IMG/VR virus record: IMGVR_UViG_3300042384_001374
Coordinates: 1-64,000 of that record
Direction: 5' to 3' (one strand)
DNA from: a virus
Length of the DNA stretch: 64,000 nt
Under the pieces are notes generated by a model. That model was not told the DNA's origin. It worked only from the letters and a program-made list of their open reading frames with translations, and did not search any database. Position numbers and translations under genes: made by a program. Every line of letters begins with the position of its first letter. Position 1 is the first letter of the stretch. Of this stretch, positions 1 through 64,000 are shown one piece after another.

Positions 1-1212
1 TCCTGCGGATAAAGTTGCACTAACGGTGGCGTTTCCAGTGGTGGTTGTGGCCCAAGTCCCAGCGCTAGGAACGCTGAATTGCGTCGCCCCCGCCCTCTGC
101 AAATTTGTAGGTCCATTCGCCGTAACCCCCGCAAATGTCGGACTCTGCTCGACGCCCAGCCCCAGTGCAGTCCGCGCCGCGCCCGGCGTAGCCCCGCCAG
201 TGCCGCCGCTCGCAATCGGCAGGGTGCCAGCGAAAGAATGAGCGACTCCCGCTAGTGTCGCGTAACCCACGATGAGGTTTTGGGCGTCTCCGGTGAGTCC
301 TGCCCCATTGCCGTTGTAGGCTCCAGCGATGGGGCTGGTTACAACGCCAAGAATTGCGCTGTTGAGATAGAGCGGCTGGGTAAAAGAGTTTGAAGTGCTA
401 GTGAAGGTGTTCGCACCTGCCAAGCTAGCATACTGCGGAAGGCGTCCTTGCAAATTGGTGACGATCACACCCGTGTTCGCATTCACCCGAGAAACAACCC
501 CCACCGATTGGATTTCCCCGGTGGTGGGCTTTGTCCCGGTCAGCACGCCGACACCCACAAAGAGTTCCTTATTGAGCAAAAAGGCATTCGTGTTTGCCGC
601 GTCGAGTTCGCCAACAATGATCCCGTCGCCGTCGCCATTGTTTGCGAGGTCTTGATCGAGCAAAGCCACCGCTGGCATTTTCGCCGGATTCGTGGAGTCG
701 GCTGCTGATACAGTGACGCGATCCGTATCACCGACGTTGCCCGTGATGTAAACCGGAGTTCCACGAGTCAATGGGCCACCGCTGGTGTTCCTGACGTGCA
801 GGTAGAGGTTGCCCGCGATACTGCCATGGATGTGGGGGAGAGTTGCTGTGCCAGTTGCTGAAAGCGTGGTGGCGCTCAGGGGGCCGAATGCGGCCTCGCC
901 TGATGCTCCTCGCAAGACGAGGGTGTTGGCGGTGGCGGCGGATGCCCCAGCCGTTGCCCCACTCACCGAGGTGCCATTCGCGGCGATGAAGCCCGTAAGG
1001 TTTGATAGGGTCGCAGTAGTAATGGACGAGCCAGAACCTCCGCCCTCGGTAGCAGACGACCATGCTTCCTCACTTAAAACCGGATCGTCATCGGTTGTGT
1101 CGAGGTAGGATTGATACTGGCTCTTCCCGGTCGCTCCGACAGCGCCAAGGCTGATAGGCGCGGAAATGGTGGTTGCGCCAATCGTGATCGGGGCGTTGAT
1201 GATGGTGCTCAT
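1..1212 (-). CDS. Tail fibre / receptor-binding-like protein, C-terminus beyond window
   Basis: The frame is open from ATG 1212 through the left edge with no stop, giving at least 404 residues. The protein is rich in Gly, Ala, Thr and Ser. Near the visible C-terminal end it contains IASGGTGGATPGAARTALGL, a motif typical of phage tail fibres just before the distal domain. It starts 1 nt after the stop of the 1214-1588 gene, so the two are probably co-translated. This pair mirrors the pair at 2531-5085. The distal domain is not visible, so receptor binding is inferred. Confidence 0.75.
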   Translation of the reverse strand, partial: MSTIINAPITIGATTISAPISLGAVGATGKSQYQSYLDTTDDDPVLSEEAWSSATEGGGSGSSITTATLSNLTGFIAANGTSVSGATAGASAATANTLVLRGASGEAAFGPLSATTLSATGTATLPHIHGSIAGNLYLHVRNTSGGPLTRGTPVYITGNVGDTDRVTVSAADSTNPAKMPAVALLDQDLANNGDGDGIIVGELDAANTNAFLLNKELFVGVGVLTGTKPTTGEIQSVGVVSRVNANTGVIVTNLQGRLPQYASLAGANTFTSTSNSFTQPLYLNSAILGVVTSPIAGAYNGNGAGLTGDAQNLIVGYATLAGVAHSFAGTLPIASGGTGGATPGAARTALGLGVEQSPTFAGVTANGPTNLQRAGATQFSVPSAGTWATTTTGNATVSATLSAG

Positions 1213-1213
1213 G

Positions 1214-1588
1214 TTATTTGGTCACGTCGTCTCCGACGGTCAGTTTGCCCTTGTAGAGCGTGAGCGGTGACTTTTTTCCGATTTGATAAAACTCCATGTC
1301 CCAGTCCCATTCGCCGTTTTTGGAAAGGAAGGACTGAGTTTCCGGGATGTTTACCGCCCAGGTTGTGGCATTGCTAATGACAATTGGGGCGTTTGGGACT
1401 TCACCAGCAGAAGAATCTAGCTGGTATCGCAAACCATCCTCGCGCCTGACGAAGTGCATTCGCACGCGACTGAGACTCGCCGTAGGTGGTGCTCCATTGA
1501 TCAGCACTGGTCCGATAGATGCGATGCCCGGCCAGCGGTCGCCCCGCTTGTGATCGGGGAGGTTGATTTCTACGGTGTAGTCAGCCAT
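1214..1588 (-). CDS. Small virion-associated protein, paralogue of 4720-5085
   Basis: A 124-residue protein that aligns along its whole length with the 121-residue protein at 4720-5085. Shared blocks include [19 protein letters not shown] and WDMEF, then a final GxLTV strand. The predicted fold is all-beta, similar in feel to N-terminal domains of baseplate or receptor-binding proteins, but I do not recognise a named family. Each paralogue sits directly upstream of a fibre gene, so it probably attaches or assembles that fibre. Confidence 0.65.
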   Translation of the reverse strand: MADYTVEINLPDHKRGDRWPGIASIGPVLINGAPPTASLSRVRMHFVRREDGLRYQLDSSAGEVPNAPIVISNATTWAVNIPETQSFLSKNGEWDWDMEFYQIGKKSPLTLYKGKLTVGDDVTK

Positions 1589-1592
1589 GTGA

Positions 1593-1973
1593 TTAGAGTG
1601 TTGCGGTGCCTTTGAAATGCCTCCACCCGGCGAGTCTGACAGCGCGATGAATCACACTGCGGATTGTCCATGGAACACCTGCGTTATACATAGCCTCCTT
1701 AAAGATGTCGTCGGCTTCGTAGCGGTCGAACTGGTCGTTGTGCGGAGAGTAGAGGTAGTCGTGAATGATCGCTGCGTGGAAGTAGCTGCCGAATGGCCCA
1801 AGGAAGGTGTGAAATGTGCGGGGAATCGAAGCGCCATCGGTGACGAAAAAAGCCGGGACTGAAATCGTTCCATAGCTCGACAAGTAGCGGAACGGTTCAA
1901 GCAGCATGAACAGGCGTGCGCCGTTTTTCATGCCGACGTCTTCAAACCGCAGCTTGTCGGGGAATGGATTCAT
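1593..1973 (-). CDS. DUF1353 family protein
   Basis: 126 residues. The signature VTDGASIPR followed by FHAAIIHDYLY is characteristic of DUF1353, a phage family usually found near tail or lysis genes. Its conserved Asp and His residues suggest an enzyme, but the activity is unknown to me. ATG 1973 overlaps the end of the upstream membrane protein gene by 4 nt, so the two are translationally coupled, and a role in lysis or late tail steps is plausible. Confidence 0.75.
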   Translation of the reverse strand: MNPFPDKLRFEDVGMKNGARLFMLLEPFRYLSSYGTISVPAFFVTDGASIPRTFHTFLGPFGSYFHAAIIHDYLYSPHNDQFDRYEADDIFKEAMYNAGVPWTIRSVIHRAVRLAGWRHFKGTATL

Positions 1974-2173
1974 GGTTGGCGGTTTCTATAGAGGCACGTC
2001 CCGAGTCCGCAGCCTTTGCTCAAGCGGTCCACATCGTCCTGTAGTTTGGAGACGATGCTGCGGAGGTTGGCAATCTCGGTAGCGAGCGAGCGGTAGATGA
2101 TTGCCGCCAGCGTCGAGATGGCGGTGGCGAGGGCGATGAGGACCATCAGGATCCATTCGGTCGGGATTGTCAT
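1970..2173 (-). CDS. Small membrane protein, holin-like candidate
   Basis: 67 residues from ATG 2173 (MTIPTEWILM...). One hydrophobic segment at about residues 7-27 is followed by a heptad-rich stretch (ATEIANLRSIVSKLQDDVDR) and a Cys-containing tail. One membrane segment plus coiled coil fits a class III holin or another small phage membrane protein. A longer frame upstream of this ATG is low-complexity and unlikely to be translated. The neighbouring DUF1353 gene supports a late or lysis setting. No endolysin gene lies next to it. Confidence 0.5.
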   Translation of the reverse strand: MTIPTEWILMVLIALATAISTLAAIIYRSLATEIANLRSIVSKLQDDVDRLSKGCGLGTCLYRNRQP

Positions 2174-2207
2174 TGGGTGTGGGTGAGTGGGTGAATAGCT
2201 GCTGGGG

Positions 2208-2534
2208 TTAGCACCAGAAAGTATTAGGCACGGTTGGATCGTCTGTAGGGCGCGGGTCGCCAGATGTGGATGACCAATGGATGAACTGCTCGCCACCTTC
2301 AGGAATCGGGATGCCGATCAGGTCACGAAACAACACCCAGTATTGCCCGTCTCCGGTGGCTGGCGTGTCCTCGTCGCCGCCCGTGAAGTGCTCGCCGATG
2401 ACGCACAGCGCGTGCGTGTGACTGGCGAGGTTGGATTGCACCACGCCTGACTCGTCGGGCGAAGCGAAGCCGTTGTCCACACCGAATTGCTCGGCGTGGG
2501 CTTTGCTTGGGAATACTAGCAGGTAGTCGGTCAT
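2208..2534 (-). CDS. Hypothetical protein downstream of the fibre
   Basis: 108 residues, unrecognised. It begins [20 protein letters not shown] and is rich in Gly, Asp and Thr. ATG 2534 overlaps the stop of the 730-residue fibre gene (ATGA), so the two are translated together. A chaperone or accessory of the fibre is possible from position alone. Confidence 0.6.
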
Positions 2535-4723
2535 GACGTGAGGGATTGAAGTTTGAAGTTGGTGAGGCGTTTTTTGTAGTAGCGGACGGCAGCAATGTGC
2601 GAGCCAGACGATCCGATGCTCATCAAATCCGCCCCTGCGAGAATTTCTGACGGTGGGCTATCGGCTGCACTAAGGGTTCCGTTCAAAGCACCTCTGATGT
2701 CGTCCGTTTTATAGGCTAGCGCAGCCCGTGACTCTGGCGTAGGGGATGTTCCAACTGACTGATATTGCGTCACGGCTGCTTTGGTGCAAAAGAACTCAAT
2801 CGGGCTGGAGTCTCCGGTTTTGTTCCCGTTGGTTCCGATCTGAAATCTATTACTGCCTGAGTCAGATGAAACGGCAAACCTTACTATCGGGACATAAGCA
2901 ACCCCTCGGCGAAACTCTGATACCACTGCCACGACAGTCCCCTCGCTCTGATTATAAAACCCACTGAAGGCATACCCCGTAATCGAGCAAACATCCGCAC
3001 TGCGAACCACGGACGCTGTGGTGGTCGGGATGTAGCTGGTTGCAAAGGAGCCTGCTTCGAGTTGTGCTCCCCAGATAAAGATGCCGGATGTCCCGTCGCC
3101 AGTGTATTCTGTGGTAATGCCATCGGAAGACATGCGAATACTCCCCTGTGTTCCCGCAGCACTTGTTACTGTGCAGCGATACCATCCATTACCGAAATTA
3201 GTTATAGTAGGAGTGTTTACGCTTGTGAGTGCTACCCCTGTATCAATGTTAAAAAAAGCATCCAATCCGCCAAGTCTTAAAACAATAAAATTTCTTTCCC
3301 CCTTTTTAGCGAAAACACTAAGTGTATGCGAAGTTGCTGGAGGGGTTACAGTGGAACCAATAGTATGAGTATTTGAAGTGGATGTGTCTTCAACTAATTT
3401 GTCCGCAGTAAGCGCACCATCTGGTGCTGTTGTTGCGTTCGCTGTAATTGATGATCTTGTTTTTGTCCAAGTCGCATCTTCAAATGTTTCTGAGCGAGCA
3501 TATAAATTAGTCCTGCCCTCCTCGATCAGCAAGCCTTTGCACGCGAGGGTGACGGGATCGTGGTCGAAACGTGCAGCGTTAATAGCAGCAGATTGGATAA
3601 GTCCATTGCTTCCCACGAACGTCGCAGCCGAAGCACGGGTAAAAACCGGAGTCGGACCACGGCGGGCGATCAGGGTTTTGTCTCGGGAAAACTGGAGGTT
3701 GAGGCTCAGAAATTCATCGTCTGAGTCCAGCTCGCGGTCCACGTCGAGCGCGTAGGGGATAATCCATCGGCTTTGCGCTGAGCTGTAAAGGTAGAGGATT
3801 TCCGTGGTCGTCCGCATCCACAGCATCCCATCGGTCGGCGATGTCGGGGCGGCGTCGGCAATGGTTACCGGGCCGACGCCTTGGACTCCCTGAATGCCTT
3901 GGATGCCGATAGGTCCTTGCGCTCCGGTCGCTCCGGTCGCTCCGATCACTCCCTGCGGTCCTGTCGCTCCGGTTGCTCCGGTCGAGCCGGTTGCTCCGGT
4001 TGCGCCGATAGGTCCCTGTGGCACGGTCAGATTGAGCACCTGCGCCCCGGCCACTCCAGTAATAGCGACGGCGGCGGTTGATCCCGGCGCTCCGGTAGTA
4101 GTAGTCCCAGCGGTCAGGCGGGAAGCATTTGCGGCGGTGATGGCGCTGGCGGCGGCGTTTGTCGCTGAAGTGGCGGCATTGCTCGCGCTGGTCCCTGCTT
4201 CGCTGGCTTTAGTCGTGGCGGTGCTTGCCGATGCGGTGGCGTTGTCTGCCGAATCGGAGGCGGCGGCGGCTTCGGCGGTGGCGATTCCGGCTTGCGTGGT
4301 GGCCCCGGAATCCGCAGCCGACGCGGAGCTGGCGCTTGCTGCCGCTTCGCTTGCTTTTGTCGTCGCAATCCCGGCTTGCGTGGTGGCCGTGCTTGCCGAG
4401 GTGCTTGCGGATGCCGCAGAGGCGCTTGCTGCGGTCGCACTGCTTGTCGCCTCACCTGCTTTGGTGGTGGCGATGTTCGCTTTTGTGGTAGCAGTCGATG
4501 AGGATGTAGCGGCAGAGGTGGCGCTTGATGCGGCCTCAGCTGCTTTTGTAGTCGCAACCACTTTGGATGCTTCTGCGGCGGCGGCAAAGGTGGCGGCTTC
4601 GTTTTGCGAGTCTAGCCATTGGTTCAGCGTGCCATCAAAGCCATTGGCAAGCGCGAGCTGATAAGCATCTCGCGCCTGCGTGAACGGCGCGGTAATGTCG
4701 ATTTGTGTGATGTGGATGCTCAT
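2531..4723 (-). CDS. Collagen-like tail or head fibre with lectin-like C-terminus
   Basis: 730 residues. The N-terminal third is a long Ala/Ser/Thr-rich helical stretch. At about residues 232-287 there are Gly-X-Y collagen-like repeats (GATGATG, GPQGVIG, GIQGIQG). The C-terminal half begins [10 protein letters not shown] and contains beta-rich segments such as GWYRCTVTS and WGAQLEAG, as seen in phage head-spike/fibre and LamG-like carbohydrate-binding domains. The start overlaps the stop of the 4720-5085 gene (ATGA). The codon-level repeats produce a long open antisense frame that is not a gene. Confidence 0.85.
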
Positions 4724-5085
4724 TTGGTGGTTTCGGGCATGACGGTTAGTGTTCCGCGATAAAATGTCAGAGGCGCGGCGTCAGTCCCGGCCCAGAACTC
4801 CATGTCCCACTGCCACACCCCGGCTTCGAGCGGAAGAGGTTGCGATTCGGGAATGTGTGCCAGCCATGTGGTGGCGTTGGAGATGACGATGGAAAAGCTG
4901 TTGCCTAGTTTGCTGTCGAAGGTCGCGCCAAGCCTGCCGTTGCGACGGAACTGCATCTTGACGCGGGTAAGTGGCAACGCTGGCTGCGCGTCGTCGATGA
5001 TTACCGGGCCAATGGAGGCGATTCCATGCCATTTGTCGCCAGCGGTAGTGGGCGATAGGTCGATTTGTATGGGAATGGCGCTCAT
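4720..5085 (-). CDS. Small virion-associated protein, paralogue of 1214-1588
   Basis: 121 residues, homologous to 1214-1588 ([38 protein letters not shown]). The predicted fold is all-beta. It lies directly upstream of the collagen-like fibre with ATGA overlap and 1 nt after the 5087-5881 gene. The repeated arrangement of paralogue then fibre suggests duplication of an adsorption module. No enzymatic motif is visible. Confidence 0.65.
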
Positions 5086-5086
5086 G

Positions 5087-5881
5087 TTATGCTAGGGCGA
5101 GTTCGGCCCAAGTGGAGCCGGTCCAGATATAAAGCGTGCCGGTGTCGATCACCGTAAGTGTTTGGCCGATGCGGGTGCCGACTGGGGGTGGAGTGAAATT
5201 GTAGGTGCCGGGAACGACGTTGCCTGTGCCGTTATTTCCTGGGGCAAAGCTCGCGGTAAAAGGTGAAGGTAATACGGCAACAGCCAAATTGATTAGCTCG
5301 CTTGCGGTCATGGTTCCCGGAACCGACCCACCCGGAGATCCGATCCCAATAGTCAAAACCGAATCGGCGTATCCTGCTGTTGTTGGTGTCGGATTAACAG
5401 AAGGTGCAGCTGTAATTACAAGCTGAAGTGCTCCGAGTCTTGATAAAATCACATCATTGTTTGTGCCCGCAAAAGCAGTTTGAATGAAATTGATATTCGG
5501 ATTCGCCCCGGCGAAGGTCAGCGCGGCGGTGATCGGGCTCTTGCGGCCGTGGGTCACCTCGCGCAGCAGGGTGAGGGTGCCAGTGCGCACGGTCCTCACT
5601 TCCTCGCTTTCGTAGCTCTCGGCCTGAATGTCCCAGTAGAGGGTGGCGGCGTCCAGATCGACGGTGAGGTCGCGGGTGAGGCTGACGGAGGCGAAGTGGT
5701 TGTTGGCGGTGAGGCCGTCGCCAAGTTCGAGTTGGATCGGGGCGGCGGGATCGCTGTACTGGGGATCGTATTTGGCAGTGAAGACCAGATGCCAGTCGTT
5801 GCCGGGGAGGAACGGACGGTTGCCCCACCGCAGCGGGATGCTGAAGGTGCGAGTGTCTCCAAGGCGTTGGACTAAAATCAT
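5087..5881 (-). CDS. Structural protein upstream of the fibre module
   Basis: 264 residues. The N-terminal half (about 1-120) is beta-rich with W..IQAESYES...RTGTLTLLREVTHG, resembling the small paralogues downstream in layout. The C-terminal half is Gly/Thr/Pro-rich and ends with a short strand-rich unit (GQTLTVIDTGTLYIWTGSTW) of the kind found at phage tail-protein termini. A TTTAGCC palindrome lies 5 nt upstream of ATG 5881. A baseplate or adaptor role is inferred. Confidence 0.6.
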   Translation of the reverse strand: MILVQRLGDTRTFSIPLRWGNRPFLPGNDWHLVFTAKYDPQYSDPAAPIQLELGDGLTANNHFASVSLTRDLTVDLDAATLYWDIQAESYESEEVRTVRTGTLTLLREVTHGRKSPITAALTFAGANPNINFIQTAFAGTNNDVILSRLGALQLVITAAPSVNPTPTTAGYADSVLTIGIGSPGGSVPGTMTASELINLAVAVLPSPFTASFAPGNNGTGNVVPGTYNFTPPPVGTRIGQTLTVIDTGTLYIWTGSTWAELALA

Positions 5882-5886
5882 GACGG

Positions 5887-5902
5887 TTTAGCCGTGGCTA
5901 AA
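5887..5902. repeat. TTTTAGCC palindrome, copy 1
   Basis: TTTAGCC-GT-GGCTAAA, perfect 7+7. It lies 5 nt upstream of the start codon at 5881 on the minus strand. Confidence 0.9.
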
Positions 5903-5946
5903 ATAAAGCCCCGCCCCCACATGACGCGAGGACGGGACAAGTTAAA

Positions 5947-6228
5947 TTACGAAACGCGATACCACTTGTTGCCAAGCGCCCGAAAAGTCCCAGACGCGCC
6001 AACCGCAACTGCGGCCGTGCCAACAATGGTGTCAGGCGAGGTAACCGTTGCCGTGACAATATTGCCAATGGCGACGATGGTGAATTCCTTGCGACGGCCT
6101 TTGCTGGAAGGAAGTAGCAAGTTGACGGCAGCGGTGCAGGTCGAAACCTTGCGGCGCAAGCTGCCGGTAGCGGTAAATACTCCAACCGAATTATTGTAGG
6201 CGGGAAGATTGCGAGTGATGGCTTTCAT
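5947..6228 (-). CDS. Small capsid-associated protein (decoration-like)
   Basis: 93 residues, basic N-terminus then beta-strand-rich (EFTIVAIGNIVTATVTSPDT). It follows the major capsid gene on the same strand after a terminator. Size and position fit a capsid decoration or head-completion protein, but no family is recognised. It resembles the 12037-12294 product in size and strand pattern only. Confidence 0.55.
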   Translation of the reverse strand: MKAITRNLPAYNNSVGVFTATGSLRRKVSTCTAAVNLLLPSSKGRRKEFTIVAIGNIVTATVTSPDTIVGTAAVAVGASGTFRALGNKWYRVS

Positions 6229-6255
6229 GATGATTTGGAAAAAATGCCCGGTTTT

Positions 6256-6298
6256 AAGGAAAAAGCCCCGGCCCGGATGGGCGTCCGAACCGGGGCTT
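6256..6298 (-). terminator. Intrinsic terminator downstream of the major capsid gene
   Basis: On the minus strand a 9 bp stem (AAGCCCCGG / CCGGGGCTT, 6298-6290 with 6271-6263) is followed by a short U run. It lies 28 nt after the capsid stop codon. Confidence 0.8.
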
Positions 6299-6325
6299 GA
6301 AACAACACACTAATCAGCCTGAGAG

Positions 6326-7783
6326 TTAGCCGAGCGAACTGCCGTCGATGATGCGACCGTCAGGACGAGGCACCGCAAGGTGGCGGATGACAATTCCGTA
6401 TTCCGGATTGACCGGGCGGGTGCCGTTGGCCATCACCATCAGGAATTGACCCATGTTGCCAAGCGGGTTGTCTTGCTTGTCTTCGTAGTTTTTCCATTTT
6501 GGCGTTCCGATGTAGTCGGTAGCCATGAAGGTGGCGTCGTCCACCGAAGTGATCGGACGCGGAACCTCGCTGACGCAGACGCCTTGATGGAACACGTAGC
6601 TGTCTTCCCAAGTGGCGATGAGCCATTTCTGATTGGGCGTGCGCTTGAGGGCGAGACCGGAACCGGAATAGACAAACCGTGGCACCTTGAGCCATGCGGT
6701 GAACGCATTGGAGGCAGAGAACGCGGTGATGGCTGCGCCGTCGTCACGAACCACGAAACCGGTAGTGGTTGAAGTGGCGGTTTTGACGATGTACTTGATG
6801 CCACCGGCAATGATGGTCGAGCCTTTAGTGAGCTGTGCGGCATTGGTGGAAGTGGCACCCAACGCGGCCGACAGGGTGTAAGCACCCGTGGTGACAACAA
6901 TGGCGAGGGTTGGAGTGCCTGCGGTGGCGTAGGATTCCCAGCGGTCGCAAGTTTCGTCGAGTGTGTGAGCCCAGCCGTTGTAGCTCCATTTGGTGCGCAT
7001 CGAACCGAGCAGCTTTTCGTTTTGGCTCGAATAGCGGAAATCCTCGCGGACATCCGGGTCGTCCATGATCAGGCGGCGGCTTTGGCGTGGCGAAGTAATG
7101 AGCGAATAGACAGGACCGGCATTGGCTTCACCCAGCGAATCACCGCCAGCGCCTTGATGGTTGAGGTATTCGTAGAACTCATCCAAGAAGCCGTTGCTCA
7201 AAATTGAGCTTTCAGTGCCAGTGGCGGCCGGAAAGACAACGCGGTTGTAGTCGTCCAAACCAGTCAGGTTCATGCCGGAGTCAAGCACGACAAGGTTGCC
7301 TGCGATGCGTTTGTATTCGGAACGCTTGCGGTCAATCCAGTATTCGCGGCCTTGGTCGGCGAGCGCTTTGACGCACGCGCCCATCTGGGTGGCACGAACA
7401 AATTTGTCGCGCAATTGCTCGACGTTGACGTAAGGTCCCCAAATCGACTTCCACTGGAGGTTGTATTCACGCAGCGTCTGACCGAACACGACGTTGTCGG
7501 AAGGTGGGATGTGGCCGTCTGTTTTTTCCGCTTGATGGTTGGCGTGGGCGTCGTTGAACGAAACGTCAGGCACCATGTCAGTCCAGTCCACTTCATCGGC
7601 TCCACCAGCCACCATGGCGCGGTCGAACTGGAAGGTTTTCTGTTTGGACGATTTCTCGTCCTTCCAGAATTCCTGACGATAGAGAGTGATCCACGGGGTG
7701 GGTGCCGCCATCATCTTTTGGTTGATGTCGGTGGAGATTTGAGCTTCGCGCTCGACGAGGTAGTCTTGGATGGTCGTAGCCAT
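6326..7783 (-). CDS. Major capsid protein
   Basis: 485 residues, beginning MATTIQDYLVEREAQISTDI. Size, acidic/aromatic N-terminal arm, position after the scaffold-like gene, and its own promoter and terminator all indicate the major capsid protein. Blocks such as SLITSPRQSRRLIMDDPDVR and a C-terminal GTPKWKNYEDKQDNPLGNMG look like conserved capsid-floor sequence. Residues about 285-345 are Ala/Thr-rich and may form an inserted domain. I recognise the type, not a named family. The long leader (about 190 nt) and dedicated promoter suggest high independent expression. Confidence 0.8.
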   Translation of the reverse strand: MATTIQDYLVEREAQISTDINQKMMAAPTPWITLYRQEFWKDEKSSKQKTFQFDRAMVAGGADEVDWTDMVPDVSFNDAHANHQAEKTDGHIPPSDNVVFGQTLREYNLQWKSIWGPYVNVEQLRDKFVRATQMGACVKALADQGREYWIDRKRSEYKRIAGNLVVLDSGMNLTGLDDYNRVVFPAATGTESSILSNGFLDEFYEYLNHQGAGGDSLGEANAGPVYSLITSPRQSRRLIMDDPDVREDFRYSSQNEKLLGSMRTKWSYNGWAHTLDETCDRWESYATAGTPTLAIVVTTGAYTLSAALGATSTNAAQLTKGSTIIAGGIKYIVKTATSTTTGFVVRDDGAAITAFSASNAFTAWLKVPRFVYSGSGLALKRTPNQKWLIATWEDSYVFHQGVCVSEVPRPITSVDDATFMATDYIGTPKWKNYEDKQDNPLGNMGQFLMVMANGTRPVNPEYGIVIRHLAVPRPDGRIIDGSSLG

Positions 7784-7812
7784 GGGAGTGGTTTAGTTGA
7801 GAGTTGGTTTGG

Positions 7813-7830
7813 TTTTAGCCACGGCTAAAA
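7813..7830. repeat. TTTTAGCC palindrome, copy 2
   Basis: TTTTAGCCACGGCTAAAA, perfect 8+8. It lies in the capsid-gene leader, 29 nt before the start codon. Confidence 0.95.
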
Positions 7831-7968
7831 TGCGTGGCGGTTTGAAAGAAATGCCGGAAGCAGCGACGGGTCAGAAATGACTCGGTCGTTTGGTTTGCTT
7901 TAGGACCCAACGTGGGAACGGCGGCTTGAGAGTATTCAGTCCCCTCTCAAAGCTTCAGGGACGAACGG

Positions 7969-7997
7969 GGTTTACCTTTATTCCGCTTGATTGTCAA
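7969..7997 (-). promoter_or_regulatory. Candidate promoter of the major capsid gene
   Basis: Reading the minus strand, TTGACA (7997-7992) is followed after 17 nt by TAAACC (7974-7969). The -35 is perfect and the -10 is weak. It lies just after the scaffold-gene terminator and about 190 nt before the capsid ATG. The rest of 7831-8138 carries no gene; the leader has a GAGAG...CTCTC hairpin. Confidence 0.55.
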
Positions 7998-8035
7998 CCG
8001 AAAAACTTACGCTTGGTTGATTTTTTTCAAACCCA

Positions 8036-8067
8036 AACAAAAAGCCCCGCCTTTTCAGGGGCGGGGC
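8036..8067 (-). terminator. Intrinsic terminator after the scaffold-like gene
   Basis: Minus-strand stem GCCCCGCC / GGCGGGGC (8 bp, 8 nt loop) followed by TTTTTG. Confidence 0.9.
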
Positions 8068-8138
8068 AGAAGCGTCAACTTCCATCAAAAGTGGAAAGCT
8101 CCACAAAACTGCTCTTGTTCTCCAAGCAGAAAAACGGA

Positions 8139-9395
8139 TTAGAGAACCAAATCGGCTTCCATGAAATCATCCATAAACGAACGAGCTTTCTTGGCTCCGG
8201 CCGGTATCTGGACCACCGAACTGCCGGTGTCAGGCTTCGCCTTGAGGGCCTTTTTGTCGCCTGCGCGGTATTCGGACAGCTCGCGTTGCAACGAGATGAT
8301 TTGCTTCTGGGCAAATGGCAGCAAAGTTCCGGCGAGAGCCGCAAATGCCTGATCCGAAGCGCGGGCTTGGCTGAAGTCGAGCGACAGGCTTTCGTTCTTC
8401 ATCTTGGTGTATTCCAGAGTGGGTTCGCCGTCGTCGTCCAGCAAACCGGGGATCGCCTTTTCCCAGCGGCTCCATTTGTCCTTCTGGATGGTCTGCACCG
8501 CTTTGCGTTGATCGGCTAGCGACTTTTCGGTGGCTTCGATGCGCTTGGCTTCACGCTGGCCCATTTCCTTCTCGGCGTTCTCCATGAAGCCCGCATGCTT
8601 GTCGAGCAGGTCGGTCACTTTGCCGATGGCTTGAAACACCTCTTGTTTGCGGACTTCAGAAAACCCGGCAAGGTGGGTCTTGATCATCTCGTCCTGCACC
8701 CTCATGTCATCCTCGCGGACCAAGGAGCGCAGCACGGACGGGTCCATCTCGTAAACCTCGGACAACTTGTCGAGCTTGGCGTGGATTTGGCCCCACGGCT
8801 CGCGCACTTCCTTGATGTATTGGTCGTCGTTTTCGACCATCACCTTGGCGGAGACGCCGGAAAGTTCCTTGATGCGCTCGCGCAAACCTTCTGTTTCTTG
8901 GGCTTTGGTTTTGAGTTCTTCCAGCTCTTGAGTGAGCGCAGCGGGAGGAGCGGCTTGTTTGGCGGCTTTCAGCTCGGCTTTGAGAGCTTTAAACTTTTCT
9001 CCTGCCTTAGCGTCCATCCCTTTCACTTCCTCTTCCGTCTGCTTGTCGAAAGCGGCTTCGTCAAATGCGCCGGGGTCTTTGACGACTGGCTCAAGTTCGT
9101 CTGCCTTGCTGAATCCCTCGTCCAGTCCTTCGATAGCCTCCACAGGCTTCTCTGCGGGCTTAGAGACGACTTCCTTGACGGGCGTAGCAACAGGGGCCTC
9201 AGCAGCCTTCACGGGCTCCGCAGGAGTGGCATAAACAGGCTCTGCGGATTTCACCGGCTCGGCCTTGGCGATTGGTGCGGCTGGACCGTCAAAGAATTCA
9301 TCCATCCCCGCAATCAACCCCTTTCCGGTAGGATCGCCCCATGCTTGGGGTTGCATTTGTTCTGGCGCGGCAATCTGTGTTGTTTCGGTGCTCAT
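8139..9395 (-). CDS. Scaffold-like protein
   Basis: 418 residues. The N-terminal 130 are Pro/Ala/Glu/Lys-rich and disordered (repeated AEPVKSAEPVY-like units). Residues about 130-330 are almost entirely charged coiled coil (KFKALKAELKAAKQ, EKEMGQREAKRIEATEKS). The position between portal and major capsid genes and this composition are typical of phage scaffolding proteins, which act inside the prohead and are removed on maturation. No protease domain is evident. It overlaps the 9392-9652 gene by 4 nt (ATGA). Confidence 0.75.
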   Translation of the reverse strand: MSTETTQIAAPEQMQPQAWGDPTGKGLIAGMDEFFDGPAAPIAKAEPVKSAEPVYATPAEPVKAAEAPVATPVKEVVSKPAEKPVEAIEGLDEGFSKADELEPVVKDPGAFDEAAFDKQTEEEVKGMDAKAGEKFKALKAELKAAKQAAPPAALTQELEELKTKAQETEGLRERIKELSGVSAKVMVENDDQYIKEVREPWGQIHAKLDKLSEVYEMDPSVLRSLVREDDMRVQDEMIKTHLAGFSEVRKQEVFQAIGKVTDLLDKHAGFMENAEKEMGQREAKRIEATEKSLADQRKAVQTIQKDKWSRWEKAIPGLLDDDGEPTLEYTKMKNESLSLDFSQARASDQAFAALAGTLLPFAQKQIISLQRELSEYRAGDKKALKAKPDTGSSVVQIPAGAKKARSFMDDFMEADLVL

Positions 9396-9652
9396 GTTAT
9401 TGGTGTTTCAGGCTTGAATCGGCGGTGGCTGGTGGTAACCGCCTTTTTGGCGTCCACGCTAGCGTAAAGAGTCGTGACAAGCAGCTTGGCCCCTTCCTGC
9501 ACCTTGTAGGCGAGGGCAGCGGACTCGACGGTCGCCATTCCGGAATGGTTGGTGATGACGCTGGAAAGTGCGTTCTCAAACGCCGCCTGCAACAGCGGGT
9601 TGGCAAGCATCTCCCGAAGTTCGGTTTTCTGGTGTTCGCTGAATGGGTCCAT
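9392..9652 (-). CDS. Small head-assembly protein
   Basis: 86 residues, helical, beginning MDPFSEHQKTELREMLANPL. It lies between the portal and scaffold genes and is coupled to the latter. Family not recognised; a head-assembly role is suggested by position. Confidence 0.55.
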   Translation of the reverse strand: MDPFSEHQKTELREMLANPLLQAAFENALSSVITNHSGMATVESAALAYKVQEGAKLLVTTLYASVDAKKAVTTSHRRFKPETPIT

Positions 9653-9660
9653 GGTGTGTG

Positions 9661-9678
9661 TTTTAGTTGTGGCTAAAG
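9661..9678. repeat. TTTTAGCC palindrome, copy 3
   Basis: TTTTAGTTGTGGCTAAAG, left arm degenerate. It lies between the portal stop and the 9652 start codon. Confidence 0.8.
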
Positions 9679-9684
9679 CAAATC

Positions 9685-12006
9685 TCAGATTGATCCGGCA
9701 CGCTTGCGCTGCTGAGTGGTTTGCAAGTCCGCGTCTTTCGCGGCAATCTTGCCCATTGCTTCCTGAGCTGACAAAACTTGTTTTTGCTCCGACGCTTGTT
9801 TTCCAAGCTGCATCTTAAGCACGCCTTCCTGCATGATGTGTTGCAACTTCTGACCCTGCTTGGCTTCAGCAATGGACATTTCATTTGCCGCTTTGCGTTG
9901 AGCAATGGCTTCGTCGCTTTCGCCTTCCGGGCCAGCAGCCTGTTTGCCCTCTTCTTGGCTTTGCGCGTTGAGCATTTTTAGTCCGTTGACAACCAACTCG
10001 CCGATCTGCTGGACTTGCTGGCGGTATCCATTCAATTCCGACTGCACCGATTCGTGAACGCTGGTCATTTCGATGGTAGCAACGCAATGCGTGTAAAGCA
10101 TGTTGTGCTCCATCGTCCACGACATCAAATCGAGCTGGCCTTGATTCACTTGTTCAAGTTCGCCAGCAAGCTCCGGAATGTGGATGGACAAATGCGCCAT
10201 GTGGTCTTGACCGTCGCGTGGTTCCAAGAAGTCTCCTTCGAGAAGCTGGAAGTTTTCGACGTAGGCAATTGAGTGGTCGTAGGTTTCGCGCTTTTCGTTC
10301 GGCTTTCCAGCGTAACGTTCAGCCTTTTCGGGCCCGACAATCTCGCACATGTAATCGTATTCAAAGTTGGCCCGGCCCACTGCGTCAAAAGTGGAATACA
10401 TCTGCTGCATCTGATCATAAATCATCATCCGCGAAGCTCTGGAGCCAGTGCCGATGATGCGAGTGGCGCGAACGCGGTCAAAGTCGATGAGCTTGAACAT
10501 CTCGGCCGGAACGCCGCGATCCATGCAGCGTTGTTTCATTTCTTTGATGCGCTTGGCCCATGTCGGGTCTTTTTGACGAACGGTGTAAATGCGTCTGACT
10601 TGCTCTCGGGTGATGTTGTCGAGTGGGCCGTAGAACAAGTTGATGGCAAACGAATTCATCTTGTTCATGAAATCGAGCTTAGCCGACACTTCGGTTGTGG
10701 TCTCCCGCGAGTCTCTGTCTTGAAGCATCATCCCTCCTCCTGACATGCCGCCTGTCGCACGGTTCATCACGCCACGCGCTTCATTGAGCGCCGGAATCAC
10801 GTTGTTGTTCAGGTTTTGCCCCATTGGCTTCTCCGGAATCTTCATGTTTGGCGGCAGCATGATGCCCCAGCCAGCGTCGATGCTCTGCATATCCTGCGCG
10901 TCGTCCATGGAAGCAGGCTGCAAAATCAAAGAACCTCCGACACGGGCGTTGTCGAAGGTCTTGCAAGTGAGGATGTCGATGGCGTTGCAAAGCTGGTAAA
11001 TGATGTAGCCCATGCCGCGAACGGTGTAAATCAAGCCGCCGTTGCCCACCGAGAAAGCCATGATTTGGAGGAATTGCCCCATTTCGTCGTAGCGACCTTC
11101 GCACTTGTAAATGAAGTCTTCCTTCCAATTGGTATGGCTTTCGGAAAGTGCCGTTTTAGCCGCAATGTAGTAACTTATTTTGCCGTTAAATTCCTTCACC
11201 CACAAATGAACCACCTCAATAGGCGGGCAAATGCAGTCGATGTAGACTTCGTTGGCCTTCATTTCCTGCTGCACTTTTTCCCAGTCGTTCCAGTCAGAAT
11301 TCCCGGATTTTTCGGTGCTTTGCAAGATGGCGAGGCGAATTGCTTTTTCGTTCCAGTCGGGGTCGGTGCCGATTTTGTTGAATAAGTCGGCCGCGCCGTA
11401 AGTTCCTCGTGCCGTGCAGAGTTGCACTTTGTTGGTGATGATCGGGGTGTTGCGGGGAAACTTGAAGTGGTCGAGCCCGGCTACTGAATAATACGGATTT
11501 TCGCGGTCGTCAAAGTAAGGAATGGCGACGCCATGGGTCGAATAGATGTCGCACATCAAGTTGAAGCTGGCCAGCGATTCGCCGCCGTCGTTACGGATCA
11601 GGTCGGTGTATTCTTCGGCCATCACCTTGCTCCACGTCTCGGCGTATTGCTGGTCCACCTCGCGTTTGAGCGGGATGGAGGCGAGCAACTTGGGAGTGGT
11701 GAAAATGTCCACCAGTCCGGCCGTCGCTTCGTTGGTAACAGTGGCGTTCTCCCCGGTGGTGATGTTGAAACGGTCGGACTGGCCTTTGTTCTCAAGTTCC
11801 TTTTCGTTGTGCGGGCCGTGGAAGTCCTTTTGCGCCTGCACCAGCGAGCGGTTGTAAGACCCAGCCTCGTCATCGAGCGCCAGCTTGCGGTGGATGGCCC
11901 TAACCGCCTCCGGCGTGCTGATCCGGCTTTTCGGTTCTTCGAGCGTTTCCGGGTCGAGGGTTCGCAACTCGTCCAATTGTTGTTCGCTTTGGGTGAAAAG
12001 TGACAT
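9685..12006 (-). CDS. Portal protein
   Basis: 773 residues, in the size range of portal (head-tail connector) proteins of short-tailed phages. N-terminal acidic helices lead into a mixed core (VEVVHLWVKEFNGKISYYI-like strands, GMGYIIYQLCNAIDILTC stem-like helix) with a Gly-rich MNRATGGMSGGG segment. The last 130 residues are coiled-coil and Gln-rich (NEMSIAEAKQGQKLQHIMQE), fitting a barrel or internal tail. Its place between the terminase and capsid genes supports the call. It forms the ring through which DNA is packaged and ejected. Confidence 0.8.
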   Translation of the reverse strand: MSLFTQSEQQLDELRTLDPETLEEPKSRISTPEAVRAIHRKLALDDEAGSYNRSLVQAQKDFHGPHNEKELENKGQSDRFNITTGENATVTNEATAGLVDIFTTPKLLASIPLKREVDQQYAETWSKVMAEEYTDLIRNDGGESLASFNLMCDIYSTHGVAIPYFDDRENPYYSVAGLDHFKFPRNTPIITNKVQLCTARGTYGAADLFNKIGTDPDWNEKAIRLAILQSTEKSGNSDWNDWEKVQQEMKANEVYIDCICPPIEVVHLWVKEFNGKISYYIAAKTALSESHTNWKEDFIYKCEGRYDEMGQFLQIMAFSVGNGGLIYTVRGMGYIIYQLCNAIDILTCKTFDNARVGGSLILQPASMDDAQDMQSIDAGWGIMLPPNMKIPEKPMGQNLNNNVIPALNEARGVMNRATGGMSGGGMMLQDRDSRETTTEVSAKLDFMNKMNSFAINLFYGPLDNITREQVRRIYTVRQKDPTWAKRIKEMKQRCMDRGVPAEMFKLIDFDRVRATRIIGTGSRASRMMIYDQMQQMYSTFDAVGRANFEYDYMCEIVGPEKAERYAGKPNEKRETYDHSIAYVENFQLLEGDFLEPRDGQDHMAHLSIHIPELAGELEQVNQGQLDLMSWTMEHNMLYTHCVATIEMTSVHESVQSELNGYRQQVQQIGELVVNGLKMLNAQSQEEGKQAAGPEGESDEAIAQRKAANEMSIAEAKQGQKLQHIMQEGVLKMQLGKQASEQKQVLSAQEAMGKIAAKDADLQTTQQRKRAGSI

Positions 12007-12036
12007 ATGGGTCGATTAACGGATCTGGCAAATAAT

Positions 12037-12294
12037 TTAGGCTGGATTGGCAATGACAATTGCCGTGCCGGTAACCGCTGTGACAACAATGGCAAGCTCG
12101 GAGTGGGCTCCATAATTGATCACGGCTTGCTCGGCAGTCAGGGTGACCGGGGTTGCAAATGCTTGGTAAGTACCCGGCGCGGTCAGATACTTGACGGTTG
12201 CCGTGATGGTGCCGGATGTGGCGAAATAGCATGTTTTTCCCGGCGCAATATCCACAAGATAAGTTCCGGTAGCGGTGATGGTGAGCTTTTGCAT
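12037..12294 (-). CDS. Small beta-rich structural protein
   Basis: 85 residues, almost all beta-prone (KLTITATGTYLVDIAPGKT, AIVVTAVTGTAIVIANPA), between portal and terminase. It may be a decoration protein. Family not recognised. Confidence 0.5.
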   Translation of the reverse strand: MQKLTITATGTYLVDIAPGKTCYFATSGTITATVKYLTAPGTYQAFATPVTLTAEQAVINYGAHSELAIVVTAVTGTAIVIANPA

Positions 12295-12421
12295 AAAAGG
12301 GTGGGGTTACTACCCATTGACAGCGGGAGTGCCACTGTCTTGCTGAATCTACGGAGAATGTCAAGAAATCCTGCATAGATGACGGATTTCCATTCTGGTG
12401 TAATGGGTAACATCTGCCTGA

Positions 12422-12439
12422 TTTTAGCCGCAGCTAAAA
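12422..12439. repeat. TTTTAGCC palindrome, copy 4
   Basis: TTTTAGCCGCAGCTAAAA, directly after the terminase stop codon. The rest of 12295-12440 has no gene; it contains a minus-strand TTGACA without a convincing -10. Confidence 0.9.
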
Positions 12440-12440
12440 C

Positions 12441-15311
12441 TCAACGCCGCATTTTGCTGCCGCAAGTAGTCGTCAAACCGATCTTCTGCTTCACTTTTTC
12501 CCAGCCCCGGTTGGCCATCTTGCTGACCTTCTTCACTTCCTCTGAACGAAAGCGTCCCTTAGTGACAGCCTTCTCCACCAACAACAGGAAGGCGTCAGCG
12601 CGGTCGGGCGATTTTTTCAGCCGCTTCTTCGCTTCGTCCTTACCCTCCACCCGCACGGTGCGGCCTTCCTTGGCGTGATACTCGCGCTCCACCAGCTCGG
12701 CCATCGTCTCAATTGACAATCCGCTGATCTGGTTGGAACGGATGAACTCGGCCGGTTGAATCCACAACTCTGAGTTTTTGTTGTAATAGGTGCAGTCTTC
12801 GTTGCGAAAAAGCACGGTGCGGTCGGACGCCTTGCCTTGGAAATTGACCTTCTGCACCGCAGGCGACCACTCCACGTCCACGATGTGCCCAAACGGAGTG
12901 CCCGCTCCGGTGTTGTCGTGGATGGCGTCGCACGGTTTTACTCCCATTTGGATGCCCATGTCCCGCCACTTGCGAATAATCTGGTAGCTGAGCGGGGTGG
13001 TCTTGTCGGTGATGTCGTCCTCGATGGTGGTTTCAAGGCAAACGTGCAGATGATCGCGGCCGTTTACCTTCCCAAGCTTGCCGAAAGCCGCTTGCGAACG
13101 GTCGCCGCCGCGTGAAAACGACGGGTCCAGCGATTCGAGAATTTCCGGATGCGTGTCCCACGCTGGTTCGATTTGGCTCAGGGCGCACGAAATGAGAAAC
13201 TCAGTTTCGGAGTAGATCGAATTGGCGGAACCGTCCGGGCACCAGAACGCCTTGACGAACCGGTAGTAACCCCGCGACTTCTTGCCGCCTCGTTGACCCG
13301 CAATGCGGTCGCAATACGCCTGATCCGGCTGCCAATGAAACTTGTGTCCATCCGGGTGGGTAATGCGCGGGCTTTCTTCAGCATTAAAGCGCACGCATTT
13401 GCCGTATTTGGTGCGCCAACGCATCTGGGATTCGTTCACCGACTTCCAGCCCTCGTCAGGTTCGCAGAGGTCGCCGAATGGATCGGTGAGCTTGTCCGGG
13501 TTGGCCATGCCTGCAAATGTCAAAGTTTCGTTGGAAATCAAGTTTTCGGAAGCAGTCTTAAGGATACCCGGATGCAGCTCGTTGAACTCGTCCGCCGCCA
13601 CAACCACCACCGGGTTCTTGATTCCGAGCAGCTCTTTGGATGCTTCCTCCCCGTCTGCTTTGCCCGCCGCCTTAAGCACGATGCCCGAGTTGCGCCACAG
13701 TTTGCCGTTGGCATCCACTCCCTTAATGTAGCCGTCCGAGTCAATGAGCTTGCCGGGACAACCCATGATGGACGCCTGCCCCCACAATTGAGTGAGCGAC
13801 TTCCAAACCCGCATTCGAGCGTCTTGTTTGGTGGTAGACATGATGATGAACCAAGTCTCAGACGGGCGACCCCAGTAGGCCATCAACCCGTAAAGAGCCA
13901 CCGCGTCGCTCTTGCCCGAGTTGTGATGAATTACCCCTTCCGCAAAGTAGTGCCCCTGAATTGGCACGGTCACATCGTAGAACTCGCAAATCCCAAGATT
14001 GGTGATTGACTCCACCTGTGGAAGTGAGACCATCAAATACGATGAAACATCAGAATAAAGGCTGGAGCAAGCATGTGGAACGGAATCAAAAAATTGCGGA
14101 TCTGTTCCGAGAGATGAAAAGCACCCGTCTGGTTGCTGACGAGGTTGGAATGTCGGTGAAAATGATTGGCTATATCCTGAACCGGCAGGGCATTCCGACA
14201 CCAAGGACTGGAATGCGCTGTAACCCTTACGCAGCTTGCGACCGAAACTCAGCGCTAGTGCTAAAAATGTGCTCCGAAAGCTCCACTCTGAACGAGATGG
14301 CGGAGGCAGTTGGAACCGTAGGGCGGGAGGTGAAGAAATTCCTTCGTCGGAATGGCGTGACAAAAGAGTTTCCAAAAGCTCCGCACACCGGAGATCGTCA
14401 TCACCAATGGAAGGGCCGGACGGTGGACAAGGACGGCTACATTCTGATTCATCACAAAGGTCATCCGAATGCGCGGAAGCACAGCCACTTTGTTCTGGAA
14501 CATCGTCTGGTGATGGAAAGCGCTCTAGGCAGGCATCTATTGCCAACTGAAGTCGTTCATCACCGCGATGGAAATAAGCAGAACAACCAGATTGAAAATC
14601 TCCAGTTGTTTGCAAGCAATGGAGAGCATCTTGAAGTGGACCTTGCTGGACGGTGCCCGAAATGGAGCGAGGAAGGGAAGGCTCGTATCCTAGAAGCGAC
14701 GCGCCAACGCTGGCTTCGCGAGCACGCTTCCAGCCGTCCGGAGTCAGAATTAAGTGGTCTCCAGTGCATTTGAACGATTTTCCATTGCTGAGCCGAAATT
14801 CAAACATCTCGGCCTTTCCTTTGAGGTAAGGAGTTTCGGCCAGCTCCGGACCATTCAGCGTCATAACCCACGGTCGCTCACCCGCATCAGAGAGTTCTTT
14901 GATCGTCGGTTCCTCCCATGTGGTCGGATCAAAAATCCGGGTGTCTCCTGAAACGCAAGACGAGCACCCGGCATAGCCGACAAAATTCTTCTCTCCCTTA
15001 TCGGTGATGCACTCGCGCAAAATCGTCTCGGTCCATTCGTTCCAGATAATACGCCTGATCGAGCCGGGGCAGTTGAACGACAGGTCGATGGCTCGGCGTA
15101 GGTAACGCCAGCGGTCGTCCTTGGTCGGCGGTGCACCCGTGCGAGAGCCTCCACGCCACTCAGCTTGGAAGCACATGAACAGACAGGCCGTCAGCTCGGA
15201 CGTTCCATTCGGAAAACCAGCCCCGTCCAACCAAACCGAGCCATCGGCATCAACTGTGTAAGGCGCAGGTTCAAAGAGCCCTTGCGGGCTGGGCGCTATC
15301 GCTGTGGTCAT
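12441..15311 (-). CDS. terL: Terminase large subunit, interrupted by an intein in Walker A
   Basis: 956 residues as translated from ATG 15311; removing the 346-residue intein (119-464) leaves 610, a normal TerL length. Splicing joins GCSS to SGKS and recreates the ATPase Walker A motif GCSSSGKS. Walker B is VVVVAADE at about 568-575. The C-terminal nuclease domain shows DPSFSRGGD, HDNTGAG and a final DRADAF, consistent with an RNase H-like terminase nuclease. TTG 15338 would add nine residues, but ATG 15311 is preferred. Without splicing the motor should be inactive. Confidence 0.92.
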   Translation of the reverse strand: MTTAIAPSPQGLFEPAPYTVDADGSVWLDGAGFPNGTSELTACLFMCFQAEWRGGSRTGAPPTKDDRWRYLRRAIDLSFNCPGSIRRIIWNEWTETILRECITDKGEKNFVGYAGCSSCVSGDTRIFDPTTWEEPTIKELSDAGERPWVMTLNGPELAETPYLKGKAEMFEFRLSNGKSFKCTGDHLILTPDGWKRAREASVGASLLGYEPSLPRSISGTVQQGPLQDALHCLQTTGDFQSGCSAYFHRGDERLQLAIDACLERFPSPDDVPEQSGCASAHSDDLCDESECSRPCPPSGPSIGDDDLRCAELLETLLSRHSDEGISSPPALRFQLPPPSRSEWSFRSTFLALALSFGRKLRKGYSAFQSLVSECPAGSGYSQSFSPTFQPRQQPDGCFSSLGTDPQFFDSVPHACSSLYSDVSSYLMVSLPQVESITNLGICEFYDVTVPIQGHYFAEGVIHHNSGKSDAVALYGLMAYWGRPSETWFIIMSTTKQDARMRVWKSLTQLWGQASIMGCPGKLIDSDGYIKGVDANGKLWRNSGIVLKAAGKADGEEASKELLGIKNPVVVVAADEFNELHPGILKTASENLISNETLTFAGMANPDKLTDPFGDLCEPDEGWKSVNESQMRWRTKYGKCVRFNAEESPRITHPDGHKFHWQPDQAYCDRIAGQRGGKKSRGYYRFVKAFWCPDGSANSIYSETEFLISCALSQIEPAWDTHPEILESLDPSFSRGGDRSQAAFGKLGKVNGRDHLHVCLETTIEDDITDKTTPLSYQIIRKWRDMGIQMGVKPCDAIHDNTGAGTPFGHIVDVEWSPAVQKVNFQGKASDRTVLFRNEDCTYYNKNSELWIQPAEFIRSNQISGLSIETMAELVEREYHAKEGRTVRVEGKDEAKKRLKKSPDRADAFLLLVEKAVTKGRFRSEEVKKVSKMANRGWEKVKQKIGLTTTCGSKMRR
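13920..14957 (-). other. Intein within terminase large subunit
   Basis: 346 codons. It begins with Cys (CVSGDTRIF, block A), has block B GKSFKCTGDHLILTPDGW with the T-x-x-H motif, block F FYDVTVPIQGHYFAEG and block G VIHHN followed by Ser. All catalytic positions for class 1 splicing are present (Cys1, block B T/H, penultimate His, terminal Asn, Ser+1). Between B and F the sense translation is Ser/Pro/Cys-rich and resembles no endonuclease; this stretch is the complement of an HNH gene on the plus strand. Confidence 0.93.
14042..14773 (+). CDS. HNH homing-type endonuclease encoded antisense inside the intein
   Basis: 243 residues from ATG 14042 (an in-frame TTG at 14006 is possible). The N-terminal part holds two HTH-like units (TRLVADEVGMSVKMIGYILN and TLNEMAEAVGTVGREVKKFL). 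The HNH core follows as FVLEHRLVMESALGRHLLP, VVHHRDGNKQNNQIENLQLF. Such enzymes cut intein- or intron-less alleles and spread their host element. The gene lies wholly within the intein on the opposite strand, and its last 30 or so codons are antisense to intein block B. The terminase frame has no stop across it. Confidence 0.9.
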   Translation: MKHQNKGWSKHVERNQKIADLFREMKSTRLVADEVGMSVKMIGYILNRQGIPTPRTGMRCNPYAACDRNSALVLKMCSESSTLNEMAEAVGTVGREVKKFLRRNGVTKEFPKAPHTGDRHHQWKGRTVDKDGYILIHHKGHPNARKHSHFVLEHRLVMESALGRHLLPTEVVHHRDGNKQNNQIENLQLFASNGEHLEVDLAGRCPKWSEEGKARILEATRQRWLREHASSRPESELSGLQCI

Positions 15312-15350
15312 GCCTTCCACTACCAGACATTCAACCAACCGAAAAGACTT

Positions 15351-15368
15351 TTTTAGCCACGACTAAAA
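15351..15368. repeat. TTTTAGCC palindrome, copy 5
   Basis: TTTTAGCCACGACTAAAA. It contains the stop codon of the minus-strand gene ending at 15353. Confidence 0.9.
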
Positions 15369-15607
15369 TCGCACTTCGGCAACATAGACGCAAGTTTGTC
15401 AAATTCAGCTCGATTCCTTTCGATCCAGACGCGCTCCACTTCTTCTTGAAAGAATCGAATTACCTCACGCATCTGATTCCTCTTTATCTCACTCGTTGCA
15501 GCGACGCTAGGAGCCGCTTGAACTTCAACTGCGGCACATAGTGAGGGAGCGATAAACGGAGCGCTCACAGCGCCCGTCAGCAGGGTAAAGAAGGAACGTC
15601 TTTTCAT
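15353..15607 (-). CDS. Small exported protein with Tat-like signal
   Basis: 84 residues from ATG 15607. MKRRSFFTLLTGAVSAPFIA has a twin Arg-Arg-x-Phe-Phe followed by a hydrophobic stretch and an Ala-x-Ala-like site, resembling a twin-arginine signal peptide. The remainder is a charged helix (MREVIRFFQEEVERVWIERN). The function is unknown; an export-dependent role at the cell envelope is possible. An upstream in-frame start is less likely because it would bury the signal. Confidence 0.55.
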   Translation of the reverse strand: MKRRSFFTLLTGAVSAPFIAPSLCAAVEVQAAPSVAATSEIKRNQMREVIRFFQEEVERVWIERNRAEFDKLASMLPKCDFSRG

Positions 15608-15656
15608 GGTGGTGGAAAAAAACCGGGCTGGCCGCAGTTCAACACATCCTCTCCAC

Positions 15657-15974
15657 CTAGTCAATCCCGCTTTCATCGTTCTCGTTTTCGTTTTGGCAGA
15701 CTTGGCAAATGCACGAATACCCGGTGTTTACGCCGCCTTTTTCAATCAACTCTTTCACCTCGGCGTCCGACAAATCCATTTCCTCTTTCATCTGATTCAG
15801 CAGCTCAACCGGGGCGTTCTCATATGACCCCGGCGCTTCCCCATGCCACGTTAAATCCTCCCCCTCCCAGTCCACCGCAAACCCGGTTTCAAGCATGCAT
15901 TCCGGATCAGCCGGGAACTCCGCTCCACACCAGTCACAAAGCCACAGCACGGGTTCAAGTTCCATAAACCGCAT
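15657..15974 (-). CDS. Hypothetical acidic protein with Cys pairs
   Basis: 105 residues from ATG 15974; ATG 15965 or TTG 16001 are alternatives. Two Cys pairs, LCDWCGAEFP near the N-terminus and CICQVCQNEN near the C-terminus, could together bind zinc. The rest is acidic and helical. Family not recognised. Confidence 0.55.
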   Translation of the reverse strand: MRFMELEPVLWLCDWCGAEFPADPECMLETGFAVDWEGEDLTWHGEAPGSYENAPVELLNQMKEEMDLSDAEVKELIEKGGVNTGYSCICQVCQNENENDESGID

Positions 15975-16015
15975 TCCAGACCCAGATATCTTGAATGTCA
16001 AGCTGTCGGTAATTC

Positions 16016-16032
16016 TTTAGCCACGGCTAAAA
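16016..16032. repeat. TTTTAGCC palindrome, copy 6
   Basis: TTTAGCCACGGCTAAAA, perfect core, upstream of the minus-strand gene starting at 15974. Confidence 0.93.
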
Positions 16033-16276
16033 CCCAGTTGCCAATCACCCATGAACATCAAACCGCTTTGTCGCTCACCAAACGTCAATCCGCGTACATC
16101 AAACGAATTTTTTTAGCCGGGATTTTTTTATTTTTCGTGAGTGATTTTTTCTGAATCTGTCACATGGAACCCATGCTGTCATCCTCGTCCCTGTGACATC
16201 TCGCGCAACAGAGGAGACACCCGTCGCCCCTGCAAGCCACTGAGATACAACACAACACCAATAGAACGATACGACA
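16033..16276. other. Divergent intergenic region
   Basis: No gene. It separates the minus-strand virion block from the first plus-strand gene. It holds a half palindrome (TTTAGCC before a T run at about 16111-16135) and an inverted pair CTGTCACA ... CTGTGACA at about 16157-16200. Early promoters probably lie here, but I see no convincing -35/-10 pair. Confidence 0.5.
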
Positions 16277-16495
16277 ATGAACAAGATCAACATCACCATC
16301 CAACAGTCAGCCTACCACGCACAGCTTCAGAACCTTGAGACACGAAGACTCAGCATCCTTGCGTTGGCGCGCACTGGCACACCTGATGTGCCTGCGGGTA
16401 ACGCTAATGGTCAGGGTCCACTCATTGATGCACTCAAGGAAGTAGAACGTGAGATGGCGCGGGTATTCACGCTGTCGATGACGAGCTGGCATTGA
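16277..16495 (+). CDS. Hypothetical protein
   Basis: 72 residues, beginning MNKINITIQQSAYHAQLQNL, helical with a likely C-terminal coiled coil. The leader is C/A-rich with no Shine-Dalgarno. Unrecognised. Confidence 0.6.
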   Translation: MNKINITIQQSAYHAQLQNLETRRLSILALARTGTPDVPAGNANGQGPLIDALKEVEREMARVFTLSMTSWH

Positions 16496-16529
16496 CTGCA
16501 TCGCGGAGCCTGACCGCACAACAGGCAGT

Positions 16530-16832
16530 TTACCACTTGGCTTTGTCGGCCCAGTAGGCTGCACTCATCTTGCCCTTGGCGATGTTCTTGCCGTGGCGTG
16601 ACTTGAAGCTCGCACGCTTGTCCTTCATCGCTTGGGATTCACCCTTCTTCGGAGCGCCTGCGGTCTTTGCGCCTTGCTCGCCAAAGCGGATGGTCTTCAC
16701 CTTCTCACCCACCTTGGCCACTACGATGTGGCTCTTTTTCGGGTGGGCGGGTGTGCGCTTCGGTTTGTTGACGCCGCTGACTCCGGCTCTCTTGACTGCG
16801 GATGCGGCTTTACTGGTTGGCTTTGCGCTCAT
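16530..16832 (-). CDS. Small basic phage protein (DUF5872-like)
   Basis: 100 residues from ATG 16832, very Lys-rich. The C-terminal block (VGEKVKTIRFGEQGAKT, then FKSRHGKNIAKGKMSAAYWA, ending DKAKW) matches a family of small basic proteins common in large phages; I believe this is DUF5872 but cannot check the number. The function is unknown; charge suggests DNA or virion-core association. It is convergent with the 16277 gene. Confidence 0.65.
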   Translation of the reverse strand: MSAKPTSKAASAVKRAGVSGVNKPKRTPAHPKKSHIVVAKVGEKVKTIRFGEQGAKTAGAPKKGESQAMKDKRASFKSRHGKNIAKGKMSAAYWADKAKW

Positions 16833-16957
16833 GCAGCAAGCGTAAAACAAAGCGCCAATCGCATGCAATCCTTTTCCCTCGCTCGGTGGACACCACTGAG
16901 CCCTCTAGGGAATCTAGAGACACGCACCAGCCGTGAACCTACGCTGGCTTTACACGT

Positions 16958-17107
16958 ATGAAAGACATCATCTATGAACTGGGTCAAGTGGCCCTGAAGA
17001 CCATTTGGCTCGCCTTGGCGGTTGCAGCCGTCATCGGTGTGCTCAAGGCAATGTCTTGGGCCGACACTGGTATGCGCACCCTTGGCATCGAGGAGGTGCA
17101 GCCATGA
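16958..17107 (+). CDS. Small single-span membrane protein
   Basis: 49 residues. One hydrophobic segment TIWLALAVAAVIGVL lies between an amphipathic N-terminus and a short polar tail. It overlaps the next gene by ATGA at 17104. Unrecognised. Confidence 0.55.
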   Translation: MKDIIYELGQVALKTIWLALAVAAVIGVLKAMSWADTGMRTLGIEEVQP

Positions 17108-17187
17108 TCCACTATTCGTCGCCCGATTGGGTAGGTGAGATGCTGGTCATGCTTTACGGCGGTGAGCAGTTGGAGTTTGAGTTTTAG
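17104..17187 (+). CDS. Very small acidic peptide
   Basis: 27 residues, MIHYSSPDWVGEMLVMLYGG..., coupled to the membrane-protein gene by ATGA. Its TAG stop is inside the palindrome at 17182. Real by context, function unknown. Confidence 0.45.
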   Translation: MIHYSSPDWVGEMLVMLYGGEQLEFEF

Positions 17188-17198
17188 CCACGGCTAAA
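17182..17198. repeat. TTTTAGCC palindrome, copy 7
   Basis: TTTTAGCCACGGCTAAA; it supplies the TAG stop codon of the 17104 gene. Confidence 0.93.
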
Positions 17199-17465
17199 CG
17201 AGTTGGAGCGCCAGTCAATTGGCTGGTGTCTCCTTCTCCTTTCGGGTGCGCGGGTCGAGAGCTAGGCTCTCCCTGCGGTGGTTGGTTTGGGCTGGGCCCT
17301 GAATCCCCAGTCGTGATCCCATCCCATCCCGTATTGTATTTACGATATCAATCATTCTGAGAGGTAAGAGGCTGCTGCTTATTGTCTTTATTGGTCGTCT
17401 GAGGGTTCTCAGGCACTTCGCGCTATTGCGAAGGCAAGACCAATGCGACACAACCACACACGTCC
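17199..17465. other. Gene-free stretch with hairpins
   Basis: No convincing gene. Hairpin-forming pairs include CAGTCAATTGGCTG (17212-17225) and GAGAGCTAGGCTCTC (17258-17272). It may be a leader or small RNA for the 17466 gene. Confidence 0.4.
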
Positions 17466-17711
17466 ATGAGCCGATACATCACCACCACCAAGTCAGGTCA
17501 GTCCTTCAGCTACGGATTCGACGACTGCGGCATTCCCGGATACTTCCTGTCCAACGACGAGTCTGATTACGACACACGCGCCTTCATGGCTGACGAGGAT
17601 TGCTGCCTCTCACGCGGCCAAATTCTCGACATGATGAACTTCATCAACGAGATTGGCGGCTTTATCCCACAAGCTCACATCGACGCCATTGCGCTCGATC
17701 TGCCTTTTTAA
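17466..17711 (+). CDS. Hypothetical acidic protein
   Basis: 81 residues: MSRYITTTKSGQSFSYGFDD, then an acidic middle and the helix CLSRGQILDMMNFINEIGGF. The leader is C/A-rich without a ribosome binding site. Unrecognised. Confidence 0.65.
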   Translation: MSRYITTTKSGQSFSYGFDDCGIPGYFLSNDESDYDTRAFMADEDCCLSRGQILDMMNFINEIGGFIPQAHIDAIALDLPF

Positions 17712-18059
17712 ACGACTGTTTGACACTTCGCAGAGTGGCCCTTCGGGGTTAATGCGGCAGTCAGGTCACACTGGCTCTGGTCACAAGCCCAGACAACAAA
17801 AATAGTTTTGAAGTGGTTTCATTGATAACACAGTCACTTGTGAATCCTTAGTAAACCACTCAAGTTACTATTGTCTTGATCTAACGCTGACCCTCCCACT
17901 ATCCTTGGTACAGCGCTAAGCGGGTGTGCACCTCGCCTAATCTCCTCGCTTCAACTCAAATTCATCACACAGGGAAGGCTTAAGAGTCTTATTTGAACCC
18001 CTGATTACTTCAGTATTCCGAATGGTTCGCCTGATTTGCAGCTTGGCTAAAACGTACAC
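17712..18059. other. Gene-free stretch, candidate structured RNA
   Basis: 348 nt without a gene. It contains nested inverted repeats: ATAG ... CTAT outside AGTGGTTT (17812-17819) ... AAACCACT (17853-17860), with CAGTCACTTGTGA in the loop region. A GGCCCTTCGGGG element sits at about 17744. TTGACA at 17720 lacks a good -10. Both strands lack a plausible coding frame. Confidence 0.4.
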
Positions 18060-18533
18060 TCAGTCATCAGACACGCGAGGGGAGAAGCCGACAGCGGTAA
18101 GGATGGCAAGGTTGACGTTACCGGACGATTGGTTTTCCTCGGGAGGGGTGATGGCTTCGTTCATGAGCTTGGCGGCTATTGCGGCCTCGCCGAACGACTG
18201 CGGGACGGGAGCCATAGCGAAGAAGCGTTCAAGCGACTTCTTGGCCCCTTGGAAAACGGTTTCTCGTGCCTGTTCCTTGCGAGCGACCCACACGGTGGCT
18301 GCTGCGGCTGCGGGATCGTCCTTAGAGAGTTCGCCGCGCACGCCACGTTGGATGCGTGCAGGGGTGCACCATTGCTCTTGTGAGGCGCGGTCCTTGATGG
18401 TTTGCACGACCACGGGATACTGCGATGCAATGGCTTCGTAGGCTTCGCCGGATTCGGCGCGGGCCTTAACTTCGAGCCACTGCGTCTTGCTCATCTTCGG
18501 TTTAGCCTCTGGCTGTGGTGTGCTGTCATCCAT
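18060..18533 (-). CDS. terS: Terminase small subunit candidate
   Basis: 157 residues. The N-terminal region WLEVKARAESGEAYEAIASQ ... VVVQTIKDRASQEQW is a helix-turn-helix of the kind that begins many small terminase subunits, which bind the packaging site. A helical oligomerisation-like middle and an acidic tail follow. It is on the minus strand like the virion genes but 2.7 kb away from terL, isolated among plus-strand genes. A transcriptional regulator is the alternative. Confidence 0.6.
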   Translation of the reverse strand: MDDSTPQPEAKPKMSKTQWLEVKARAESGEAYEAIASQYPVVVQTIKDRASQEQWCTPARIQRGVRGELSKDDPAAAAATVWVARKEQARETVFQGAKKSLERFFAMAPVPQSFGEAAIAAKLMNEAITPPEENQSSGNVNLAILTAVGFSPRVSDD

Positions 18534-18667
18534 GCGCGATGCTTACCATTCTCTCTCATCCGCTGCAATGCTCTTTCCTTGCCCTGCTGCAATGCCTGTG
18601 GCGCGTTTAAATGCGCGTCCGGGCACTGTGTCCCCAAACCACTCTCCAAACCATAGAATCCACACGT

Positions 18668-18919
18668 ATGACCACACAACAAGCCATCCAAACCAATGCC
18701 AACATCTCCTACATCGAACCCGGTGATGACGGCATTACACCAGTAACCATTACTGTCAGCGCATGGGAAGCCATCGCTCTCACCGCACCATCGTATGCAC
18801 GCGCCAACCTCAAACTCCGAACCAATGGGCAGGACATTCTCCAACCCACATTCGAGCAAATGCTTGACGACTACCTCGTCGTTCACTGGGCAACCATCCA
18901 GCCTTTTAGCCGTGGCTAA
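18668..18919 (+). CDS. Hypothetical protein
   Basis: 83 residues, MTTQQAIQTNANISYIEPGD..., moderately acidic. Its TAA stop lies in the right arm of the palindrome at 18904, so the palindrome encodes the last residues (FSRG). Unrecognised. 18534-18667 holds the divergent promoter region shared with terS. Confidence 0.6.
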   Translation: MTTQQAIQTNANISYIEPGDDGITPVTITVSAWEAIALTAPSYARANLKLRTNGQDILQPTFEQMLDDYLVVHWATIQPFSRG

Positions 18920-18921
18920 AA
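18904..18921. repeat. TTTTAGCC palindrome, copy 8
   Basis: TTTTAGCCGTGGCTAAAA, perfect; supplies the TAA stop of the 18668 gene. Confidence 0.95.
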
Positions 18922-18936
18922 TCAAACGCCTCTCAT

Positions 18937-18949
18937 AGCCCTTCGGGCG
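18937..18949 (+). repeat. Gene-end hairpin AGCCC-TTC-GGGCG
   Basis: 18 nt after the 18668 gene stop; followed by TGAGAAG. Confidence 0.65.
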
Positions 18950-18994
18950 TGAGAAGCAACCACTCTCCCAAACAAAGAAAGACACACGCACCAA

Positions 18995-20842
18995 ATGAAG
19001 ACTACATCAGCTAGCACTTATGCCTCCGCGTTCATCGACACGATGGCGTATTCCGACATCAACGGCAACGTCGCCGAGTCAATCGAAGACGCGCTTGCCG
19101 CCAACTTCAGCCGTGACTTGTTCACGCCCACCCACAACCTGCCTGCCGACATCTTCAAATCAGACGAACTGGTTCACGTCATCAAGCCATCGTTGGTCAG
19201 GACAATGGCCCAAGAACTCGCCGCGTTCCACGACCGCCGCCGCTTGGCAGACGCGCGCTGGACCCAAAAATCCACGTTGTTCTCAAACTTCGGCCGCTGG
19301 CTGCAAGCGGACGAGAAGGCCATCGTAGCCAATGCCAAGGAAGGCTTGGAATCAGTTGAGGACCGCTTGGGCGTCCTGCCCTACGTAGTCGAAAAGATCC
19401 GCTCACGCAAAGCGTGGAAAGACGAGCAAAACGTCGCGCAAGACCCAACGAATTATGCGGACACCTCGCTCGACTACGATCTGCCGCCACGCACCAAAGG
19501 ACGCTCGCACGCTCCGGCGTATTACAGCATCACCGGACCAAGCGGTCGCACCATCGACCTGAGCCAACCGCACAACGCGTTCAAGCCGATCCTCTCATCC
19601 AATCCAAACGATGCGTTCCGACGCTTCATCACCCGCTTGGGTGTGGACCGCAAAGGCGGCGAGACCGAGTTGCTAAACCTGTTGCTCAAGGCCGACAAAG
19701 TGACTTGGGTCAATGCCAACGGCGAACCGTGCAGCGACTACAAGTGGCTGCCGAGCTACGTCAGCTCAATGCGCAACGGTGTGTGGTTCGTGATGGTCGG
19801 CTGGAAGCTCAACCCAAAGTGCCAATACGGCCAGTTCCACCGCGAGCTGCCTGACGGTTCGATGGTGATGCCGTTCATCGAGAACGCATCCGGCGAGCTT
19901 GAGCCATTCATCCCCGGCGTCCACATGGAGTCGGACATCCTCACCACTTCGCAACTCGACTACAAGCTGCTCTGCGAAGACAGCGGCATGGCAATCGTGG
20001 ATAAGAACGAGGACATCGTCGATTACATGAACGAGTCGGAAGAACTCGTCATGGAAGGCTTCATCCGCGACGACGACCACGCCGAAGAGGAGGTTGACAA
20101 CTGGCTGCTAATTCAAGCTGCGTCCGAAATGGACCGGATGATCGACCTACGAGTCGGTTCGGCAGTGTGGCTGATCGACGGCTTCGACGATCAGGTGTTC
20201 ACGCACACCCGCAGTGTAGGTGCAGAGTGCCACAAGCTAAAGATGCTCATCCGCGACAAAAAAGCTCAAATTGCCGCATTCGTCACATCAACGCCACCTG
20301 ATGGTTTCGATGCTGAGTCGCGCAATGCCGAAGGCAAAGACCTCGCCTATGCCTTGGAAGCACTCCAGAGCAAGCTCACGTCCACCCGCGCCAACTACCG
20401 CTTGGCCAGTGAGGATTTGAAAGCGCAAACGCGTCAAACACTCTGGGAAGATCGCCTGCCACGCGAATGCGTAGGCACACCACGCTCGTCAGCTCCGGAT
20501 GCCTTCAGCGCACCATTGCCAACAAGTGTGAATGTGCTGGGCGGGCATCCCATGGCAGGTGCGAACGTGACGGTCATTCAAGGTGCGTCTAACGAGCCGC
20601 GCAACATCGCGATTTTAGCCAAGGCTAAAGTAAACGCGGTCGAACGCATCGTCCCAACCGCCAATCCGATGCGCTTGTTGCAAAACGGCCTCACACGCCT
20701 CTGCACCACACCTACGGGCAATGTATCCACCCGGATGGCTGCAAAGCCTCCTGTGCGTCACACAACACCCGCAAACGCATCACCAAAGCTCAAGCGCACA
20801 TTGCTGCGCATGATGCTCGGTGGCAAGCCGCTGAATGCATAA
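18995..20842 (+). CDS. Large early protein of unknown function
   Basis: 615 residues, the longest early gene. Segments include a Lys/Arg-rich region near 130-170, a compact core WVNANGEPCSDYKWLPSYVS ... GVWFVMVGWKLNPKCQYGQF at about 230-285, an acidic helical region about 350-400 and a low-complexity C-terminus rich in Thr, Pro and Arg. No catalytic motif is recognised. A TTTTAGCC palindrome occurs in frame near residue 540 (ILAKAK), perhaps a fusion scar. The stop overlaps a gene-end hairpin. Confidence 0.75.
   Translation: MKTTSASTYASAFIDTMAYSDINGNVAESIEDALAANFSRDLFTPTHNLPADIFKSDELVHVIKPSLVRTMAQELAAFHDRRRLADARWTQKSTLFSNFGRWLQADEKAIVANAKEGLESVEDRLGVLPYVVEKIRSRKAWKDEQNVAQDPTNYADTSLDYDLPPRTKGRSHAPAYYSITGPSGRTIDLSQPHNAFKPILSSNPNDAFRRFITRLGVDRKGGETELLNLLLKADKVTWVNANGEPCSDYKWLPSYVSSMRNGVWFVMVGWKLNPKCQYGQFHRELPDGSMVMPFIENASGELEPFIPGVHMESDILTTSQLDYKLLCEDSGMAIVDKNEDIVDYMNESEELVMEGFIRDDDHAEEEVDNWLLIQAASEMDRMIDLRVGSAVWLIDGFDDQVFTHTRSVGAECHKLKMLIRDKKAQIAAFVTSTPPDGFDAESRNAEGKDLAYALEALQSKLTSTRANYRLASEDLKAQTRQTLWEDRLPRECVGTPRSSAPDAFSAPLPTSVNVLGGHPMAGANVTVIQGASNEPRNIAILAKAKVNAVERIVPTANPMRLLQNGLTRLCTTPTGNVSTRMAAKPPVRHTTPANASPKLKRTLLRMMLGGKPLNA
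20613..20630. repeat. TTTTAGCC palindrome, copy 9 (intragenic)
   Basis: TTTTAGCCAAGGCTAAAG, inside the 18995-20842 gene and read as ILAKAK. Confidence 0.85.
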
Positions 20843-20854
20843 GCCCTTCGGGCG
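20842..20854 (+). repeat. Gene-end hairpin AGCCC-TTC-GGGCG
   Basis: The first A is the last base of the TAA stop of the 18995 gene; followed by GGAGATG. Confidence 0.75.
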
Positions 20855-21039
20855 GGAGATGAAAATGTCAGGAGAGAGTGGCGGGTTCGCAAGGACTTGC
20901 CGCTCTCTTGTCTGAAAGGGGCCTTGCGACATCGGGCCTGCAATAGCAAATCGACACGCAATACGAATACAGACAAACAGGGGGCGCGACCTGAACGCGC
21001 AACACAACAACCAAACTAGAATCGAACCTACCAAACATC

Positions 21040-21516
21040 ATGAATTCAGAAACCAACATCGAAAACACTGAGGCCCAAATCGAATTCCCAACCGCCGAGC
21101 TGACCGTCAACACGGGCTACATCAAACTGGAAGAGTCGCAAGACACTCCGGCCACCGTCATCACCGCCGAGCCACGCGTCAATGCAGGCGGCAAGCCATT
21201 CATCGCCCTCACGCTTCAACTCGCCGAAGGCCGCACCAGTCACAAAATGTGGGTTAGCACCCCGGCAGCCGCTGCAAATACACTGCGCCAACTCAACCGC
21301 GCATTCGGCATCAAGGCGTTCACCGAGTTGCCATCCATCGTCGATCAAAAGTGCAGCATTAGCTCGCGCTTCGACGACTACTCGCAGCGCATCACGGTGG
21401 CATACATCAACCGCTACAACGAACACGCCAACGACGTAGTGGACCTGTCCAGCCTTGACGCGCTTGCCGCATCCGTGCCAGAAACCACAACCGACCTCGC
21501 AAGCGTCGAATTCTGA
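21040..21516 (+). CDS. Hypothetical protein
   Basis: 158 residues. An acidic N-terminus is followed by a beta-rich core (PFIALTLQLAEGRTSHKMWV, CSISSRFDDYSQRITVAYIN) and an acidic tail. Core plus acidic tail is reminiscent of phage single-strand DNA-binding proteins, but I cannot assign it. It is followed by a C-rich run and an intrinsic terminator, so it ends a transcript. Confidence 0.65.
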   Translation: MNSETNIENTEAQIEFPTAELTVNTGYIKLEESQDTPATVITAEPRVNAGGKPFIALTLQLAEGRTSHKMWVSTPAAAANTLRQLNRAFGIKAFTELPSIVDQKCSISSRFDDYSQRITVAYINRYNEHANDVVDLSSLDALAASVPETTTDLASVEF

Positions 21517-21538
21517 TTCCCCCCCCCAACCCCCCCAG

Positions 21539-21576
21539 CCCGCCTGTGCTTAACCGCGCAGGCGGGTTTTCTTTTT
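21539..21576 (+). terminator. Intrinsic terminator
   Basis: Stem CCCGCCTG / CAGGCGGG followed by TTTTCTTTTT, 22 nt after the 21040 gene stop. Confidence 0.92.
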
Positions 21577-21590
21577 GTGACACTTCAATC

Positions 21591-21944
21591 ATGAAAACCA
21601 CCAAAATCAGATCAATCTTCACACGCAGCCACGCGCAACTCCGCAAAGCCCGACGTGAATACATCAACACGCAGCGCCACGCCATCCTGCAATCCGCCGG
21701 AAACGACGTAATGCACGCTGCCATCTTGGAGATGATCGACTCGGGGCTCTATGCCAAGCCTGCGTCACGGCCCAAATCCGAGCGCTCGTTCCACGACTTC
21801 CGGTTCTCAGTCGCCAGAGCCATCTGGCAAATCGAAAAAGAAATTTGGGGAGCTGAACTCGTTGGGCAATGGCATTTCTGGACCACCCGCAATGGGTTCG
21901 ACATGCAGTTTGGCCGCAACCTCAAACAGCAAAAAATCGCATGA
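21591..21944 (+). CDS. Hypothetical basic protein
   Basis: 117 residues from ATG 21591, just after the terminator. Basic N-terminal helix (KTTKIRSIFTRSHAQLRKAR) and aromatic C-terminus. Overlaps the next small frame by ATGA. Unrecognised. Confidence 0.6.
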   Translation: MKTTKIRSIFTRSHAQLRKARREYINTQRHAILQSAGNDVMHAAILEMIDSGLYAKPASRPKSERSFHDFRFSVARAIWQIEKEIWGAELVGQWHFWTTRNGFDMQFGRNLKQQKIA

Positions 21945-22039
21945 AAACCCGCATCTTGCTCCACCTTGGCTGCCTATTACGCCGTCCGTCCCACCTTGTT
22001 TGGCATTTACGCGGCATCTTACGTGAGTTTGCGCATTGA
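21941..22039 (+). CDS. Small basic peptide
   Basis: 32 residues, MKTRILLHLGCLLRRPSHLV..., ATGA-coupled to the preceding gene. Short, so only moderately supported. Confidence 0.35.
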   Translation: MKTRILLHLGCLLRRPSHLVWHLRGILREFAH

Positions 22040-22046
22040 CTCGACG

Positions 22047-22063
22047 TTTAGCCACGGCTAAAA
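22047..22063. repeat. TTTTAGCC palindrome, copy 10
   Basis: TTTAGCCACGGCTAAAA, 7 nt after the 21941 stop and upstream of the 22086 frame. Confidence 0.93.
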
Positions 22064-22085
22064 CTTTTCACACATCAATCATTCT

Positions 22086-22136
22086 ATGAAAACAGAAACC
22101 TCCACCTACGTTCCCGGCTACTGGGTGCGCCGCTAA
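22086..22136 (+). CDS. Possible 16-residue peptide
   Basis: MKTETSTYVPGYWVRR after the palindrome, 6 nt before the next ATG. Too short to be confident. Confidence 0.25.
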   Translation: MKTETSTYVPGYWVRR

Positions 22137-22142
22137 ACCAAC

Positions 22143-22310
22143 ATGACAACAATCCCCACACCCCCTGAAGAATCCGGCACTGCACGCCGCGACCGTCATC
22201 AAGTCCATCAAACGTTGATGGAGGAACAAAAAGCCCGCATCGTCACCGCCCGCGAGCGGCACAAGCGCGACCACGGCCGCATCCGCTCGTATTCAGGGAA
22301 TTTCTACTAA
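22143..22310 (+). CDS. Small charged protein
   Basis: 55 residues, MTTIPTPPEESGTARRDRHQ..., a single Arg/His/Lys-rich helix. It ends 8 nt before the tmRNA. Unrecognised. Confidence 0.45.
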   Translation: MTTIPTPPEESGTARRDRHQVHQTLMEEQKARIVTARERHKRDHGRIRSYSGNFY

Positions 22311-22318
22311 TTTTCCAA

Positions 22319-22657
22319 GCGGCTGTAATGGTTTCGACGTAACTGGAAGACATCAAATAGCATGCAGGGGTTGATCGACTGGCCCCTTTAACAAGTCGAT
22401 CACAGACCAACTGGCAAATTGGAACTCGCGGCCTAAGCCGCAAAACGGTTGGTGAAGCGCCCGCTCCGCACCAACTACAAACCGGGCAACCAAACGCAAC
22501 TCAGCGGCGTAAAGACTGAGTGGTGGAGGATGAAAGGAGCTGCACCACAGCGCCAATCGTCCCTCGGACTGGCCCACCGTGAAGGGCCAACCCATAAGCA
22601 TGTTTGAAGTTTGATAAAAAACAGTTGCGGACGCGGGTTCGACTCCCGCCAGCTGCA
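22319..22657 (+). ncRNA. ssrA: tmRNA
   Basis: The 5' end GCGGCTGTAATGGTTTCGAC and the 3' T arm GCGGG-TTCGACT-CCCGC are classical tmRNA ends. The acceptor pairs GCGGCTG (22319-22325) with CAGCTGC (22650-22656), seven pairs with one G-U. CCA is not encoded. An internal frame GGC AAA TTG GAA CTC GCG GCC TAA (22413-22436) gives a tag ending GKLELAA, with its stop in the loop of GCGGC-CTAA-GCCGC as usual. Pseudoknot-like pairings (TTGATCGACT with AAGTCGATCA) precede it. It rescues stalled ribosomes and tags the products. Confidence 0.93.
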
Positions 22658-23252
22658 TTATCTTGGGTTGCGCCATATACGCACGATTCACCGACGTAAT
22701 CGGTGACCCCATATCCATCCATCGACGTGGGCGCGCAAAGTCGCGTTGTTTGAAGTAAAAGGCGAAATGCTGCCAGCTTCATTAAAACTACCTTGGCACA
22801 CAAGCTAGCTACTTGTCACAGCATGTGGAAAATTGCGATGAAGTGTGAGCGACCTGCGGTGGATGGACATGGGGTTAAAGTTTGAAATGTAGCTTTCTCC
22901 CCACGGGACTTAATGACAACTCGCCCGATACCATGTGTTCCTTTGTCCGCTTCGCCCTCGTAAGGGGCCATTCAATAATCTGCGTCTGAAAACTGGACAG
23001 GAGCCGAAGGACCAAGGAGCACCTTGATAATCCTTCCCTGCCTGGTTCATAACGACGATCATGACAGGCCACCATTTTCTCAATGCCATGCTGCCCTTGG
23101 AACGGAATGCGTATCCTAGGAACGTCGCGTCCCTCTCGGGGCGGTGTGGCACCTCATGAAGCAGCTAGTGTATGTGACGTTCCGACAAGACAGTGACACG
23201 CCCTCAGTAGGAAGGAATGCGTCGGTGCAATTCCGGCCTGCTTCACCTTTCT
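22658..23252. other. Gene-free, structure-rich stretch after the tmRNA
   Basis: About 600 nt without a plausible gene. It contains strong local stems, for example TCACCGA-CGTAA-TCGGTGA (22687-22705), and the tRNA-like element at 23158. Probably one or more non-coding RNAs; no known family recognised. Confidence 0.45.
23158..23245 (+). ncRNA. tRNA-like element (not a normal tRNA)
   Basis: GAAGCAG (23158-23164) pairs with CTGCTTC (23238-23244), and directly inside the 3' strand is a T-arm-like hairpin GTCGG-TGCAATT-CCGGC followed by ACC. The 56 nt between have no normal D arm or anticodon arm. It could be a degenerate tRNA or the end of a larger RNA. Confidence 0.35.
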
Positions 23253-23270
23253 TTTTAGCCACAACTAAAA
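23253..23270. repeat. TTTTAGCC palindrome, copy 11
   Basis: TTTTAGCCACAACTAAAA, 8 nt before ATG 23279. Confidence 0.9.
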
Positions 23271-23278
23271 TTCACACC

Positions 23279-23470
23279 ATGAGCCAACTCATCGAAGGTC
23301 ATTCGTTTCTGACACACCGACCCAAAGCCACTTGCCGCGTGCTGTGGCGCGTCGCAAACAAGTTTGGAACAAGATACCGCTGGGATAAACAAACCTGCCT
23401 TCACGCCACACAAGCGGACGCGTATAAAGCCGTTGGCCTAGATCCAAACCAAGCTCCAAAAAAACCATGA
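23279..23470 (+). CDS. Hypothetical basic protein
   Basis: 63 residues from ATG 23279, MSQLIEGHSFLTHRPKATCR..., basic. ATGA overlap with the next gene. First gene of a block opened by a palindrome. Confidence 0.55.
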   Translation: MSQLIEGHSFLTHRPKATCRVLWRVANKFGTRYRWDKQTCLHATQADAYKAVGLDPNQAPKKP

Positions 23471-23769
23471 CACCTGAAAAACAACGTGTAGCCATCGCGG
23501 AAGCGTGTGGGTGGAAGTGGGAAAGGCTTTGGACAGGAGAATTACATGGAAAACCTGTCGGAGAACAAGGGCCATTCCGTGAATTGCCCGACTACCTAAA
23601 CGACCTGAACGCGATGCACGAAGCGGAAGAATCACTGCATGGAAATCAATATGTGGAATACACAAATTTGCTTATTGAAATCGAAGGCAGCTTATTTGGA
23701 ATCAGGGCAACTGCCGCAGAACGCGCCGAAGCTTTTTTAAAAACTCTCAATCTCTGGATTAAATCATGA
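23467..23769 (+). CDS. Phage ABA-sandwich-like protein
   Basis: 100 residues. The pattern RVAIAEACGWKWERLW, then LPDYLNDLNAMHEAEESL and a final AERAEAFLKTLNLW is that of the small phage ABA sandwich family, present in many phages with unknown function. Coupled on both sides by ATGA. Confidence 0.6.
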   Translation: MTPEKQRVAIAEACGWKWERLWTGELHGKPVGEQGPFRELPDYLNDLNAMHEAEESLHGNQYVEYTNLLIEIEGSLFGIRATAAERAEAFLKTLNLWIKS

Positions 23770-24350
23770 AAACCATCAACACTCTCGGGGAAAACTTTGA
23801 GAAACGGCATCAATTTTTGCTGCAAATTGCCAAGTTAAACGAGGTGGCCATCTGCGGAGGCTGCGCTGCAGCCATTTCGAAAGACCGTCAGGATTACATC
23901 CCAGCCGATCTCGATCTGGTTACCACCAAGGCCAACGCGCTGCGGTTTGTCGATGCGCTCAACCACTTCCTTTTGGACAAGCAGGTCCACTACCGAATCT
24001 ATGCCAACTGCCACAACGACTTTGTGCCAACACCAGCGACAGCACACTTCCGCATCCAATGCCCGTTCTGGGTGCCGGTTTGCTTGTTTATCATCCCGCA
24101 CGACAAGTTCCGCTATTACCGCATCCAAGGCGGGCATCTACTCCAGTTGCCGCAAGACGTGAAACAAGCAGCGGACGCCCTCACCGAGCGGGACGAAAAG
24201 CCGCGCCTCGCCAACGAACTGGCCGAAAAATTTGAAAACAACACCGAACAAATGGATTTGAACGACGACTACCACGACGTGTTCTTCGATCAGGAACCTG
24301 TCGAGTCTAATCCTTTCAACGGCCCCCAATCTTACACCCAATCTTTATGA
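23766..24350 (+). CDS. Nucleotidyltransferase-fold candidate
   Basis: 194 residues. CGGCAAAISKDRQDYIPADLDLVT fits the pattern G-G-x-A ... D-x-D of minimal nucleotidyltransferases, and a third acidic position may follow. The middle has an unusual HNDFVPTPATAHFRIQCPFW segment and the end is acidic. If active it would transfer a nucleotide to an unknown target. ATGA-coupled to both neighbours. Confidence 0.5.
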   Translation: MKTINTLGENFEKRHQFLLQIAKLNEVAICGGCAAAISKDRQDYIPADLDLVTTKANALRFVDALNHFLLDKQVHYRIYANCHNDFVPTPATAHFRIQCPFWVPVCLFIIPHDKFRYYRIQGGHLLQLPQDVKQAADALTERDEKPRLANELAEKFENNTEQMDLNDDYHDVFFDQEPVESNPFNGPQSYTQSL

Positions 24351-24619
24351 ACCGCCAAGAAGCCGTCGAATTGCTCCCGCTCATCGAAGCGTTCATCGCC
24401 GGAGAGACGATCCAATATCTGCAACACGCTGAAAAAAATCAAGCCCTTAGCGTGTGGCGGGACATAGATGACGTGCTCTTCACGGACGTTCCGCAGAACT
24501 ACCGAGTCAAGCCCACGCCTAGAGAGTGGGACATGTGGATAACTCCCAAAGGGGAGCTGACCACTAACAGCGACATGCTAATGCGCGAGTCAGTGCGGGT
24601 CCGTGAAATTCTTGACTAA
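24347..24619 (+). CDS. Hypothetical phage protein
   Basis: 90 residues. The block NYRVKPTPREWDMWI is common in small phage proteins of unknown function that carry a YRVKPEP-like motif. ATGA overlap with the upstream gene. Confidence 0.65.
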   Translation: MNRQEAVELLPLIEAFIAGETIQYLQHAEKNQALSVWRDIDDVLFTDVPQNYRVKPTPREWDMWITPKGELTTNSDMLMRESVRVREILD

Positions 24620-24763
24620 ATCTCTCGTTGAACGCCGCGACGAGCCAACAACGCGCTAGGCCGTGCTGATCGCCTGCCTGTCCGTGAAGCCGGGCAGCCA
24701 CCCAACCCGAACCGGATACGCTTCCTGCTTGCAGCTCCGGGTTCATTTCCCATCATCCGTCCC

Positions 24764-24949
24764 ATGAGCGAACCATCCAAACCTGAGCCGGGCACTAAAG
24801 CGTCGCGACTCGCAGCCGCCAACGAACGCGTCATCTTCTGGAAAATCTGGGCAGAAGAAAGCATCGCGCCTGAATCCAAGGCCTATTTCAAATCACGTTT
24901 AAATCACTGGGAACGGACAGTGCAGCACATTGAAAACGAACCTGTTTAG
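24764..24949 (+). CDS. Hypothetical protein
   Basis: 61 residues, MSEPSKPEPGTKASRLAAAN..., helical. Its TAG stop lies in the palindrome at 24944. 24620-24763 upstream is gene-free. Confidence 0.5.
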   Translation: MSEPSKPEPGTKASRLAAANERVIFWKIWAEESIAPESKAYFKSRLNHWERTVQHIENEPV

Positions 24950-24960
24950 CCACAACTAAA
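24944..24960. repeat. TTTTAGCC palindrome, copy 12
   Basis: TTTAGCCACAACTAAAA; contains the TAG stop of the 24764 gene and lies 5 nt before ATG 24966. Confidence 0.9.
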
Positions 24961-24965
24961 ATCCC

Positions 24966-25103
24966 ATGAAAGTTACCATTGCCGTCATCATACTGCTTTT
25001 GATTGCCGGGCGTTGCACAAGAAGCGCACGCAAAAGCGCTCTTGACGCGTCTAAGCCCATGTATGGCACCAAGTGTCAGCCAGATGCTTCAAAGCCTTTC
25101 TGA
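24966..25103 (+). CDS. Small exported peptide
   Basis: 45 residues, MKVTIAVIILLLIAGRCTRS... A hydrophobic N-terminus followed by Cys resembles a signal peptide, but the Arg before Cys breaks a lipobox. Directly after a palindrome. Confidence 0.45.
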   Translation: MKVTIAVIILLLIAGRCTRSARKSALDASKPMYGTKCQPDASKPF

Positions 25104-25133
25104 CCTGCCTACAGCATCCACAAATCCCGCTTA

Positions 25134-25146
25134 AGCGCGTTGCGCG
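25134..25146 (+). repeat. Gene-end hairpin AGCGC-GTT-GCGCG
   Basis: 31 nt after the 24966 gene stop; followed by TGGGAAATAA. Confidence 0.7.
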
Positions 25147-25195
25147 TGGGAAATAATCGTCTCCAGTCTCAAAACCAAGAAAGAACCACAAAATC

Positions 25196-26380
25196 ATGAC
25201 CTCAAACATCCCCATCCAAACCAAAAAAGCCATCTTCTGGAACTCGTCCATCATTGAGCCCGCCGCTTGGGAGCTTCATGGCGTTTCCAGCAAAGATAAC
25301 CCGGACACCGCCATTGGCAGATTCGGGACTGGTGCTTGTTACTACATTGCCGTGCTGCTGCGCACCGGTCACAAGGTTTCCATCAAGGCCGCTGAGCAAT
25401 GGTATCATTTCGGGTTGATTGACATGGAGTTTCGCGGCAAGGAATTCCAGCGCGTCACTTGCAATGGCAAGGAGTTGTCGTTCACCACCCACTACGGCGT
25501 CAACTGGACCGTAGATCAAGCATACCGCGAAGTTTACGCCAACTGCGCGGATGAAGGCGGCATTCACTTTGTCGGAGAGCCGATGGATGACGGCACTTCC
25601 ATCATCATCGAAGGTGAAGGCGTCCTTGATTCGATGGGCCGACACGAAGAAATCTTTGTCGGCAACCGCGAGCCGTTGGCCGAAACCAAAATTGCCCGAA
25701 TCTACGAAGGCTCCGGCACCATCTACTTTCGCGGCGTCAAAGTGGGCGAGATTGAAAACGCGATGTTTTCTTACGAAATCCTCAACGATTTGGAGCTGAC
25801 CGAAGATCGCTCGATCAAACATCAATATCGGATTCCACAAGAAATCGGCAGAATGGTCTGCACCCAATTGAAAGACAAGAATTTGATTCGCCTCACTCTG
25901 GTTGCGAACGAATCCCGGTGGGAACACAAAATCGACTTTGACTGGACCACATGGAGTTCGGAATTCACCGAGGTTGCCACCGATTTGTGGAAAAACTCGC
26001 CGACCAAGCTGAACAAGCATGTTTTTAAAATGCTTCGAAAAAAAGTCAAAGACATCGGTTGGGAGGCCCGCGATATGGATGAGGACAAGGAAATCATGCT
26101 CGAAAAAGCCAAGGACTTCTTGAAACGCGCCGGATATGAAGTGACCGTCCCCATCAAGCTGGTGAGCAATGAAGACCAAAACAATATCGCGTTCTACTTC
26201 AACGACACCATCCACTTGACCGACAAGTCATTCGAGGAAGGCATGTTCCAATTGGTCCGCACGTTGATGGAAGAGAATTTTCATGCGTGGGGACACCTCG
26301 ATTGCTGCCGCTCATTTGAAGATTTCCTTCAAAAAGAACTCATCAAGCAGGCGTCAAAACGTCTGCGTGACCCACTTTAA
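25196..26380 (+). CDS. GHKL-type ATPase-like protein (RIIA-like N-terminus)
   Basis: 394 residues. WELHGVSSKDNPDTAIGRFG ... TGACYYIAVLLRTGHKVSI has the layout of the GHKL ATP-binding fold (Hsp90, MutL, histidine kinase, phage RIIA), with a Gly-rich ATP lid. The C-terminal part has an H/E-containing MEENFHAWGHL segment but no clear metalloprotease motif. RIIA-like proteins act on the membrane and exclusion systems in T4; that role is not implied here. The largest gene of its block. Confidence 0.5.
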   Translation: MTSNIPIQTKKAIFWNSSIIEPAAWELHGVSSKDNPDTAIGRFGTGACYYIAVLLRTGHKVSIKAAEQWYHFGLIDMEFRGKEFQRVTCNGKELSFTTHYGVNWTVDQAYREVYANCADEGGIHFVGEPMDDGTSIIIEGEGVLDSMGRHEEIFVGNREPLAETKIARIYEGSGTIYFRGVKVGEIENAMFSYEILNDLELTEDRSIKHQYRIPQEIGRMVCTQLKDKNLIRLTLVANESRWEHKIDFDWTTWSSEFTEVATDLWKNSPTKLNKHVFKMLRKKVKDIGWEARDMDEDKEIMLEKAKDFLKRAGYEVTVPIKLVSNEDQNNIAFYFNDTIHLTDKSFEEGMFQLVRTLMEENFHAWGHLDCCRSFEDFLQKELIKQASKRLRDPL

Positions 26381-26398
26381 AAAAATACAGCTATCATC

Positions 26399-26803
26399 AT
26401 GACCGACATCAACACGTCACGCCCCAAAGGACTTCCAGAAGAATTTTCCAATCCACCACCAGCTCCAGAAGGAATGCGCTGGAAATATCGAGGAATTGGA
26501 TGGGAAGCACCTTCTGAAACAATCTCGGCCAATTACAAAGACGGAAATTGGCACATCGCTCGCGCGTTCGGAAGCATCCTCCATCATTATCTCGAAGCGA
26601 TTCCCATCAAGCCAAAACCACAAGTGTGGACGTTTGAAAGCAAAGGTTGGCAAGAAATCAACAACTTGCGCAAGCAAATCAAAGATTTGACCACAATGCA
26701 TTTTTACCAGCGCGATCAAATCAACGAGCTTGAAGCACGCTTGAACGAAGCACTTTGTTTGCTCAATTCCATTGCTGAAATCGCCGAACAACGCGAACTT
26801 TAG
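26399..26803 (+). CDS. Hypothetical protein with C-terminal coiled coil
   Basis: 134 residues. Pro-rich N-terminus with PEGMRWKYRGIGWEAP, then a coiled coil at 85-130 (INELEARLNEALCLLNSI). Its TAG stop is in the palindrome at 26799. Unrecognised. Confidence 0.6.
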   Translation: MTDINTSRPKGLPEEFSNPPPAPEGMRWKYRGIGWEAPSETISANYKDGNWHIARAFGSILHHYLEAIPIKPKPQVWTFESKGWQEINNLRKQIKDLTTMHFYQRDQINELEARLNEALCLLNSIAEIAEQREL

Positions 26804-26815
26804 CCGCGACTAAAA
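26799..26815. repeat. TTTTAGCC palindrome, copy 13
   Basis: TTTAGCCGCGACTAAAA; holds the TAG stop of the 26399 gene, and its last A is the first base of ATG 26815. Confidence 0.92.
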
Positions 26816-27021
26816 TGACTCTTGATTCAAATGGCAAACAAGTAAAAGCGGGCGACTTCATCACCAGTGCGTATGGCATCCCCCCTAAGGCCATCCGGGG
26901 CGAAGTGTTCCGCAAAAATGGAAGACTGCGCGTGCTGACGCCCGGTCACAATCCGGCGGAATGTTCGTTGGTAACTTTCAGGAAATGTCTCGGCGATTTC
27001 TGGAAAGAAGAAATAGGATAA
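26815..27021 (+). CDS. Small beta-rich protein
   Basis: 68 residues, MTLDSNGKQVKAGDFITSAY..., resembling small SH3-like barrels (G-D-x-x, RGEVFRKNGRLRV). The start codon is formed by the palindrome. Unrecognised. Confidence 0.55.
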   Translation: MTLDSNGKQVKAGDFITSAYGIPPKAIRGEVFRKNGRLRVLTPGHNPAECSLVTFRKCLGDFWKEEIG

Positions 27022-27235
27022 AACCCTACCTTTGCCAAAATCCTTTGACAAAATCCGACAAAAACCATATAGCCGGGTGAACTACGAAGTTCACAGGGCA
27101 GCGCCCGCCGCAGCAAGTAGTCGGATCAGCGTCAAGATCCATCAAATCAAGTCCCCGTGCGAGAGTAAGAATGTTTTCCCCGAACATCGACTCCCACGGG
27201 GCTTCTTGCGTACATTCATCACCAGAAAACCGAAC
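27022..27235. other. Gene-free stretch with two hairpins
   Basis: GTGAACT-ACGA-AGTTCAC (27077-27094) and CCCCGTG (27153-27159) ... CACGGGG (27195-27201). Possibly a small RNA or leader of the 27236 gene. Confidence 0.4.
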
Positions 27236-27532
27236 ATGAACCTAATCTGTCAAAACACCATGACCGGCATCAAAAACATCTCAACTTTCTACTTTGACAC
27301 AGGTGTCCGTCCTGAAAACCGATTGCACTTGCCGGACAAAGCTGTGTGGCGAGGCACCATGCAATTTCCATTCGAGTGCGAAAATGTCCCGCAAAACGCC
27401 ACTTTGATGTTTCTTTGCGACAATCCAAAGTCTTTTGAATCTGAAGCAGATAACGTCATCGTACGTAAACTTTTGCCGGGTTCCGGAATGATTTCCAAAT
27501 ACGCTTATTTCCGTCTTTCTTTGCAGCTATGA
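27236..27532 (+). CDS. Hypothetical protein
   Basis: 98 residues, MNLICQNTMTGIKNISTFYF..., beta-rich. ATGA overlap with the next gene. Unrecognised. Confidence 0.55.
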   Translation: MNLICQNTMTGIKNISTFYFDTGVRPENRLHLPDKAVWRGTMQFPFECENVPQNATLMFLCDNPKSFESEADNVIVRKLLPGSGMISKYAYFRLSLQL

Positions 27533-27732
27533 GCTTCAAGCTACAAATCCTTGCCAATCTGTGCCAATGTGGCTCTGGTGAGCCTTGGTGGCGTCTCTAC
27601 GACGCTTCCGCAATCTATGTAGCAAGAGTGTGCGACGTGTGTGAAGCAGCCGTAAAAAGCAAATACAGGCCCGAAATTTTCTCAGATCCGAACTACGAAA
27701 CCGATGAACCGAAAGAACCTGAAGAATTTTAG
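27529..27732 (+). CDS. Small Cys-pair protein, putative zinc-binding
   Basis: 67 residues. CQCGSGEPWW and CDVCEAAV provide two Cys pairs for one zinc; acidic tail. Its TAG stop is in the palindrome at 27727. Confidence 0.55.
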   Translation: MSFKLQILANLCQCGSGEPWWRLYDASAIYVARVCDVCEAAVKSKYRPEIFSDPNYETDEPKEPEEF

Positions 27733-27743
27733 CCACGACTAAA
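27727..27743. repeat. TTTTAGCC palindrome, copy 14
   Basis: TTTTAGCCACGACTAAA; supplies the TAG stop of the 27529 gene and precedes ATG 27769. Confidence 0.9.
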
Positions 27744-27768
27744 CCCCAACCTTAACCAAAACACCACC

Positions 27769-28176
27769 ATGGGATCAAGAGGAAACACCTACCTGACACA
27801 TCGCAACGACAAGTCGCAAGCCATCACCGATCACATCGACCTTTACTGGCACTCTGACGGCCACAACAACGAAAATTACACCCGCATTGGCCTCAAGGCT
27901 TGCAAGCCACGCTGGAACGATCCTTCTTACGGCACCGCGATGTTTCTCGGCGCTTTGGATGCCGCTAAAAAATGGCCGTCCGGAATCAGCATCGGTTCGT
28001 TCGATGACAACGAGCATGATTTGTTCGAAGTGTGCTGGACCGATAGAAAAGTCCGCAAGTGGCCAAGGAATGCGCACGCTAAAAGCGATATTCTCAATGA
28101 TTTGTCAAAAGCCCTTGAATCTTGGACGTTTCAAGAATTTGTTGATTTTGTGGTTGCTTTACCCGATTTAGAGTAG
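27769..28176 (+). CDS. Hypothetical protein
   Basis: 135 residues beginning MGSRGNTYLTHRNDKSQAIT. His/Asp-rich N-terminal third, Trp-rich middle. Unrecognised. The leader CCAAAACACCACC has no ribosome binding site. Confidence 0.6.
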   Translation: MGSRGNTYLTHRNDKSQAITDHIDLYWHSDGHNNENYTRIGLKACKPRWNDPSYGTAMFLGALDAAKKWPSGISIGSFDDNEHDLFEVCWTDRKVRKWPRNAHAKSDILNDLSKALESWTFQEFVDFVVALPDLE

Positions 28177-28292
28177 TAATTCCTTGCCCGTCGAGAGGTT
28201 GCCACTAATCGACAAAGGCTTTGGAGTTGTAGTTGAAAGACCGATTCCAGAAGAACCCGCCCGGTAATGGCAACCTCCCGGTGCGGGTTTTT
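28177..28292 (+). ncRNA. Putative small RNA ending in a terminator
   Basis: A terminator-like hairpin AACCCGC ... GCGGGTT with TTTTT ends at 28292. Its loop TGGCAACCTC (28268-28277) is perfectly complementary to GAGGTTGCCA (28195-28204), allowing a pseudoknot. It shares GTTGCCACTAAT with the element at 35346. Confidence 0.5.
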
Positions 28293-28414
28293 CATTTTCC
28301 TTCGATCACACGGGTTCGCCGACAGTGTGAGGAGCAGGTAAAAAGTTCGCGACATCGTCCGGTAACGCGGGCTTCGTGGGCAAAGGGGGCAACCTCATGC
28401 TTGAAACAATCTTC

Positions 28415-28601
28415 AAAACAGGGTGGCGATTCACGCGTTCTTAGCCACCCGCAAGACAAAATGAAAGACGGGACACCTCAGGGGGCCTATACGGATGACG
28501 ACCGATTGAGAGAAGATTGGGAGGGAAGGGGTAAGAGCCAGACTTCTCCGCCAAGCGACCAAGTAATCCTAGGAGCCTTAAGGTGTCCCTAAGAACGCGC
28601 T
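28415..28601. ncRNA. Putative structured RNA domain
   Basis: GGGTGGC (28421-28427) pairs with GCCACCC (28444-28450), and GGGACACCT (28470-28478) pairs with AGGTGTCCC (28581-28589), enclosing about 100 nt of purine-rich sequence. No gene. Strand inferred as plus from neighbours. Confidence 0.4.
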
Positions 28602-29042
28602 TTGCCCAGTTTCCTTGAAAGCCTGCCGGATGACGACAAAAGAAAACACACCACCAACCCGACAACAGCACTAAACGCCACGCCCACCGTGAGACAGCAC
28701 TTCACAACTTCAGGCAAGCTGACTTTCGGAAAACACCGTGGGAAGTCGTACAAGGAAGTGTTGTTCAAAGATCCTTCGTGGATCAAGTGGGCCGGCCTCA
28801 ACATCGACGGCTTCAAAGAAGCGGTGGCGGCACTTAACAAGCCGGTCAAGCCGAAGCCAAAGCCCAAGCGCCAAACTAAAGAACAAGCGGCCGCAACCGC
28901 CGCCTTCAATAAACTCACCCACAACGAACGCTTGGCCATGATAGCTGAGCGCGTTCGCGCTAGGGAATGGATGGACGAACCGCTCGTTCACGGTTTTCTT
29001 GATTCGTTCACAGCTTTTGACCCTAAAACCGCTCCTTATTAA
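28602..29042 (+). CDS. ExoX-like C-terminal domain protein
   Basis: 146 residues from TTG 28602; GTG at about 28690 is an alternative. LTFGKHRGKSYKEVLFKDPS followed by WIKWA is the short domain found at the C-terminus of exodeoxyribonuclease X-like proteins and in stand-alone phage proteins. No exonuclease domain is attached. The C-terminal half is Lys/Pro-rich then helical. DNA binding is likely but inferred. Confidence 0.6.
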   Translation: MPSFLESLPDDDKRKHTTNPTTALNATPTVRQHFTTSGKLTFGKHRGKSYKEVLFKDPSWIKWAGLNIDGFKEAVAALNKPVKPKPKPKRQTKEQAAATAAFNKLTHNERLAMIAERVRAREWMDEPLVHGFLDSFTAFDPKTAPY

Positions 29043-29045
29043 ATC

Positions 29046-29282
29046 ATGCCATCCTTCTCTCTAGACTTTGAAGTTTACTGCGGCACTTGCGGCGCGGGAC
29101 TTTGCAATCAATCCAATACCCGAACATCGCGTCATCGAGGCGAGCCCCAAGTGACGGTGGAAGTGTGTCAAGACTGCGTACAAAAAGCACTTGCTCCGCT
29201 AGAAGACAAAATTGAGCTGCTTGAGTCGCAACTGGAAGACGCTCAAGAGCAAATCAGCCAACTCGAAGAACTCGTTTCTTGA
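29046..29282 (+). CDS. Zinc-ribbon plus coiled-coil protein
   Basis: 78 residues. CGTCGAGLC and CQDCVQKA flank a short loop, then a coiled coil LEDKIELLESQLEDAQEQIS. The stop overlaps a gene-end hairpin. Confidence 0.6.
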   Translation: MPSFSLDFEVYCGTCGAGLCNQSNTRTSRHRGEPQVTVEVCQDCVQKALAPLEDKIELLESQLEDAQEQISQLEELVS

Positions 29283-29294
29283 GCCCTCCGGGCG
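29282..29294 (+). repeat. Gene-end hairpin AGCCC-TCC-GGGCG
   Basis: Overlaps the TGA stop of the 29046 gene; followed by TGGGGAATAA. Confidence 0.75.
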
Positions 29295-29327
29295 TGGGGA
29301 ATAAATGTTCACCATCAAACAAACAAC

Positions 29328-29555
29328 ATGACACTAGCCCAACTCATCGAAGCCTGCGGAGACGACGTGACTTTTCAAGTCCTTAACGCCTGTCTGCACG
29401 GCAACCAAAAACTGACCAAACACGGCACCCAAATCACCTTTATTGCACCGGGCATCGAATTAGTAGATTTAGTGCGCAAAGAACCCGATCAAATGGGATT
29501 TGTAGTGTGGTTGCCAGGATCTAAGGTCAGGGAAATTCAAAATTCGTTGGAATGA
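29328..29555 (+). CDS. Hypothetical protein
   Basis: 75 residues, MTLAQLIEACGDDVTFQVLN.... ATGA overlap with the next small gene. Unrecognised. Confidence 0.55.
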   Translation: MTLAQLIEACGDDVTFQVLNACLHGNQKLTKHGTQITFIAPGIELVDLVRKEPDQMGFVVWLPGSKVREIQNSLE

Positions 29556-29719
29556 TTGTGCTCGCCTTCTTTTTCTCAGGCATGGCCGTATTGCTCTTCC
29601 AGCAGGCCGTAGAAGCCTTCAAAAGAGTTTACTGCGACTGGACAGCCATCCTTACTTACAAGCCCGTCAAATGCCGCTACAAGCCCCACAAATCTTACTC
29701 CGTCATTTTCAAAGCATGA
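29552..29719 (+). CDS. Small membrane protein
   Basis: 55 residues; MIVLAFFFSGMAVLLFQQAV is one N-terminal membrane segment, followed by a basic Tyr/Lys-rich tail. ATGA-coupled on both sides. Confidence 0.5.
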   Translation: MIVLAFFFSGMAVLLFQQAVEAFKRVYCDWTAILTYKPVKCRYKPHKSYSVIFKA

Positions 29720-29883
29720 AGCTTTTCAAACTCCGGCTTCGTTTGAAGTCCGCCCGCAAAAAACTCGCCGAGCAAAAAGAAATAAATCGCAAGCTCTACG
29801 AGCAACTTTCCGTTTCTACCGCCAAGAACAAAACTCTTTACGCCGACAACGTCACACTCAGATGGAACGCACGCAACCCATGA
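29716..29883 (+). CDS. Small basic coiled-coil protein
   Basis: 55 residues from ATG 29716, MKLFKLRLRLKSARKKLAEQ.... The position right after the membrane peptide suggests they work together, but no function is known. Confidence 0.45.
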   Translation: MKLFKLRLRLKSARKKLAEQKEINRKLYEQLSVSTAKNKTLYADNVTLRWNARNP

Positions 29884-30242
29884 ATCCAATCAACTTGGCA
29901 CTTGTTTCAAATGGCTGGAAAATATGGCCCAATCCATTTGGTGAAAAACAAACGACTTTTTTGGCTAAAAGCTTTGAAGGTCACGCTAAATGTCGATGTA
30001 ACGAAACAAAAAACAAACAAATTGAAATCTACCACCACCACCCGCAAACAATCAGCGGTCACCATCTCTACGCTACATGGAGCATTGAATGCAATGGAGA
30101 GCTTCCTGATGGTGAATGGCTAAGAATAAAAGTTGGTGGGCTTACAGATTTAAAAACCATTGAAGAAATGGTCGAAAGACTGCTTTTTATTTGGGATCAC
30201 GCTGTTTCCATCACCCCAAAAATCCCTAAACATGACCGATAA
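29880..30242 (+). CDS. Hypothetical protein
   Basis: 120 residues from ATG 29880 (ATGA). CRCNETKNKQIEIYHHHPQT and a C-terminal helix. Overlaps the next gene by 11 nt. Unrecognised. Confidence 0.55.
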   Translation: MNPINLALVSNGWKIWPNPFGEKQTTFLAKSFEGHAKCRCNETKNKQIEIYHHHPQTISGHHLYATWSIECNGELPDGEWLRIKVGGLTDLKTIEEMVERLLFIWDHAVSITPKIPKHDR

Positions 30243-30513
30243 CTCGCCTATCAACATCTCCAAACAGCCGGTGCCTGAAGGTTGGATTCTCATCGCAGGC
30301 AAAAACCTCACCAACATCGCTCGCCCCGCCAAAATTGCGTTCCGCATTGCAGAGTCATCACCCGCAAAATGCGGCCACCCAATTTCCGCAGGCATTATTA
30401 TCCAAACACAGGACAAAGAAGCGTGGGATGCGGCACAAGCCAAAAGCGAAGCCCGCAGAATCAGAGAGTCTGTTTATCCATCCCGCACCAAAAAAACCTC
30501 TAGCAAACCATGA
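30232..30513 (+). CDS. Hypothetical protein
   Basis: 93 residues from ATG 30232, MTDNSPINISKQPVPEGWIL.... ATGA overlap with the next gene. Unrecognised. Confidence 0.5.
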   Translation: MTDNSPINISKQPVPEGWILIAGKNLTNIARPAKIAFRIAESSPAKCGHPISAGIIIQTQDKEAWDAAQAKSEARRIRESVYPSRTKKTSSKP

Positions 30514-30986
30514 ACACGTCCGTCATCATCCCCGCCAAGATCCAAAACACCGCTCCGAAACCGACAAAATCCCAGCTTGCCGAAGCTTTGTTGGATCGCG
30601 CTTTCAAAGCACATGTAGCCAATGAAGCTGAAAAAGAACTCAAGCGTTCCGCATTGGAAGAAGAAGGATTCAAATTGGTCATTGAGGAGTTCAAAAAAGT
30701 CATTCCAAAATCGGAAAACATCAATTTTTACAACCAATGGAGACCCGGTTGCGAAGCAAGCGTGACTGTTTCCGTAACGTCGGCCAAAATCAAAGCCATC
30801 CAAATCAAACTATCCAAGCTTCACGAATGCAGCTTCGACCGGGACGGAACCAAAAAGCGCATCACCGATGGCCTCAAAACCCCCAATCCGTTGCTTGGCA
30901 ATGAAGACACGGCCAAAGCTCTGGACGCGCTCCTTGCCACTTTGATGGCTCCGCAAACACCCGCTTTGATTACCGTAGATGTATGA
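30510..30986 (+). CDS. Hypothetical protein
   Basis: 158 residues, helical N-terminus (LAEALLDRAFKAHVANEAEK) and C-terminus. Unrecognised. The stop overlaps a gene-end hairpin. Confidence 0.6.
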   Translation: MNTSVIIPAKIQNTAPKPTKSQLAEALLDRAFKAHVANEAEKELKRSALEEEGFKLVIEEFKKVIPKSENINFYNQWRPGCEASVTVSVTSAKIKAIQIKLSKLHECSFDRDGTKKRITDGLKTPNPLLGNEDTAKALDALLATLMAPQTPALITVDV

Positions 30987-30998
30987 GCGCGTTGCGCT
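30986..30998 (+). repeat. Gene-end hairpin AGCGC-GTT-GCGCT
   Basis: Overlaps the TGA stop of the 30510 gene; followed by TGAAAAAAA. Confidence 0.75.
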
Positions 30999-31013
30999 TG
31001 AAAAAAATTTGTC

Positions 31014-31223
31014 ATGATTATCCAACCCAAACTCAACTTTGCCTTGCTCGGCACGGGATACGACAAGCAAAGGCTTGATAACACCCGCACCTACACCGCT
31101 CGACTAGCTATCAACCAGCCCGACTGGCAAAAAATGGGCAAGGTTTTCGTTTCGTTCGACAACGATGACGAAGAGCCATCCATACTGCTTAAACGCAACG
31201 ACTACGACATCATCGAAGCTTAA
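31014..31223 (+). CDS. Hypothetical acidic protein
   Basis: 69 residues, MIIQPKLNFALLGTGYDKQR.... The TAA stop abuts the palindrome at 31224. Unrecognised. Confidence 0.5.
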   Translation: MIIQPKLNFALLGTGYDKQRLDNTRTYTARLAINQPDWQKMGKVFVSFDNDDEEPSILLKRNDYDIIEA

Positions 31224-31241
31224 TTTTAGCCGTGGCTAAAA
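31224..31241. repeat. TTTTAGCC palindrome, copy 15
   Basis: TTTTAGCCGTGGCTAAAA, perfect; directly after the 31014 TAA stop. It contains an in-frame GTG that could start the next gene. Confidence 0.95.
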
Positions 31242-31288
31242 AACCGCTTTCAAAGCCTGCCTCATCCCGCCACGTTCCCAACTATTCC

Positions 31289-32140
31289 ATGACCGATCAA
31301 TTCAAAAAACAACTCCAAAGCTTTCCAAGTCCGTTTTTACGGGCAATGCAGAACAACGTTTACACCAAAGGTGATTCGCAGTTTAGCGTCACCCAGTTGA
31401 TCGGCCCTCCGCAGCGAACATGGCTGGCGACACTACACGAGAAGCAGGAGACGCCTTACAGCTCGTTCGCCGCCTTCCTCGGCACCGCAATGCACGCTGT
31501 CTTGGAAGCCAACGTAGACCCATCACAAGGCGAAATCGCGGAAGAGCGCATGTTCGCCACCATCTGTGGAGCCAAAGTGAGTGGCCAGCTCGACCATCTT
31601 GAGAAAAAAACGTTGTTCGATTATAAGACGACACGCGGAGCGCAAGACGCGATGAAGCCAGACCACCGAACACAGGTAAATGCGAACGGCTACCTTGCCA
31701 CCCTCAACGGACACGAAGTGGAGCATGTCGCCATCGTTTACATCCAAATGGATTGGTCCTACATGCAGAGTAGTTTAAACCCTCTGTATCCTCAAAGCCC
31801 TTACAAAATCTTTGTTGAAGACTACGACCAGCAAAGCGCTATTGATTTTTTCAACCGCGCCATCCCCGAACACCTCGCCGCGCTCGAAGGAAAGCCCCGC
31901 GAATGCACACGAGACGAAAAATGGCAAAAAGACGACAGCTACGCTCTGATGAAAACCGGAGCCAAGCGGGCATCCAAAGTTTGCTCTACACGCGCCGAAG
32001 CCGAATCTTTGATCAAGCCCGGCCAGTTCATTCAAGAACGTCCCGGCGAACGCACTTTTTGCTCTTCGTTCTGTGGATTCAATCAATGCCCTCAAAAAAA
32101 GCGTGAAGACGCGAAATCTGTAAAACCAGAAGAACCATAA
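31289..32140 (+). CDS. PD-(D/E)XK exonuclease (RecB/Cas4-like)
   Basis: 283 residues from ATG 31289; GTG 31232 in the palindrome would add 19. Motifs in order: GTAMH (His69), QLDH (Asp102), FDYK (Asp111, Lys113), Q-x5-Y (Gln129, Tyr135), as in RecB-family nucleases. Three to four Cys near the C-terminus (CSSFCGFNQC) plus an upstream VCST suggest an Fe-S cluster as in Cas4 and AddB. It lies just upstream of ERF, forming an exonuclease plus annealing-protein pair for recombination. Confidence 0.8.
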   Translation: MTDQFKKQLQSFPSPFLRAMQNNVYTKGDSQFSVTQLIGPPQRTWLATLHEKQETPYSSFAAFLGTAMHAVLEANVDPSQGEIAEERMFATICGAKVSGQLDHLEKKTLFDYKTTRGAQDAMKPDHRTQVNANGYLATLNGHEVEHVAIVYIQMDWSYMQSSLNPLYPQSPYKIFVEDYDQQSAIDFFNRAIPEHLAALEGKPRECTRDEKWQKDDSYALMKTGAKRASKVCSTRAEAESLIKPGQFIQERPGERTFCSSFCGFNQCPQKKREDAKSVKPEEP

Positions 32141-32163
32141 ACTCCGATACCTGCTTTTGTTTG

Positions 32164-32298
32164 ATGTTTATCGTCTTAATCGGTGGTTGCTCGTTTACCG
32201 CACATTCATGGCACAATGTCCTCAAAGAAGAAAAACGAACCCAATCGGTCGAACGCCTCGAAATCCTCAAAACCACCGGAAAAATTCCTGAACGATGA
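32164..32298 (+). CDS. Small lipoprotein
   Basis: 44 residues, MFIVLIGGCSFTAHSWHNVL...; LIGGC is a good lipobox. ATGA overlap with the next gene. Confidence 0.5.
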   Translation: MFIVLIGGCSFTAHSWHNVLKEEKRTQSVERLEILKTTGKIPER

Positions 32299-32753
32299 AA
32301 AAGAAATTGATCAAGCCCGTGTTGAAGCGTGAAGAACGCTGGAAACTTGGCAAGCTGACCTGTGCCGAGCTTGCCGAGTTGGTGGTCGCCGCGCTGGAAA
32401 CCGACATCAAGCGCAATGACACGAACGAAGCGCTGCGCCTGCGCTACGCCCACGCGCGCAACCTCGAACTGCTCAAGCTGTGCGGCACGCTTAAGGCGTC
32501 CTACCATGCCGCCCACTGCCGCACGGCCGTCCACTTCACCAAGGTGCCTACGTTGGTGCTGACGGCCACCGGAGGCAAGCCTAAGGCGTCTTCGATGCCG
32601 CCGTTCACCGCGTCACTCAAAAAGCTGGCCGCTCAACACGGGGTTGTCATCCATCGTTTTGGTAAAGGCGCTTTCATCCTCGCCAAAAATCCCCCAAAGC
32701 CTAAACCCGTCACTACTGGCCTTTGTGACAAATCATTCAGTCTTGTCCGTTAA
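32295..32753 (+). CDS. Basic hypothetical protein
   Basis: 152 residues, strongly basic (MKKKLIKPVLKREERWKLGK). Two helical stretches precede a short beta region HGVVIHRFGKGAFIL. Possibly nucleic-acid-binding. The stop overlaps a gene-end hairpin. Confidence 0.55.
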   Translation: MKKKLIKPVLKREERWKLGKLTCAELAELVVAALETDIKRNDTNEALRLRYAHARNLELLKLCGTLKASYHAAHCRTAVHFTKVPTLVLTATGGKPKASSMPPFTASLKKLAAQHGVVIHRFGKGAFILAKNPPKPKPVTTGLCDKSFSLVR

Positions 32754-32765
32754 GCGCGTTGCGCT
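32753..32765 (+). repeat. Gene-end hairpin AGCGC-GTT-GCGCT
   Basis: Overlaps the TAA stop of the 32295 gene; followed by TGGGAATTAA. Confidence 0.75.
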
Positions 32766-32790
32766 TGGGAATTAAGAGCTTTCCAATTTG

Positions 32791-32808
32791 TTTTAGTTTC
32801 GGCTAAAA
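32791..32808. repeat. TTTTAGCC palindrome, copy 16
   Basis: TTTTAGTTTCGGCTAAAA, 22 nt before ATG 32831. Confidence 0.8.
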
Positions 32809-32830
32809 TCCACACCAACCACACACATTC

Positions 32831-33439
32831 ATGCAAACCTCAGAATCCATTTCAGAAATCGCCGGAGCCATGGTGCTCGCCCAGCAGGCGATGCTTCCGC
32901 TCATCAAGGACAGCAACAACCCGTTTTTCAAATCCAAGTATGCCGACCTCCAAGCAGTCACCGAGGCGTGTTACCCGGCGCTTCAGGCCAACAGCATCTG
33001 CGTGATGCAGTCGGCGGAGTCGCTTGGAGCACTCGGAATCAACATCAAGACCCGCCTGATCCACAAGAGCGGCCAGTTCATCGAGACCGAGTGCGCCATC
33101 CCGCCTGCTGGCCAAGACCCACAGAAATACGGCTCAGCCGTCACTTACGGCCGCCGTTACGGACTCCAAGCTGCCGTGGGACTCGCCGCGATTGACGACG
33201 ATGGGGAAAGCGCCATGAACCGCAACGCCACCAAGCCAGCCGCACAACCCGAAACCACACCCACCCCGTCCGCCACCAACAACGACCCGGCAGTCGTGGA
33301 AAAAATCACCTCGGTGTTTTGGCAGCAGACCACATTGGCCGGGCTTAACGAAATGATGGCGTTGGCCAAAACCAAAGGCTACGGCACGCACAAGGACGTG
33401 GTGTCCGCCTACGACGAGCTAAAGGTCAAGCTCGCCTGA
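32831..33439 (+). CDS. erf: ERF single-strand annealing protein
   Basis: 202 residues. NPFFKSKYADLQAVTEA, then QKYGSAVTYGRRYGLQAAVG and LAAIDDDGE are hallmark ERF-family blocks. These proteins anneal complementary single strands and drive phage recombination. A C-terminal Pro/Thr linker and a helical domain (FWQQTTLAGLNEMMALAKTK) follow. Partner nuclease upstream at 31289, DUF3127 and a further nucleic-acid-binding-like gene downstream. Confidence 0.92.
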   Translation: MQTSESISEIAGAMVLAQQAMLPLIKDSNNPFFKSKYADLQAVTEACYPALQANSICVMQSAESLGALGINIKTRLIHKSGQFIETECAIPPAGQDPQKYGSAVTYGRRYGLQAAVGLAAIDDDGESAMNRNATKPAAQPETTPTPSATNNDPAVVEKITSVFWQQTTLAGLNEMMALAKTKGYGTHKDVVSAYDELKVKLA

Positions 33440-33584
33440 TTCCCCCCCCACCAATGAAGCGGCGGCGTGAAGAAGTCCTAAGCACGCAGTCTGTGAAAGG
33501 CTGGAGGGAATTCACTCAACCTCGGCTTGCCGGTTTAAGGCCCGGCCCGCTTCACCCACTCTCACCACACACAAAACAAACGAA

Positions 33585-33866
33585 ATGTCAGAACAATACC
33601 AAATCAAAGGAACCGTCAAGCTGGTCGGTCAAACCGAACAAGTCAGCGACAAGTTCAAGAAGCGCCAAGTCGTCATCACCACGCCGGATGAAAAATACCC
33701 GCAGGATCTGGCGGTTGAATTCACGCAAGACAAATGCTCTTTGCTCGACGCCATCAACGTCGGCGACGAAGTGACCGCTTCCATCAACCTGCGCGGCAGC
33801 GAATACAAAGGTCGCTATTACGTCAACCTGACCGGCTGGAAGATCGAGACCGACCAACCATTCTGA
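33585..33866 (+). CDS. DUF3127 family protein (OB-fold, ssDNA-related)
   Basis: 93 residues. IKGTVKLVGQTEQVSDKFKK, then RQVVITTPDE, NVGDEVTASINLRG and YYVNLTGWKI match DUF3127, a compact OB-fold-like family often near phage recombination genes. 33440-33584 is gene-free. Confidence 0.8.
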   Translation: MSEQYQIKGTVKLVGQTEQVSDKFKKRQVVITTPDEKYPQDLAVEFTQDKCSLLDAINVGDEVTASINLRGSEYKGRYYVNLTGWKIETDQPF

Positions 33867-33870
33867 TCCA

Positions 33871-34338
33871 TTGGCCAGCATCCACCAACTCACGACGGCG
33901 GTAAACGGCCAAGACTTCATGACCATCGACAAGGTCACGGTGTCGCGCCAGATGCCGCCGAAAACGGCTCGAAACAACAAGCTGTATTCGTTCGTCGTGC
34001 TGAAAAGCGCGGGGTCTGAAATCACGCTGTCGTTGTGGGACGATGCCGCCAAGTGGAAGTTGCCAGAAGGCGAGATGACCCTGCGCGGTAAGTTCGTCAA
34101 AGAAGACTACCAAGGCAAGCCGTCGTTGCGTTGCGAAGACCTGAGCCCGCCTGAAGGAGCCACGGAGTTCGCCGCGTCCGAGATTGTCGCGGCAGTCACC
34201 AAGCCCTCCATCAAGGATTGCCTTGACGCAGGGATTCGATGCGCCGACTACATGGTCACCAAAAAGCGGCCGGAACTTGCACCTACGGCTTTCACCTTCG
34301 GAGCCAACGCCCTGCTTGCAGGACATCGGCTTGAATGA
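33871..34338 (+). CDS. OB-fold-like nucleic-acid-binding protein
   Basis: 155 residues starting at TTG 33871, 4 nt after the DUF3127 stop. Strand-rich ITLSLWDDAAKWKLPEGEMT and LRGKFVKEDYQGKPSLRCED suggest an OB fold. The family is not recognised. The context with ERF and DUF3127 suggests single-strand DNA work. Confidence 0.6.
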   Translation: MASIHQLTTAVNGQDFMTIDKVTVSRQMPPKTARNNKLYSFVVLKSAGSEITLSLWDDAAKWKLPEGEMTLRGKFVKEDYQGKPSLRCEDLSPPEGATEFAASEIVAAVTKPSIKDCLDAGIRCADYMVTKKRPELAPTAFTFGANALLAGHRLE

Positions 34339-34341
34339 CTT

Positions 34342-34391
34342 GGAGACGCCGAGCTAGGAGCAAGAGGGTTCGAGTCCCTCCGGTGTTCTCC
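34342..34391 (+). ncRNA. tRNA-like minihelix
   Basis: GGAGACGCCG pairs with CGGTGTTCTCC (one bulged T, G-U pairs) directly stacked on a perfect T arm GAGGG-TTCGAGT-CCCTC. Only 12 nt replace the D and anticodon arms. It begins 3 nt after the stop of the 33871 gene. Confidence 0.5.
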
Positions 34392-34447
34392 CTCACCTTC
34401 CCCTGCTGCGTTCACCGTGCAGACAGACAGACCGGGAAGACACGGTG

Positions 34448-34500
34448 CTCGTTGCAGGTTTGCGTTCTTTGTCGTTTGTGACCTGCAACGAGTTTTCTTT
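34448..34500 (+). terminator. Intrinsic terminator with long stem
   Basis: CTCGTTGCAGGT / ACCTGCAACGAG, perfect 12 bp, 21 nt loop, then TTTTCTTT. Confidence 0.88.
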
Positions 34501-34551
34501 CTGCCGTTTCAGCATGCTTGACACCGCCAAAAATTTTCAACAAAAACGGGC

Positions 34552-34623
34552 ATGGCAAAAACCAAAGCAAAACCCACCAAAGGCGGTGGCAAAGGCATGG
34601 GCAAAGGTTGCAAAACCTGCTAA
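34552..34623 (+). CDS. Possible 23-residue Lys/Gly peptide
   Basis: MAKTKAKPTKGGG... ending KGCKTC, with two Cys. It lies after a terminator and inside the gene-poor region, so it may be chance or part of an RNA. Confidence 0.3.
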   Translation: MAKTKAKPTKGGGKGMGKGCKTC

Positions 34624-34903
34624 TGCGTCAGAGTTGCCGGTCTCTTCAAAACCGGATTATTTTCTACTGCTCCAGCAGCAAGCGGCTTGCCGCGACCTGT
34701 AAAGCATGGCCAACAACACTGGAGGAAGAAGGCCCCAAAAAACGTTTTGGTAAATGCGGTGAACCATCACCAATAGCGTGAAATCGGTGACACATCGGAA
34801 AGACGGTGCCTTAGGCATGGAGTGGCGCGGTCGTAAGCCGCAGTTCACACCCATAAAACCGACAGTAGCGTCAAGCTGTCACCGGATACGGTCACCGGAC
34901 TTT

Positions 34904-34920
34904 TTTTAGCCACGACTAAA
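34904..34920. repeat. TTTTAGCC palindrome, copy 17
   Basis: TTTAGCCACGACTAAA merged with a T run after GTCACCGGAC. Confidence 0.9.
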
Positions 34921-35345
34921 CCAGCGCTCGGGATGACTCAGATAATCCTACTATGAGCTGCGGAGTGCGCGCCCTGAAACTCCCGGCAAGCAAATGTAGA
35001 CATATCCTCTGATGACCAGTCCGGGAAAGTAGCGGACACACCTTCCTCCGTGACCATGGATAGCATGGAACGAAGCGCCAGCAAGTGGGCGAGCCACAAG
35101 AGAGGTCCGTGCTTAGGCGGAACCCTGATCCAGACCGGGAATTATCTAGACGCACATGACAGCGGAGCGATACGCGCTGTCACTTCAATGGTCGGCGTCT
35201 GAGAAGGGTATCGAGTTTGGGGCACGGCCCACGCGCAAGCGGTCATAACAGTCCTCAATAACGACGAGCTAGCCCGGCCACCCCTTTCCTTTCACATCTT
35301 TTGATATTGCACAAATCCTGATTTTCACCTACATCCAACCATCAA

Positions 35346-35422
35346 CGGGAAGGACGTTGCCACTAATGAGCTTAGCCGGGGGGCAAGCTTGGTGCGGTGG
35401 TAGCATCCTTCCCGCCTTTTTT
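35346..35422 (+). terminator. Long rod hairpin with U tract before 35424
   Basis: CGGGAAGGA ... TCCTTCCCG (9 bp) encloses GTTGCCAC / GTGGTAGC and GAGCTT / AAGCTT, then CCTTTTTTT directly before ATG 35424. It could be a small RNA, attenuator or terminator. It shares GTTGCCACTAAT with the RNA at 28177. Confidence 0.65.
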
Positions 35423-35423
35423 T

Positions 35424-35672
35424 ATGACAATCTACCTCTACAAAACCGCGAAAACTGGAAATGCGCTTCAACAGGCCAAATTGCATCGCGTCCATGAAGA
35501 TTCGGCGATTCAAGCATTGCTGGGACTGATGGTTTTAGAGGAAGAAAATAATCTCGTATTGGTTTTGCTGGACGGGGCCAAATTGGATCGACAAATGATC
35601 ATCGAAAATCTTTGTTTCAACCGCGTTCCGGTCATTCTCATCGTGGCTTCCTCTTTCATCCAGTTCAAATGA
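35424..35672 (+). CDS. Hypothetical protein
   Basis: 82 residues from ATG 35424, MTIYLYKTAKTGNALQQAKL..., with hydrophobic strands LVLVLLDG and VILIVASSF. ATGA overlap with the next gene. The ATG is inside the terminator-like U tract, so expression may be gated by that structure. Confidence 0.55.
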   Translation: MTIYLYKTAKTGNALQQAKLHRVHEDSAIQALLGLMVLEEENNLVLVLLDGAKLDRQMIIENLCFNRVPVILIVASSFIQFK

Positions 35673-36058
35673 TCCTATCCGACAAAGCCTTAAAGCTGCT
35701 CCGACTCGCACTCAGCGAAGTGAATCCACATGAGGCAGCCAGCGCGGCCGTTATGTTCATGGCTGAACTCAGGCGTGAAGGAATTACAGCGGAACGGTTC
35801 GAAGGATCGCCAGTGCCGAAAGGCTTCACCCGTGTGAAACGTGAGGATGCTCGTCCTGCGGCTTCAATGCCTCATGCGGGACAAAGCGCCAGCCAAGACA
35901 TTCAAACGCCTTCTAGGACATCTCAAGCACCAAAGAACAACTCTTACGGAGCCTACGAGGGAGAACAGTTGCAGTGGGTATATGAAAACCGTCACCGACT
36001 CTCGAAAAAGATGGCTGCTGCCGTCGTCGAGGAGATGGAGGCGCGTGGATTAATCTAA
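35669..36058 (+). CDS. DUF2786-like protein
   Basis: 129 residues. LRLALSEVNPHEAASAAVMF followed by MAELRREGI resembles the N-terminal block of DUF2786. The C-terminal helix LQWVYENRHRLSKKMAAAVV is different. Function unknown. The TAA stop abuts the palindrome at 36060. Confidence 0.5.
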   Translation: MILSDKALKLLRLALSEVNPHEAASAAVMFMAELRREGITAERFEGSPVPKGFTRVKREDARPAASMPHAGQSASQDIQTPSRTSQAPKNNSYGAYEGEQLQWVYENRHRLSKKMAAAVVEEMEARGLI

Positions 36059-36059
36059 A

Positions 36060-36077
36060 TTTTAGCCATGACTAAAA
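36060..36077. repeat. TTTTAGCC palindrome, copy 18
   Basis: TTTTAGCCATGACTAAAA; the ATG in its spacer is the start codon of the 36068 gene. Confidence 0.92.
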
Positions 36078-36322
36078 AACAACATCCACTTTGCGACATG
36101 TCCAAACCATGGGGCGTGATCAAGTTTGTCCACTTTCGTGACGGCTCCGAAAGGAAATTTTACTCCATGGTCAACAAAATGACAGGCAACCGCATGACGG
36201 CGTTTGATAACGATCCTCCGGGAATTAATGACCCGATGCCATGGATCAAATCGGTGTTCAAGGACATCAGCAAGAAAGCCACCAAAGTTATCGAATACCA
36301 AGGCACCAAGCACTTCCAATGA
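36068..36322 (+). CDS. Hypothetical basic protein
   Basis: 84 residues, MTKKQHPLCDMSKPWGVIKF.... The first four codons lie in the palindrome. ATGA overlap downstream. Unrecognised. Confidence 0.55.
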   Translation: MTKKQHPLCDMSKPWGVIKFVHFRDGSERKFYSMVNKMTGNRMTAFDNDPPGINDPMPWIKSVFKDISKKATKVIEYQGTKHFQ

Positions 36323-36633
36323 AAAACTACATGCTCGATGTTGCCTTCACGGTTGAAGGTCCGTGGGACGAAATGGAAGATATTCCTACCGAACAAATTC
36401 TTCTCGGTCTTCAACGCCGACTCACTTCGCTTCTTGAGGCACACACCAACAAAACCGAAGACGTTACCGAAGCTTTCGGTTTTTGCGATTCCTACGAAAT
36501 TGGCGACCCTCCAATTAGTTCCTTTCGTGAAGTGTTGCAACCCAACCCGATGAGAGGTAAGTGGGGAACTGTAATTGAAGCTGATGGGACAGAACGTCCT
36601 GCTGAACCTAATCCCAACTGGAAAACTCCATGA
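36319..36633 (+). CDS. Hypothetical acidic protein
   Basis: 104 residues from ATG 36319 (ATGA), MKNYMLDVAFTVEGPWDEME.... It overlaps the resolvase gene by ATGA. Unrecognised. Confidence 0.55.
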   Translation: MKNYMLDVAFTVEGPWDEMEDIPTEQILLGLQRRLTSLLEAHTNKTEDVTEAFGFCDSYEIGDPPISSFREVLQPNPMRGKWGTVIEADGTERPAEPNPNWKTP

Positions 36634-37109
36634 AAATCATTCTCGCAATCGACCCCGGCAATAAACAAAGCGGATGGGCGTGTGTTCAAGACGGCAAGTT
36701 GGTCGGAAGCGGCGTGCTCCCGAACAACGAATTGCTGCATCTCAGCGCTTTCCAGACGGCCGACGTGCTGGCTATCGAGTGGATACAGGCGATGGGCATG
36801 GCGGTAGGTCAAGAGGTGTTTCAAACATGCATGTGGGTCGGGCGGTTTGTTCAGGTCGCAAAAACTTTACAAAACCGTCCAGAAATCCGTTTAGTGCCAC
36901 GCGGAGTCATCAAGCATCACCACTGCGGAAAAACAACCGCTAAAGACGCAAACGTCACTCAAGCACTGCGCGACAAGTATGGCGAAAAAGGAACCAAGAA
37001 AGCTCCCGGCTACTTCTTCGGAGTTTCGTCTCACGCATGGCAGGCGTTCGCCGTCGCCGCTTATATCATCGAAGGCGGAACCCACGCCAACGAAATACAC
37101 CCTCTATGA
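36630..37109 (+). CDS. RuvC-like Holliday junction resolvase
   Basis: 159 residues. MKIILAIDPGNKQSGWACVQ (Asp8) and LAIEW (Glu50) are the first two RNase H-fold catalytic motifs of RuvC. KDANVTQALRDKYG and HAWQAFAVAAY form the C-terminal part; here Gln stands where many relatives have Asp, so the last metal ligand may be His or another residue. It resolves branched DNA before packaging. The next gene is coupled by ATGA. Confidence 0.82.
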   Translation: MKIILAIDPGNKQSGWACVQDGKLVGSGVLPNNELLHLSAFQTADVLAIEWIQAMGMAVGQEVFQTCMWVGRFVQVAKTLQNRPEIRLVPRGVIKHHHCGKTTAKDANVTQALRDKYGEKGTKKAPGYFFGVSSHAWQAFAVAAYIIEGGTHANEIHPL

Positions 37110-37450
37110 TAACGTCCAAACAAGAAAAAGCCGCCGCCATTTATCAAGCCACACTTGCTGTCGCTTCATTTTACAACATCCAAGCCTCTTTGTTGTTGTC
37201 TGAATCCTCATCCAAAAGCAAGCAGCTCAACCGAGGACGAGGTTTGCTGATGAGCCATTTGTTTCGTCAAGGAATGTCGCACGTTTCCATTGGCCGCATC
37301 GTGCAACGATCCACTGACACCGTGCGCACTGGAATTACCCGAGCCGATCTCGATGTCACCGCAGACGAACGCCAGTTAATGGCGGTGTTGCCATTCATTC
37401 CCCATACCATTTTAGCCACAATTAAAAAGCCCTCCGGGCTTGAGAAGTGA
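37106..37450 (+). CDS. DnaA domain-IV-like HTH protein
   Basis: 114 residues from ATG 37106. NRGRGLLMSHLFRQGMSHVS followed by IGRIVQRSTDTV resembles the C-terminal DNA-binding domain of DnaA (helix, then S-x-x-x-I-G, then R-x-x-x-T-V). No AAA domain. It may bind an origin or act as a regulator. Its last codons read through a palindrome and a gene-end hairpin (ILATIKKPSGLEK). Confidence 0.6.
   Translation: MITSKQEKAAAIYQATLAVASFYNIQASLLLSESSSKSKQLNRGRGLLMSHLFRQGMSHVSIGRIVQRSTDTVRTGITRADLDVTADERQLMAVLPFIPHTILATIKKPSGLEK
37410..37427. repeat. TTTTAGCC palindrome, copy 19
   Basis: TTTTAGCCACAATTAAAA, inside the last codons of the 37106 gene. Confidence 0.85.
37428..37440 (+). repeat. Gene-end hairpin AGCCC-TCC-GGGCT
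   Basis: Abuts palindrome copy 19 and lies 7 nt before the stop codon; followed by TGAGAAGTGA. Confidence 0.72.
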
Positions 37451-37493
37451 TTGTATCCTCTCCCAAAACAAACAACCCCAAAACACCAGAAAC

Positions 37494-38498
37494 ATGTCTC
37501 ATTTAATTCAATCCCGCGACCGACAATCCGCAAAAACACAAGCTTGGCACGGCTTGACGACCATCGTTGACGATGTCAATCAATCCTCTGCCTTTGGCTG
37601 GGATGTCGTTGAAACGCCAATTCTCTACCGGGTTCCAAATCCAGAGCAGCCCGGTCAGGAAAAAATCATTGAGCACCCGAAATACATGCAGCTTGTCGCC
37701 AACGACGATTACCTGCCCATCGGTGAGCCATACAACAAGGACACCTACACCCCGTCGTCGATCAAGATGCTATGGGAGATCGTGCGCCTCGGTATGGGCG
37801 ATACGCCGCACACCATCGAAAGCGCTGGGTCTGTCGACGACCGTCGCAAAACGTTCATCAGCCTCAAGGTGAGTGACGGCTTTACCATCGGTGACCGTGA
37901 GTTCAAGGACTACATCACGTTGCTCGACAGCTTCGACAAATCGTGCTCGCTCACCTGCCTTTATTCGTCGATCTGCGTGGTTTGTGCCAATACCTACGGG
38001 GCCGCGATGCGGACTGGTAAGGAAGTGGGCAAAGCTAAGCACACCAAGATGATCGACCTGAACGTGCAGCGCTTAATCGACGCCATTGACGCGTTTTCCG
38101 GCACAAGCGCCCATTTCAAGGGTTTGATGCAGGAAGCGTTTGTAACCCCGTGCTCACGAGACGAAGCCCGCGCATGGCTCACCGGCATCGAAGGTCGCAA
38201 CATGGACCGCCCAACCAACGGGTTGCTCCAAAAGTCGGCTCGGATGGCTGATTTGTTCGAGCGCGGCAAGGGCAACGAAGGACGCACCCGTCTGGACGCG
38301 TTTTCGGCGCTCACCGACTTTCACAGTCATGAGTCTTCCAACCGCAAGGGCGAGGACGCGCAATACATGTCCAGCGAGTTCGGCGCGTCGGCTGTCATCA
38401 AGACGCTCGCAGCCAGCCGCTTCAAAGAGGACTGGGAGAAAAATACGCGTCACGGCAACGCGCTGCTCGAACAAGACCGCGTAGCTCTCACCAACTGA
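37494..38498 (+). CDS. DUF932 family protein
   Basis: 334 residues. WHGLTTIVDDVNQSSAFGWD near the N-terminus and CLYSSICVVCANTYGAAMRT in the middle are typical of DUF932 (phage/plasmid-like protein), whose function is unknown but which is commonly near replication or recombination genes. Followed by palindrome copy 20. Confidence 0.8.
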   Translation: MSHLIQSRDRQSAKTQAWHGLTTIVDDVNQSSAFGWDVVETPILYRVPNPEQPGQEKIIEHPKYMQLVANDDYLPIGEPYNKDTYTPSSIKMLWEIVRLGMGDTPHTIESAGSVDDRRKTFISLKVSDGFTIGDREFKDYITLLDSFDKSCSLTCLYSSICVVCANTYGAAMRTGKEVGKAKHTKMIDLNVQRLIDAIDAFSGTSAHFKGLMQEAFVTPCSRDEARAWLTGIEGRNMDRPTNGLLQKSARMADLFERGKGNEGRTRLDAFSALTDFHSHESSNRKGEDAQYMSSEFGASAVIKTLAASRFKEDWEKNTRHGNALLEQDRVALTN

Positions 38499-38499
38499 C

Positions 38500-38517
38500 T
38501 TTTAGCCACAACTAAAA
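38500..38517. repeat. TTTTAGCC palindrome, copy 20
   Basis: TTTTAGCCACAACTAAAA, one base after the DUF932 stop and 4 nt before ATG 38522. Confidence 0.92.
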
Positions 38518-38521
38518 TACA

Positions 38522-38734
38522 ATGCCACACTACGAAATCGAAATCACAGCCAAAAAAATGATCTGCGTCGAAGCCGACGATGAAGATGAAGCTCTGGAAA
38601 TCGCAGAAGAAAATGTTGGTATGGGTTGGGACACGTCAAATGTCCAAACCGAAGACGAATACGACGAAAGCAACCCGCACCACGCTAAGTGGATTGCAGA
38701 ATACAAACGCAACGGTGAGTTTTATTCAAATTAA
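38522..38734 (+). CDS. Small acidic protein
   Basis: 70 residues; EADDEDEALEIAEEN resembles phage DpdA/DUF-type small acidic proteins that carry an A-E-x-x-D-E-A-x-x-x-A motif, but no name is certain. Confidence 0.55.
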   Translation: MPHYEIEITAKKMICVEADDEDEALEIAEENVGMGWDTSNVQTEDEYDESNPHHAKWIAEYKRNGEFYSN

Positions 38735-38886
38735 ATCTTCCTTGATGGCCGCATAGCGGAGTCAGGAAACGTGCATACGGACAAAGGCCCGGAAAATGGC
38801 ATTGATGTCGTCTCAAGGCTTCGGACGGAACCGCTACAACGTCATGGTAGCGCCGCAAACGGTAAGCGGCCCTAGCTTTCAAAACA
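38735..38886. other. Gene-free stretch, possible small RNA
   Basis: 152 nt enclosed by GGCCGC (38747-38752) and GCGGCC (38866-38871), with internal hairpin-prone sequence. No gene. Confidence 0.4.
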
Positions 38887-39219
38887 ATGAACACCTCATT
38901 CACTCCCGGTTCTTGGAGCGTCTTCAATCCAAGGCTTCGAACCAATCCTTCGTCAGAGCATCGACTTCTTGTCGTTCATCCTGACGGAGAGCGCATCATA
39001 GCCCGCATGGACGAAGGCTTCGTTAATGGGAAAGGAACTATGACGCTGAAAGAAAGAGAGGCCAACGCCCGCCTTATAGCGGCCAGCCCAGACCTTCTTT
39101 CGGCGATTCAGGAAATGTATTCCATGTTCTACGCCCACGAACAATACGACGACAACTCCGCAGCCGCAGTCAAGCTCGCCCGCGCCTCCATTAACCTAGC
39201 CACTGGACAAGAGCCATGA
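38887..39219 (+). CDS. Hypothetical phage protein, paralogue of 39988
   Basis: 110 residues. FTPGSWSVFNP at the N-terminus and REANARLIAASPDLLSAI in the middle match the pattern of a common family of small phage proteins; 39988-40326 shares both blocks. ATGA-coupled downstream. Confidence 0.65.
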   Translation: MNTSFTPGSWSVFNPRLRTNPSSEHRLLVVHPDGERIIARMDEGFVNGKGTMTLKEREANARLIAASPDLLSAIQEMYSMFYAHEQYDDNSAAAVKLARASINLATGQEP

Positions 39220-39437
39220 AAGTGTGCCACAGCCAAATCACCCCCCGTCTCGACCATTTCAAGGCGGAAGAGCGCGGCGCGATGGTTTCCATCATGGCGG
39301 TAGGACATCTCGTCTCTATCAAAGTCCAAGACAAAAACGGCAAGGGGTTTGATCGGATGATTTCCTTCAACGATCTAAACCGCTTGCTTTTCACCATCCC
39401 AGAACAACCCGACCGAGGATACAACCGAATCCCATGA
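39216..39437 (+). CDS. Hypothetical protein
   Basis: 73 residues, MKVCHSQITPRLDHFKAEER..., strand-rich. ATGA on both sides. Unrecognised. Confidence 0.5.
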   Translation: MKVCHSQITPRLDHFKAEERGAMVSIMAVGHLVSIKVQDKNGKGFDRMISFNDLNRLLFTIPEQPDRGYNRIP

Positions 39438-39640
39438 ACCAAGAAACCATAGCCCTTGTCTTCATGGCGGACGACACAAGATCCTTTTTCATTGAAGGGC
39501 CTCCTTTTGGGCCTCCTGAAAAGTGGATTAAGCAGTTTGTTGCTCACGTCGCAGAAGTGGAATATGTCGAAGTGTTCGAACTGGGTTCACGGGCTCATTT
39601 TTGGTGCAATCCAAACGTCTGTCCAGAAAATGAATTTTAA
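39434..39640 (+). CDS. Hypothetical protein
   Basis: 68 residues, MNQETIALVFMADDTRSFFI.... Unrecognised; coupled upstream by ATGA. Confidence 0.5.
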   Translation: MNQETIALVFMADDTRSFFIEGPPFGPPEKWIKQFVAHVAEVEYVEVFELGSRAHFWCNPNVCPENEF

Positions 39641-39643
39641 TTT

Positions 39644-39991
39644 ATGAATCCGCCCGCACCCGATCAACCCACAAAAGACCAGCTCATTGAATTATTTTCA
39701 GTTTTCAATACAGTCTCCGGAGCATTGCAGCTCGACATCAGCCGGGTAATGGCTACCAAACCAGATGTCGCTGCACAGCTCAAAAAACAATTCGAAAGCA
39801 ACGAGCAAGACCAAACGTGGGCGATGGATCAAGCCGCTTACCAATACCTGAAAATCTTCCCTCTCGCCCAAATGAACCGCACCAACATGTTTTGCCGACT
39901 TGCCGCACTGCATTCCGGGTTGACCGGCGACCCGCTGATGCGCGAGGTGTTTGAGGAAGTCAACCGGAGGGTCATCGACAAAGATTTATGA
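39644..39991 (+). CDS. Hypothetical helical protein
   Basis: 115 residues, MNPPAPDQPTKDQLIELFSV..., mostly helical. ATGA overlap with the next gene. Unrecognised. Confidence 0.55.
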   Translation: MNPPAPDQPTKDQLIELFSVFNTVSGALQLDISRVMATKPDVAAQLKKQFESNEQDQTWAMDQAAYQYLKIFPLAQMNRTNMFCRLAALHSGLTGDPLMREVFEEVNRRVIDKDL

Positions 39992-40326
39992 TCAAAACAC
40001 CATTTACTTCCGGGCCTTGGACATATGATCCTTTCATTGATACTTTCAGCATCGGAATGATTGCAGTAGGCCCTGATCCAGACAATTATCCAGTTGCCCA
40101 TGTTGAATCGTGGAATGGAGACGGTCCTGACTGTGAAGAAGCCAAGCGTGCTCTTGCCAATGCTCGTCTAATTTCCTCCGCGCCACGCATATTTCACGCT
40201 CTGCAAAATCTCGTTGCTTCATTTGACGGGGGCGGAGCCTTCGGCGGGAAAGAATGGGGATACAACCGAAAGTTTGCCATCGAAGCCCGCGCCGCGCTTG
40301 CTGAAGCTCTCGGTGAATCCGCTTGA
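39988..40326 (+). CDS. Hypothetical phage protein, paralogue of 38887
   Basis: 112 residues. FTSGPWTYDP and ANARLISSAPRIFHALQ match the 38887 product. The same block therefore holds two diverged copies separated by three unrelated small genes. Confidence 0.65.
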   Translation: MIKTPFTSGPWTYDPFIDTFSIGMIAVGPDPDNYPVAHVESWNGDGPDCEEAKRALANARLISSAPRIFHALQNLVASFDGGGAFGGKEWGYNRKFAIEARAALAEALGESA

Positions 40327-40332
40327 ATTCCA

Positions 40333-40350
40333 TTTTAGCCACGAATAAAA
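40333..40350. repeat. TTTTAGCC palindrome, copy 21
   Basis: TTTTAGCCACGAATAAAA, 7 nt after the 39988 stop and 13 nt before ATG 40364. Confidence 0.88.
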
Positions 40351-40363
40351 CAACCACTCAATC

Positions 40364-41560
40364 ATGACCACCACACCAACTCCGCTCTACTACGACAACT
40401 GCCTGCTCACCGAAGACGATTTGCCCAATCTCGCCGCCGAGCACAAAATTCCATTCACTGATCTGCAAAAAGCCTGCGAGCAAATCCGCAGCAAAGGCGA
40501 AGTGCTTTACAGTCTGTATCCAAACACCACGCGAGAGCGGCTGCGGACGTTCGCAGCGTCCATCACCTTTGAGCCTGATGAAGCTTTGGATTACACCCCC
40601 GGAGAAGACCCCACTCCATGCCTTGTTGTAAATAGTCCGCAGGAGGCAGCCACAACGTCTTTGGTCACCGTTGAGGCACATACTGACGCCGAAGCAGTTC
40701 AAAGCCCGCTAAAGCCGCGCAGCAAAGCAAAGAAAAGCAAACTGGAAGAATCCGTGTTCGATCTCGCAGCCGAACTTTACGATGAAGAAGAAAATGATGA
40801 ATCCACCGAACCTGCCCCGGTCACCCAGCGCGACGAAGTGGTGGAAAGCGCTTCCGTTGCGCTAATGCAGGCAATGGTCGGTGACAGCGCCTCGTTCATC
40901 ATCACCGAGGAAGGCATCTGCTCCATCAACCCGGCGCACCCGCCTACCTTGGTGCATTCCTACCAAGTCGTCTCGTCTGTCCTACGCTTGTCTGACCTGT
41001 CTGACAAAGTAAACGACAAAGGCTGCTGGATGCTTGGCTCAATCCTTGCTGCGTTGGAAGACTACCACGGAGAAAACTTCAACGTCGGACAGGTGTGCGA
41101 GCAAACTGAAAAAGCAGAAAACACCATCCGCACTGCACTGTCTGTGTTCAAAGCGTTCAAAGACAAACGTTACAACCTGTCATTCAGTTCGCACAAGGAA
41201 GGATTTCACATGAAAGCCCCGCTGGAAGTGAAAAAGCTCATCCTGCACAAAGCCGAAACTTACGAACTGACCACCAAGCAAATTCGGGCGCTCGGCAGCG
41301 TGTATCGAGCGATGGAAGACGACACCACCATTCGCAACATCCGCAGCAAACAGCAGGCTTTGGATTTGGTTTCGGCGGTGGAAAGCGTCAAAGTGAAGTG
41401 GTTGGTCTATGAAGACGGCAGGATGGTCGAGCTAACTCGCACAGACGGCTCAACCCCAGACGGTCAGATGGCCATCAATCTAAAAGACAAAGTGTTCTTC
41501 ATCAACGGCGAAAAAGCCGGAGAGGTGGAACGCATCGGCGTCAAAAAAGCCGTGAAGTAA
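40364..41560 (+). CDS. Putative replication-associated protein
   Basis: 398 residues. The N-terminal 130 are followed by a low-complexity acidic/Lys linker, then a C-terminal helical domain with an HTH-like stretch (NFNVGQVCEQTEKAENTIRT) and a strand-rich end. Directly upstream of the DnaB-like helicase, so a loader or initiator is plausible. No ATPase motif is visible. Unrecognised family. Confidence 0.5.
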   Translation: MTTTPTPLYYDNCLLTEDDLPNLAAEHKIPFTDLQKACEQIRSKGEVLYSLYPNTTRERLRTFAASITFEPDEALDYTPGEDPTPCLVVNSPQEAATTSLVTVEAHTDAEAVQSPLKPRSKAKKSKLEESVFDLAAELYDEEENDESTEPAPVTQRDEVVESASVALMQAMVGDSASFIITEEGICSINPAHPPTLVHSYQVVSSVLRLSDLSDKVNDKGCWMLGSILAALEDYHGENFNVGQVCEQTEKAENTIRTALSVFKAFKDKRYNLSFSSHKEGFHMKAPLEVKKLILHKAETYELTTKQIRALGSVYRAMEDDTTIRNIRSKQQALDLVSAVESVKVKWLVYEDGRMVELTRTDGSTPDGQMAINLKDKVFFINGEKAGEVERIGVKKAVK

Positions 41561-41566
41561 AATTGA

Positions 41567-41584
41567 TTTTAGCCGCAACTAAAA
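41567..41584. repeat. TTTTAGCC palindrome, copy 22
   Basis: TTTTAGCCGCAACTAAAA, 20 nt before the helicase ATG. Confidence 0.9.
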
Positions 41585-41604
41585 CTGAAAGGAGCACCCG
41601 ACCC

Positions 41605-43029
41605 ATGAGCAAAATAAAGAATCTCAGCGAAGACATCACCAAAGCGCCACCACATGCAATAGGACCTGAAAAATCCACTCTTTCATCTATGTTGCAAGAA
41701 CCCGGACGATTTATCCGGCAAGCGCTCAATGAAAATCTAGTTGTTGACGACTATTACATTCCAGCCCATCGCCATCTTTATCAATTTTTGCTCAAACTTC
41801 ACGAACAAGGAGAGCAAATCGAATTGGTGTCACTGGTCCAGCGGCTACTTGACAACGGGCAGCTTGATCGAATTGGAGGCGCGTCGACACTTGCCGAGCT
41901 GCATAACTACGCTATCGGACACAGCCATTTCTCTCTTCATTTGTCTCAAGTGAAAGACAAAGCGGTGCTGCGGGAAATCATCCGAAAAGCAAACGCACAA
42001 ATCCGTGCGGCTTACGAACAGCCCGATGAAGTCAAAGAGCTGGTCAACCAGCTTGCTTCGGACGCCGCTGAAATGGCGGTGAAGACCGAAAACCGGGCGT
42101 CCGATTTCAAAAAGTATCGCGAACAAATTGTCACTCCGGATTCGATGAAAGAACAAGTGGTCAGCTACCTCAACGGCGACCGGGTGCTTGGTGGAGACGG
42201 CTTTTTCCTTTCCCCGTTCGATCTCGCATTCCGCAAGCACGAGTGGACGGTGTGGTGCGGAACGAGCACCCACGGCAAATCGCAAGCCGTGCAGAATCAG
42301 CTCGCTTGGCTTGCATCGCTCGGCCGCAAGTCGATCATCGCTTCGCTGGAGCAGCCGCCCGAAATCACGCTTGGTCAAATCCTCAAGGCAATGACCGCCT
42401 ACAAGGACATCGCAAGAAGCGAGGAATTCGAACCGGCGTGGGGCTACATAAACACCCAGATCCAGATGTATCGCGGGCAACGCAAGACCAGCCCGAAGCA
42501 TCTCATCGAAACCTTTCGTCAAGCCTATCTGAACAACGGCACGGACACCGGGGTGATTGACAACCTGATGTGCCTGCAAGTGGATAGAGGCGACAACTCG
42601 GCCTTGGCGAACGCCATCGACATGTTCCGGGTGTTTGTTTCGGAGTATCCATTTCACCTTCATCTTGTCGTCCACCCCCGCAAACCGGGAGGCAACGAAT
42701 CACCCAACCGCGCACCCACCCAAGCCGACATCCGTGGACCGGCAGAAATCGGCGATCAACCGAACAACGTCATCGTCATTTCCCGAGACTTGGACAAGAG
42801 CCGAAAGCTCGCCGAGATGGAAGCGGGGCATTTCTCCAAGCTCGAACGCGAAGCCTTCTGGCAAAGCACTCCCTGCGGCAAGATTGCGGTTGAAAAGCAG
42901 CGCATGACCGGCTCGATGCCCATCAAGCACACTTGGTTTGACCCGGTTTGCAACCAGTTCATGGATCACCCCGGCAAAGCCAGACCGATGTTCTTGATTC
43001 CACCGTGGGAGGTTGAGCCTTTGGCTTGA
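41605..43029 (+). CDS. dnaB: DnaB-type replicative helicase
   Basis: 474 residues from ATG 41605, preceded by AAAGGAG, one of the few clear Shine-Dalgarno sequences here. Residues 10-150 form the DnaB N-terminal helical domain (EKSTLSSMLQEPGRF, RIGGASTLAELHNYAIG). The RecA-like core has Walker A GTSTHGKS at about 219-226 and downstream motifs SLEQPPE, VIDNLMCLQ (Walker B) and HPRKPGG. It unwinds DNA at the fork. No DNA polymerase or primase is visible in the window. Confidence 0.88.
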   Translation: MSKIKNLSEDITKAPPHAIGPEKSTLSSMLQEPGRFIRQALNENLVVDDYYIPAHRHLYQFLLKLHEQGEQIELVSLVQRLLDNGQLDRIGGASTLAELHNYAIGHSHFSLHLSQVKDKAVLREIIRKANAQIRAAYEQPDEVKELVNQLASDAAEMAVKTENRASDFKKYREQIVTPDSMKEQVVSYLNGDRVLGGDGFFLSPFDLAFRKHEWTVWCGTSTHGKSQAVQNQLAWLASLGRKSIIASLEQPPEITLGQILKAMTAYKDIARSEEFEPAWGYINTQIQMYRGQRKTSPKHLIETFRQAYLNNGTDTGVIDNLMCLQVDRGDNSALANAIDMFRVFVSEYPFHLHLVVHPRKPGGNESPNRAPTQADIRGPAEIGDQPNNVIVISRDLDKSRKLAEMEAGHFSKLEREAFWQSTPCGKIAVEKQRMTGSMPIKHTWFDPVCNQFMDHPGKARPMFLIPPWEVEPLA

Positions 43030-43038
43030 GAGCTTAGT

Positions 43039-43203
43039 ATGAACGATTCAGTCACTCTTTGTTCTTTCTGCAACAAACCAGCAACCACCTATCACATTCC
43101 GCCCAATGTAAACAGCAAAACCTTCGCTGCCATCCCACTTTGCGGCGGCGATCATCGCGGCGGCGTCCGAACCAAAAAGAAGTCTAAAAAATGCGCGACA
43201 TAG
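43039..43203 (+). CDS. Small zinc-finger-like protein
   Basis: 54 residues; CSFCNKPATTYHIPP and CGGDH give a Cys/His cluster, followed by a Lys-rich tail. It overlaps the next gene by 13 nt. Confidence 0.55.
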   Translation: MNDSVTLCSFCNKPATTYHIPPNVNSKTFAAIPLCGGDHRGGVRTKKKSKKCAT

Positions 43204-43565
43204 CCATGATGGAAATTCACCGGAGGACCAAAGGGGTGGGCCGCAGCAAGCCGGGCGACATCTCTGGTTGTTTCGACATTGCGATGGGCCACAACCGCTA
43301 CGCAGGCCCGAGAACAGCCGTGTGCAAGGTGATGGTGAAGCAAGGTTGGGAGTGCTTGACCATCGCAATCAAATACCGGGTCAGGAGCCGCCTCTACGAA
43401 CGGGCTCCCAATCCGTCTGAAGAAGCTCGCCTGTTGCCGCTGTTCTTCCACGAATGGGAGCTGCCCATCCGGGTGTTTGTGATGCCAATCGACATCGACG
43501 CACCCGCAAGATATTTGCTTTCTGAACGCAGCAACCAACTTATGGATCATTTACCCCAATTTTAG
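43191..43565 (+). CDS. Hypothetical basic protein
   Basis: 124 residues; ATG 43206 is an alternative start. Basic N-terminus, beta-rich centre (CKVMVKQGWECLTIAIKYRV). Its TAG stop is in the degenerate palindrome at 43560. Unrecognised. Confidence 0.55.
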   Translation: MRDIAMMEIHRRTKGVGRSKPGDISGCFDIAMGHNRYAGPRTAVCKVMVKQGWECLTIAIKYRVRSRLYERAPNPSEEARLLPLFFHEWELPIRVFVMPIDIDAPARYLLSERSNQLMDHLPQF

Positions 43566-43577
43566 CCAAAACCAAAA
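43560..43577. repeat. TTTTAGCC palindrome, copy 23 (degenerate)
   Basis: TTTTAGCCAAAACCAAAA; only the left arm is intact. It contains the TAG stop of the 43191 gene. Confidence 0.6.
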
Positions 43578-43584
43578 ACATTTC

Positions 43585-43854
43585 ATGTCATCCACCGAAC
43601 AAATCCTTGCCGAGCGTCCAGCGACTCACGGCCGCTTTGAGGACAACTCGCGCATCACCTGCGACATCATGCAGGTGCTTCAACAATCTCCAAACTGGAA
43701 ATTGACTTCTCCAACCATCAAAGTTGGAACCATCATGATCGTCCACAAATTAGCCCGCGCTTTCTCCGGTGATTTGAACTATTCCGATCATTGGCTTGAC
43801 GTGGCAGGTTATGCCAGTCTGATTTTCGACACCAACCAACAACCAACCAACTGA
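43585..43854 (+). CDS. Hypothetical protein (DUF6378-like)
   Basis: 89 residues. HGRFEDNSRITCDIMQVLQQ ... KLARAFSGDLNYSDHWLDVA, then a final DIAGYA-like segment, is a pattern seen in many phage proteins annotated as DUF6378 or similar; I am not sure of the number. Confidence 0.55.
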   Translation: MSSTEQILAERPATHGRFEDNSRITCDIMQVLQQSPNWKLTSPTIKVGTIMIVHKLARAFSGDLNYSDHWLDVAGYASLIFDTNQQPTN

Positions 43855-43858
43855 CATC

Positions 43859-44377
43859 ATGCTCTCACGAATCCACGTTCTCACTGAAAAGCTCACTGCC
43901 GCCACCGCTCCGATTTTCATGGAGCACAAAACCTACGATGACATTCTTGCCGCCATGTGTTTGTTGATGGCGCGTATTGTGCAGTCAACTCCGGAAAAAG
44001 GTCAGGAACTTCAAGTTTTAGACAACGCTCAAAACCAAATTTCCCATGCTCTCACGCAATTCCTCAAGCTTGAAGAACAAATTATCAACGCCCGTGCGGC
44101 CGAAAGGGACCGGGCTCGGAAACTCGTTGAAGACGGCATTGCTGGTTTTGGAGATCTTACCGTCGTCAACGGAAATGAGTTTGGACCCGCTTTTGTCGGA
44201 AAGCCAGTTGCCATTGAAGCAGAAACCATTTTGCAAATTGACGACAGGCTCCCAGAAGATGATGAATTTCCCGATTCATTCGAAGCGACCAGTTCCAAAG
44301 ATCAAAACGACATGGCCAGCGACATTGAAGACGGCTACAACCCGGACGGCCCGAGAAGTTACGCACAAGGCATTTAA
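43859..44377 (+). CDS. Hypothetical acidic protein
   Basis: 172 residues, helical N-terminal half and acidic C-terminal tail (DIEDGYNPDGPRS). It overlaps the start of the HNH gene. Unrecognised. Confidence 0.55.
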   Translation: MLSRIHVLTEKLTAATAPIFMEHKTYDDILAAMCLLMARIVQSTPEKGQELQVLDNAQNQISHALTQFLKLEEQIINARAAERDRARKLVEDGIAGFGDLTVVNGNEFGPAFVGKPVAIEAETILQIDDRLPEDDEFPDSFEATSSKDQNDMASDIEDGYNPDGPRSYAQGI

Positions 44378-44750
44378 AAAAGCCCGCAAGCAGTCCGCTG
44401 GCGCTCAGCGTCGCAAAGCCCTAGAAGCCTCTTACAAAGCTGCCTGTGAGGAAATACATCCTGAAGCCGTTTGTGCCGTCTGCGGCGTCCGTAGCGAAAG
44501 CGCAGGCATGGAGCGCCATCACGTCGCGGGCCGCCGTAAAGCCAGCATGTGCTTCTTCGTTCTGCTCCACACCCCGTGTCATCACGAAAGGGTCCACGCC
44601 AATCCCAAATGGGCCGAAGCAAACGGTTTGCTCTGGAGTGGTCGCAACTCTAAAACCCTTACTCTTGCCGACGCAAACCGACTTCTGGCTTTAATGCCGC
44701 ACCCGCCAAGCGATTGCATTCCTCGCTGGATCAAGCACACGCCTCAATAA
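44325..44750 (+). CDS. HNH-type nuclease
   Basis: 141 residues if begun at TTG 44325; there is no in-frame ATG in a sensible place, so the start is uncertain. CAVCGVRSESAGMERHHVAG, then CHHERVHANPKWAE form a Cys/His zinc site and H-N-H-like core, as in small phage HNH endonucleases. It may be a packaging-associated nuclease or a mobile homing enzyme. It overlaps the 43859 gene in another frame. Confidence 0.65.
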   Translation: MKTATTRTAREVTHKAFKKARKQSAGAQRRKALEASYKAACEEIHPEAVCAVCGVRSESAGMERHHVAGRRKASMCFFVLLHTPCHHERVHANPKWAEANGLLWSGRNSKTLTLADANRLLALMPHPPSDCIPRWIKHTPQ

Positions 44751-44754
44751 ATTT

Positions 44755-45150
44755 ATGACCAACACACCTACACTCGACCAACTCGAAGCCCTTGTCCTAG
44801 AATGGGGAAAAGCCAAAGGCATTCTCGAACACGCTACGCCAGAATCCCAGTTTCGCAAAACTCTGGAAGAGGTTCAAGAAATTGCAGACGGACTTGAATT
44901 TGGAATTGATGAAGAAATTCTGGATGGTATCGGAGACACGGGGGTAACTCTAATCTTGCTTGCCGCCCTTAAAGGCTGGACGTTCCGTCAGTGTCTTGCG
45001 CACGCCTACGGCATTATTTCCAAACGCACCGGACGAATGGTTGATGGAATGTTCGTGAAAGATGTTCCGTCAAGCGATGATGACCTTGGTGAACTAGACG
45101 CGTCCAAAGCTTGTCGTGTGGGTGATGAACCCTGCGAAAGCTGCCAATAA
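44755..45150 (+). CDS. MazG-like nucleotide pyrophosphohydrolase
   Basis: 131 residues. QFRKTLEEVQEIADGLEFG and EEILDGIGDTGVTLILLA carry the E-x-x-E ... D-x-x-D type metal-binding motifs of MazG. AYGIISKRTGRMVDGMFVKD is typical of phage MazG-like proteins. These hydrolyse NTPs or alarmones in infection. The tail ends with CRVGDEPCESCQ. Followed by a palindrome. Confidence 0.78.
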   Translation: MTNTPTLDQLEALVLEWGKAKGILEHATPESQFRKTLEEVQEIADGLEFGIDEEILDGIGDTGVTLILLAALKGWTFRQCLAHAYGIISKRTGRMVDGMFVKDVPSSDDDLGELDASKACRVGDEPCESCQ

Positions 45151-45167
45151 TTTTAGCCACGGCTAAA
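45151..45167. repeat. TTTTAGCC palindrome, copy 24
   Basis: TTTTAGCCACGGCTAAA, directly after the MazG-like gene stop. Confidence 0.93.
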
Positions 45168-45382
45168 CAAATCCCGTCCGTAAACAATCGGACAAATGAC
45201 CGAAGCGTGATTGCAAGCGCGTGACGGCAAGAAGCCTATATGGTAAGTGGCTCCCCATCTGCTCGGCGTGGTAACAACTGACCGGGCGCATTCTCCAGCC
45301 AACCCAACTCATAAGCGAACATTACATCGGCCGCGCCGCCGAAGCTGCCGCCCGAGCCCGTCACAACCGAATCCACAAACCA
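45168..45382. other. Gene-free stretch
   Basis: 215 nt. Small hairpin GTCCGTAAACAATCGGAC at about 45177. The last 108 nt are open in the frame of the next gene but have no standard start codon; the predicted extension is Ala/Arg-rich. Confidence 0.35.
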
Positions 45383-46003
45383 ATGAAAAAGACCGCCAAG
45401 AAAAAGACCGCCGCCAAGAAAGTTCCAAGCAAGCAGGCCCGCGCCTTCTCGCAAGCCTTGGAGACATTCAAGAAGCCTGAGTCCCCAATCGAACTTCAGC
45501 ACGCGGAACACCTGCTTGTTCGTAAAATTGGTCAGGTGATAAAAGAACCGGCTGACAGCTTTGTGGATTTGCCTAATTCCGATCCAGTTCCAGAGCATGC
45601 CGAAAATTGGGAATCCGTGCCCAACTACGGCCCTTCCACCGAAGTGGACGAAGAAGCGATGGCTCGCGAGGTGTTGTTTGGCGAGATGCCAGTTTCTGAT
45701 GCTCATGCAGCAGCCGTAGAAGCGTCGCCGCCTAACCTTGGCCACATAGTGCCACAAACCACACCCGACGCGCCACAAACGCCCCTACACGACGAAAAGC
45801 TCGGACAAAACCTTAAACCATCCGAAACCACCGACGATCAACTCGACCCAGAGCAACTCGCCAACAACATTGAGCTGCTGATCGACTCGCTCAACTTCAT
45901 CCACGACCGGGGATGGCTGCGCAAAATGCAGGAAAAAGACATCCAAATCGTCAAAGCCCGCATTAAGTGCGGACGCAAAATTATCAGTCAACTCCGCAAC
46001 TAA
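45383..46003 (+). CDS. Hypothetical protein with basic N-terminus
   Basis: 206 residues. MKKTAKKKTAAKKVPSKQAR is histone-H1-like; the middle is acidic and Pro-rich; the C-terminal helix NNIELLIDSLNFIHDRGWL is compact. The TAA stop abuts the palindrome at 46004. Unrecognised. Confidence 0.6.
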   Translation: MKKTAKKKTAAKKVPSKQARAFSQALETFKKPESPIELQHAEHLLVRKIGQVIKEPADSFVDLPNSDPVPEHAENWESVPNYGPSTEVDEEAMAREVLFGEMPVSDAHAAAVEASPPNLGHIVPQTTPDAPQTPLHDEKLGQNLKPSETTDDQLDPEQLANNIELLIDSLNFIHDRGWLRKMQEKDIQIVKARIKCGRKIISQLRN

Positions 46004-46021
46004 TTTTAGCCACGACTAAAA
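46004..46021. repeat. TTTTAGCC palindrome, copy 25
   Basis: TTTTAGCCACGACTAAAA; directly after the 45383 TAA stop, and its last A begins ATG 46021. Confidence 0.93.
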
Positions 46022-46233
46022 TGGAAGAGATCAACCTTGCCGCGCCTAACCAGCAAAAAAAAAGCGGCTTTATTCTGCGTCCAACCCCGGACCCGGAACC
46101 TCCCGTCGTCGTTCCGTGCTGCCAATACGTTCTTACCGATACCCAAGAATACTCAGTATTCTGGAATCCTTTCAACAAAGTAGTGCAATGTCACAACTGT
46201 GGACACATCTGGACCCCGGAATCCATCAAGTGA
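46021..46233 (+). CDS. Zinc-ribbon protein
   Basis: 70 residues from ATG 46021. CCQYVLTDTQ and CHNCGHIW make a zinc ribbon. GTGA overlap with the next gene. Confidence 0.6.
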   Translation: MEEINLAAPNQQKKSGFILRPTPDPEPPVVVPCCQYVLTDTQEYSVFWNPFNKVVQCHNCGHIWTPESIK

Positions 46234-46544
46234 GCAAAAAACCCAAAACCAAAAAAATCGGAGTCAAGGAACTGCTTGCGCTTTTAGGTGCTGATCCAAA
46301 CGAAGCTATCCCAACCGGACTGCGCGAAGCGGAATGGGCCACGCAATTAGAAGGCTGTGAACATGAGCCCGTCGGGCTTGGGAAATGCTCAACAACCAGC
46401 AAGGTAATGTTCTTGTCATTCTCTCAAGCCAAAGCCGCCAGCAAGCGCCGTCTCAAGCGCGGATCAAATGCCAACGCTTTCCGGATTTATCTGTGCCCGG
46501 ATTGTTCGCACTTTCACATGACCAGCCAAGTCAAACGCTCATGA
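46230..46544 (+). CDS. Hypothetical basic protein
   Basis: 104 residues from GTG 46230. KKPKTKKIGVKELLALLGAD, then FLSFSQAKAASKRRLKRGSN and CPDCSHFHMTS near the end, suggesting nucleic-acid binding. It carries a gene-end-type hairpin inside the frame (HEPVGLGK). Confidence 0.55.
   Translation: MSKKPKTKKIGVKELLALLGADPNEAIPTGLREAEWATQLEGCEHEPVGLGKCSTTSKVMFLSFSQAKAASKRRLKRGSNANAFRIYLCPDCSHFHMTSQVKRS
46366..46378 (+). repeat. Gene-end-type hairpin AGCCC-GTC-GGGCT (intragenic)
   Basis: Inside the 46230 gene; followed by TGGGAAATG. Confidence 0.6.
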
Positions 46545-46717
46545 CTGAAACCCTACCACATAAAAAAGACGACCAAGACTTCATCGACAAACACGGCCGC
46601 AACCACACTTGCGAATGCGGTTTGACCAACATTTGGAGCCCACGTTTCGACATGTGGATGTGTTCCGGTAACCTCGCCAAATACAAAGCACTCTACAAAA
46701 ATTCCCTTGAAGTATGA
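46541..46717 (+). CDS. Small Cys-containing protein
   Basis: 58 residues from ATG 46541, CECGLTNIWSPRFDMWMCSG. ATGA overlaps on both sides. Confidence 0.5.
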   Translation: MTETLPHKKDDQDFIDKHGRNHTCECGLTNIWSPRFDMWMCSGNLAKYKALYKNSLEV

Positions 46718-46935
46718 ATTCCATCTGCCACTACAAAGAAAACGAACAAGGATATTGGAATTCCGATTGCGGCAAAACATTTGACTCGATCACTTGGCAC
46801 GATTATGCCCGCGATTTTATTTGGTGTCCCTATTGCGGATCTGAAATGAATTCTGAAATGCACATGTCAAAACAAGACCTTAAAGAAGATCGCGGCGACC
46901 GGGCGCATCAAGAAAGGAAAGATGACGAAGAGTGA
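46714..46935 (+). CDS. Zinc-binding-like protein
   Basis: 73 residues; CHYKENEQGYWNSDCGKTF and CPYCGSEMN match a common short phage zinc protein with an acidic tail. Coupled to the next gene by GTGA. Confidence 0.6.
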   Translation: MNSICHYKENEQGYWNSDCGKTFDSITWHDYARDFIWCPYCGSEMNSEMHMSKQDLKEDRGDRAHQERKDDEE

Positions 46936-47141
46936 GCGCAAAAAAGAAAACAGCCCAGCACGTTTATGCGCTAAAAGTCAGCGAGATCCTAAAAAAGCTG
47001 GGAATCCCTGAGGCCAAACAAGACAAATTCGGAAATCCTTATATCAACCCGGAATATTTGACGCGCCTTCCAGTTACGGTAAAATCTGATTACCAGTCAA
47101 AAGATTGCCACCGGGTAATTTTCAAGCTTTATAAGCAATAG
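46932..47141 (+). CDS. Hypothetical basic protein
   Basis: 69 residues from GTG 46932, basic, ending FKLYKQ. Unrecognised. Confidence 0.5.
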   Translation: MSAKKKTAQHVYALKVSEILKKLGIPEAKQDKFGNPYINPEYLTRLPVTVKSDYQSKDCHRVIFKLYKQ

Positions 47142-47164
47142 AAACAACCAAAAAACCCAAAATC

Positions 47165-47263
47165 ATGACTACCATTGACATTGTAATTTTAATTTGGTCC
47201 GCCGTCATCGGCGTAATTTTCATTTTTTGGCATGTTTTTATCAGCGGGAGAAGGGGACGATAA
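47165..47263 (+). CDS. Small membrane peptide
   Basis: 32 residues, MTTIDIVILIWSAVIGVIFI..., one membrane span then GRRGR. 5 nt before the next ATG. Confidence 0.45.
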   Translation: MTTIDIVILIWSAVIGVIFIFWHVFISGRRGR

Positions 47264-47268
47264 CTTTT

Positions 47269-47676
47269 ATGGAAAATACAATACAAAGCGAAGTAACGTT
47301 GCCATGCACGCCTAGTGATGCATTTAAAATGGTGGAATTCATTCGCCGATACAATAGGTGGAGGCGCGGCGACGAATCGCTTGAGATGGAATCACCGAAA
47401 GCCATTGGAGATGCCCTTGATGCTGTTTGCAGCTTTATAGAAACTCTAGAACGCGAGCAAGACGAATGGGTCGCCAAAGCGGTAGAGCTATGCGCCGAGC
47501 GGGAATCCAATGCCATGCAGGCGTTGGCGTATAAAGCCGAGCGGGACGAGGCGCGTGCAATGGCGCGTGACATGCGGAACCAGCTCGAAAAGGCATCAAC
47601 GGCCCGACTGCTCTTTCCTTCCGAGAACGCTGGGGGCCATGCGCCCGGAGTAAAAGATCAAGCCAATGAAAAGTAA
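47269..47676 (+). CDS. Hypothetical protein at the left end of the cassette array
   Basis: 135 residues from ATG 47269. FIRRYNRWRRGDESLEMESP then a charged coiled coil, a layout common in phage proteins. Its 3' end lies in attC A, so it could itself be the first cassette, or phage backbone next to which the array was inserted. The next gene starts 11 nt before its stop. Confidence 0.65.
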   Translation: MENTIQSEVTLPCTPSDAFKMVEFIRRYNRWRRGDESLEMESPKAIGDALDAVCSFIETLEREQDEWVAKAVELCAERESNAMQALAYKAERDEARAMARDMRNQLEKASTARLLFPSENAGGHAPGVKDQANEK

Positions 47677-47717
47677 CAGAAAAGCTTCTCCGGGTCGTAT
47701 GCGCTCCCTTGTTCGTC
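47622..47717 (+). repeat. attC-like site A
   Basis: R'' CGAGAAC, R' GTTCGTC. Arms GGGGGCCATGCGCCCGGAG and CTCCGGGTCGTATGCGCTCCC pair with extrahelical bases on the 3' arm. The loop holds the 47269 stop and ATG 47666. Confidence 0.85.
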
Positions 47718-48001
47718 CGTGGCAGGAACTCGCGACCCATGCTGACAAAACAATCACGCCGACCGTGGGTGAGACGCTGGAATACCTCTGGGATGGCTAC
47801 CGTGGAGAGGGGCAATGGAGGTCATGCACGATCACACGGATTGATGAGGGGCAATCATGGACGCGACTCCATGCCCGAATGTATTGGGGTTTCGATCACG
47901 CGGATCGCCACCCACGCGAACAAATACTGCACCCACGGGCATTCCGTCGGACGAACGCTAGGGCTATGACGCCAGCAACTGAATCAGACCATGGAAAGTA
48001 A
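47666..48001 (+). CDS. Cassette 1 hypothetical protein
   Basis: 111 residues, MKSNRKASPGRMRSLVRPWQ.... The start codon lies in attC A, so the first 15 residues are encoded by the site and the rest by the cassette (47712-48037). The C-terminal part (LEYLWDGYRGEGQWRSCTIT, TRLHARMYWGFDHADRHPRE) is common in environmental ORFs but unnamed. It overlaps the next ORF by 11 nt. Confidence 0.6.
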   Translation: MKSNRKASPGRMRSLVRPWQELATHADKTITPTVGETLEYLWDGYRGEGQWRSCTITRIDEGQSWTRLHARMYWGFDHADRHPREQILHPRAFRRTNARAMTPATESDHGK

Positions 48002-48043
48002 CAGAAAAGCTATTGAGGGTCGGGCATCAGCCCCTTGTTCTCG
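47950..48043 (+). repeat. attC-like site B
   Basis: R'' GACGAAC, R' GTTCTCG. Arm core GGGCTATG pairs with CATCAGCCC with one extra base on the 3' arm. The loop holds ATG 47991 and TAA 47999-48001. Confidence 0.85.
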
Positions 48044-48350
48044 GTCTTTTGATGACCTACTGGAGAGCTTGGACGCATGGATCGAGGACGCGCTAAAAGG
48101 CTCGAAGCCTATCGGACTAACGCTATCCCGCGCCCGCACCACCATCACCGATCAAAGGGATAGGATCGGGGAAATCTTCGATGCGTTGGAATGCCAGAAT
48201 AAGGAAGTGGAAAAGCTCCGCGCCGCCATCCGAAACCTCCGCGATGTAAAGGGACGCCATCATACGCAAATCGCCACGGAACAACTCTTCGCCCTTCTTC
48301 CCGAGAACGATGAGCCCATGCGCGGCGAAAATGGAACGAATATGAAATGA
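47991..48350 (+). CDS. Cassette 2 hypothetical coiled-coil protein
   Basis: 119 residues, MESNRKAIEGRASAPCSRSF.... The first 20 nt nearly repeat those of the 47666 ORF because both come from attC sites. The cassette-encoded part is helical (FDALECQNKEVEKLRAAIRN). Unrecognised. Confidence 0.6.
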   Translation: MESNRKAIEGRASAPCSRSFDDLLESLDAWIEDALKGSKPIGLTLSRARTTITDQRDRIGEIFDALECQNKEVEKLRAAIRNLRDVKGRHHTQIATEQLFALLPENDEPMRGENGTNMK

Positions 48351-48393
48351 AATTGAGGAGCTTCTGGCCGTCGAATGCGGCGGCTTGTTCTCT
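48302..48393 (+). repeat. attC-like site C
   Basis: R'' CGAGAAC, R' GTTCTCT. Arms AGCCCATGCGCGGC and GCCGTCGAATGCGGCGGCT pair with bulged bases. ATGA of the 48347 frame is in the loop. Confidence 0.85.
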
Positions 48394-48409
48394 GAATCAG
48401 CCCGAATAA
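48347..48409 (+). CDS. Possible 20-residue peptide at the start of cassette 3
   Basis: MKLRSFWPSNAAACSLNQPE, ATGA-coupled to the previous ORF and reading across R'. It may serve only to bring ribosomes to 48428. Confidence 0.3.
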   Translation: MKLRSFWPSNAAACSLNQPE

Positions 48410-48427
48410 CACGAACGACGACGATCA

Positions 48428-48637
48428 ATGAAAGACGAAGATATAGCCGATGCCGAAGCGCAAGGATTTGCTTCCCTCAAGTGGGACGCCGCCGAAAATC
48501 GAGATATCAAAACCGCCCTTGAAATGCAAAAGGCGGAAACGGAATCACTTTGCCGTCTGGCGAAGATGATTGAACAACCCGACCCGGAAGATCCAACGAA
48601 AGCCGCCGACTGGTGGAAACCTGAAACCGACCAATGA
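48428..48637 (+). CDS. Cassette 3 hypothetical acidic protein
   Basis: 69 residues, MKDEDIADAEAQGFASLKWD..., helical and acidic. ATGA overlap with 48634. This cassette is double length and holds two ORFs. Confidence 0.55.
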   Translation: MKDEDIADAEAQGFASLKWDAAENRDIKTALEMQKAETESLCRLAKMIEQPDPEDPTKAADWWKPETDQ

Positions 48638-49047
48638 AAAACAACCGCACGCAAAAAGAAGTGATCCAAGAACGCCAACGAAATGCCGGGTCCAATATCG
48701 CGGCGTATCTGCCAAAACCTCCTGGATCGTATGGAAACCCTTACGAACGGCAACAGACCGCAAACAAGCCGCAGCATCTACGTCCTGATTCGGAAGGCTG
48801 GTGGTGGAGGCTTTGTAAGGGCGAGTGGGAATGCGGCAAGGCTGAATACATCCAGTGGGAAGACGCTGGAGAACCCGAACAAGAGCGAGTATTAGCGTGG
48901 TCCCGTGGAGGATGTTACACGCGATGCGACCAAATCAACCTTCGCTTGGACTCTGGGACACGCTGGTTCAAAGCAACTCCGCCCATCTTGGATTCAGAGA
49001 ACACAACCAGCCCATCTACGGGCGCAACTGAAAAAGATCATGAGTGA
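48634..49047 (+). CDS. Cassette 3 second hypothetical protein
   Basis: 137 residues. Basic N-terminus, then EGWWWRLCKGEWECGKAEYI and a Trp/Cys-rich centre. The stop lies in attC D. Unrecognised. Confidence 0.55.
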   Translation: MKNNRTQKEVIQERQRNAGSNIAAYLPKPPGSYGNPYERQQTANKPQHLRPDSEGWWWRLCKGEWECGKAEYIQWEDAGEPEQERVLAWSRGGCYTRCDQINLRLDSGTRWFKATPPILDSENTTSPSTGATEKDHE

Positions 49048-49092
49048 GAAAATGGAAAGCGATAGCCCGTTAGATGCGGCGACTTGTTCGGC
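48996..49092 (+). repeat. attC-like site D
   Basis: R'' AGAGAAC, R' GTTCGGC. Arms AGCCCATCTACGGGC and GCCCGTTAGATGCGGC pair with two extrahelical bases on the 3' arm. The loop holds ATG 49040 and TGA 49045-49047. Confidence 0.88.
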
Positions 49093-49405
49093 TCTTCTTG
49101 ATGCCTCGCTCGACCTGCTCGCCGGATGGTGCGATGCCGTGAAAAACGGCGGCACTGGGTGGGATGATTGGGACGGATGGTATAAAGACGCCTGCTATCG
49201 CCCCGGCCCGCTGCGCGAACTGATCGATGCTCGCATAGCGAAGATCGCCGCCGATGAATCTGAATGTCCGAGATGCCATGCAACGCGCACATATTACGAC
49301 GGGTGGAACTGTCCGACTGAAGGATGTGATTCTTTGCCGAACGCATCAGCGATGGCACCGCCGCCCCAGCGGCTGCCATCCACGAAGGACGTTCCCGGCG
49401 GTTGA
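49040..49405 (+). CDS. Cassette 4 hypothetical zinc-binding protein
   Basis: 121 residues from ATG 49040 in attC D. GGTGWDDWDGWYKDACYRPG in the middle, then CPRCHATRTYYDGWNCPTEG C as a zinc ribbon. The C-terminal tail is encoded by attC E. Similar short proteins occur in many phages and environmental cassettes. Confidence 0.6.
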   Translation: MSEKMESDSPLDAATCSALLDASLDLLAGWCDAVKNGGTGWDDWDGWYKDACYRPGPLRELIDARIAKIAADESECPRCHATRTYYDGWNCPTEGCDSLPNASAMAPPPQRLPSTKDVPGG

Positions 49406-49425
49406 CCATCCGCGTCTTGTTCTGG
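49336..49425 (+). repeat. attC-like site E
   Basis: R'' GCCGAAC, R' GTTCTGG. Arms GCGATGGCACCGCC and GGCGGTTGACCATCCGCG pair with bulges. An in-frame TTG at 49402 overlaps the 49040 stop. Confidence 0.85.
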
Positions 49426-49448
49426 GTCTTTTTGGGGGCGCGAAAAAA

Positions 49449-49500
49449 TATGAGAATCTCATAAAATAAATGTTGACCTTGTGCGAGAATCTCGTAATGT
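49449..49500 (+). promoter_or_regulatory. Promoter with two operators inside cassette 5
   Basis: Perfect palindromes TATGAGAATCTCATA (49449-49463) and CGAGAATCTCG (49484-49494), centres 33 bp apart. The second overlaps the spacer between TTGACC (49473-49478) and TAATGT (49495-49500), 16 nt apart. Probably bound by the HTH protein encoded at 49819. Confidence 0.72.
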
Positions 49501-49546
49501 CTCCCCAGTTGCACGACGCAACGCCAACACCAAACCAAACACGAAA

Positions 49547-49819
49547 ATGAAAATCACCATCAGCCACGACCAAGACAGCATCGACCCATCCGCCACCTAC
49601 TCCGACGAGCAATTCGTGGAAGTCCGCAAGGCTCTCGAAGCCGAATACGAAAAGGCCATCCTCGCCGAATACCCCGAAGCCGAAATCGACTTCAGCGGCA
49701 CTGACACCACCTACGCGATCCGCGTAACCGGAACCGAAATGGATGACCCGAGCGAGATTGAGGAGAACGTGCAAAGCATCTGCGAAAGCGTCTTCGAAAC
49801 CGGAAACTTCTGGATCTAA
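49547..49819 (+). CDS. Cassette 5 hypothetical acidic protein
   Basis: 90 residues from ATG 49547, about 47 nt after the -10. MKITISHDQDSIDPSATYSD... strand-rich and acidic. It overlaps the regulator gene by TAATG. Possibly co-regulated with, or a partner of, the HTH protein; a toxin-antitoxin pair is conceivable but no toxin motif is visible. Confidence 0.6.
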   Translation: MKITISHDQDSIDPSATYSDEQFVEVRKALEAEYEKAILAEYPEAEIDFSGTDTTYAIRVTGTEMDDPSEIEENVQSICESVFETGNFWI

Positions 49820-50004
49820 TGTTCGCCGATCAACTCAAAGATGAGCGCAAACGCCTCGGCCTGACACAGGCCGGGGCGGATGCCGTCCTCGATACCTGTC
49901 GGGGACAGGTAGCCGCATGGGAAAGCGGACGCAACACGCCGCACGTCCTCACTCAGGAGGGAGCCTTGGCACGCCTCCGCAACCGGAAGACTCCGCGCAA
50001 ATGA
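49819..50004 (+). CDS. Xre-type HTH regulator (cassette 5)
   Basis: 61 residues. LKDERKRLGLTQAGADAVLD ... VAAWESGRNTPHVLT is a clear Xre/Cro helix-turn-helix with the W-E-x-G signature. Translationally coupled to 49547. Likely represses the promoter at 49473 by binding the GAGAATCTC palindromes. Confidence 0.8.
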   Translation: MFADQLKDERKRLGLTQAGADAVLDTCRGQVAAWESGRNTPHVLTQEGALARLRNRKTPRK

Positions 50005-50011
50005 TTCTTCC

Positions 50012-50134
50012 CCAGAACGCAATAGGTGAGGCACGGGCGGACAACGCCAGCCCGCCACAAGATCAAAATCTCTAATCACATGGAAACTCCGAATCAAACC
50101 GACCCGCCCGTTGACCTCGACCGCCTTGTTCGTC
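50012..50134 (+). repeat. attC-like site F
   Basis: R'' CCAGAAC, R' GTTCGTC. Arms GGTGAGGCACGGGCGG and CCGCCCGTTGACCTCGACC pair with extrahelical bases. The longest loop of the set, containing ATG 50080. Confidence 0.85.
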
Positions 50135-50379
50135 CTTCTTGGTTCAAGGGGGACGCGGCTTGCGACTGGCATGAAGATGCTGGCCACGAGAACGGCAGCT
50201 ACTACTGCAAGTGCCTCGACTGCGATGCTGACTTCGTGGGGCATAAACGCCGCCACATCTGCCGCAAATGCCACTACGAAGCCAAGGCCAGATATGACGC
50301 TCTGACCCCCGAAAAACGGGCGGCATTTGATGAAAAACGAAACGCCGAAATCAGGGCATTCTTTGAGACGAACGCCTAG
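50080..50379 (+). CDS. Cassette 6 zinc-finger-like protein
   Basis: 99 residues from ATG 50080. CKCLDCDADFVGHKRRHICR KC gives a Cys/His cluster, with a helical charged C-terminus. The start codon is in attC F. Unrecognised. Confidence 0.6.
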   Translation: METPNQTDPPVDLDRLVRPSWFKGDAACDWHEDAGHENGSYYCKCLDCDADFVGHKRRHICRKCHYEAKARYDALTPEKRAAFDEKRNAEIRAFFETNA

Positions 50380-50455
50380 CTCATGCACCCGCCCATGAAA
50401 GACTCCGAATCAAACAAAGACGCTCCGGCGGGTTGCATGAAGCGACTTGTTCGTC
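50367..50455 (+). repeat. attC-like site G
   Basis: R'' GACGAAC, R' GTTCGTC. Arms GCTCATGCACCCGCC and GGCGGGTTGCATGAAGC pair fully except for one T and one A bulged on the 3' arm; spacers GCCTA and GACTT stay unpaired. The clearest example. Confidence 0.9.
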
Positions 50456-50640
50456 CTCTTTATTCGATGCAGCGATGCAGGAAGGATAATTCCAGATACG
50501 GGAAAATCCACTTCGCGCATCATGAATTCGAAACGCTTTGTGGGCTGACTACGGATTCCGACTGGTGGGTTCTCACAAACAGGCATGACGGCGATGCGAC
50601 ATGCGCAAAATGTATTAAGACGAACAGCAGTTGTTCGTAG
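50383..50640 (+). CDS. Cassette 7 hypothetical Cys-containing protein
   Basis: 85 residues from ATG 50383 in attC G. ETLCGLTTDSDWW and CAKCIKTNSSCS resemble short phage proteins with a C...C-x-x-C site. The C-terminus is encoded by remnant H. Confidence 0.6.
   Translation: MHPPMKDSESNKDAPAGCMKRLVRPLYSMQRCRKDNSRYGKIHFAHHEFETLCGLTTDSDWWVLTNRHDGDATCAKCIKTNSSCS
50619..50639 (+). repeat. attC remnant H at the array end
   Basis: GACGAAC-AGCAGTT-GTTCGTA. The outer cores remain but the inner arms are missing. GACGAAC matches the GTTCGTC that opens cassette 7. Confidence 0.6.
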
Positions 50641-50680
50641 TGCCCGACCGCACGAATAATCAGCGAAGCAAATAATGAAA

Positions 50681-50698
50681 TTTTAGTTGAGGCTAAAA
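50681..50698. repeat. TTTTAGCC palindrome, copy 26
   Basis: TTTTAGTTGAGGCTAAAA, between the convergent 50383 gene and the giant gene. Confidence 0.85.
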
Positions 50699-50699
50699 C

Positions 50700-53600
50700 C
50701 TATTTGTTTTCTTTGCGAATCACCTCGCGCATTTCGGCGCGCTTTTCCGCTCTCGGCTCTCTGGCAAACGGAATAGCTTCAAATGTCAAATAGGTGGCCG
50801 CGTCCAGCAACGAAGCCGCCCGGTTGCGTTGCGCTTCCCTGCTCATCAAATATTGCGAAGTAAGGACGCCCGCTTCCAGCGCGTCGTGAGCCATAGCGGT
50901 AGGTGCGGTCAAGTCAGCCAGTGAACCGTGCCACGAGTCTTTGTAAGAGCGAATGGTAACACCGTTCTTGTCGTAGCTTCCAAAGCCTGCTTTAAGCTGT
51001 TTGCGATTAAACGTGTTGTTTAATCCAGCGGCTCCGGCAATTGCCATCGGGTTAGTGACGGTTTTCTGCACCAACCCGGAGACCGGTGCGTAACCCGCCA
51101 TTACCCCCAGCACTGGCACTGCTGTGGTTAGTTCCAGCAAGCTTCTGGAAGCAATTTCAGCAAATGCCGACGCCTGCGCCGCGTCTGCTTTTTTGGTCTG
51201 GTCAAACAATTCCCGTTTGTTGCCAAACGTGATGGTTTTAATGACTTCGCCGAGCATAGAGCTTTTTTTGTCCACGAACATCCACTCGTTGGCGAGTTTC
51301 TGAGCTTTTTTCTGGGCCTTGTCATCATCGTCGCCGCCTGCCAAAAAAAACAAATAAGACACCATTGGCACCAGCATTTGAAGCTTAAACGGGTAAAACA
51401 AAATGTTTTGGGTCAGTGAGGTGACCACGTTCTCCAGCGCCTCTTTCTTGGTTTCCGCGTCAGCCTTTTCATCAAACAAAATGGGCACCAAAACCGAAGT
51501 GTTGGACGCCATGCTCGACGTGTGATTGCTGAAGCGCACCATCGAACGCCACAGCGCGTTGCGGCCGGGCGAAGATGTCCGGTTCTGAAACATCCACGAT
51601 TTCTTGCTTTGGTCCGACTGAGCCATCACATCGTTCACCTTGCGCCGGGCGTTGCTCTTTGCCATCGCGGTGGGCTCGACGTTCGATTTGACCACGTCGG
51701 CCGGTTCCATCTTCATCTGGTCAGCCAGCTCGACAATGAACATCGCCGTGGACAAGTAGGACTCACCCTTGCCAATAGTCCAATGAAGCGCCTTCTCGCC
51801 GAGCTTTTCGTATTCCCGAAGCCCTTTGCCAGCAAGGTTCTTGGCCGTGCTTTTCCCAAACCTGACTTGGCTGTGCATGATGTCACGCGCCACATCCGCG
51901 CCGTCCGCCGAGCGGTAATACACCGAACGGTCGGTCTTGCGGACAAACTCCCGAGCCTGTTCATTGAATTTTCGGTCGGTGATCAGCTTTTGCAGGATGC
52001 TGAAGTATTGCGCTGCTTGCTTGCCCTTTCCAACCGCAATCTTGCCAGCGGCATACCCTACTGAAGGGCCTGTCGTCTGGTTCCAAACTTGTTGAAGGCT
52101 CGCCAAAGCCCGGACTATGTACAACGATCCGAGAAAGCGCATTGCTTCCGCGCCACCCGTGTTGCTCACTCCGTTGGCAGCGTCGTTTTGGAGGATCGTC
52201 TCGTTTTCTTCCGCGATGGCGGAAAGAGCTTGGCGAAACTTTTTAATCTCGTCCTCAGCTTCCTGCTTGGCTTTGCGCTGGGCCGGATCGTTCCAGTCGA
52301 TGTCGTCAGGAATCATCTCGTTCGCTTTATTGAGAAAGTCACCGTCTTTGATGGTGTTCACGCCGTGCTCATCCTGCACCACGCGGCCGAGTGAACGCCG
52401 CAGCACCTCGTAAGTCGGAGTGACGTTCAGCTTATAGATAGCGTCGTCCAAAAGCGAAAGCGGCGCGGTAAGTCCGTTCAATGAAATCGGACGGAACGGA
52501 TTGCGGGAGTTGAAGTAGCCACCCTTGCCGTAGCCGCCGAAGAACGACGAGTCCTTCAACGACACCATGTCGATGGGGTCGGCGATGAAGCGGTCGGAAC
52601 TGACCTGCTGCTCTGCCGGGTCGGGGCGTGCCGCGTAACCAACACGCAGCGGCACGGACGAATAGGTAATCTTGAATGCCTCCTTAGCGTCGTCCCGCCA
52701 CGACTCGCCCGTCACCATGCGCTCGCCCTTCAGCAACTCGCCCGGCTGCTTGTCCACCGCCGCATCCTGCGACAACATCGCCATGGTAAGCTGCATCGCG
52801 CTACTGATGTCGGCAAACGACCTGTTGAGCTGCTGGGCATATCCTTCGACCGCAGCCTCGTTACCCAGAGTGACTTTCGATTCAAGCAGTGCAATGAATT
52901 TGTCCGTCAGCTCTTTCGCTATTTCCGGCGAGCTAATGATGGTATTCGAAATGCCGGATTCCAGCATCCATCCGCGAACTTCCCGAGCCAGTTCCAAATC
53001 ACGGATCATGTCGAGATTATCCGCGTTCCAGTAGCGGTTCAGTTTTGGAATTACTTTGCCGGTCGGAATAGGATTTTTGTTCGCATCCAAAACAGCCTTG
53101 CCATCCGGGCCTTTTACCAGCTCGCCAAAATACAATCCTTGCGCCCGATTCAGGTTTTCCAACTCGTTCAGTCCACGCCCGATGTCGGTAACCAAGCGGT
53201 TGGTCGCCGTCTCGCGGTGCATTCCGAATGCTGTGTCGATGCCTCGGAACACCGAAATGAGGTAGCCGATGGTTTGGTCTTTGGCGTTATTACCAATCGG
53301 CTTGGCCGCCTTGACGATCTTTTCCTCCTCCGCTTTTTTGGAAGTCTCATAGCCTTGGCGTCCGCTGGTGCCGTCGATGCCATATTCGATGAAGTCTTGC
53401 AAATGGATAGCGGCTTGGCGGGCAGCGAAGTTGCGGCGGAACTTGCTACGAATGCGAGCGTCTTGGTGATGCAAGAATTTCAAGGCTCCCAATTCCAGAG
53501 CATGCTTCTTGCCGTCAAACGATACAAAATCAGTAATCAGGCACTTCTGGATTTCTATTGCTTCAATTTCGGCGAACGCCAGCGAAAACACCGGCTCCAC

Positions 53601-56600
53601 CCGGAAAGCAAGCATCCGGCTGACATCCATGTCCTTGACTGAAGATCCGCCCACTTTGGCGAACTCGCCCGAATCAATCGACTTCAACAAGGTTTTGATC
53701 TTAGCCTTGGTGCTGTCGCTAAGCCGGGTGTCGCCGTGCGCGATGACCAACCGTTCGATCATGTAACCAAATTGGTCGAGCTGCTTCTTAGACACGTCGC
53801 CAGTCAGGTCGGCGGTGCGTTTTGCACCAGTAACCGAACTCATCGCGTCGTCCAGCCATGTCTGCATGCCTTTCCGCCAGTCGTCCGAAAATGCCTTAGC
53901 GGCTTCACCTTTTTTCAGGTTTTGTTTAGCCGGACTAAAATCAGCGCCGTCAAAATCCTTGCCAACTTCTTTTTCAGTTCCGGCAAGGAAGTAAGAATAA
54001 GACCCTTGCGCTGGCACACCTTGATTGACTGGCAGTGCATCAAGGATAATGCGCTCCATCTCACGGTTGACGTTGCGCTTGGTAATCTTTGGAAAGTGCT
54101 GCATCAACAACTCGCGGGCGTTGAGCGGCATCATGATCACCTTCTCGCCCTCTTGGTTGATGAGAACACCCAGCTTTTCCTTCCGGAGCTGGTGACTCTT
54201 TGGCAGGTTGATTTGTTTGACGCGGTTTTGGGCGGTGCGGGTCAGGGTGAGTGCCTCTTCCGGGTCGGACAGGTAGGCTGCGGCGTCGGCCGTCATGCCC
54301 TTGTATTGCGCTTCCTGCGCGTCGGAGTGGGCGTCCTGCATCACCTCTTTGACAATTTGCTCCTCAAGCTGCACCAAGTCCACCGCTTGGTTGATGGCTT
54401 TGAGTGGGTCAAAGTTCATGAATTGGTCGCGAGAGCCCCGAACAAACTTGTAGGCGTCCTCAATGCGGTTTTCAGACTGCTCAGTAAGAGCTGTAATGAC
54501 GGCTTTCTGTCGTATCCAGTAGTCTCTGCGGGACATAGTGCCAGACGGCTCGCTTGAAGCGCTTGCAGGTGCCTGAACGTCGTCAGAAACAGGCGGCAAG
54601 GGGTTTGTCAGTGTCAGCTGTGCTTTGTATGTCACTTTTTCGTCGATTGCCTTGGTCAATAAACCTCCAGACTGATCGTTTTTTTGACCCTGCGACGCCC
54701 GCCCCGAATAATAACCCATCCCCACTGGCACTTTGCCTTTGTTGCTGTCGATGACGGACAGTTCGTTGCGAGTCTGCTCCAGTTCGCGCTCCACCCGTCC
54801 GAGGTAAATGGCAGCTTCCTTACGGCCCTGTTCCTGCTCCACGCTGCGGGCCTTACTGGAAAGCAGCGCCCGTGCTTGGTTGGTAGTCAAAGCGATGTCT
54901 TGAAGGGCTCTTTGAAGATCCACTCCAATCAAAACCTGTTGTTTTTGAGTGGATAAATTCTCAAAATTGCGAGCAGCACGAAAGATTTCATCAATTGATT
55001 GTTCAGGATCAGAAACAAAACCTTCGTTACTATCCAGCAACTTGTTAATTTCCTCGTCGATAAACGCGGGCAAGTCAATGGTTTCGTTCTTCATCAACTC
55101 CTCTGACACCATCCGCATGAACGCGTTGGTCTGCATCTTTGGTTTAGCCCCGGCCGTCACCCCTTGGGTAATCTCACGGACCATGTTGTCCATAAACCCT
55201 TGGGCAAACTTGCGGCCGTTGAGCATTCCAGACAGCGAGTTCATTACGTCGGTTTGTTCCTGACGCGTGAAATCGTCGGTTTCCTTGAATGTTTTTAAAC
55301 GGAACCCGCTCAGATTCGCTTTTTTCGGGTCCACCCCGGTCCAGCGCATCACTTGACGGGCGTGCATCTCGGCGTGCGAGTTGAAGATGGAAACGTGCAG
55401 GTTGAACAAACGGGCAGCGTCGCTGATGCGGCTGTTGATGCCTTGCGTGTCGCCCTGTGGCAGCTCGTTGTTCTCGTCCGGAGTGAGCAGGGTGTTGCGT
55501 TCGCGGACCAGCGCGCCGATGGCGTTGGCTTGTTTGTAAAGCCCGTCCACCGCCGCTTTGAGCTGCGGGTTGTTTTCCATGCCCTCGGTGAGCATCAAAT
55601 GCACGACATGCCCAAGATTCGCCGCATTACCGGAATCATCTTTCATCATTTCCGCAAAACGGGTGACGTGCGCCACCACCATGTCCCGAGTCTCCGCTTT
55701 CAGAGATTCGGACCAGTCTTTAGCCGTGGCTAAAAGGTTTGCACCTTCCGGGCTGTTGTCCAACAACTCCTGAAACGCCTGACCATTATCCGCTTCGTAA
55801 GCGCCGATCTCCGCCAGCAGCGCCTCGCGCAGCTCGTTCAGGCGAGTTTGGTTCTTTTCCAGCGTGTCGAGCGACAGCTTGGCTTCCAGCTCCGCTGCAT
55901 CCAGCACGCCAGCAGGCAGCGCCATCCGAATCGACTCCATCATCGCGTCGTCCAACGGCAAATTTACATCCACAAGCCCAAACCCGGACGCATCGGCATC
56001 CTTTGAAAACTTAGAAATGGCCTTTTTCACAACCGCAGCACCCACCAGCGTCCGCACCGCAGGCGCACGCAGCAACAATGAACTGTTGGTCGAGTCGATG
56101 TTTCTTTTTTGAAACGCGATGTTCTGTGACGTGCGACCGCTCACCTTTGGGATAGTCAGGTTGCGCATCTCACCGACATACATTTTGGTTGCCGCTTTCA
56201 GTCCTTTTTCAACGTTGCCTTGCAATGCTGGTCCCGCTACCGCAATGCGGAGCTTGTCAGTGCTGATGCCTTGGCCGGTCGGGTCAAGCGGGGCGCTCAG
56301 GATGTCGCTGGTCGTGCGTTCGTTGGAAGGAGCCATCGGGAATACCCCGCCAGCCGCTTTGCCCTGCTCTATGATGCGGGCAAGCCCGTTGAACAGGAAC
56401 GCGTCGGACGGATTGAGCCCGTTGCCTTGAAGCTCCTTGGCCAAGCGCTTGTTGATGCGCGGCGCGTCAGGACCAAAGCGGTTGGCTTTGCGGTCGTCGT
56501 CAAATTTTGTAGACTGGCGTCGGCCTTCCATTATTTCCTGAAGTTCTTCAAATGTCTTCGCTTCTTTGAGTGCTTCAATCTCCGGAGCGTCCGGGGTGCT

Positions 56601-59600
56601 ATCATACCAGTTATAATTGTCGGATTCCTCCTCGTCCAACGTGACCGATTCTTCGGTGGCGCGGTCCACATGATCTTGATCGTGCTCTTGAGCGCCTGTG
56701 TTGGCCCGCAGGATGTTGCGGATGCCTTCCTGAAGCGCCAGCTCTACCGGCTCGGCCAGCAAAGTGTCGGCAAAGCCGTCCACTCCGATGTAAACCTTGT
56801 CGAACAACTCTTTGGCTTTCGGGTTAGTCAGCACTTCGGCGACAATCAGAATGTCAGACGCCGTCGATTGGTCGTCGCCAAACATGTTGATGAGAGCCCC
56901 GCCGTCACCATCCAAGCGCAGCGTGCGTCCAAGCTCAGCCACGTCAGACAAGTGTCCAGACGGGTCCGCCGCAATCGACTCGGGGAAGACGGCCGGGTCA
57001 AGCGACAGCCGGATGATCCGCGCCATCTCCGCAACCTGCCCGCGCACCGCTTCGTTCTTCGACGCGATCTTGAGCGACTGGGCGATGCCGCCGAAGCTCT
57101 CGGTGGCGTTTTTGTCCGGATTCTTCTGGCTACTTGGCGAATACACCACGTTTGGTCCGCCATCCGTTCCGGGGAAAATTTTGAAGCCAACATCATCCAA
57201 CCCGTAGCGAGTCACTTGGCTGTCCTTCGGCGACACGACCAACGTCTCGCCCGGAAACGTCTGGATGAGCTGTGACAAAATCGGGTTGCCGATGCCGTCG
57301 ATGCCGTGGACCAGCATCGAGGCGTCATACACCATCACCTCGTCGTTGCTGGTCATGCTGCCCTTCAACATCCGGGCAATGGCATCAGACTCTTCTGGCG
57401 AAGCCATTGAATTGGTCTGCAAAGAACTTTTTGCCACTTTGCGATATTTTTTAACATCGCGTTTGACGGGTTTTTTCGGTGTTCCCTGCTTGACCTGCTC
57501 CAAGTAATGTTTTGAGTCAAAACGCTCACCCGCGCCATTTTCCAATGACCAGAATTTACTTCCCGATCCTTCAACGTAAGAAAGAATGGTATTGGATGAC
57601 TTTCCTTGCCATCCCTCACCACGATACGCCCATTGATAACCATTTTTGGCATTCGGAATTTTAGGCAGTCGGGAAAATAACAATTCCTCATCAACCGTTT
57701 CATTCACAATGAACTCTTCATCCGTTTCCACGTTTCCGCCAGAATACTTGGGAGGGTTTACACCCGGATTGTTAATGGTTCCGTTCGTATCCACGATTTC
57801 CTCAACCCGGCCAGCAGCCAGTTTAACCACAGCAAGCGCTCGGCCGATCTTGTGGCCCGCCTTAGCTTCTTCAACGATGGTCGCCTCAAACGACTGCTTA
57901 AGTTCCAACAAGCTCACTAGCACCGTCTCAACCGATGGGGTTTGCCCAGTCAAGTTGGATAGCTCTTTTTCCATTTCATCGTAGAACGCTTCCGGATTGC
58001 TCATGCTTTTGGCCAGCGGGAATGTGCCCCGGATGCCCTTGCGGACGAGCTGGCGTTGTTCGTCGCGGCTTTTGTGGTCGTTCTCCATTGCCCACAGGTC
58101 AAACAGGAAGGCACGTCCAGCGTCGATGTCGAGCGTGTCGCCGTTGCTCTGCGAACCAATCATCAAAGCGGCTCCGGTAAGCGCCATGCGGCGTTGGTTT
58201 TCGGGTCCAGCAGCTTGGTCGATGGCCACTTCGGCAGCCGTCTTCACGCGGTCACCGTCCAACGACTCCATCATGGATTGAACCGTTTCCGAACGATTAG
58301 TGCGCTTGTCGTCATCAAACACATTCGGGTCAGTAATGTTGCCCGTTTTGTTGTAGATCATCGGCATAACGCCTTCGCCCCGATTGGAACGGTTGATCAT
58401 CTCCAGAAGCTCAAAGGCGAAGTTGGAACCAAACACGTAGTCGCGCTGTTTTTCGTGGAACTTCATCAGCCACGAGAGGTTCGACAGGATGCGAGCGTCA
58501 ATCGGAGCATCGCGCAGGCGCTCAAGCTCCGCATTGTCTCCCGTGTAGGAAGCTTCCCGCTGCCAGCGTGATCCCTCGAACGCCACGTTGTCACGCCATT
58601 GCTGGTCGCGAAATTCTATCAGTGCCTTGTTGGTGAGGCGGGCCGCGTCGTTCGCACCATCCAAACGGGCACGCACGTTTACGATCATCCCGTCGAACAA
58701 CTCGGCTGCCACCACTCCGTGGTCTTTTGTAAGAACCATCTGCAAGTCGTCCAGCAAGCGGATCAGGCCGTTGGTTTCCGTCTCCCCGCCGATCTGACGC
58801 AGGAATGCCTTGTTGTTGAACTGACTTTCAATGAGCCCCTTCACCCGGCCCGCCAGTGTCTGTTTGCCGCCAAGCTCGGTGATAAGCGGCGCGAAGCCAT
58901 CGGCAATATCCTCCTTCGGCTGGCTGACCAATGCGACAGTTTCCTTGGCCCATGCTTCCATTTGGGAGACGTGCGCGATAAGCGCTTTGCGGGCTGGCTG
59001 GTTCTTGTCACCCTTGCCCTTGGCGAGCTTCTGCGCTTCGTTGGACGCTTTGAACACAAGGTCGTTGAACATCTTTACGTCCGCCGTGCGGAACGCGTTG
59101 GCGGCGCGATAGCGGTCAGCCCCGATCTCCGAATTAGTGTCCTTGGGCAAGGCAAAGCCCCCGGTGTGCCAGTAGGTGTCCGCTTCCTTGGTGTCACCAA
59201 TCTTGCCGTCCACCCAGTCCACGAAGAATTGGAGCCACTGCATGCGCCCGGCATAGGCGGCGTTGCTGTTGCCAGCAATTTCAATAACGGCACGCTCTTG
59301 GTTGTCCATCACCTGATCCGGAGTCAACGGGTCCATCCCCTTGCCTTCTTCATACCAATGCAGCTTTGGACGGAATCCGAGATAGCGGCCGGTGTCTTCA
59401 AAGCGCACGCCAAACGTATCGTTCTTGTTGCTAGACGGCGCGATGCTCGGTGCGGACAAGTTGTCCAATGCGGACGGGCTTGAGATGCTAGTCGGGAAGC
59501 TCAGGCCCTCACCGCGCCCTGTGCGAGCTTCGCGGTTCAGGTCGCGCATGCCCAAGCCAAATTCTTTCGGCCGCGTCCACACGTCCCCAAACGCAAGACG

Positions 59601-62600
59601 CTGAAGGTTCTGGATCGAGCCGTTGTAAGTGTCCAGCGCTTCCTTAAACTGCATAAATTTTGACATCCGTTGAGACGACAAAGGAACTTCCGGGACATCC
59701 CATTGAACCGAAAAAGATTTGGCTTCAGCCTCCGAAGCGCTGCGACGTGCATCCGCAAGTTCAGTTTCGAGAATTTGTAATTGGTCGGCAACTTTAACCA
59801 TAGGCAACATCACATCATCAGATGTTGAAATAAGCGGCTCTGCCGTTCGTCCCATGTATGATGAATGCTGCTCCAAGTTGACAGAGCGTTCCAAAACCCG
59901 AGCTTTCAAACGCTTCATGATGGTCGTCACGTCATTCGGGTTGATGCCTTCACGGTCAAATGGATTCTCCAATCGAAACCTTTTAGCCGTGGCTAAAATC
60001 GAACGACGCCCAATGTTCGTGCGCGGGTCCATCGCATTGATCAAAGTTTGATCGCGTCCAGCTTGCTTCAAGCGAAGCATCGCCATCTTTCCTTCAATCG
60101 CCCGGACACGTTGTTTGTGCATGACGGAAAGCTGGCGGTAATCTTCAGCCTGCTGTTCTTTCGGCACCGTGTTGTCGATGTGCTGACGGATGCGGGACAG
60201 CGTCTTGCCCGCATCAGGACCACCCAGCTCCAATGCCGGTGTGATGTCAAAGTCCATTGCCGCCATCCGTGCCTCCATTACCTGACGGTTGAGAAACACC
60301 AAAGTCTTGGCCCGCTCAAAACCAGTTTGATCAGCTGACAAATCCGATTTTTCGTCGTTGATGTCGGCCAACAGCGCGTCAATGCGCTGCATCGCGGCGG
60401 ACGTTCCCGAGTCGTCCAAAGCAAAATCGGCGACGTACTTCTCAAGGTAGTCTTTGATGATCGGTTTCAGGCTCATCGCCAGCGTCTCGCCGTCGATGTC
60501 GAACACGCTCTCGAACTTGGTGTTGGGGAACTGGTCCACGATTTGGCGCAACTCCGTCACCGCTTGGAAGTGCTCGGCGGTGATTTTGTTGCCCCACTTC
60601 AAGTGGGCCTCGGTGCCTTCGCGCTGCATCTCCAGCGTGCGCTCCAAAGCATCTTCCCGAGCGAAGTTCACGTCCCCTTGCACGCCAGCCTGACGGTATG
60701 CTTGATCCAAGCGGAACAACATCTGTTGCTGGCTTTGCGGGAGCTGACCGATGGTCCAGCGCATCGCGAGGATGTTCTTAATCCGGTCGGAGTAGCGTTT
60801 CACCAACGCGGCCACCGTGTTAACCAGCTTGCCGATCTTGCCAGTCTCGTCCGCGTCCATGTTGATGGACCCTTGCAGCCACTGGCTTTCGTTGCGCACC
60901 GCACGTTCAGTGTAAGAGCCGCTATGACGAAGCTGGTGCAGTTTGCGGATCAGTTCCGCCGCTACCGCGTAGTCTGCGCCCTTGACGAATTTCAGACCCT
61001 TAGCCTTGTCTTTTTCCTTCGGGTCCACTGAACGGCCGGGGTAGCGTTCCGCAGCCGTCTCAACCAGCAGTTTGTAAAATGGATGTTCCGGATTCTTGGC
61101 GATGTCCTTGTAGAGCTGTTCCAGTTCGGCGTCCTCAAAAACGTCCTTGGTGAGCAGGTGGAGCGTTTCTTCGTCCACCCAGTAAGCCAAGACCCGCGCC
61201 ACATCGGCGGCAAGGATGTTTTTGGCCAAATCAGACGACATGTTCACCCCGGCGTATTGTTGGCGAAGTTGCTCCTTCAACTTACTGAAGTCCACCTCGA
61301 TGCGGTTGGTCTGCAAATTGGCCCTTAAGAAAGAAGCTCCTTCTTTAGACAAATCCAGCTCTGCCACTTTGTTTTTAAAGTTGGGCGATACCACATCCAT
61401 CACGCCGCTCAATGCCGAACGAACTTGTGAGACAGTAACGCTTCCATTGGCGATACCGGGAAGCAGCGGCTTGATCAGTTTCGCCGCTTCCGTAAGCCGG
61501 GTCTTGTTCCACTGGATGTTGCGCACCCCTTGGTTAAGCGTGCGCAGCGAAAGTCCTTCCGGCGACAGGCTGACTTTGCGGAACGTCCACTTGCCGTTCT
61601 TCGCAGAGTCGAGCACGAGAATGGAATCGGGCTCACCTTGGATCAGGACAGTCTGCCCCACTTTCACCGAGAGCGTCTGGCCCTTTGGGGCCTTGTAGGT
61701 GTAAACGATCTTCTCCCCCATGCCGTCCTGCACCGCGTTCTCCTTGGCGCGTTCCTGCTCGCTCTGCTCCTGCATGTTGACCCGCTCCCACTTGCCGCCA
61801 GCCTCGTCGGTCTGGCTCTGCTCGATGGTGTCGGACGCGACGATCAGAGCGCCCTCCGGGTCTACTGCGTCAATCGCGGAGCCCTCAAATTTTTCATCAG
61901 ACACTTTGAGCGCATCCAGTTTGGCAATGGATGAATTGTTCTTCCTTTTCCTTCTTGGAAGACGCCGTTTGCCTTGACTTCTGTTTTGCGCTAACTGGCC
62001 ATTCATTCCAAACGACCTGTATCCAAGCACCCGAGTTTTTGGAAACGCAGCGACATTTACCGAATCTTCGGAATTACCACTAAGCAAAATGACGTGGGTT
62101 GATGTTTCGCCAAGAACAAAGCCCGTATGTCCGCCCCAACCATTTTTCCCGCCAGTGGCCGGATTGTTGTTCCAAAGGACCGCAACGTCACCGTAAGATG
62201 GAGATGTGGTTTTTTCACCCATATTCAAAAACGCTCTGGCTGAGAAGTTTTTAACGGACGACCCACCCTGTCTCAGTGACCATGATGTGAATGCGGTGCA
62301 CCATGGGAAAGTGGAAGGGCTCTGAGAAACGCCCAAGCTGACCAGCATCGACTTAATTCGAGATGAACTTTTCTCTTTTTCGTTAAGCAATGCGGCCCCG
62401 GCATTCACCGAAGGATCACTTCCCTGACGCAACCACCACTTGCTGATTTTTCCGGGCAAGACAATCGCGTCATCCGGCCCGAATTCATTGCTTGATGCGA
62501 TAAAGTTCTCGGTGGATTCAAGACTTGGCCCCACATTAGTCGTCTTTGTCTCCACCTCAACCAATGGCGCGGGAATATCAATGCTGACGATGGACGGAAA

Positions 62601-64000
62601 AGGAAGCGTCGACTCGTCAAGAATCGCTACGTTGTCTTTCGCCACCAACGGCAATTCATTGGAACTTGAATCAAACTCGGCATCTTCAAATTCATCCTTC
62701 GATTCAAAGACTGGAGCTTCATAAGAAACTTCCAAACTCGCCACCATTGGAGACAGCTCGGCCACCGAAGCGATTTCCTGATTGGTCGAGTTCGGAGCGA
62801 TAGAGATTCCGGCAATGGCAATGGCCATCATCTTGGCCGAAGTCCAAATCTTATCTCCAAAACGAGAAAGCTCTTTTGAAAATCCGCGAAGCCAAACAAG
62901 GAACTTGTCTTTGCTGCCAAACTTCAAAGCCTCCACCACGGCTGTATCAACCAACGTCGGAGCAGCTTTCCTGATTTCCTCCAAAGGAGCCTCATCAGGA
63001 AGTGTTTCAAGGCTCTCTGATTCTTTTTTAGTTTCAGCGATTTCCTTCAAATCCTTTTCGGAAACAGGCTCTTCAGCTTTTACTTCCGCTTTCGGTTCAA
63101 CCGGAGCAGTTGTTGCAGCCGGAACCTGAGGTAATGATTCTCTAAACCGTTGTAAAGCAGTAGCTAGTTTAGTGGCGCTCAAATTGTCCCTCATCGTTTT
63201 CACACGAATGTCGATGTCGGAGGCAATCAACTCCGAGTCGTCGTCATGCTTTTCCTGAAGCTCGCGCAGCAAACGCGGCTCCACCGTCACCTTGCCATCA
63301 CGCCCGACCCACAACCCGGTTTCTTTGATGCCGTCCATTTCGGCTTGGTGGCTGGATACGGTAAATCCTCCCGACGAAATGGTTTTGACCTTTGGCTTGG
63401 GCGCGACCGTCGCCTTATTGGTCGAATCAATCCGAACGGCATTGGCGGTGGCTTCTTCGTCTTTGGTAAGTGTGTCGGTAGACGATACTTCTGGTTTAGC
63501 CGTGGCTAAAGCCGGGTCAGATCCCGCAGGTTTTGCTCCACCACTTCCGGTGGGAGCAGATTCCACCCCTTTGCCTGCATCCGTTCCCGCATTGCTCGGG
63601 CTTTTTGCCACAGGCGTTTCCGCTGTACTGGTGTTGTTTTCATTAGATGGTGATGATCGAAGAAGAGAGGCTATCATTTCCGAGGCATCAACGCGACTCT
63701 TCTCGTCGCTCATTGATTCAGTGATACGTCCAAGTCTGGAAACTTGACTCTTCATTCGAGATAGCTCCGCTCCTTTTTGAGAATCATCCAAGCTCGCCAT
63801 TTTCTTGTAAGCCGTCGCAACCAACTTTTTAAGTTCAGGAGACGCTTCTTTCCATTCTTGAGCCCATGCTTTTTCCGCTGACTCTTGGCCTCCTCTAGCC
63901 AAAATGTCTTGGTGATGAAACACCTCTTCATCAATAACTATGTCAAGAACGGCCTCCCACGTATCTTTGAACTTTTTCTTGATCCGTGAAAGAAATCCGG
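50700..64000 (-). CDS. Giant virion-associated polyvalent-type protein, N-terminus beyond window
   Basis: The frame runs from the stop at 50700 to the right edge. A GTG at 63923 gives 4,407 residues, but the frame stays open upstream (GFLSRIKKKFKDTW...), so the true start is outside. Numbered from 63923: disordered Ala/Pro/Thr region to about 330; hydrophobic TSAKMMAIAIAGISIA near 375; a peptidase-like domain of the TIGR02594/CHAP type with Cys542 (PWCTAFTSWSL) and His599 (GGHTGFVLG); then over 3,500 residues mostly helical; a membrane-prone QMLVPMVSYLFFLAG near 4,180. Such giant proteins are usually injected internal virion or polyvalent proteins. Four palindrome copies lie in frame. Confidence 0.8.
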   Translation of the reverse strand, partial: GFLSRIKKKFKDTWEAVLDIVIDEEVFHHQDILARGGQESAEKAWAQEWKEASPELKKLVATAYKKMASLDDSQKGAELSRMKSQVSRLGRITESMSDEKSRVDASEMIASLLRSSPSNENNTSTAETPVAKSPSNAGTDAGKGVESAPTGSGGAKPAGSDPALATAKPEVSSTDTLTKDEEATANAVRIDSTNKATVAPKPKVKTISSGGFTVSSHQAEMDGIKETGLWVGRDGKVTVEPRLLRELQEKHDDDSELIASDIDIRVKTMRDNLSATKLATALQRFRESLPQVPAATTAPVEPKAEVKAEEPVSEKDLKEIAETKKESESLETLPDEAPLEEIRKAAPTLVDTAVVEALKFGSKDKFLVWLRGFSKELSRFGDKIWTSAKMMAIAIAGISIAPNSTNQEIASVAELSPMVASLEVSYEAPVFESKDEFEDAEFDSSSNELPLVAKDNVAILDESTLPFPSIVSIDIPAPLVEVETKTTNVGPSLESTENFIASSNEFGPDDAIVLPGKISKWWLRQGSDPSVNAGAALLNEKEKSSSRIKSMLVSLGVSQSPSTFPWCTAFTSWSLRQGGSSVKNFSARAFLNMGEKTTSPSYGDVAVLWNNNPATGGKNGWGGHTGFVLGETSTHVILLSGNSEDSVNVAAFPKTRVLGYRSFGMNGQLAQNRSQGKRRLPRRKRKNNSSIAKLDALKVSDEKFEGSAIDAVDPEGALIVASDTIEQSQTDEAGGKWERVNMQEQSEQERAKENAVQDGMGEKIVYTYKAPKGQTLSVKVGQTVLIQGEPDSILVLDSAKNGKWTFRKVSLSPEGLSLRTLNQGVRNIQWNKTRLTEAAKLIKPLLPGIANGSVTVSQVRSALSGVMDVVSPNFKNKVAELDLSKEGASFLRANLQTNRIEVDFSKLKEQLRQQYAGVNMSSDLAKNILAADVARVLAYWVDEETLHLLTKDVFEDAELEQLYKDIAKNPEHPFYKLLVETAAERYPGRSVDPKEKDKAKGLKFVKGADYAVAAELIRKLHQLRHSGSYTERAVRNESQWLQGSINMDADETGKIGKLVNTVAALVKRYSDRIKNILAMRWTIGQLPQSQQQMLFRLDQAYRQAGVQGDVNFAREDALERTLEMQREGTEAHLKWGNKITAEHFQAVTELRQIVDQFPNTKFESVFDIDGETLAMSLKPIIKDYLEKYVADFALDDSGTSAAMQRIDALLADINDEKSDLSADQTGFERAKTLVFLNRQVMEARMAAMDFDITPALELGGPDAGKTLSRIRQHIDNTVPKEQQAEDYRQLSVMHKQRVRAIEGKMAMLRLKQAGRDQTLINAMDPRTNIGRRSILATAKRFRLENPFDREGINPNDVTTIMKRLKARVLERSVNLEQHSSYMGRTAEPLISTSDDVMLPMVKVADQLQILETELADARRSASEAEAKSFSVQWDVPEVPLSSQRMSKFMQFKEALDTYNGSIQNLQRLAFGDVWTRPKEFGLGMRDLNREARTGRGEGLSFPTSISSPSALDNLSAPSIAPSSNKNDTFGVRFEDTGRYLGFRPKLHWYEEGKGMDPLTPDQVMDNQERAVIEIAGNSNAAYAGRMQWLQFFVDWVDGKIGDTKEADTYWHTGGFALPKDTNSEIGADRYRAANAFRTADVKMFNDLVFKASNEAQKLAKGKGDKNQPARKALIAHVSQMEAWAKETVALVSQPKEDIADGFAPLITELGGKQTLAGRVKGLIESQFNNKAFLRQIGGETETNGLIRLLDDLQMVLTKDHGVVAAELFDGMIVNVRARLDGANDAARLTNKALIEFRDQQWRDNVAFEGSRWQREASYTGDNAELERLRDAPIDARILSNLSWLMKFHEKQRDYVFGSNFAFELLEMINRSNRGEGVMPMIYNKTGNITDPNVFDDDKRTNRSETVQSMMESLDGDRVKTAAEVAIDQAAGPENQRRMALTGAALMIGSQSNGDTLDIDAGRAFLFDLWAMENDHKSRDEQRQLVRKGIRGTFPLAKSMSNPEAFYDEMEKELSNLTGQTPSVETVLVSLLELKQSFEATIVEEAKAGHKIGRALAVVKLAAGRVEEIVDTNGTINNPGVNPPKYSGGNVETDEEFIVNETVDEELLFSRLPKIPNAKNGYQWAYRGEGWQGKSSNTILSYVEGSGSKFWSLENGAGERFDSKHYLEQVKQGTPKKPVKRDVKKYRKVAKSSLQTNSMASPEESDAIARMLKGSMTSNDEVMVYDASMLVHGIDGIGNPILSQLIQTFPGETLVVSPKDSQVTRYGLDDVGFKIFPGTDGGPNVVYSPSSQKNPDKNATESFGGIAQSLKIASKNEAVRGQVAEMARIIRLSLDPAVFPESIAADPSGHLSDVAELGRTLRLDGDGGALINMFGDDQSTASDILIVAEVLTNPKAKELFDKVYIGVDGFADTLLAEPVELALQEGIRNILRANTGAQEHDQDHVDRATEESVTLDEEESDNYNWYDSTPDAPEIEALKEAKTFEELQEIMEGRRQSTKFDDDRKANRFGPDAPRINKRLAKELQGNGLNPSDAFLFNGLARIIEQGKAAGGVFPMAPSNERTTSDILSAPLDPTGQGISTDKLRIAVAGPALQGNVEKGLKAATKMYVGEMRNLTIPKVSGRTSQNIAFQKRNIDSTNSSLLLRAPAVRTLVGAAVVKKAISKFSKDADASGFGLVDVNLPLDDAMMESIRMALPAGVLDAAELEAKLSLDTLEKNQTRLNELREALLAEIGAYEADNGQAFQELLDNSPEGANLLATAKDWSESLKAETRDMVVAHVTRFAEMMKDDSGNAANLGHVVHLMLTEGMENNPQLKAAVDGLYKQANAIGALVRERNTLLTPDENNELPQGDTQGINSRISDAARLFNLHVSIFNSHAEMHARQVMRWTGVDPKKANLSGFRLKTFKETDDFTRQEQTDVMNSLSGMLNGRKFAQGFMDNMVREITQGVTAGAKPKMQTNAFMRMVSEELMKNETIDLPAFIDEEINKLLDSNEGFVSDPEQSIDEIFRAARNFENLSTQKQQVLIGVDLQRALQDIALTTNQARALLSSKARSVEQEQGRKEAAIYLGRVERELEQTRNELSVIDSNKGKVPVGMGYYSGRASQGQKNDQSGGLLTKAIDEKVTYKAQLTLTNPLPPVSDDVQAPASASSEPSGTMSRRDYWIRQKAVITALTEQSENRIEDAYKFVRGSRDQFMNFDPLKAINQAVDLVQLEEQIVKEVMQDAHSDAQEAQYKGMTADAAAYLSDPEEALTLTRTAQNRVKQINLPKSHQLRKEKLGVLINQEGEKVIMMPLNARELLMQHFPKITKRNVNREMERIILDALPVNQGVPAQGSYSYFLAGTEKEVGKDFDGADFSPAKQNLKKGEAAKAFSDDWRKGMQTWLDDAMSSVTGAKRTADLTGDVSKKQLDQFGYMIERLVIAHGDTRLSDSTKAKIKTLLKSIDSGEFAKVGGSSVKDMDVSRMLAFRVEPVFSLAFAEIEAIEIQKCLITDFVSFDGKKHALELGALKFLHHQDARIRSKFRRNFAARQAAIHLQDFIEYGIDGTSGRQGYETSKKAEEEKIVKAAKPIGNNAKDQTIGYLISVFRGIDTAFGMHRETATNRLVTDIGRGLNELENLNRAQGLYFGELVKGPDGKAVLDANKNPIPTGKVIPKLNRYWNADNLDMIRDLELAREVRGWMLESGISNTIISSPEIAKELTDKFIALLESKVTLGNEAAVEGYAQQLNRSFADISSAMQLTMAMLSQDAAVDKQPGELLKGERMVTGESWRDDAKEAFKITYSSVPLRVGYAARPDPAEQQVSSDRFIADPIDMVSLKDSSFFGGYGKGGYFNSRNPFRPISLNGLTAPLSLLDDAIYKLNVTPTYEVLRRSLGRVVQDEHGVNTIKDGDFLNKANEMIPDDIDWNDPAQRKAKQEAEDEIKKFRQALSAIAEENETILQNDAANGVSNTGGAEAMRFLGSLYIVRALASLQQVWNQTTGPSVGYAAGKIAVGKGKQAAQYFSILQKLITDRKFNEQAREFVRKTDRSVYYRSADGADVARDIMHSQVRFGKSTAKNLAGKGLREYEKLGEKALHWTIGKGESYLSTAMFIVELADQMKMEPADVVKSNVEPTAMAKSNARRKVNDVMAQSDQSKKSWMFQNRTSSPGRNALWRSMVRFSNHTSSMASNTSVLVPILFDEKADAETKKEALENVVTSLTQNILFYPFKLQMLVPMVSYLFFLAGGDDDDKAQKKAQKLANEWMFVDKKSSMLGEVIKTITFGNKRELFDQTKKADAAQASAFAEIASRSLLELTTAVPVLGVMAGYAPVSGLVQKTVTNPMAIAGAAGLNNTFNRKQLKAGFGSYDKNGVTIRSYKDSWHGSLADLTAPTAMAHDALEAGVLTSQYLMSREAQRNRAASLLDAATYLTFEAIPFAREPRAEKRAEMREVIRKENK
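53925..53940. repeat. TTTTAGCC palindrome, copy 27 (in giant gene)
   Basis: TTTAGCCGGACTAAAA, spacer one base short; read on the minus strand as FSPAKQN. Confidence 0.65.
55719..55735. repeat. TTTTAGCC palindrome, copy 28 (in giant gene)
   Basis: TTTAGCCGTGGCTAAAA, read as LLATAKD. Confidence 0.9.
59981..59998. repeat. TTTTAGCC palindrome, copy 29 (in giant gene)
   Basis: TTTTAGCCGTGGCTAAAA, perfect 8+8, read as ILATAKR. Confidence 0.95.
63495..63510. repeat. TTTTAGCC palindrome, copy 30 (in giant gene)
   Basis: TTTAGCCGTGGCTAAA, read as ALATAKP in the disordered N-terminal region. Confidence 0.92.

Follow-up and report, generated by a model that had tools for sequence, protein, structure and literature searches.

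A CALIN-type integron array in a tailed phage with stop-less, frame-locked cassettes in reversed orientation

Integron gene cassettes in phage genomes have been described by Qi et al. 2023 (PMC9892861), which reports phages with three complete integrons, one In0 element and 17 CALINs, and recombination with attI1 for five out of six assayed attC sites of virulent phages. The phages concerned (TJE1, P12002L, PH101 and others) resemble the one studied here in that they possess integrase-less attC arrays with mostly small ORFs, and methyltransferase-type cassettes occur both there and in two of our contigs (L014 and L015). The arrays are described as typical there, and in the part of the article consulted no turnover between sister phages is shown. 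A preliminary description of the DNA analyzed here, according to which few or no phage arrays were known, thus overstated the novelty of the locus. The arrays reported below differ from those of Qi et al. by ORFs that are antisense to attC, stop-less and locked in frame, and by gain and loss of cassettes observed directly at strain level.

Three other systems lend themselves to comparison. Class 1 integrons were represented by the yardsticks pPS-VIM-5 (L039) and a Klebsiella plasmid (L038); apart from these, all sequences compared are metagenomic. Class 1 attC sites fit the same covariance model as those of the window and share the complementary R'/R'' boxes and the CG^TT crossover. However, their ORF and attC lie on one strand, the ORF ends before or at attC and the core is GTTRRRY, whereas in the window the ORF is located on the opposite strand, starts within attC and the core is mostly GTTC. 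An unusual relative orientation of parts is also known from the reverse integrons of Treponema denticola (PMC4909258), but there it is the integrase gene that faces the direction of the cassettes; stop codons reside mostly at the attC R'' box, and a stop/start shared across cassettes is not described. ORF-11 of attI1 (PMC8876359) is similar insofar as upstream translation across the recombination junction aids initiation in the next cassette. ORF-11, though, sits in attI and serves the first cassette only, while in the window arrays the coupling layout and the stop codon for the neighbor are found in every attC. In the open-licence PMC literature we found no description of attC-antisense ORFs sharing stop and start across the crossover and, as far as could be searched, the reversed, frame-locked and stop-less cassette design is new within this literature.

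The window, i.e. the whole stretch of DNA analyzed, comprises bases 1 to 64,000 of an IMG/VR virus record of 76,099 bp. The gene content of the 76-kb record identified its carrier as a tailed phage (Table 1). A search for relatives by means of the 4407-aa ORF of this phage revealed none. No function could be assigned to the ORFs of cassettes 1, 2, 3, 4 and 7.

Table 1. Features of the cassette array and phage genes of the record (positions refer to the window; slashes in sequences mark the crossover)
Feature	Position	Strand	attC (minus strand)	R'' AAC start	R' G	R1 E value	R'/R'' run (nt)	ORFs and remarks
Resident phage gene left of array	47269..47676	+						C-terminal tail encoded by the attC of cassette 1
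Cassette 1	47629..47956	+	attC1 47622-47717	47626	47711	3.1e-8	9	ORF 47666-48001, 111 aa; R' GTTCGTCCG pairs with own R''
Cassette 2	47957..48308	+	attC2 47950-48043	47954	48037	7.5e-13		ORF 47991-48350, 119 aa
Cassette 3	48309..49002	+	attC3 48302-48393	48306	48387	4.6e-6	12	ORFs 48428-48637 and 48634-49047; homologues in related phage L024, 77-80%
Cassette 4	49003..49342	+	attC4 48996-49092	49000	49086	2.8e-4	7	ORF 49040-49405, zinc-ribbon-like; Pfam InsA-type Zn ribbon E 0.012, below cut-off
Cassette 5	49343..50018	+	attC5 49336-49425	49340	49419	1.4e-10		DinI-like ORF 49547-49819 (PF06183 DinI E 0.0016) and HTH ORF 49819-50004 (HTH_31 E 1.1e-4); both below gathering cut-off
Cassette 6	50019..50373	+	attC6 50012-50134	50016	50128	1.1e-9		ORF 50080-50379, Cys-rich, weakly HNH-like; phrog_10481 E 4e-7, HNH families E 0.007
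Cassette 7	50374..50625	+	attC7 50367-50455	50371	50449	3.8e-11	7	ORF 50383-50640
attI-like array end (candidate)	50616..50645	-		50623 (lone final R'')				..GACGAAC/AGCAGTTGTTCGTAGTGCCC; in-frame TAG for cassette 7
Tail proteins								phrog_5939, 1e-85
DnaB-type helicase								tailed-phage gene in record
Terminase, intein-bearing								weak match
Exonuclease, phage								gene present in record
Tail lysozyme/CHAP protein								tailed-phage gene in record
Sheath								weak match

The seven imperfect palindromes reported previously are all present at the positions claimed, and in each of the seven cassettes R' and the R'' at the cassette's own 3' end are reverse complements of each other over 7-12 nt, as had been stated. 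Over five positions past GTT, 32 of 35 nucleotides matched in sum. This value was equalled by six of the 5040 re-pairings because the R' boxes are near-identical. Self-complementarity of the arms also exceeded chance, own arms giving 14.7 and swapped arms 9.2. None of 20,000 permutations of 35 sites reached the observed arm pairing and, with the window sites alone, one out of 5040 did, namely the true pairing itself. Taken singly, the folds showed no unusual stability, their DNA z-scores ranging from +0.5 to -2.8, and the minimum-energy fold of site 5 differed from the attC fold. As single-fold energies were unremarkable, the structural case rests on the comparison between sites.

A covariance-model search had been suggested as a check. 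The model R1 was built from 27 sites of other phages, none of them from the window. It matched exactly the seven window sites (E 7.5e-13 to 2.8e-4), all on the minus strand, and nothing else on the 76-kb record at E<0.02. R1 moreover matched class 1 attC sites of L039 (8111-8180 and 6528-6631; E 3.1e-7 and 2.8e-4) and the aadA1 attC of L038 (6001-6060; E 4.8e-4) on the expected strand, which is the strand of their ORFs. Since R1 matches both them and real class 1 attC sites, the window sites are members of the attC family. A scan of the published TJE1 and P12002L attC sites with R1 yielded no match. Most core boxes are of the GTTC type (GTTCnnn) and deviate from the canonical GTTRRRY / RYYYAAC; a minority, e.g. 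GTTGGGC and GTTAGGC, fits GTTRRRY. This motif is a consensus rather than an absolute requirement, yet sites of the window type are divergent. The window contains seven sites with R''/R' boxes (AAC..GTT), L''/L' arms and asymmetric extrahelical bases, of which a CALIN has at least two.

Viral contigs were scanned by loop pattern and by protein for related arrays, and more than ten additional contigs proved to carry arrays of the window type (L002, L003, L004, L006, L014-L020, L022, L023/L027 and L024). Several of them clearly belong to phages that do not resemble the window phage. L004 is a phage of 38% GC with GC-rich cassettes, and L016 and L027 harbor GpA-type terminases, the name for L016 being given from sequence only. 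The scan by loop pattern also picked up L005, L007 and L009, which were discarded as apparent chance matches. Named phages and plasmids did not show a DNA match to the array or to one common attC of the pool. From the arrays, 46 cassettes were curated, the criterion being an R'/R'' run of at least 7 nt.

Comparison of related phages disclosed the gain and loss of whole cassettes that the preliminary description had made the test of its proposal. L022 is a sister of the window phage with 99.1% identity over 8.9 kb (38767-47630). The two sequences exhibit eight mismatches in the final 600 nt up to the AAC at 47628 and thereafter contain entirely other cassettes, so that the resident gene left of the array lies in a near-identical context up to 47628 and has a different tail beyond. 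What distinguishes the near-identical contigs L018 and L020 is a pair of insertions (314 and 269 nt), each composed of an attC and an ORF with AAC/G at both ends; after removal of both insertions only 4 mismatches were left in 949 nt. Thus, units are gained and lost at the G^TT point, as in a CALIN. The unit of cassette 1 (47625-47959) is also present in the unrelated phage L002 with 89.6% identity, extending from AAC to AAC and followed by a different attC. The ORF2 body is 92% identical in the window and L023/L027 and the methyltransferase ORF 88% in L014 and L015, each pair having different attC sites, and therefore the linkage between attC and ORF is not absolute. Together, R1, the R'/R'' pairing and the cassette turnover confirmed that the array is a real integron gene-cassette array (CALIN) in a tailed phage.

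G^TT is the classical integron cleavage point. In the window, the crossover is AAC/G (bottom strand CG^TT), which is located at the 3' end of each ORF, and not TTG/TTC. Hence, attC1 belongs to cassette 1. The cassettes had been delimited as GTT-ORF-attC, but the insertions and the polarity of the covariance model show that a unit consists of an attC and the ORF behind it (47629-50625). Because of the mobility evidence from L018/L020, L022 and L002, the cassettes are reversed relative to class 1, and since the mobile unit is attC then ORF, the ORFs are antisense to attC. In the window, ORFs occupy the plus strand and attC sites the minus strand, which departs from the usual (non-defining) same orientation. 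Extrahelical bases, which had been described as lying always on the 3' arm, were found there in the majority (71 versus 23 pure bulges at 36 sites) and have to be read as the 5' arm of the bottom strand, where this ratio corresponds to the classical polarity; the class 1 yardsticks gave 6:0 on the same arm, from three sites only. On the bottom strand, 35 of the 36 sites carried AACAAG at R''.

The reading frames follow the crossover as well. In 38 of the 46 cassettes, an in-frame ATG resides within the cassette's own attC or at most 30 nt from its R'. In all 31 cassettes that are open over the whole body, the AAC belonging to the downstream R'' is read as a codon (Asn), and the other two phases are open in four cassettes each, all of which are also open in phase 0. 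This frame lock is not circular, because the cassettes were chosen by R'/R'' pairing and not by their ORFs. Past the crossover, the AAC frame stops within the next attC at all 35 distinct attC sites, the stop being reached after 13.5 codons on average, as against 48 and 33 for the other two frames. At 28 of these 35 sites, the nearest ATG is at most 14 nt away from the phase-0 stop, including an ATGA overlap in nine. The last residues of an ORF without its own stop therefore depend on the neighboring cassette; the C-terminus of ORF1 is NARAMTPATESDHGK in the window and NAPVLATADTKSPTP in L002. Cassette 7 takes its stop from the array end (AAC AGC AGT TGT TCG TAG). From the layout of stops and ATGs we infer coupled termination and re-initiation, which would occur in the hairpin loop.

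At the 3' ends of the arrays of the window, L002, L003/L032, L004, L023/L027 and L024, AAC is followed by AGC (AAC/AGC, not AAC/G), and a stretch of 24 nt (50622-50645) recurs without change where the array of the unrelated phage L023/L027 ends. The conserved end AAC/AGCAGTTGTTCGTAGTGCCC is thus a candidate attI-like site. In the 76-kb record, which is possibly incomplete, no match to a tyrosine recombinase or integron integrase (PF00589, TIGR02249) was obtained, and the intI gene beside attI that marks a complete integron was not found. Among the searched array contigs, PF00589 matched only in L002 and L016. The tyrosine recombinase ORF of L002 (6660-7709, E 6.6e-5) starts approximately 40 nt past the array end AAC/AGC, a position that might suggest that a phage-encoded recombinase other than IntI works the arrays. 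We regard this as unlikely, since most array contigs have no PF00589 match, the L002 recombinase does not match the integron integrase model, and the homologue in L016/L037, which is similar to integrases of Akkermansia prophages, lies kilobases off the array. The L016 integrase matched only three Akkermansia phages out of 50,697 phage records; because of these matches, Verrucomicrobiota hosts may be plausible for phages with an integrase of the L016 type, a weak indication which we do not extend to the window phage. A pattern scan of bacterial genome contigs gave a sole match, a chance one inside a TonB-receptor-like gene. R1 found nothing in 297 genomes of the phylum of that MAG, an arbitrary choice, with few candidates scored and no positive control. 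Neither scan brought up a bacterial chromosome that carries such an array.

Another way to dispense with an integron integrase would be the swapping of hairpin-linked genes by homologous or microhomology recombination through a phage annealing recombinase. The integrase-less record, its phage exonuclease gene and the two ORFs with exchanged attC sites are in line with such a process. However, homology at the break points amounts to just 4 and 8 nt and lies exactly on the integrase cleavage point, and AACAAG, GCGTT, the bulges and the cross-match to class 1 attC sites would be left unexplained, which makes this explanation quite improbable. The classical orientation, in which the cassette is G^TT-ORF-attC and genes and sites point the same way, would account for complementary R'/R'' at both ends of an ORF, though this is equally expected either way. 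It would make attC1 phage-resident, yet L022 lacks attC1; both L018/L020 insertions comprise attC+ORF and not ORF+attC, and the minus strand is indicated alike by model polarity, spacer and bulges. With the two insertions and the model polarity, this very improbable orientation was refuted. A chimeric assembly, or a faulty join of host DNA to a phage contig, can hardly be considered, even though cassette arrays contain repeats and L015 resembles a cassette-only circle, as at the same junction an array is also present in L022, an independent sister contig, and arrays occur amid phage genes such as GpA terminase in many independent phage contigs.

We consider it highly probable that the locus is a CALIN in a tailed phage, with ORFs opposite to the attC sites; it would be worked by an integron integrase in trans. 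The enzyme would be supplied by the host chromosome or by a co-infecting or co-resident element and would recombine the folded bottom strand of the attC sites while the phage replicates, with the attI-like 3' end as the entry point of new units. Transcription of the array would proceed together with the upstream plus-strand operon, and in each hairpin loop ribosomes would terminate and then re-initiate. Given a stop/start relay in every attC, and a crossover that falls within a codon in a fixed frame, a cassette could therefore be plugged in without a promoter, ribosome entry or stop codon of its own. More tentatively, the arrays may represent a phage-adapted platform, with its own attI-like dock at the 3' end of the plus-strand operon and a common pool of reversed, stop-less and frame-locked cassettes that phages exchange. 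If this were true, the attC hairpin would be a recombination site and a stop/start relay at the same time, and an arriving unit would work at once and re-tail the protein of its upstream neighbor.

The data show integron cassettes turning over in nature among near-identical phages. The small phage genes concerned, most of them without known function, form a shared pool that moves unit by unit. Annotation tools that presume the classical orientation would mis-cut reversed cassettes. With a recombination hairpin that is translated, a site doubling as an expression signal becomes testable.

Arrays of the same type as that of the window phage, with integron-like cassettes, were present on other viral contigs, and two of them, L003 and L004, also carried a 44-nt hairpin (AACAGCC..CCTGTT), which is found repeatedly in L003 (see table). 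This hairpin possibly represents a second attI-like type or a short attC type. In L024, a distant relative of the window phage, cassettes flank the resident gene, i.e. the phage gene adjoining the array on its left in the window, on both sides (4752-5768). This layout suggests that the resident gene, too, may be a cassette, one that is old and has decayed.

Contig L015 (1-4068), a 4068-bp "virus" contig, has gene cassettes as its sole content. Its ends share an exact terminal repeat of 127 nt, and the contig represents a free circle of several cassettes or, alternatively, a loop produced by the assembly. A DNA methyltransferase-like cassette was common to L014 and L015 (88%), but the attC and the R boxes (R'/R'' ends) of this cassette were both replaced in concert. 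It looks as though a single block, the attC of the cassette's circular form, had been exchanged.

A homologue of the tyrosine recombinase encoded next to the L002 array was present in L016/L021; the closest named relatives of this homologue occur in Akkermansia phages.

Features of the window phage and of contigs with related cassette arrays
Feature	Location	Strand	Remarks
Terminase large subunit-like ORF, 965 aa	window 12441-15338	-	interrupted by intein splicing domain
Type-P5 twister ribozyme	window 17729-17792		
Phage-borne tmRNA	window 22319-22660		111 bits; no tmRNA call by ARAGORN
4407-aa ORF	window 50700-63923	-	convergent with cassette array; zero matches in PHROG or Pfam
44-nt hairpin, three copies	L003 105-198, 979-1069, 2710-2804		at array ends; copies 86-95% identical
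Tyrosine recombinase ORF	L002 6660-7709		start ~40 nt past cassette-array end

At the start of cassette 5 of the window array (49450-49500), the palindrome GAGAATCTC occurs twice with a promoter-like TTGACC between the copies, all of it located 5' of the DinI-like and HTH ORFs of this cassette. Together with the upstream palindromes, the two ORFs look like a self-regulated mini-operon. A DinI-like protein encoded there would be relevant to SOS control.
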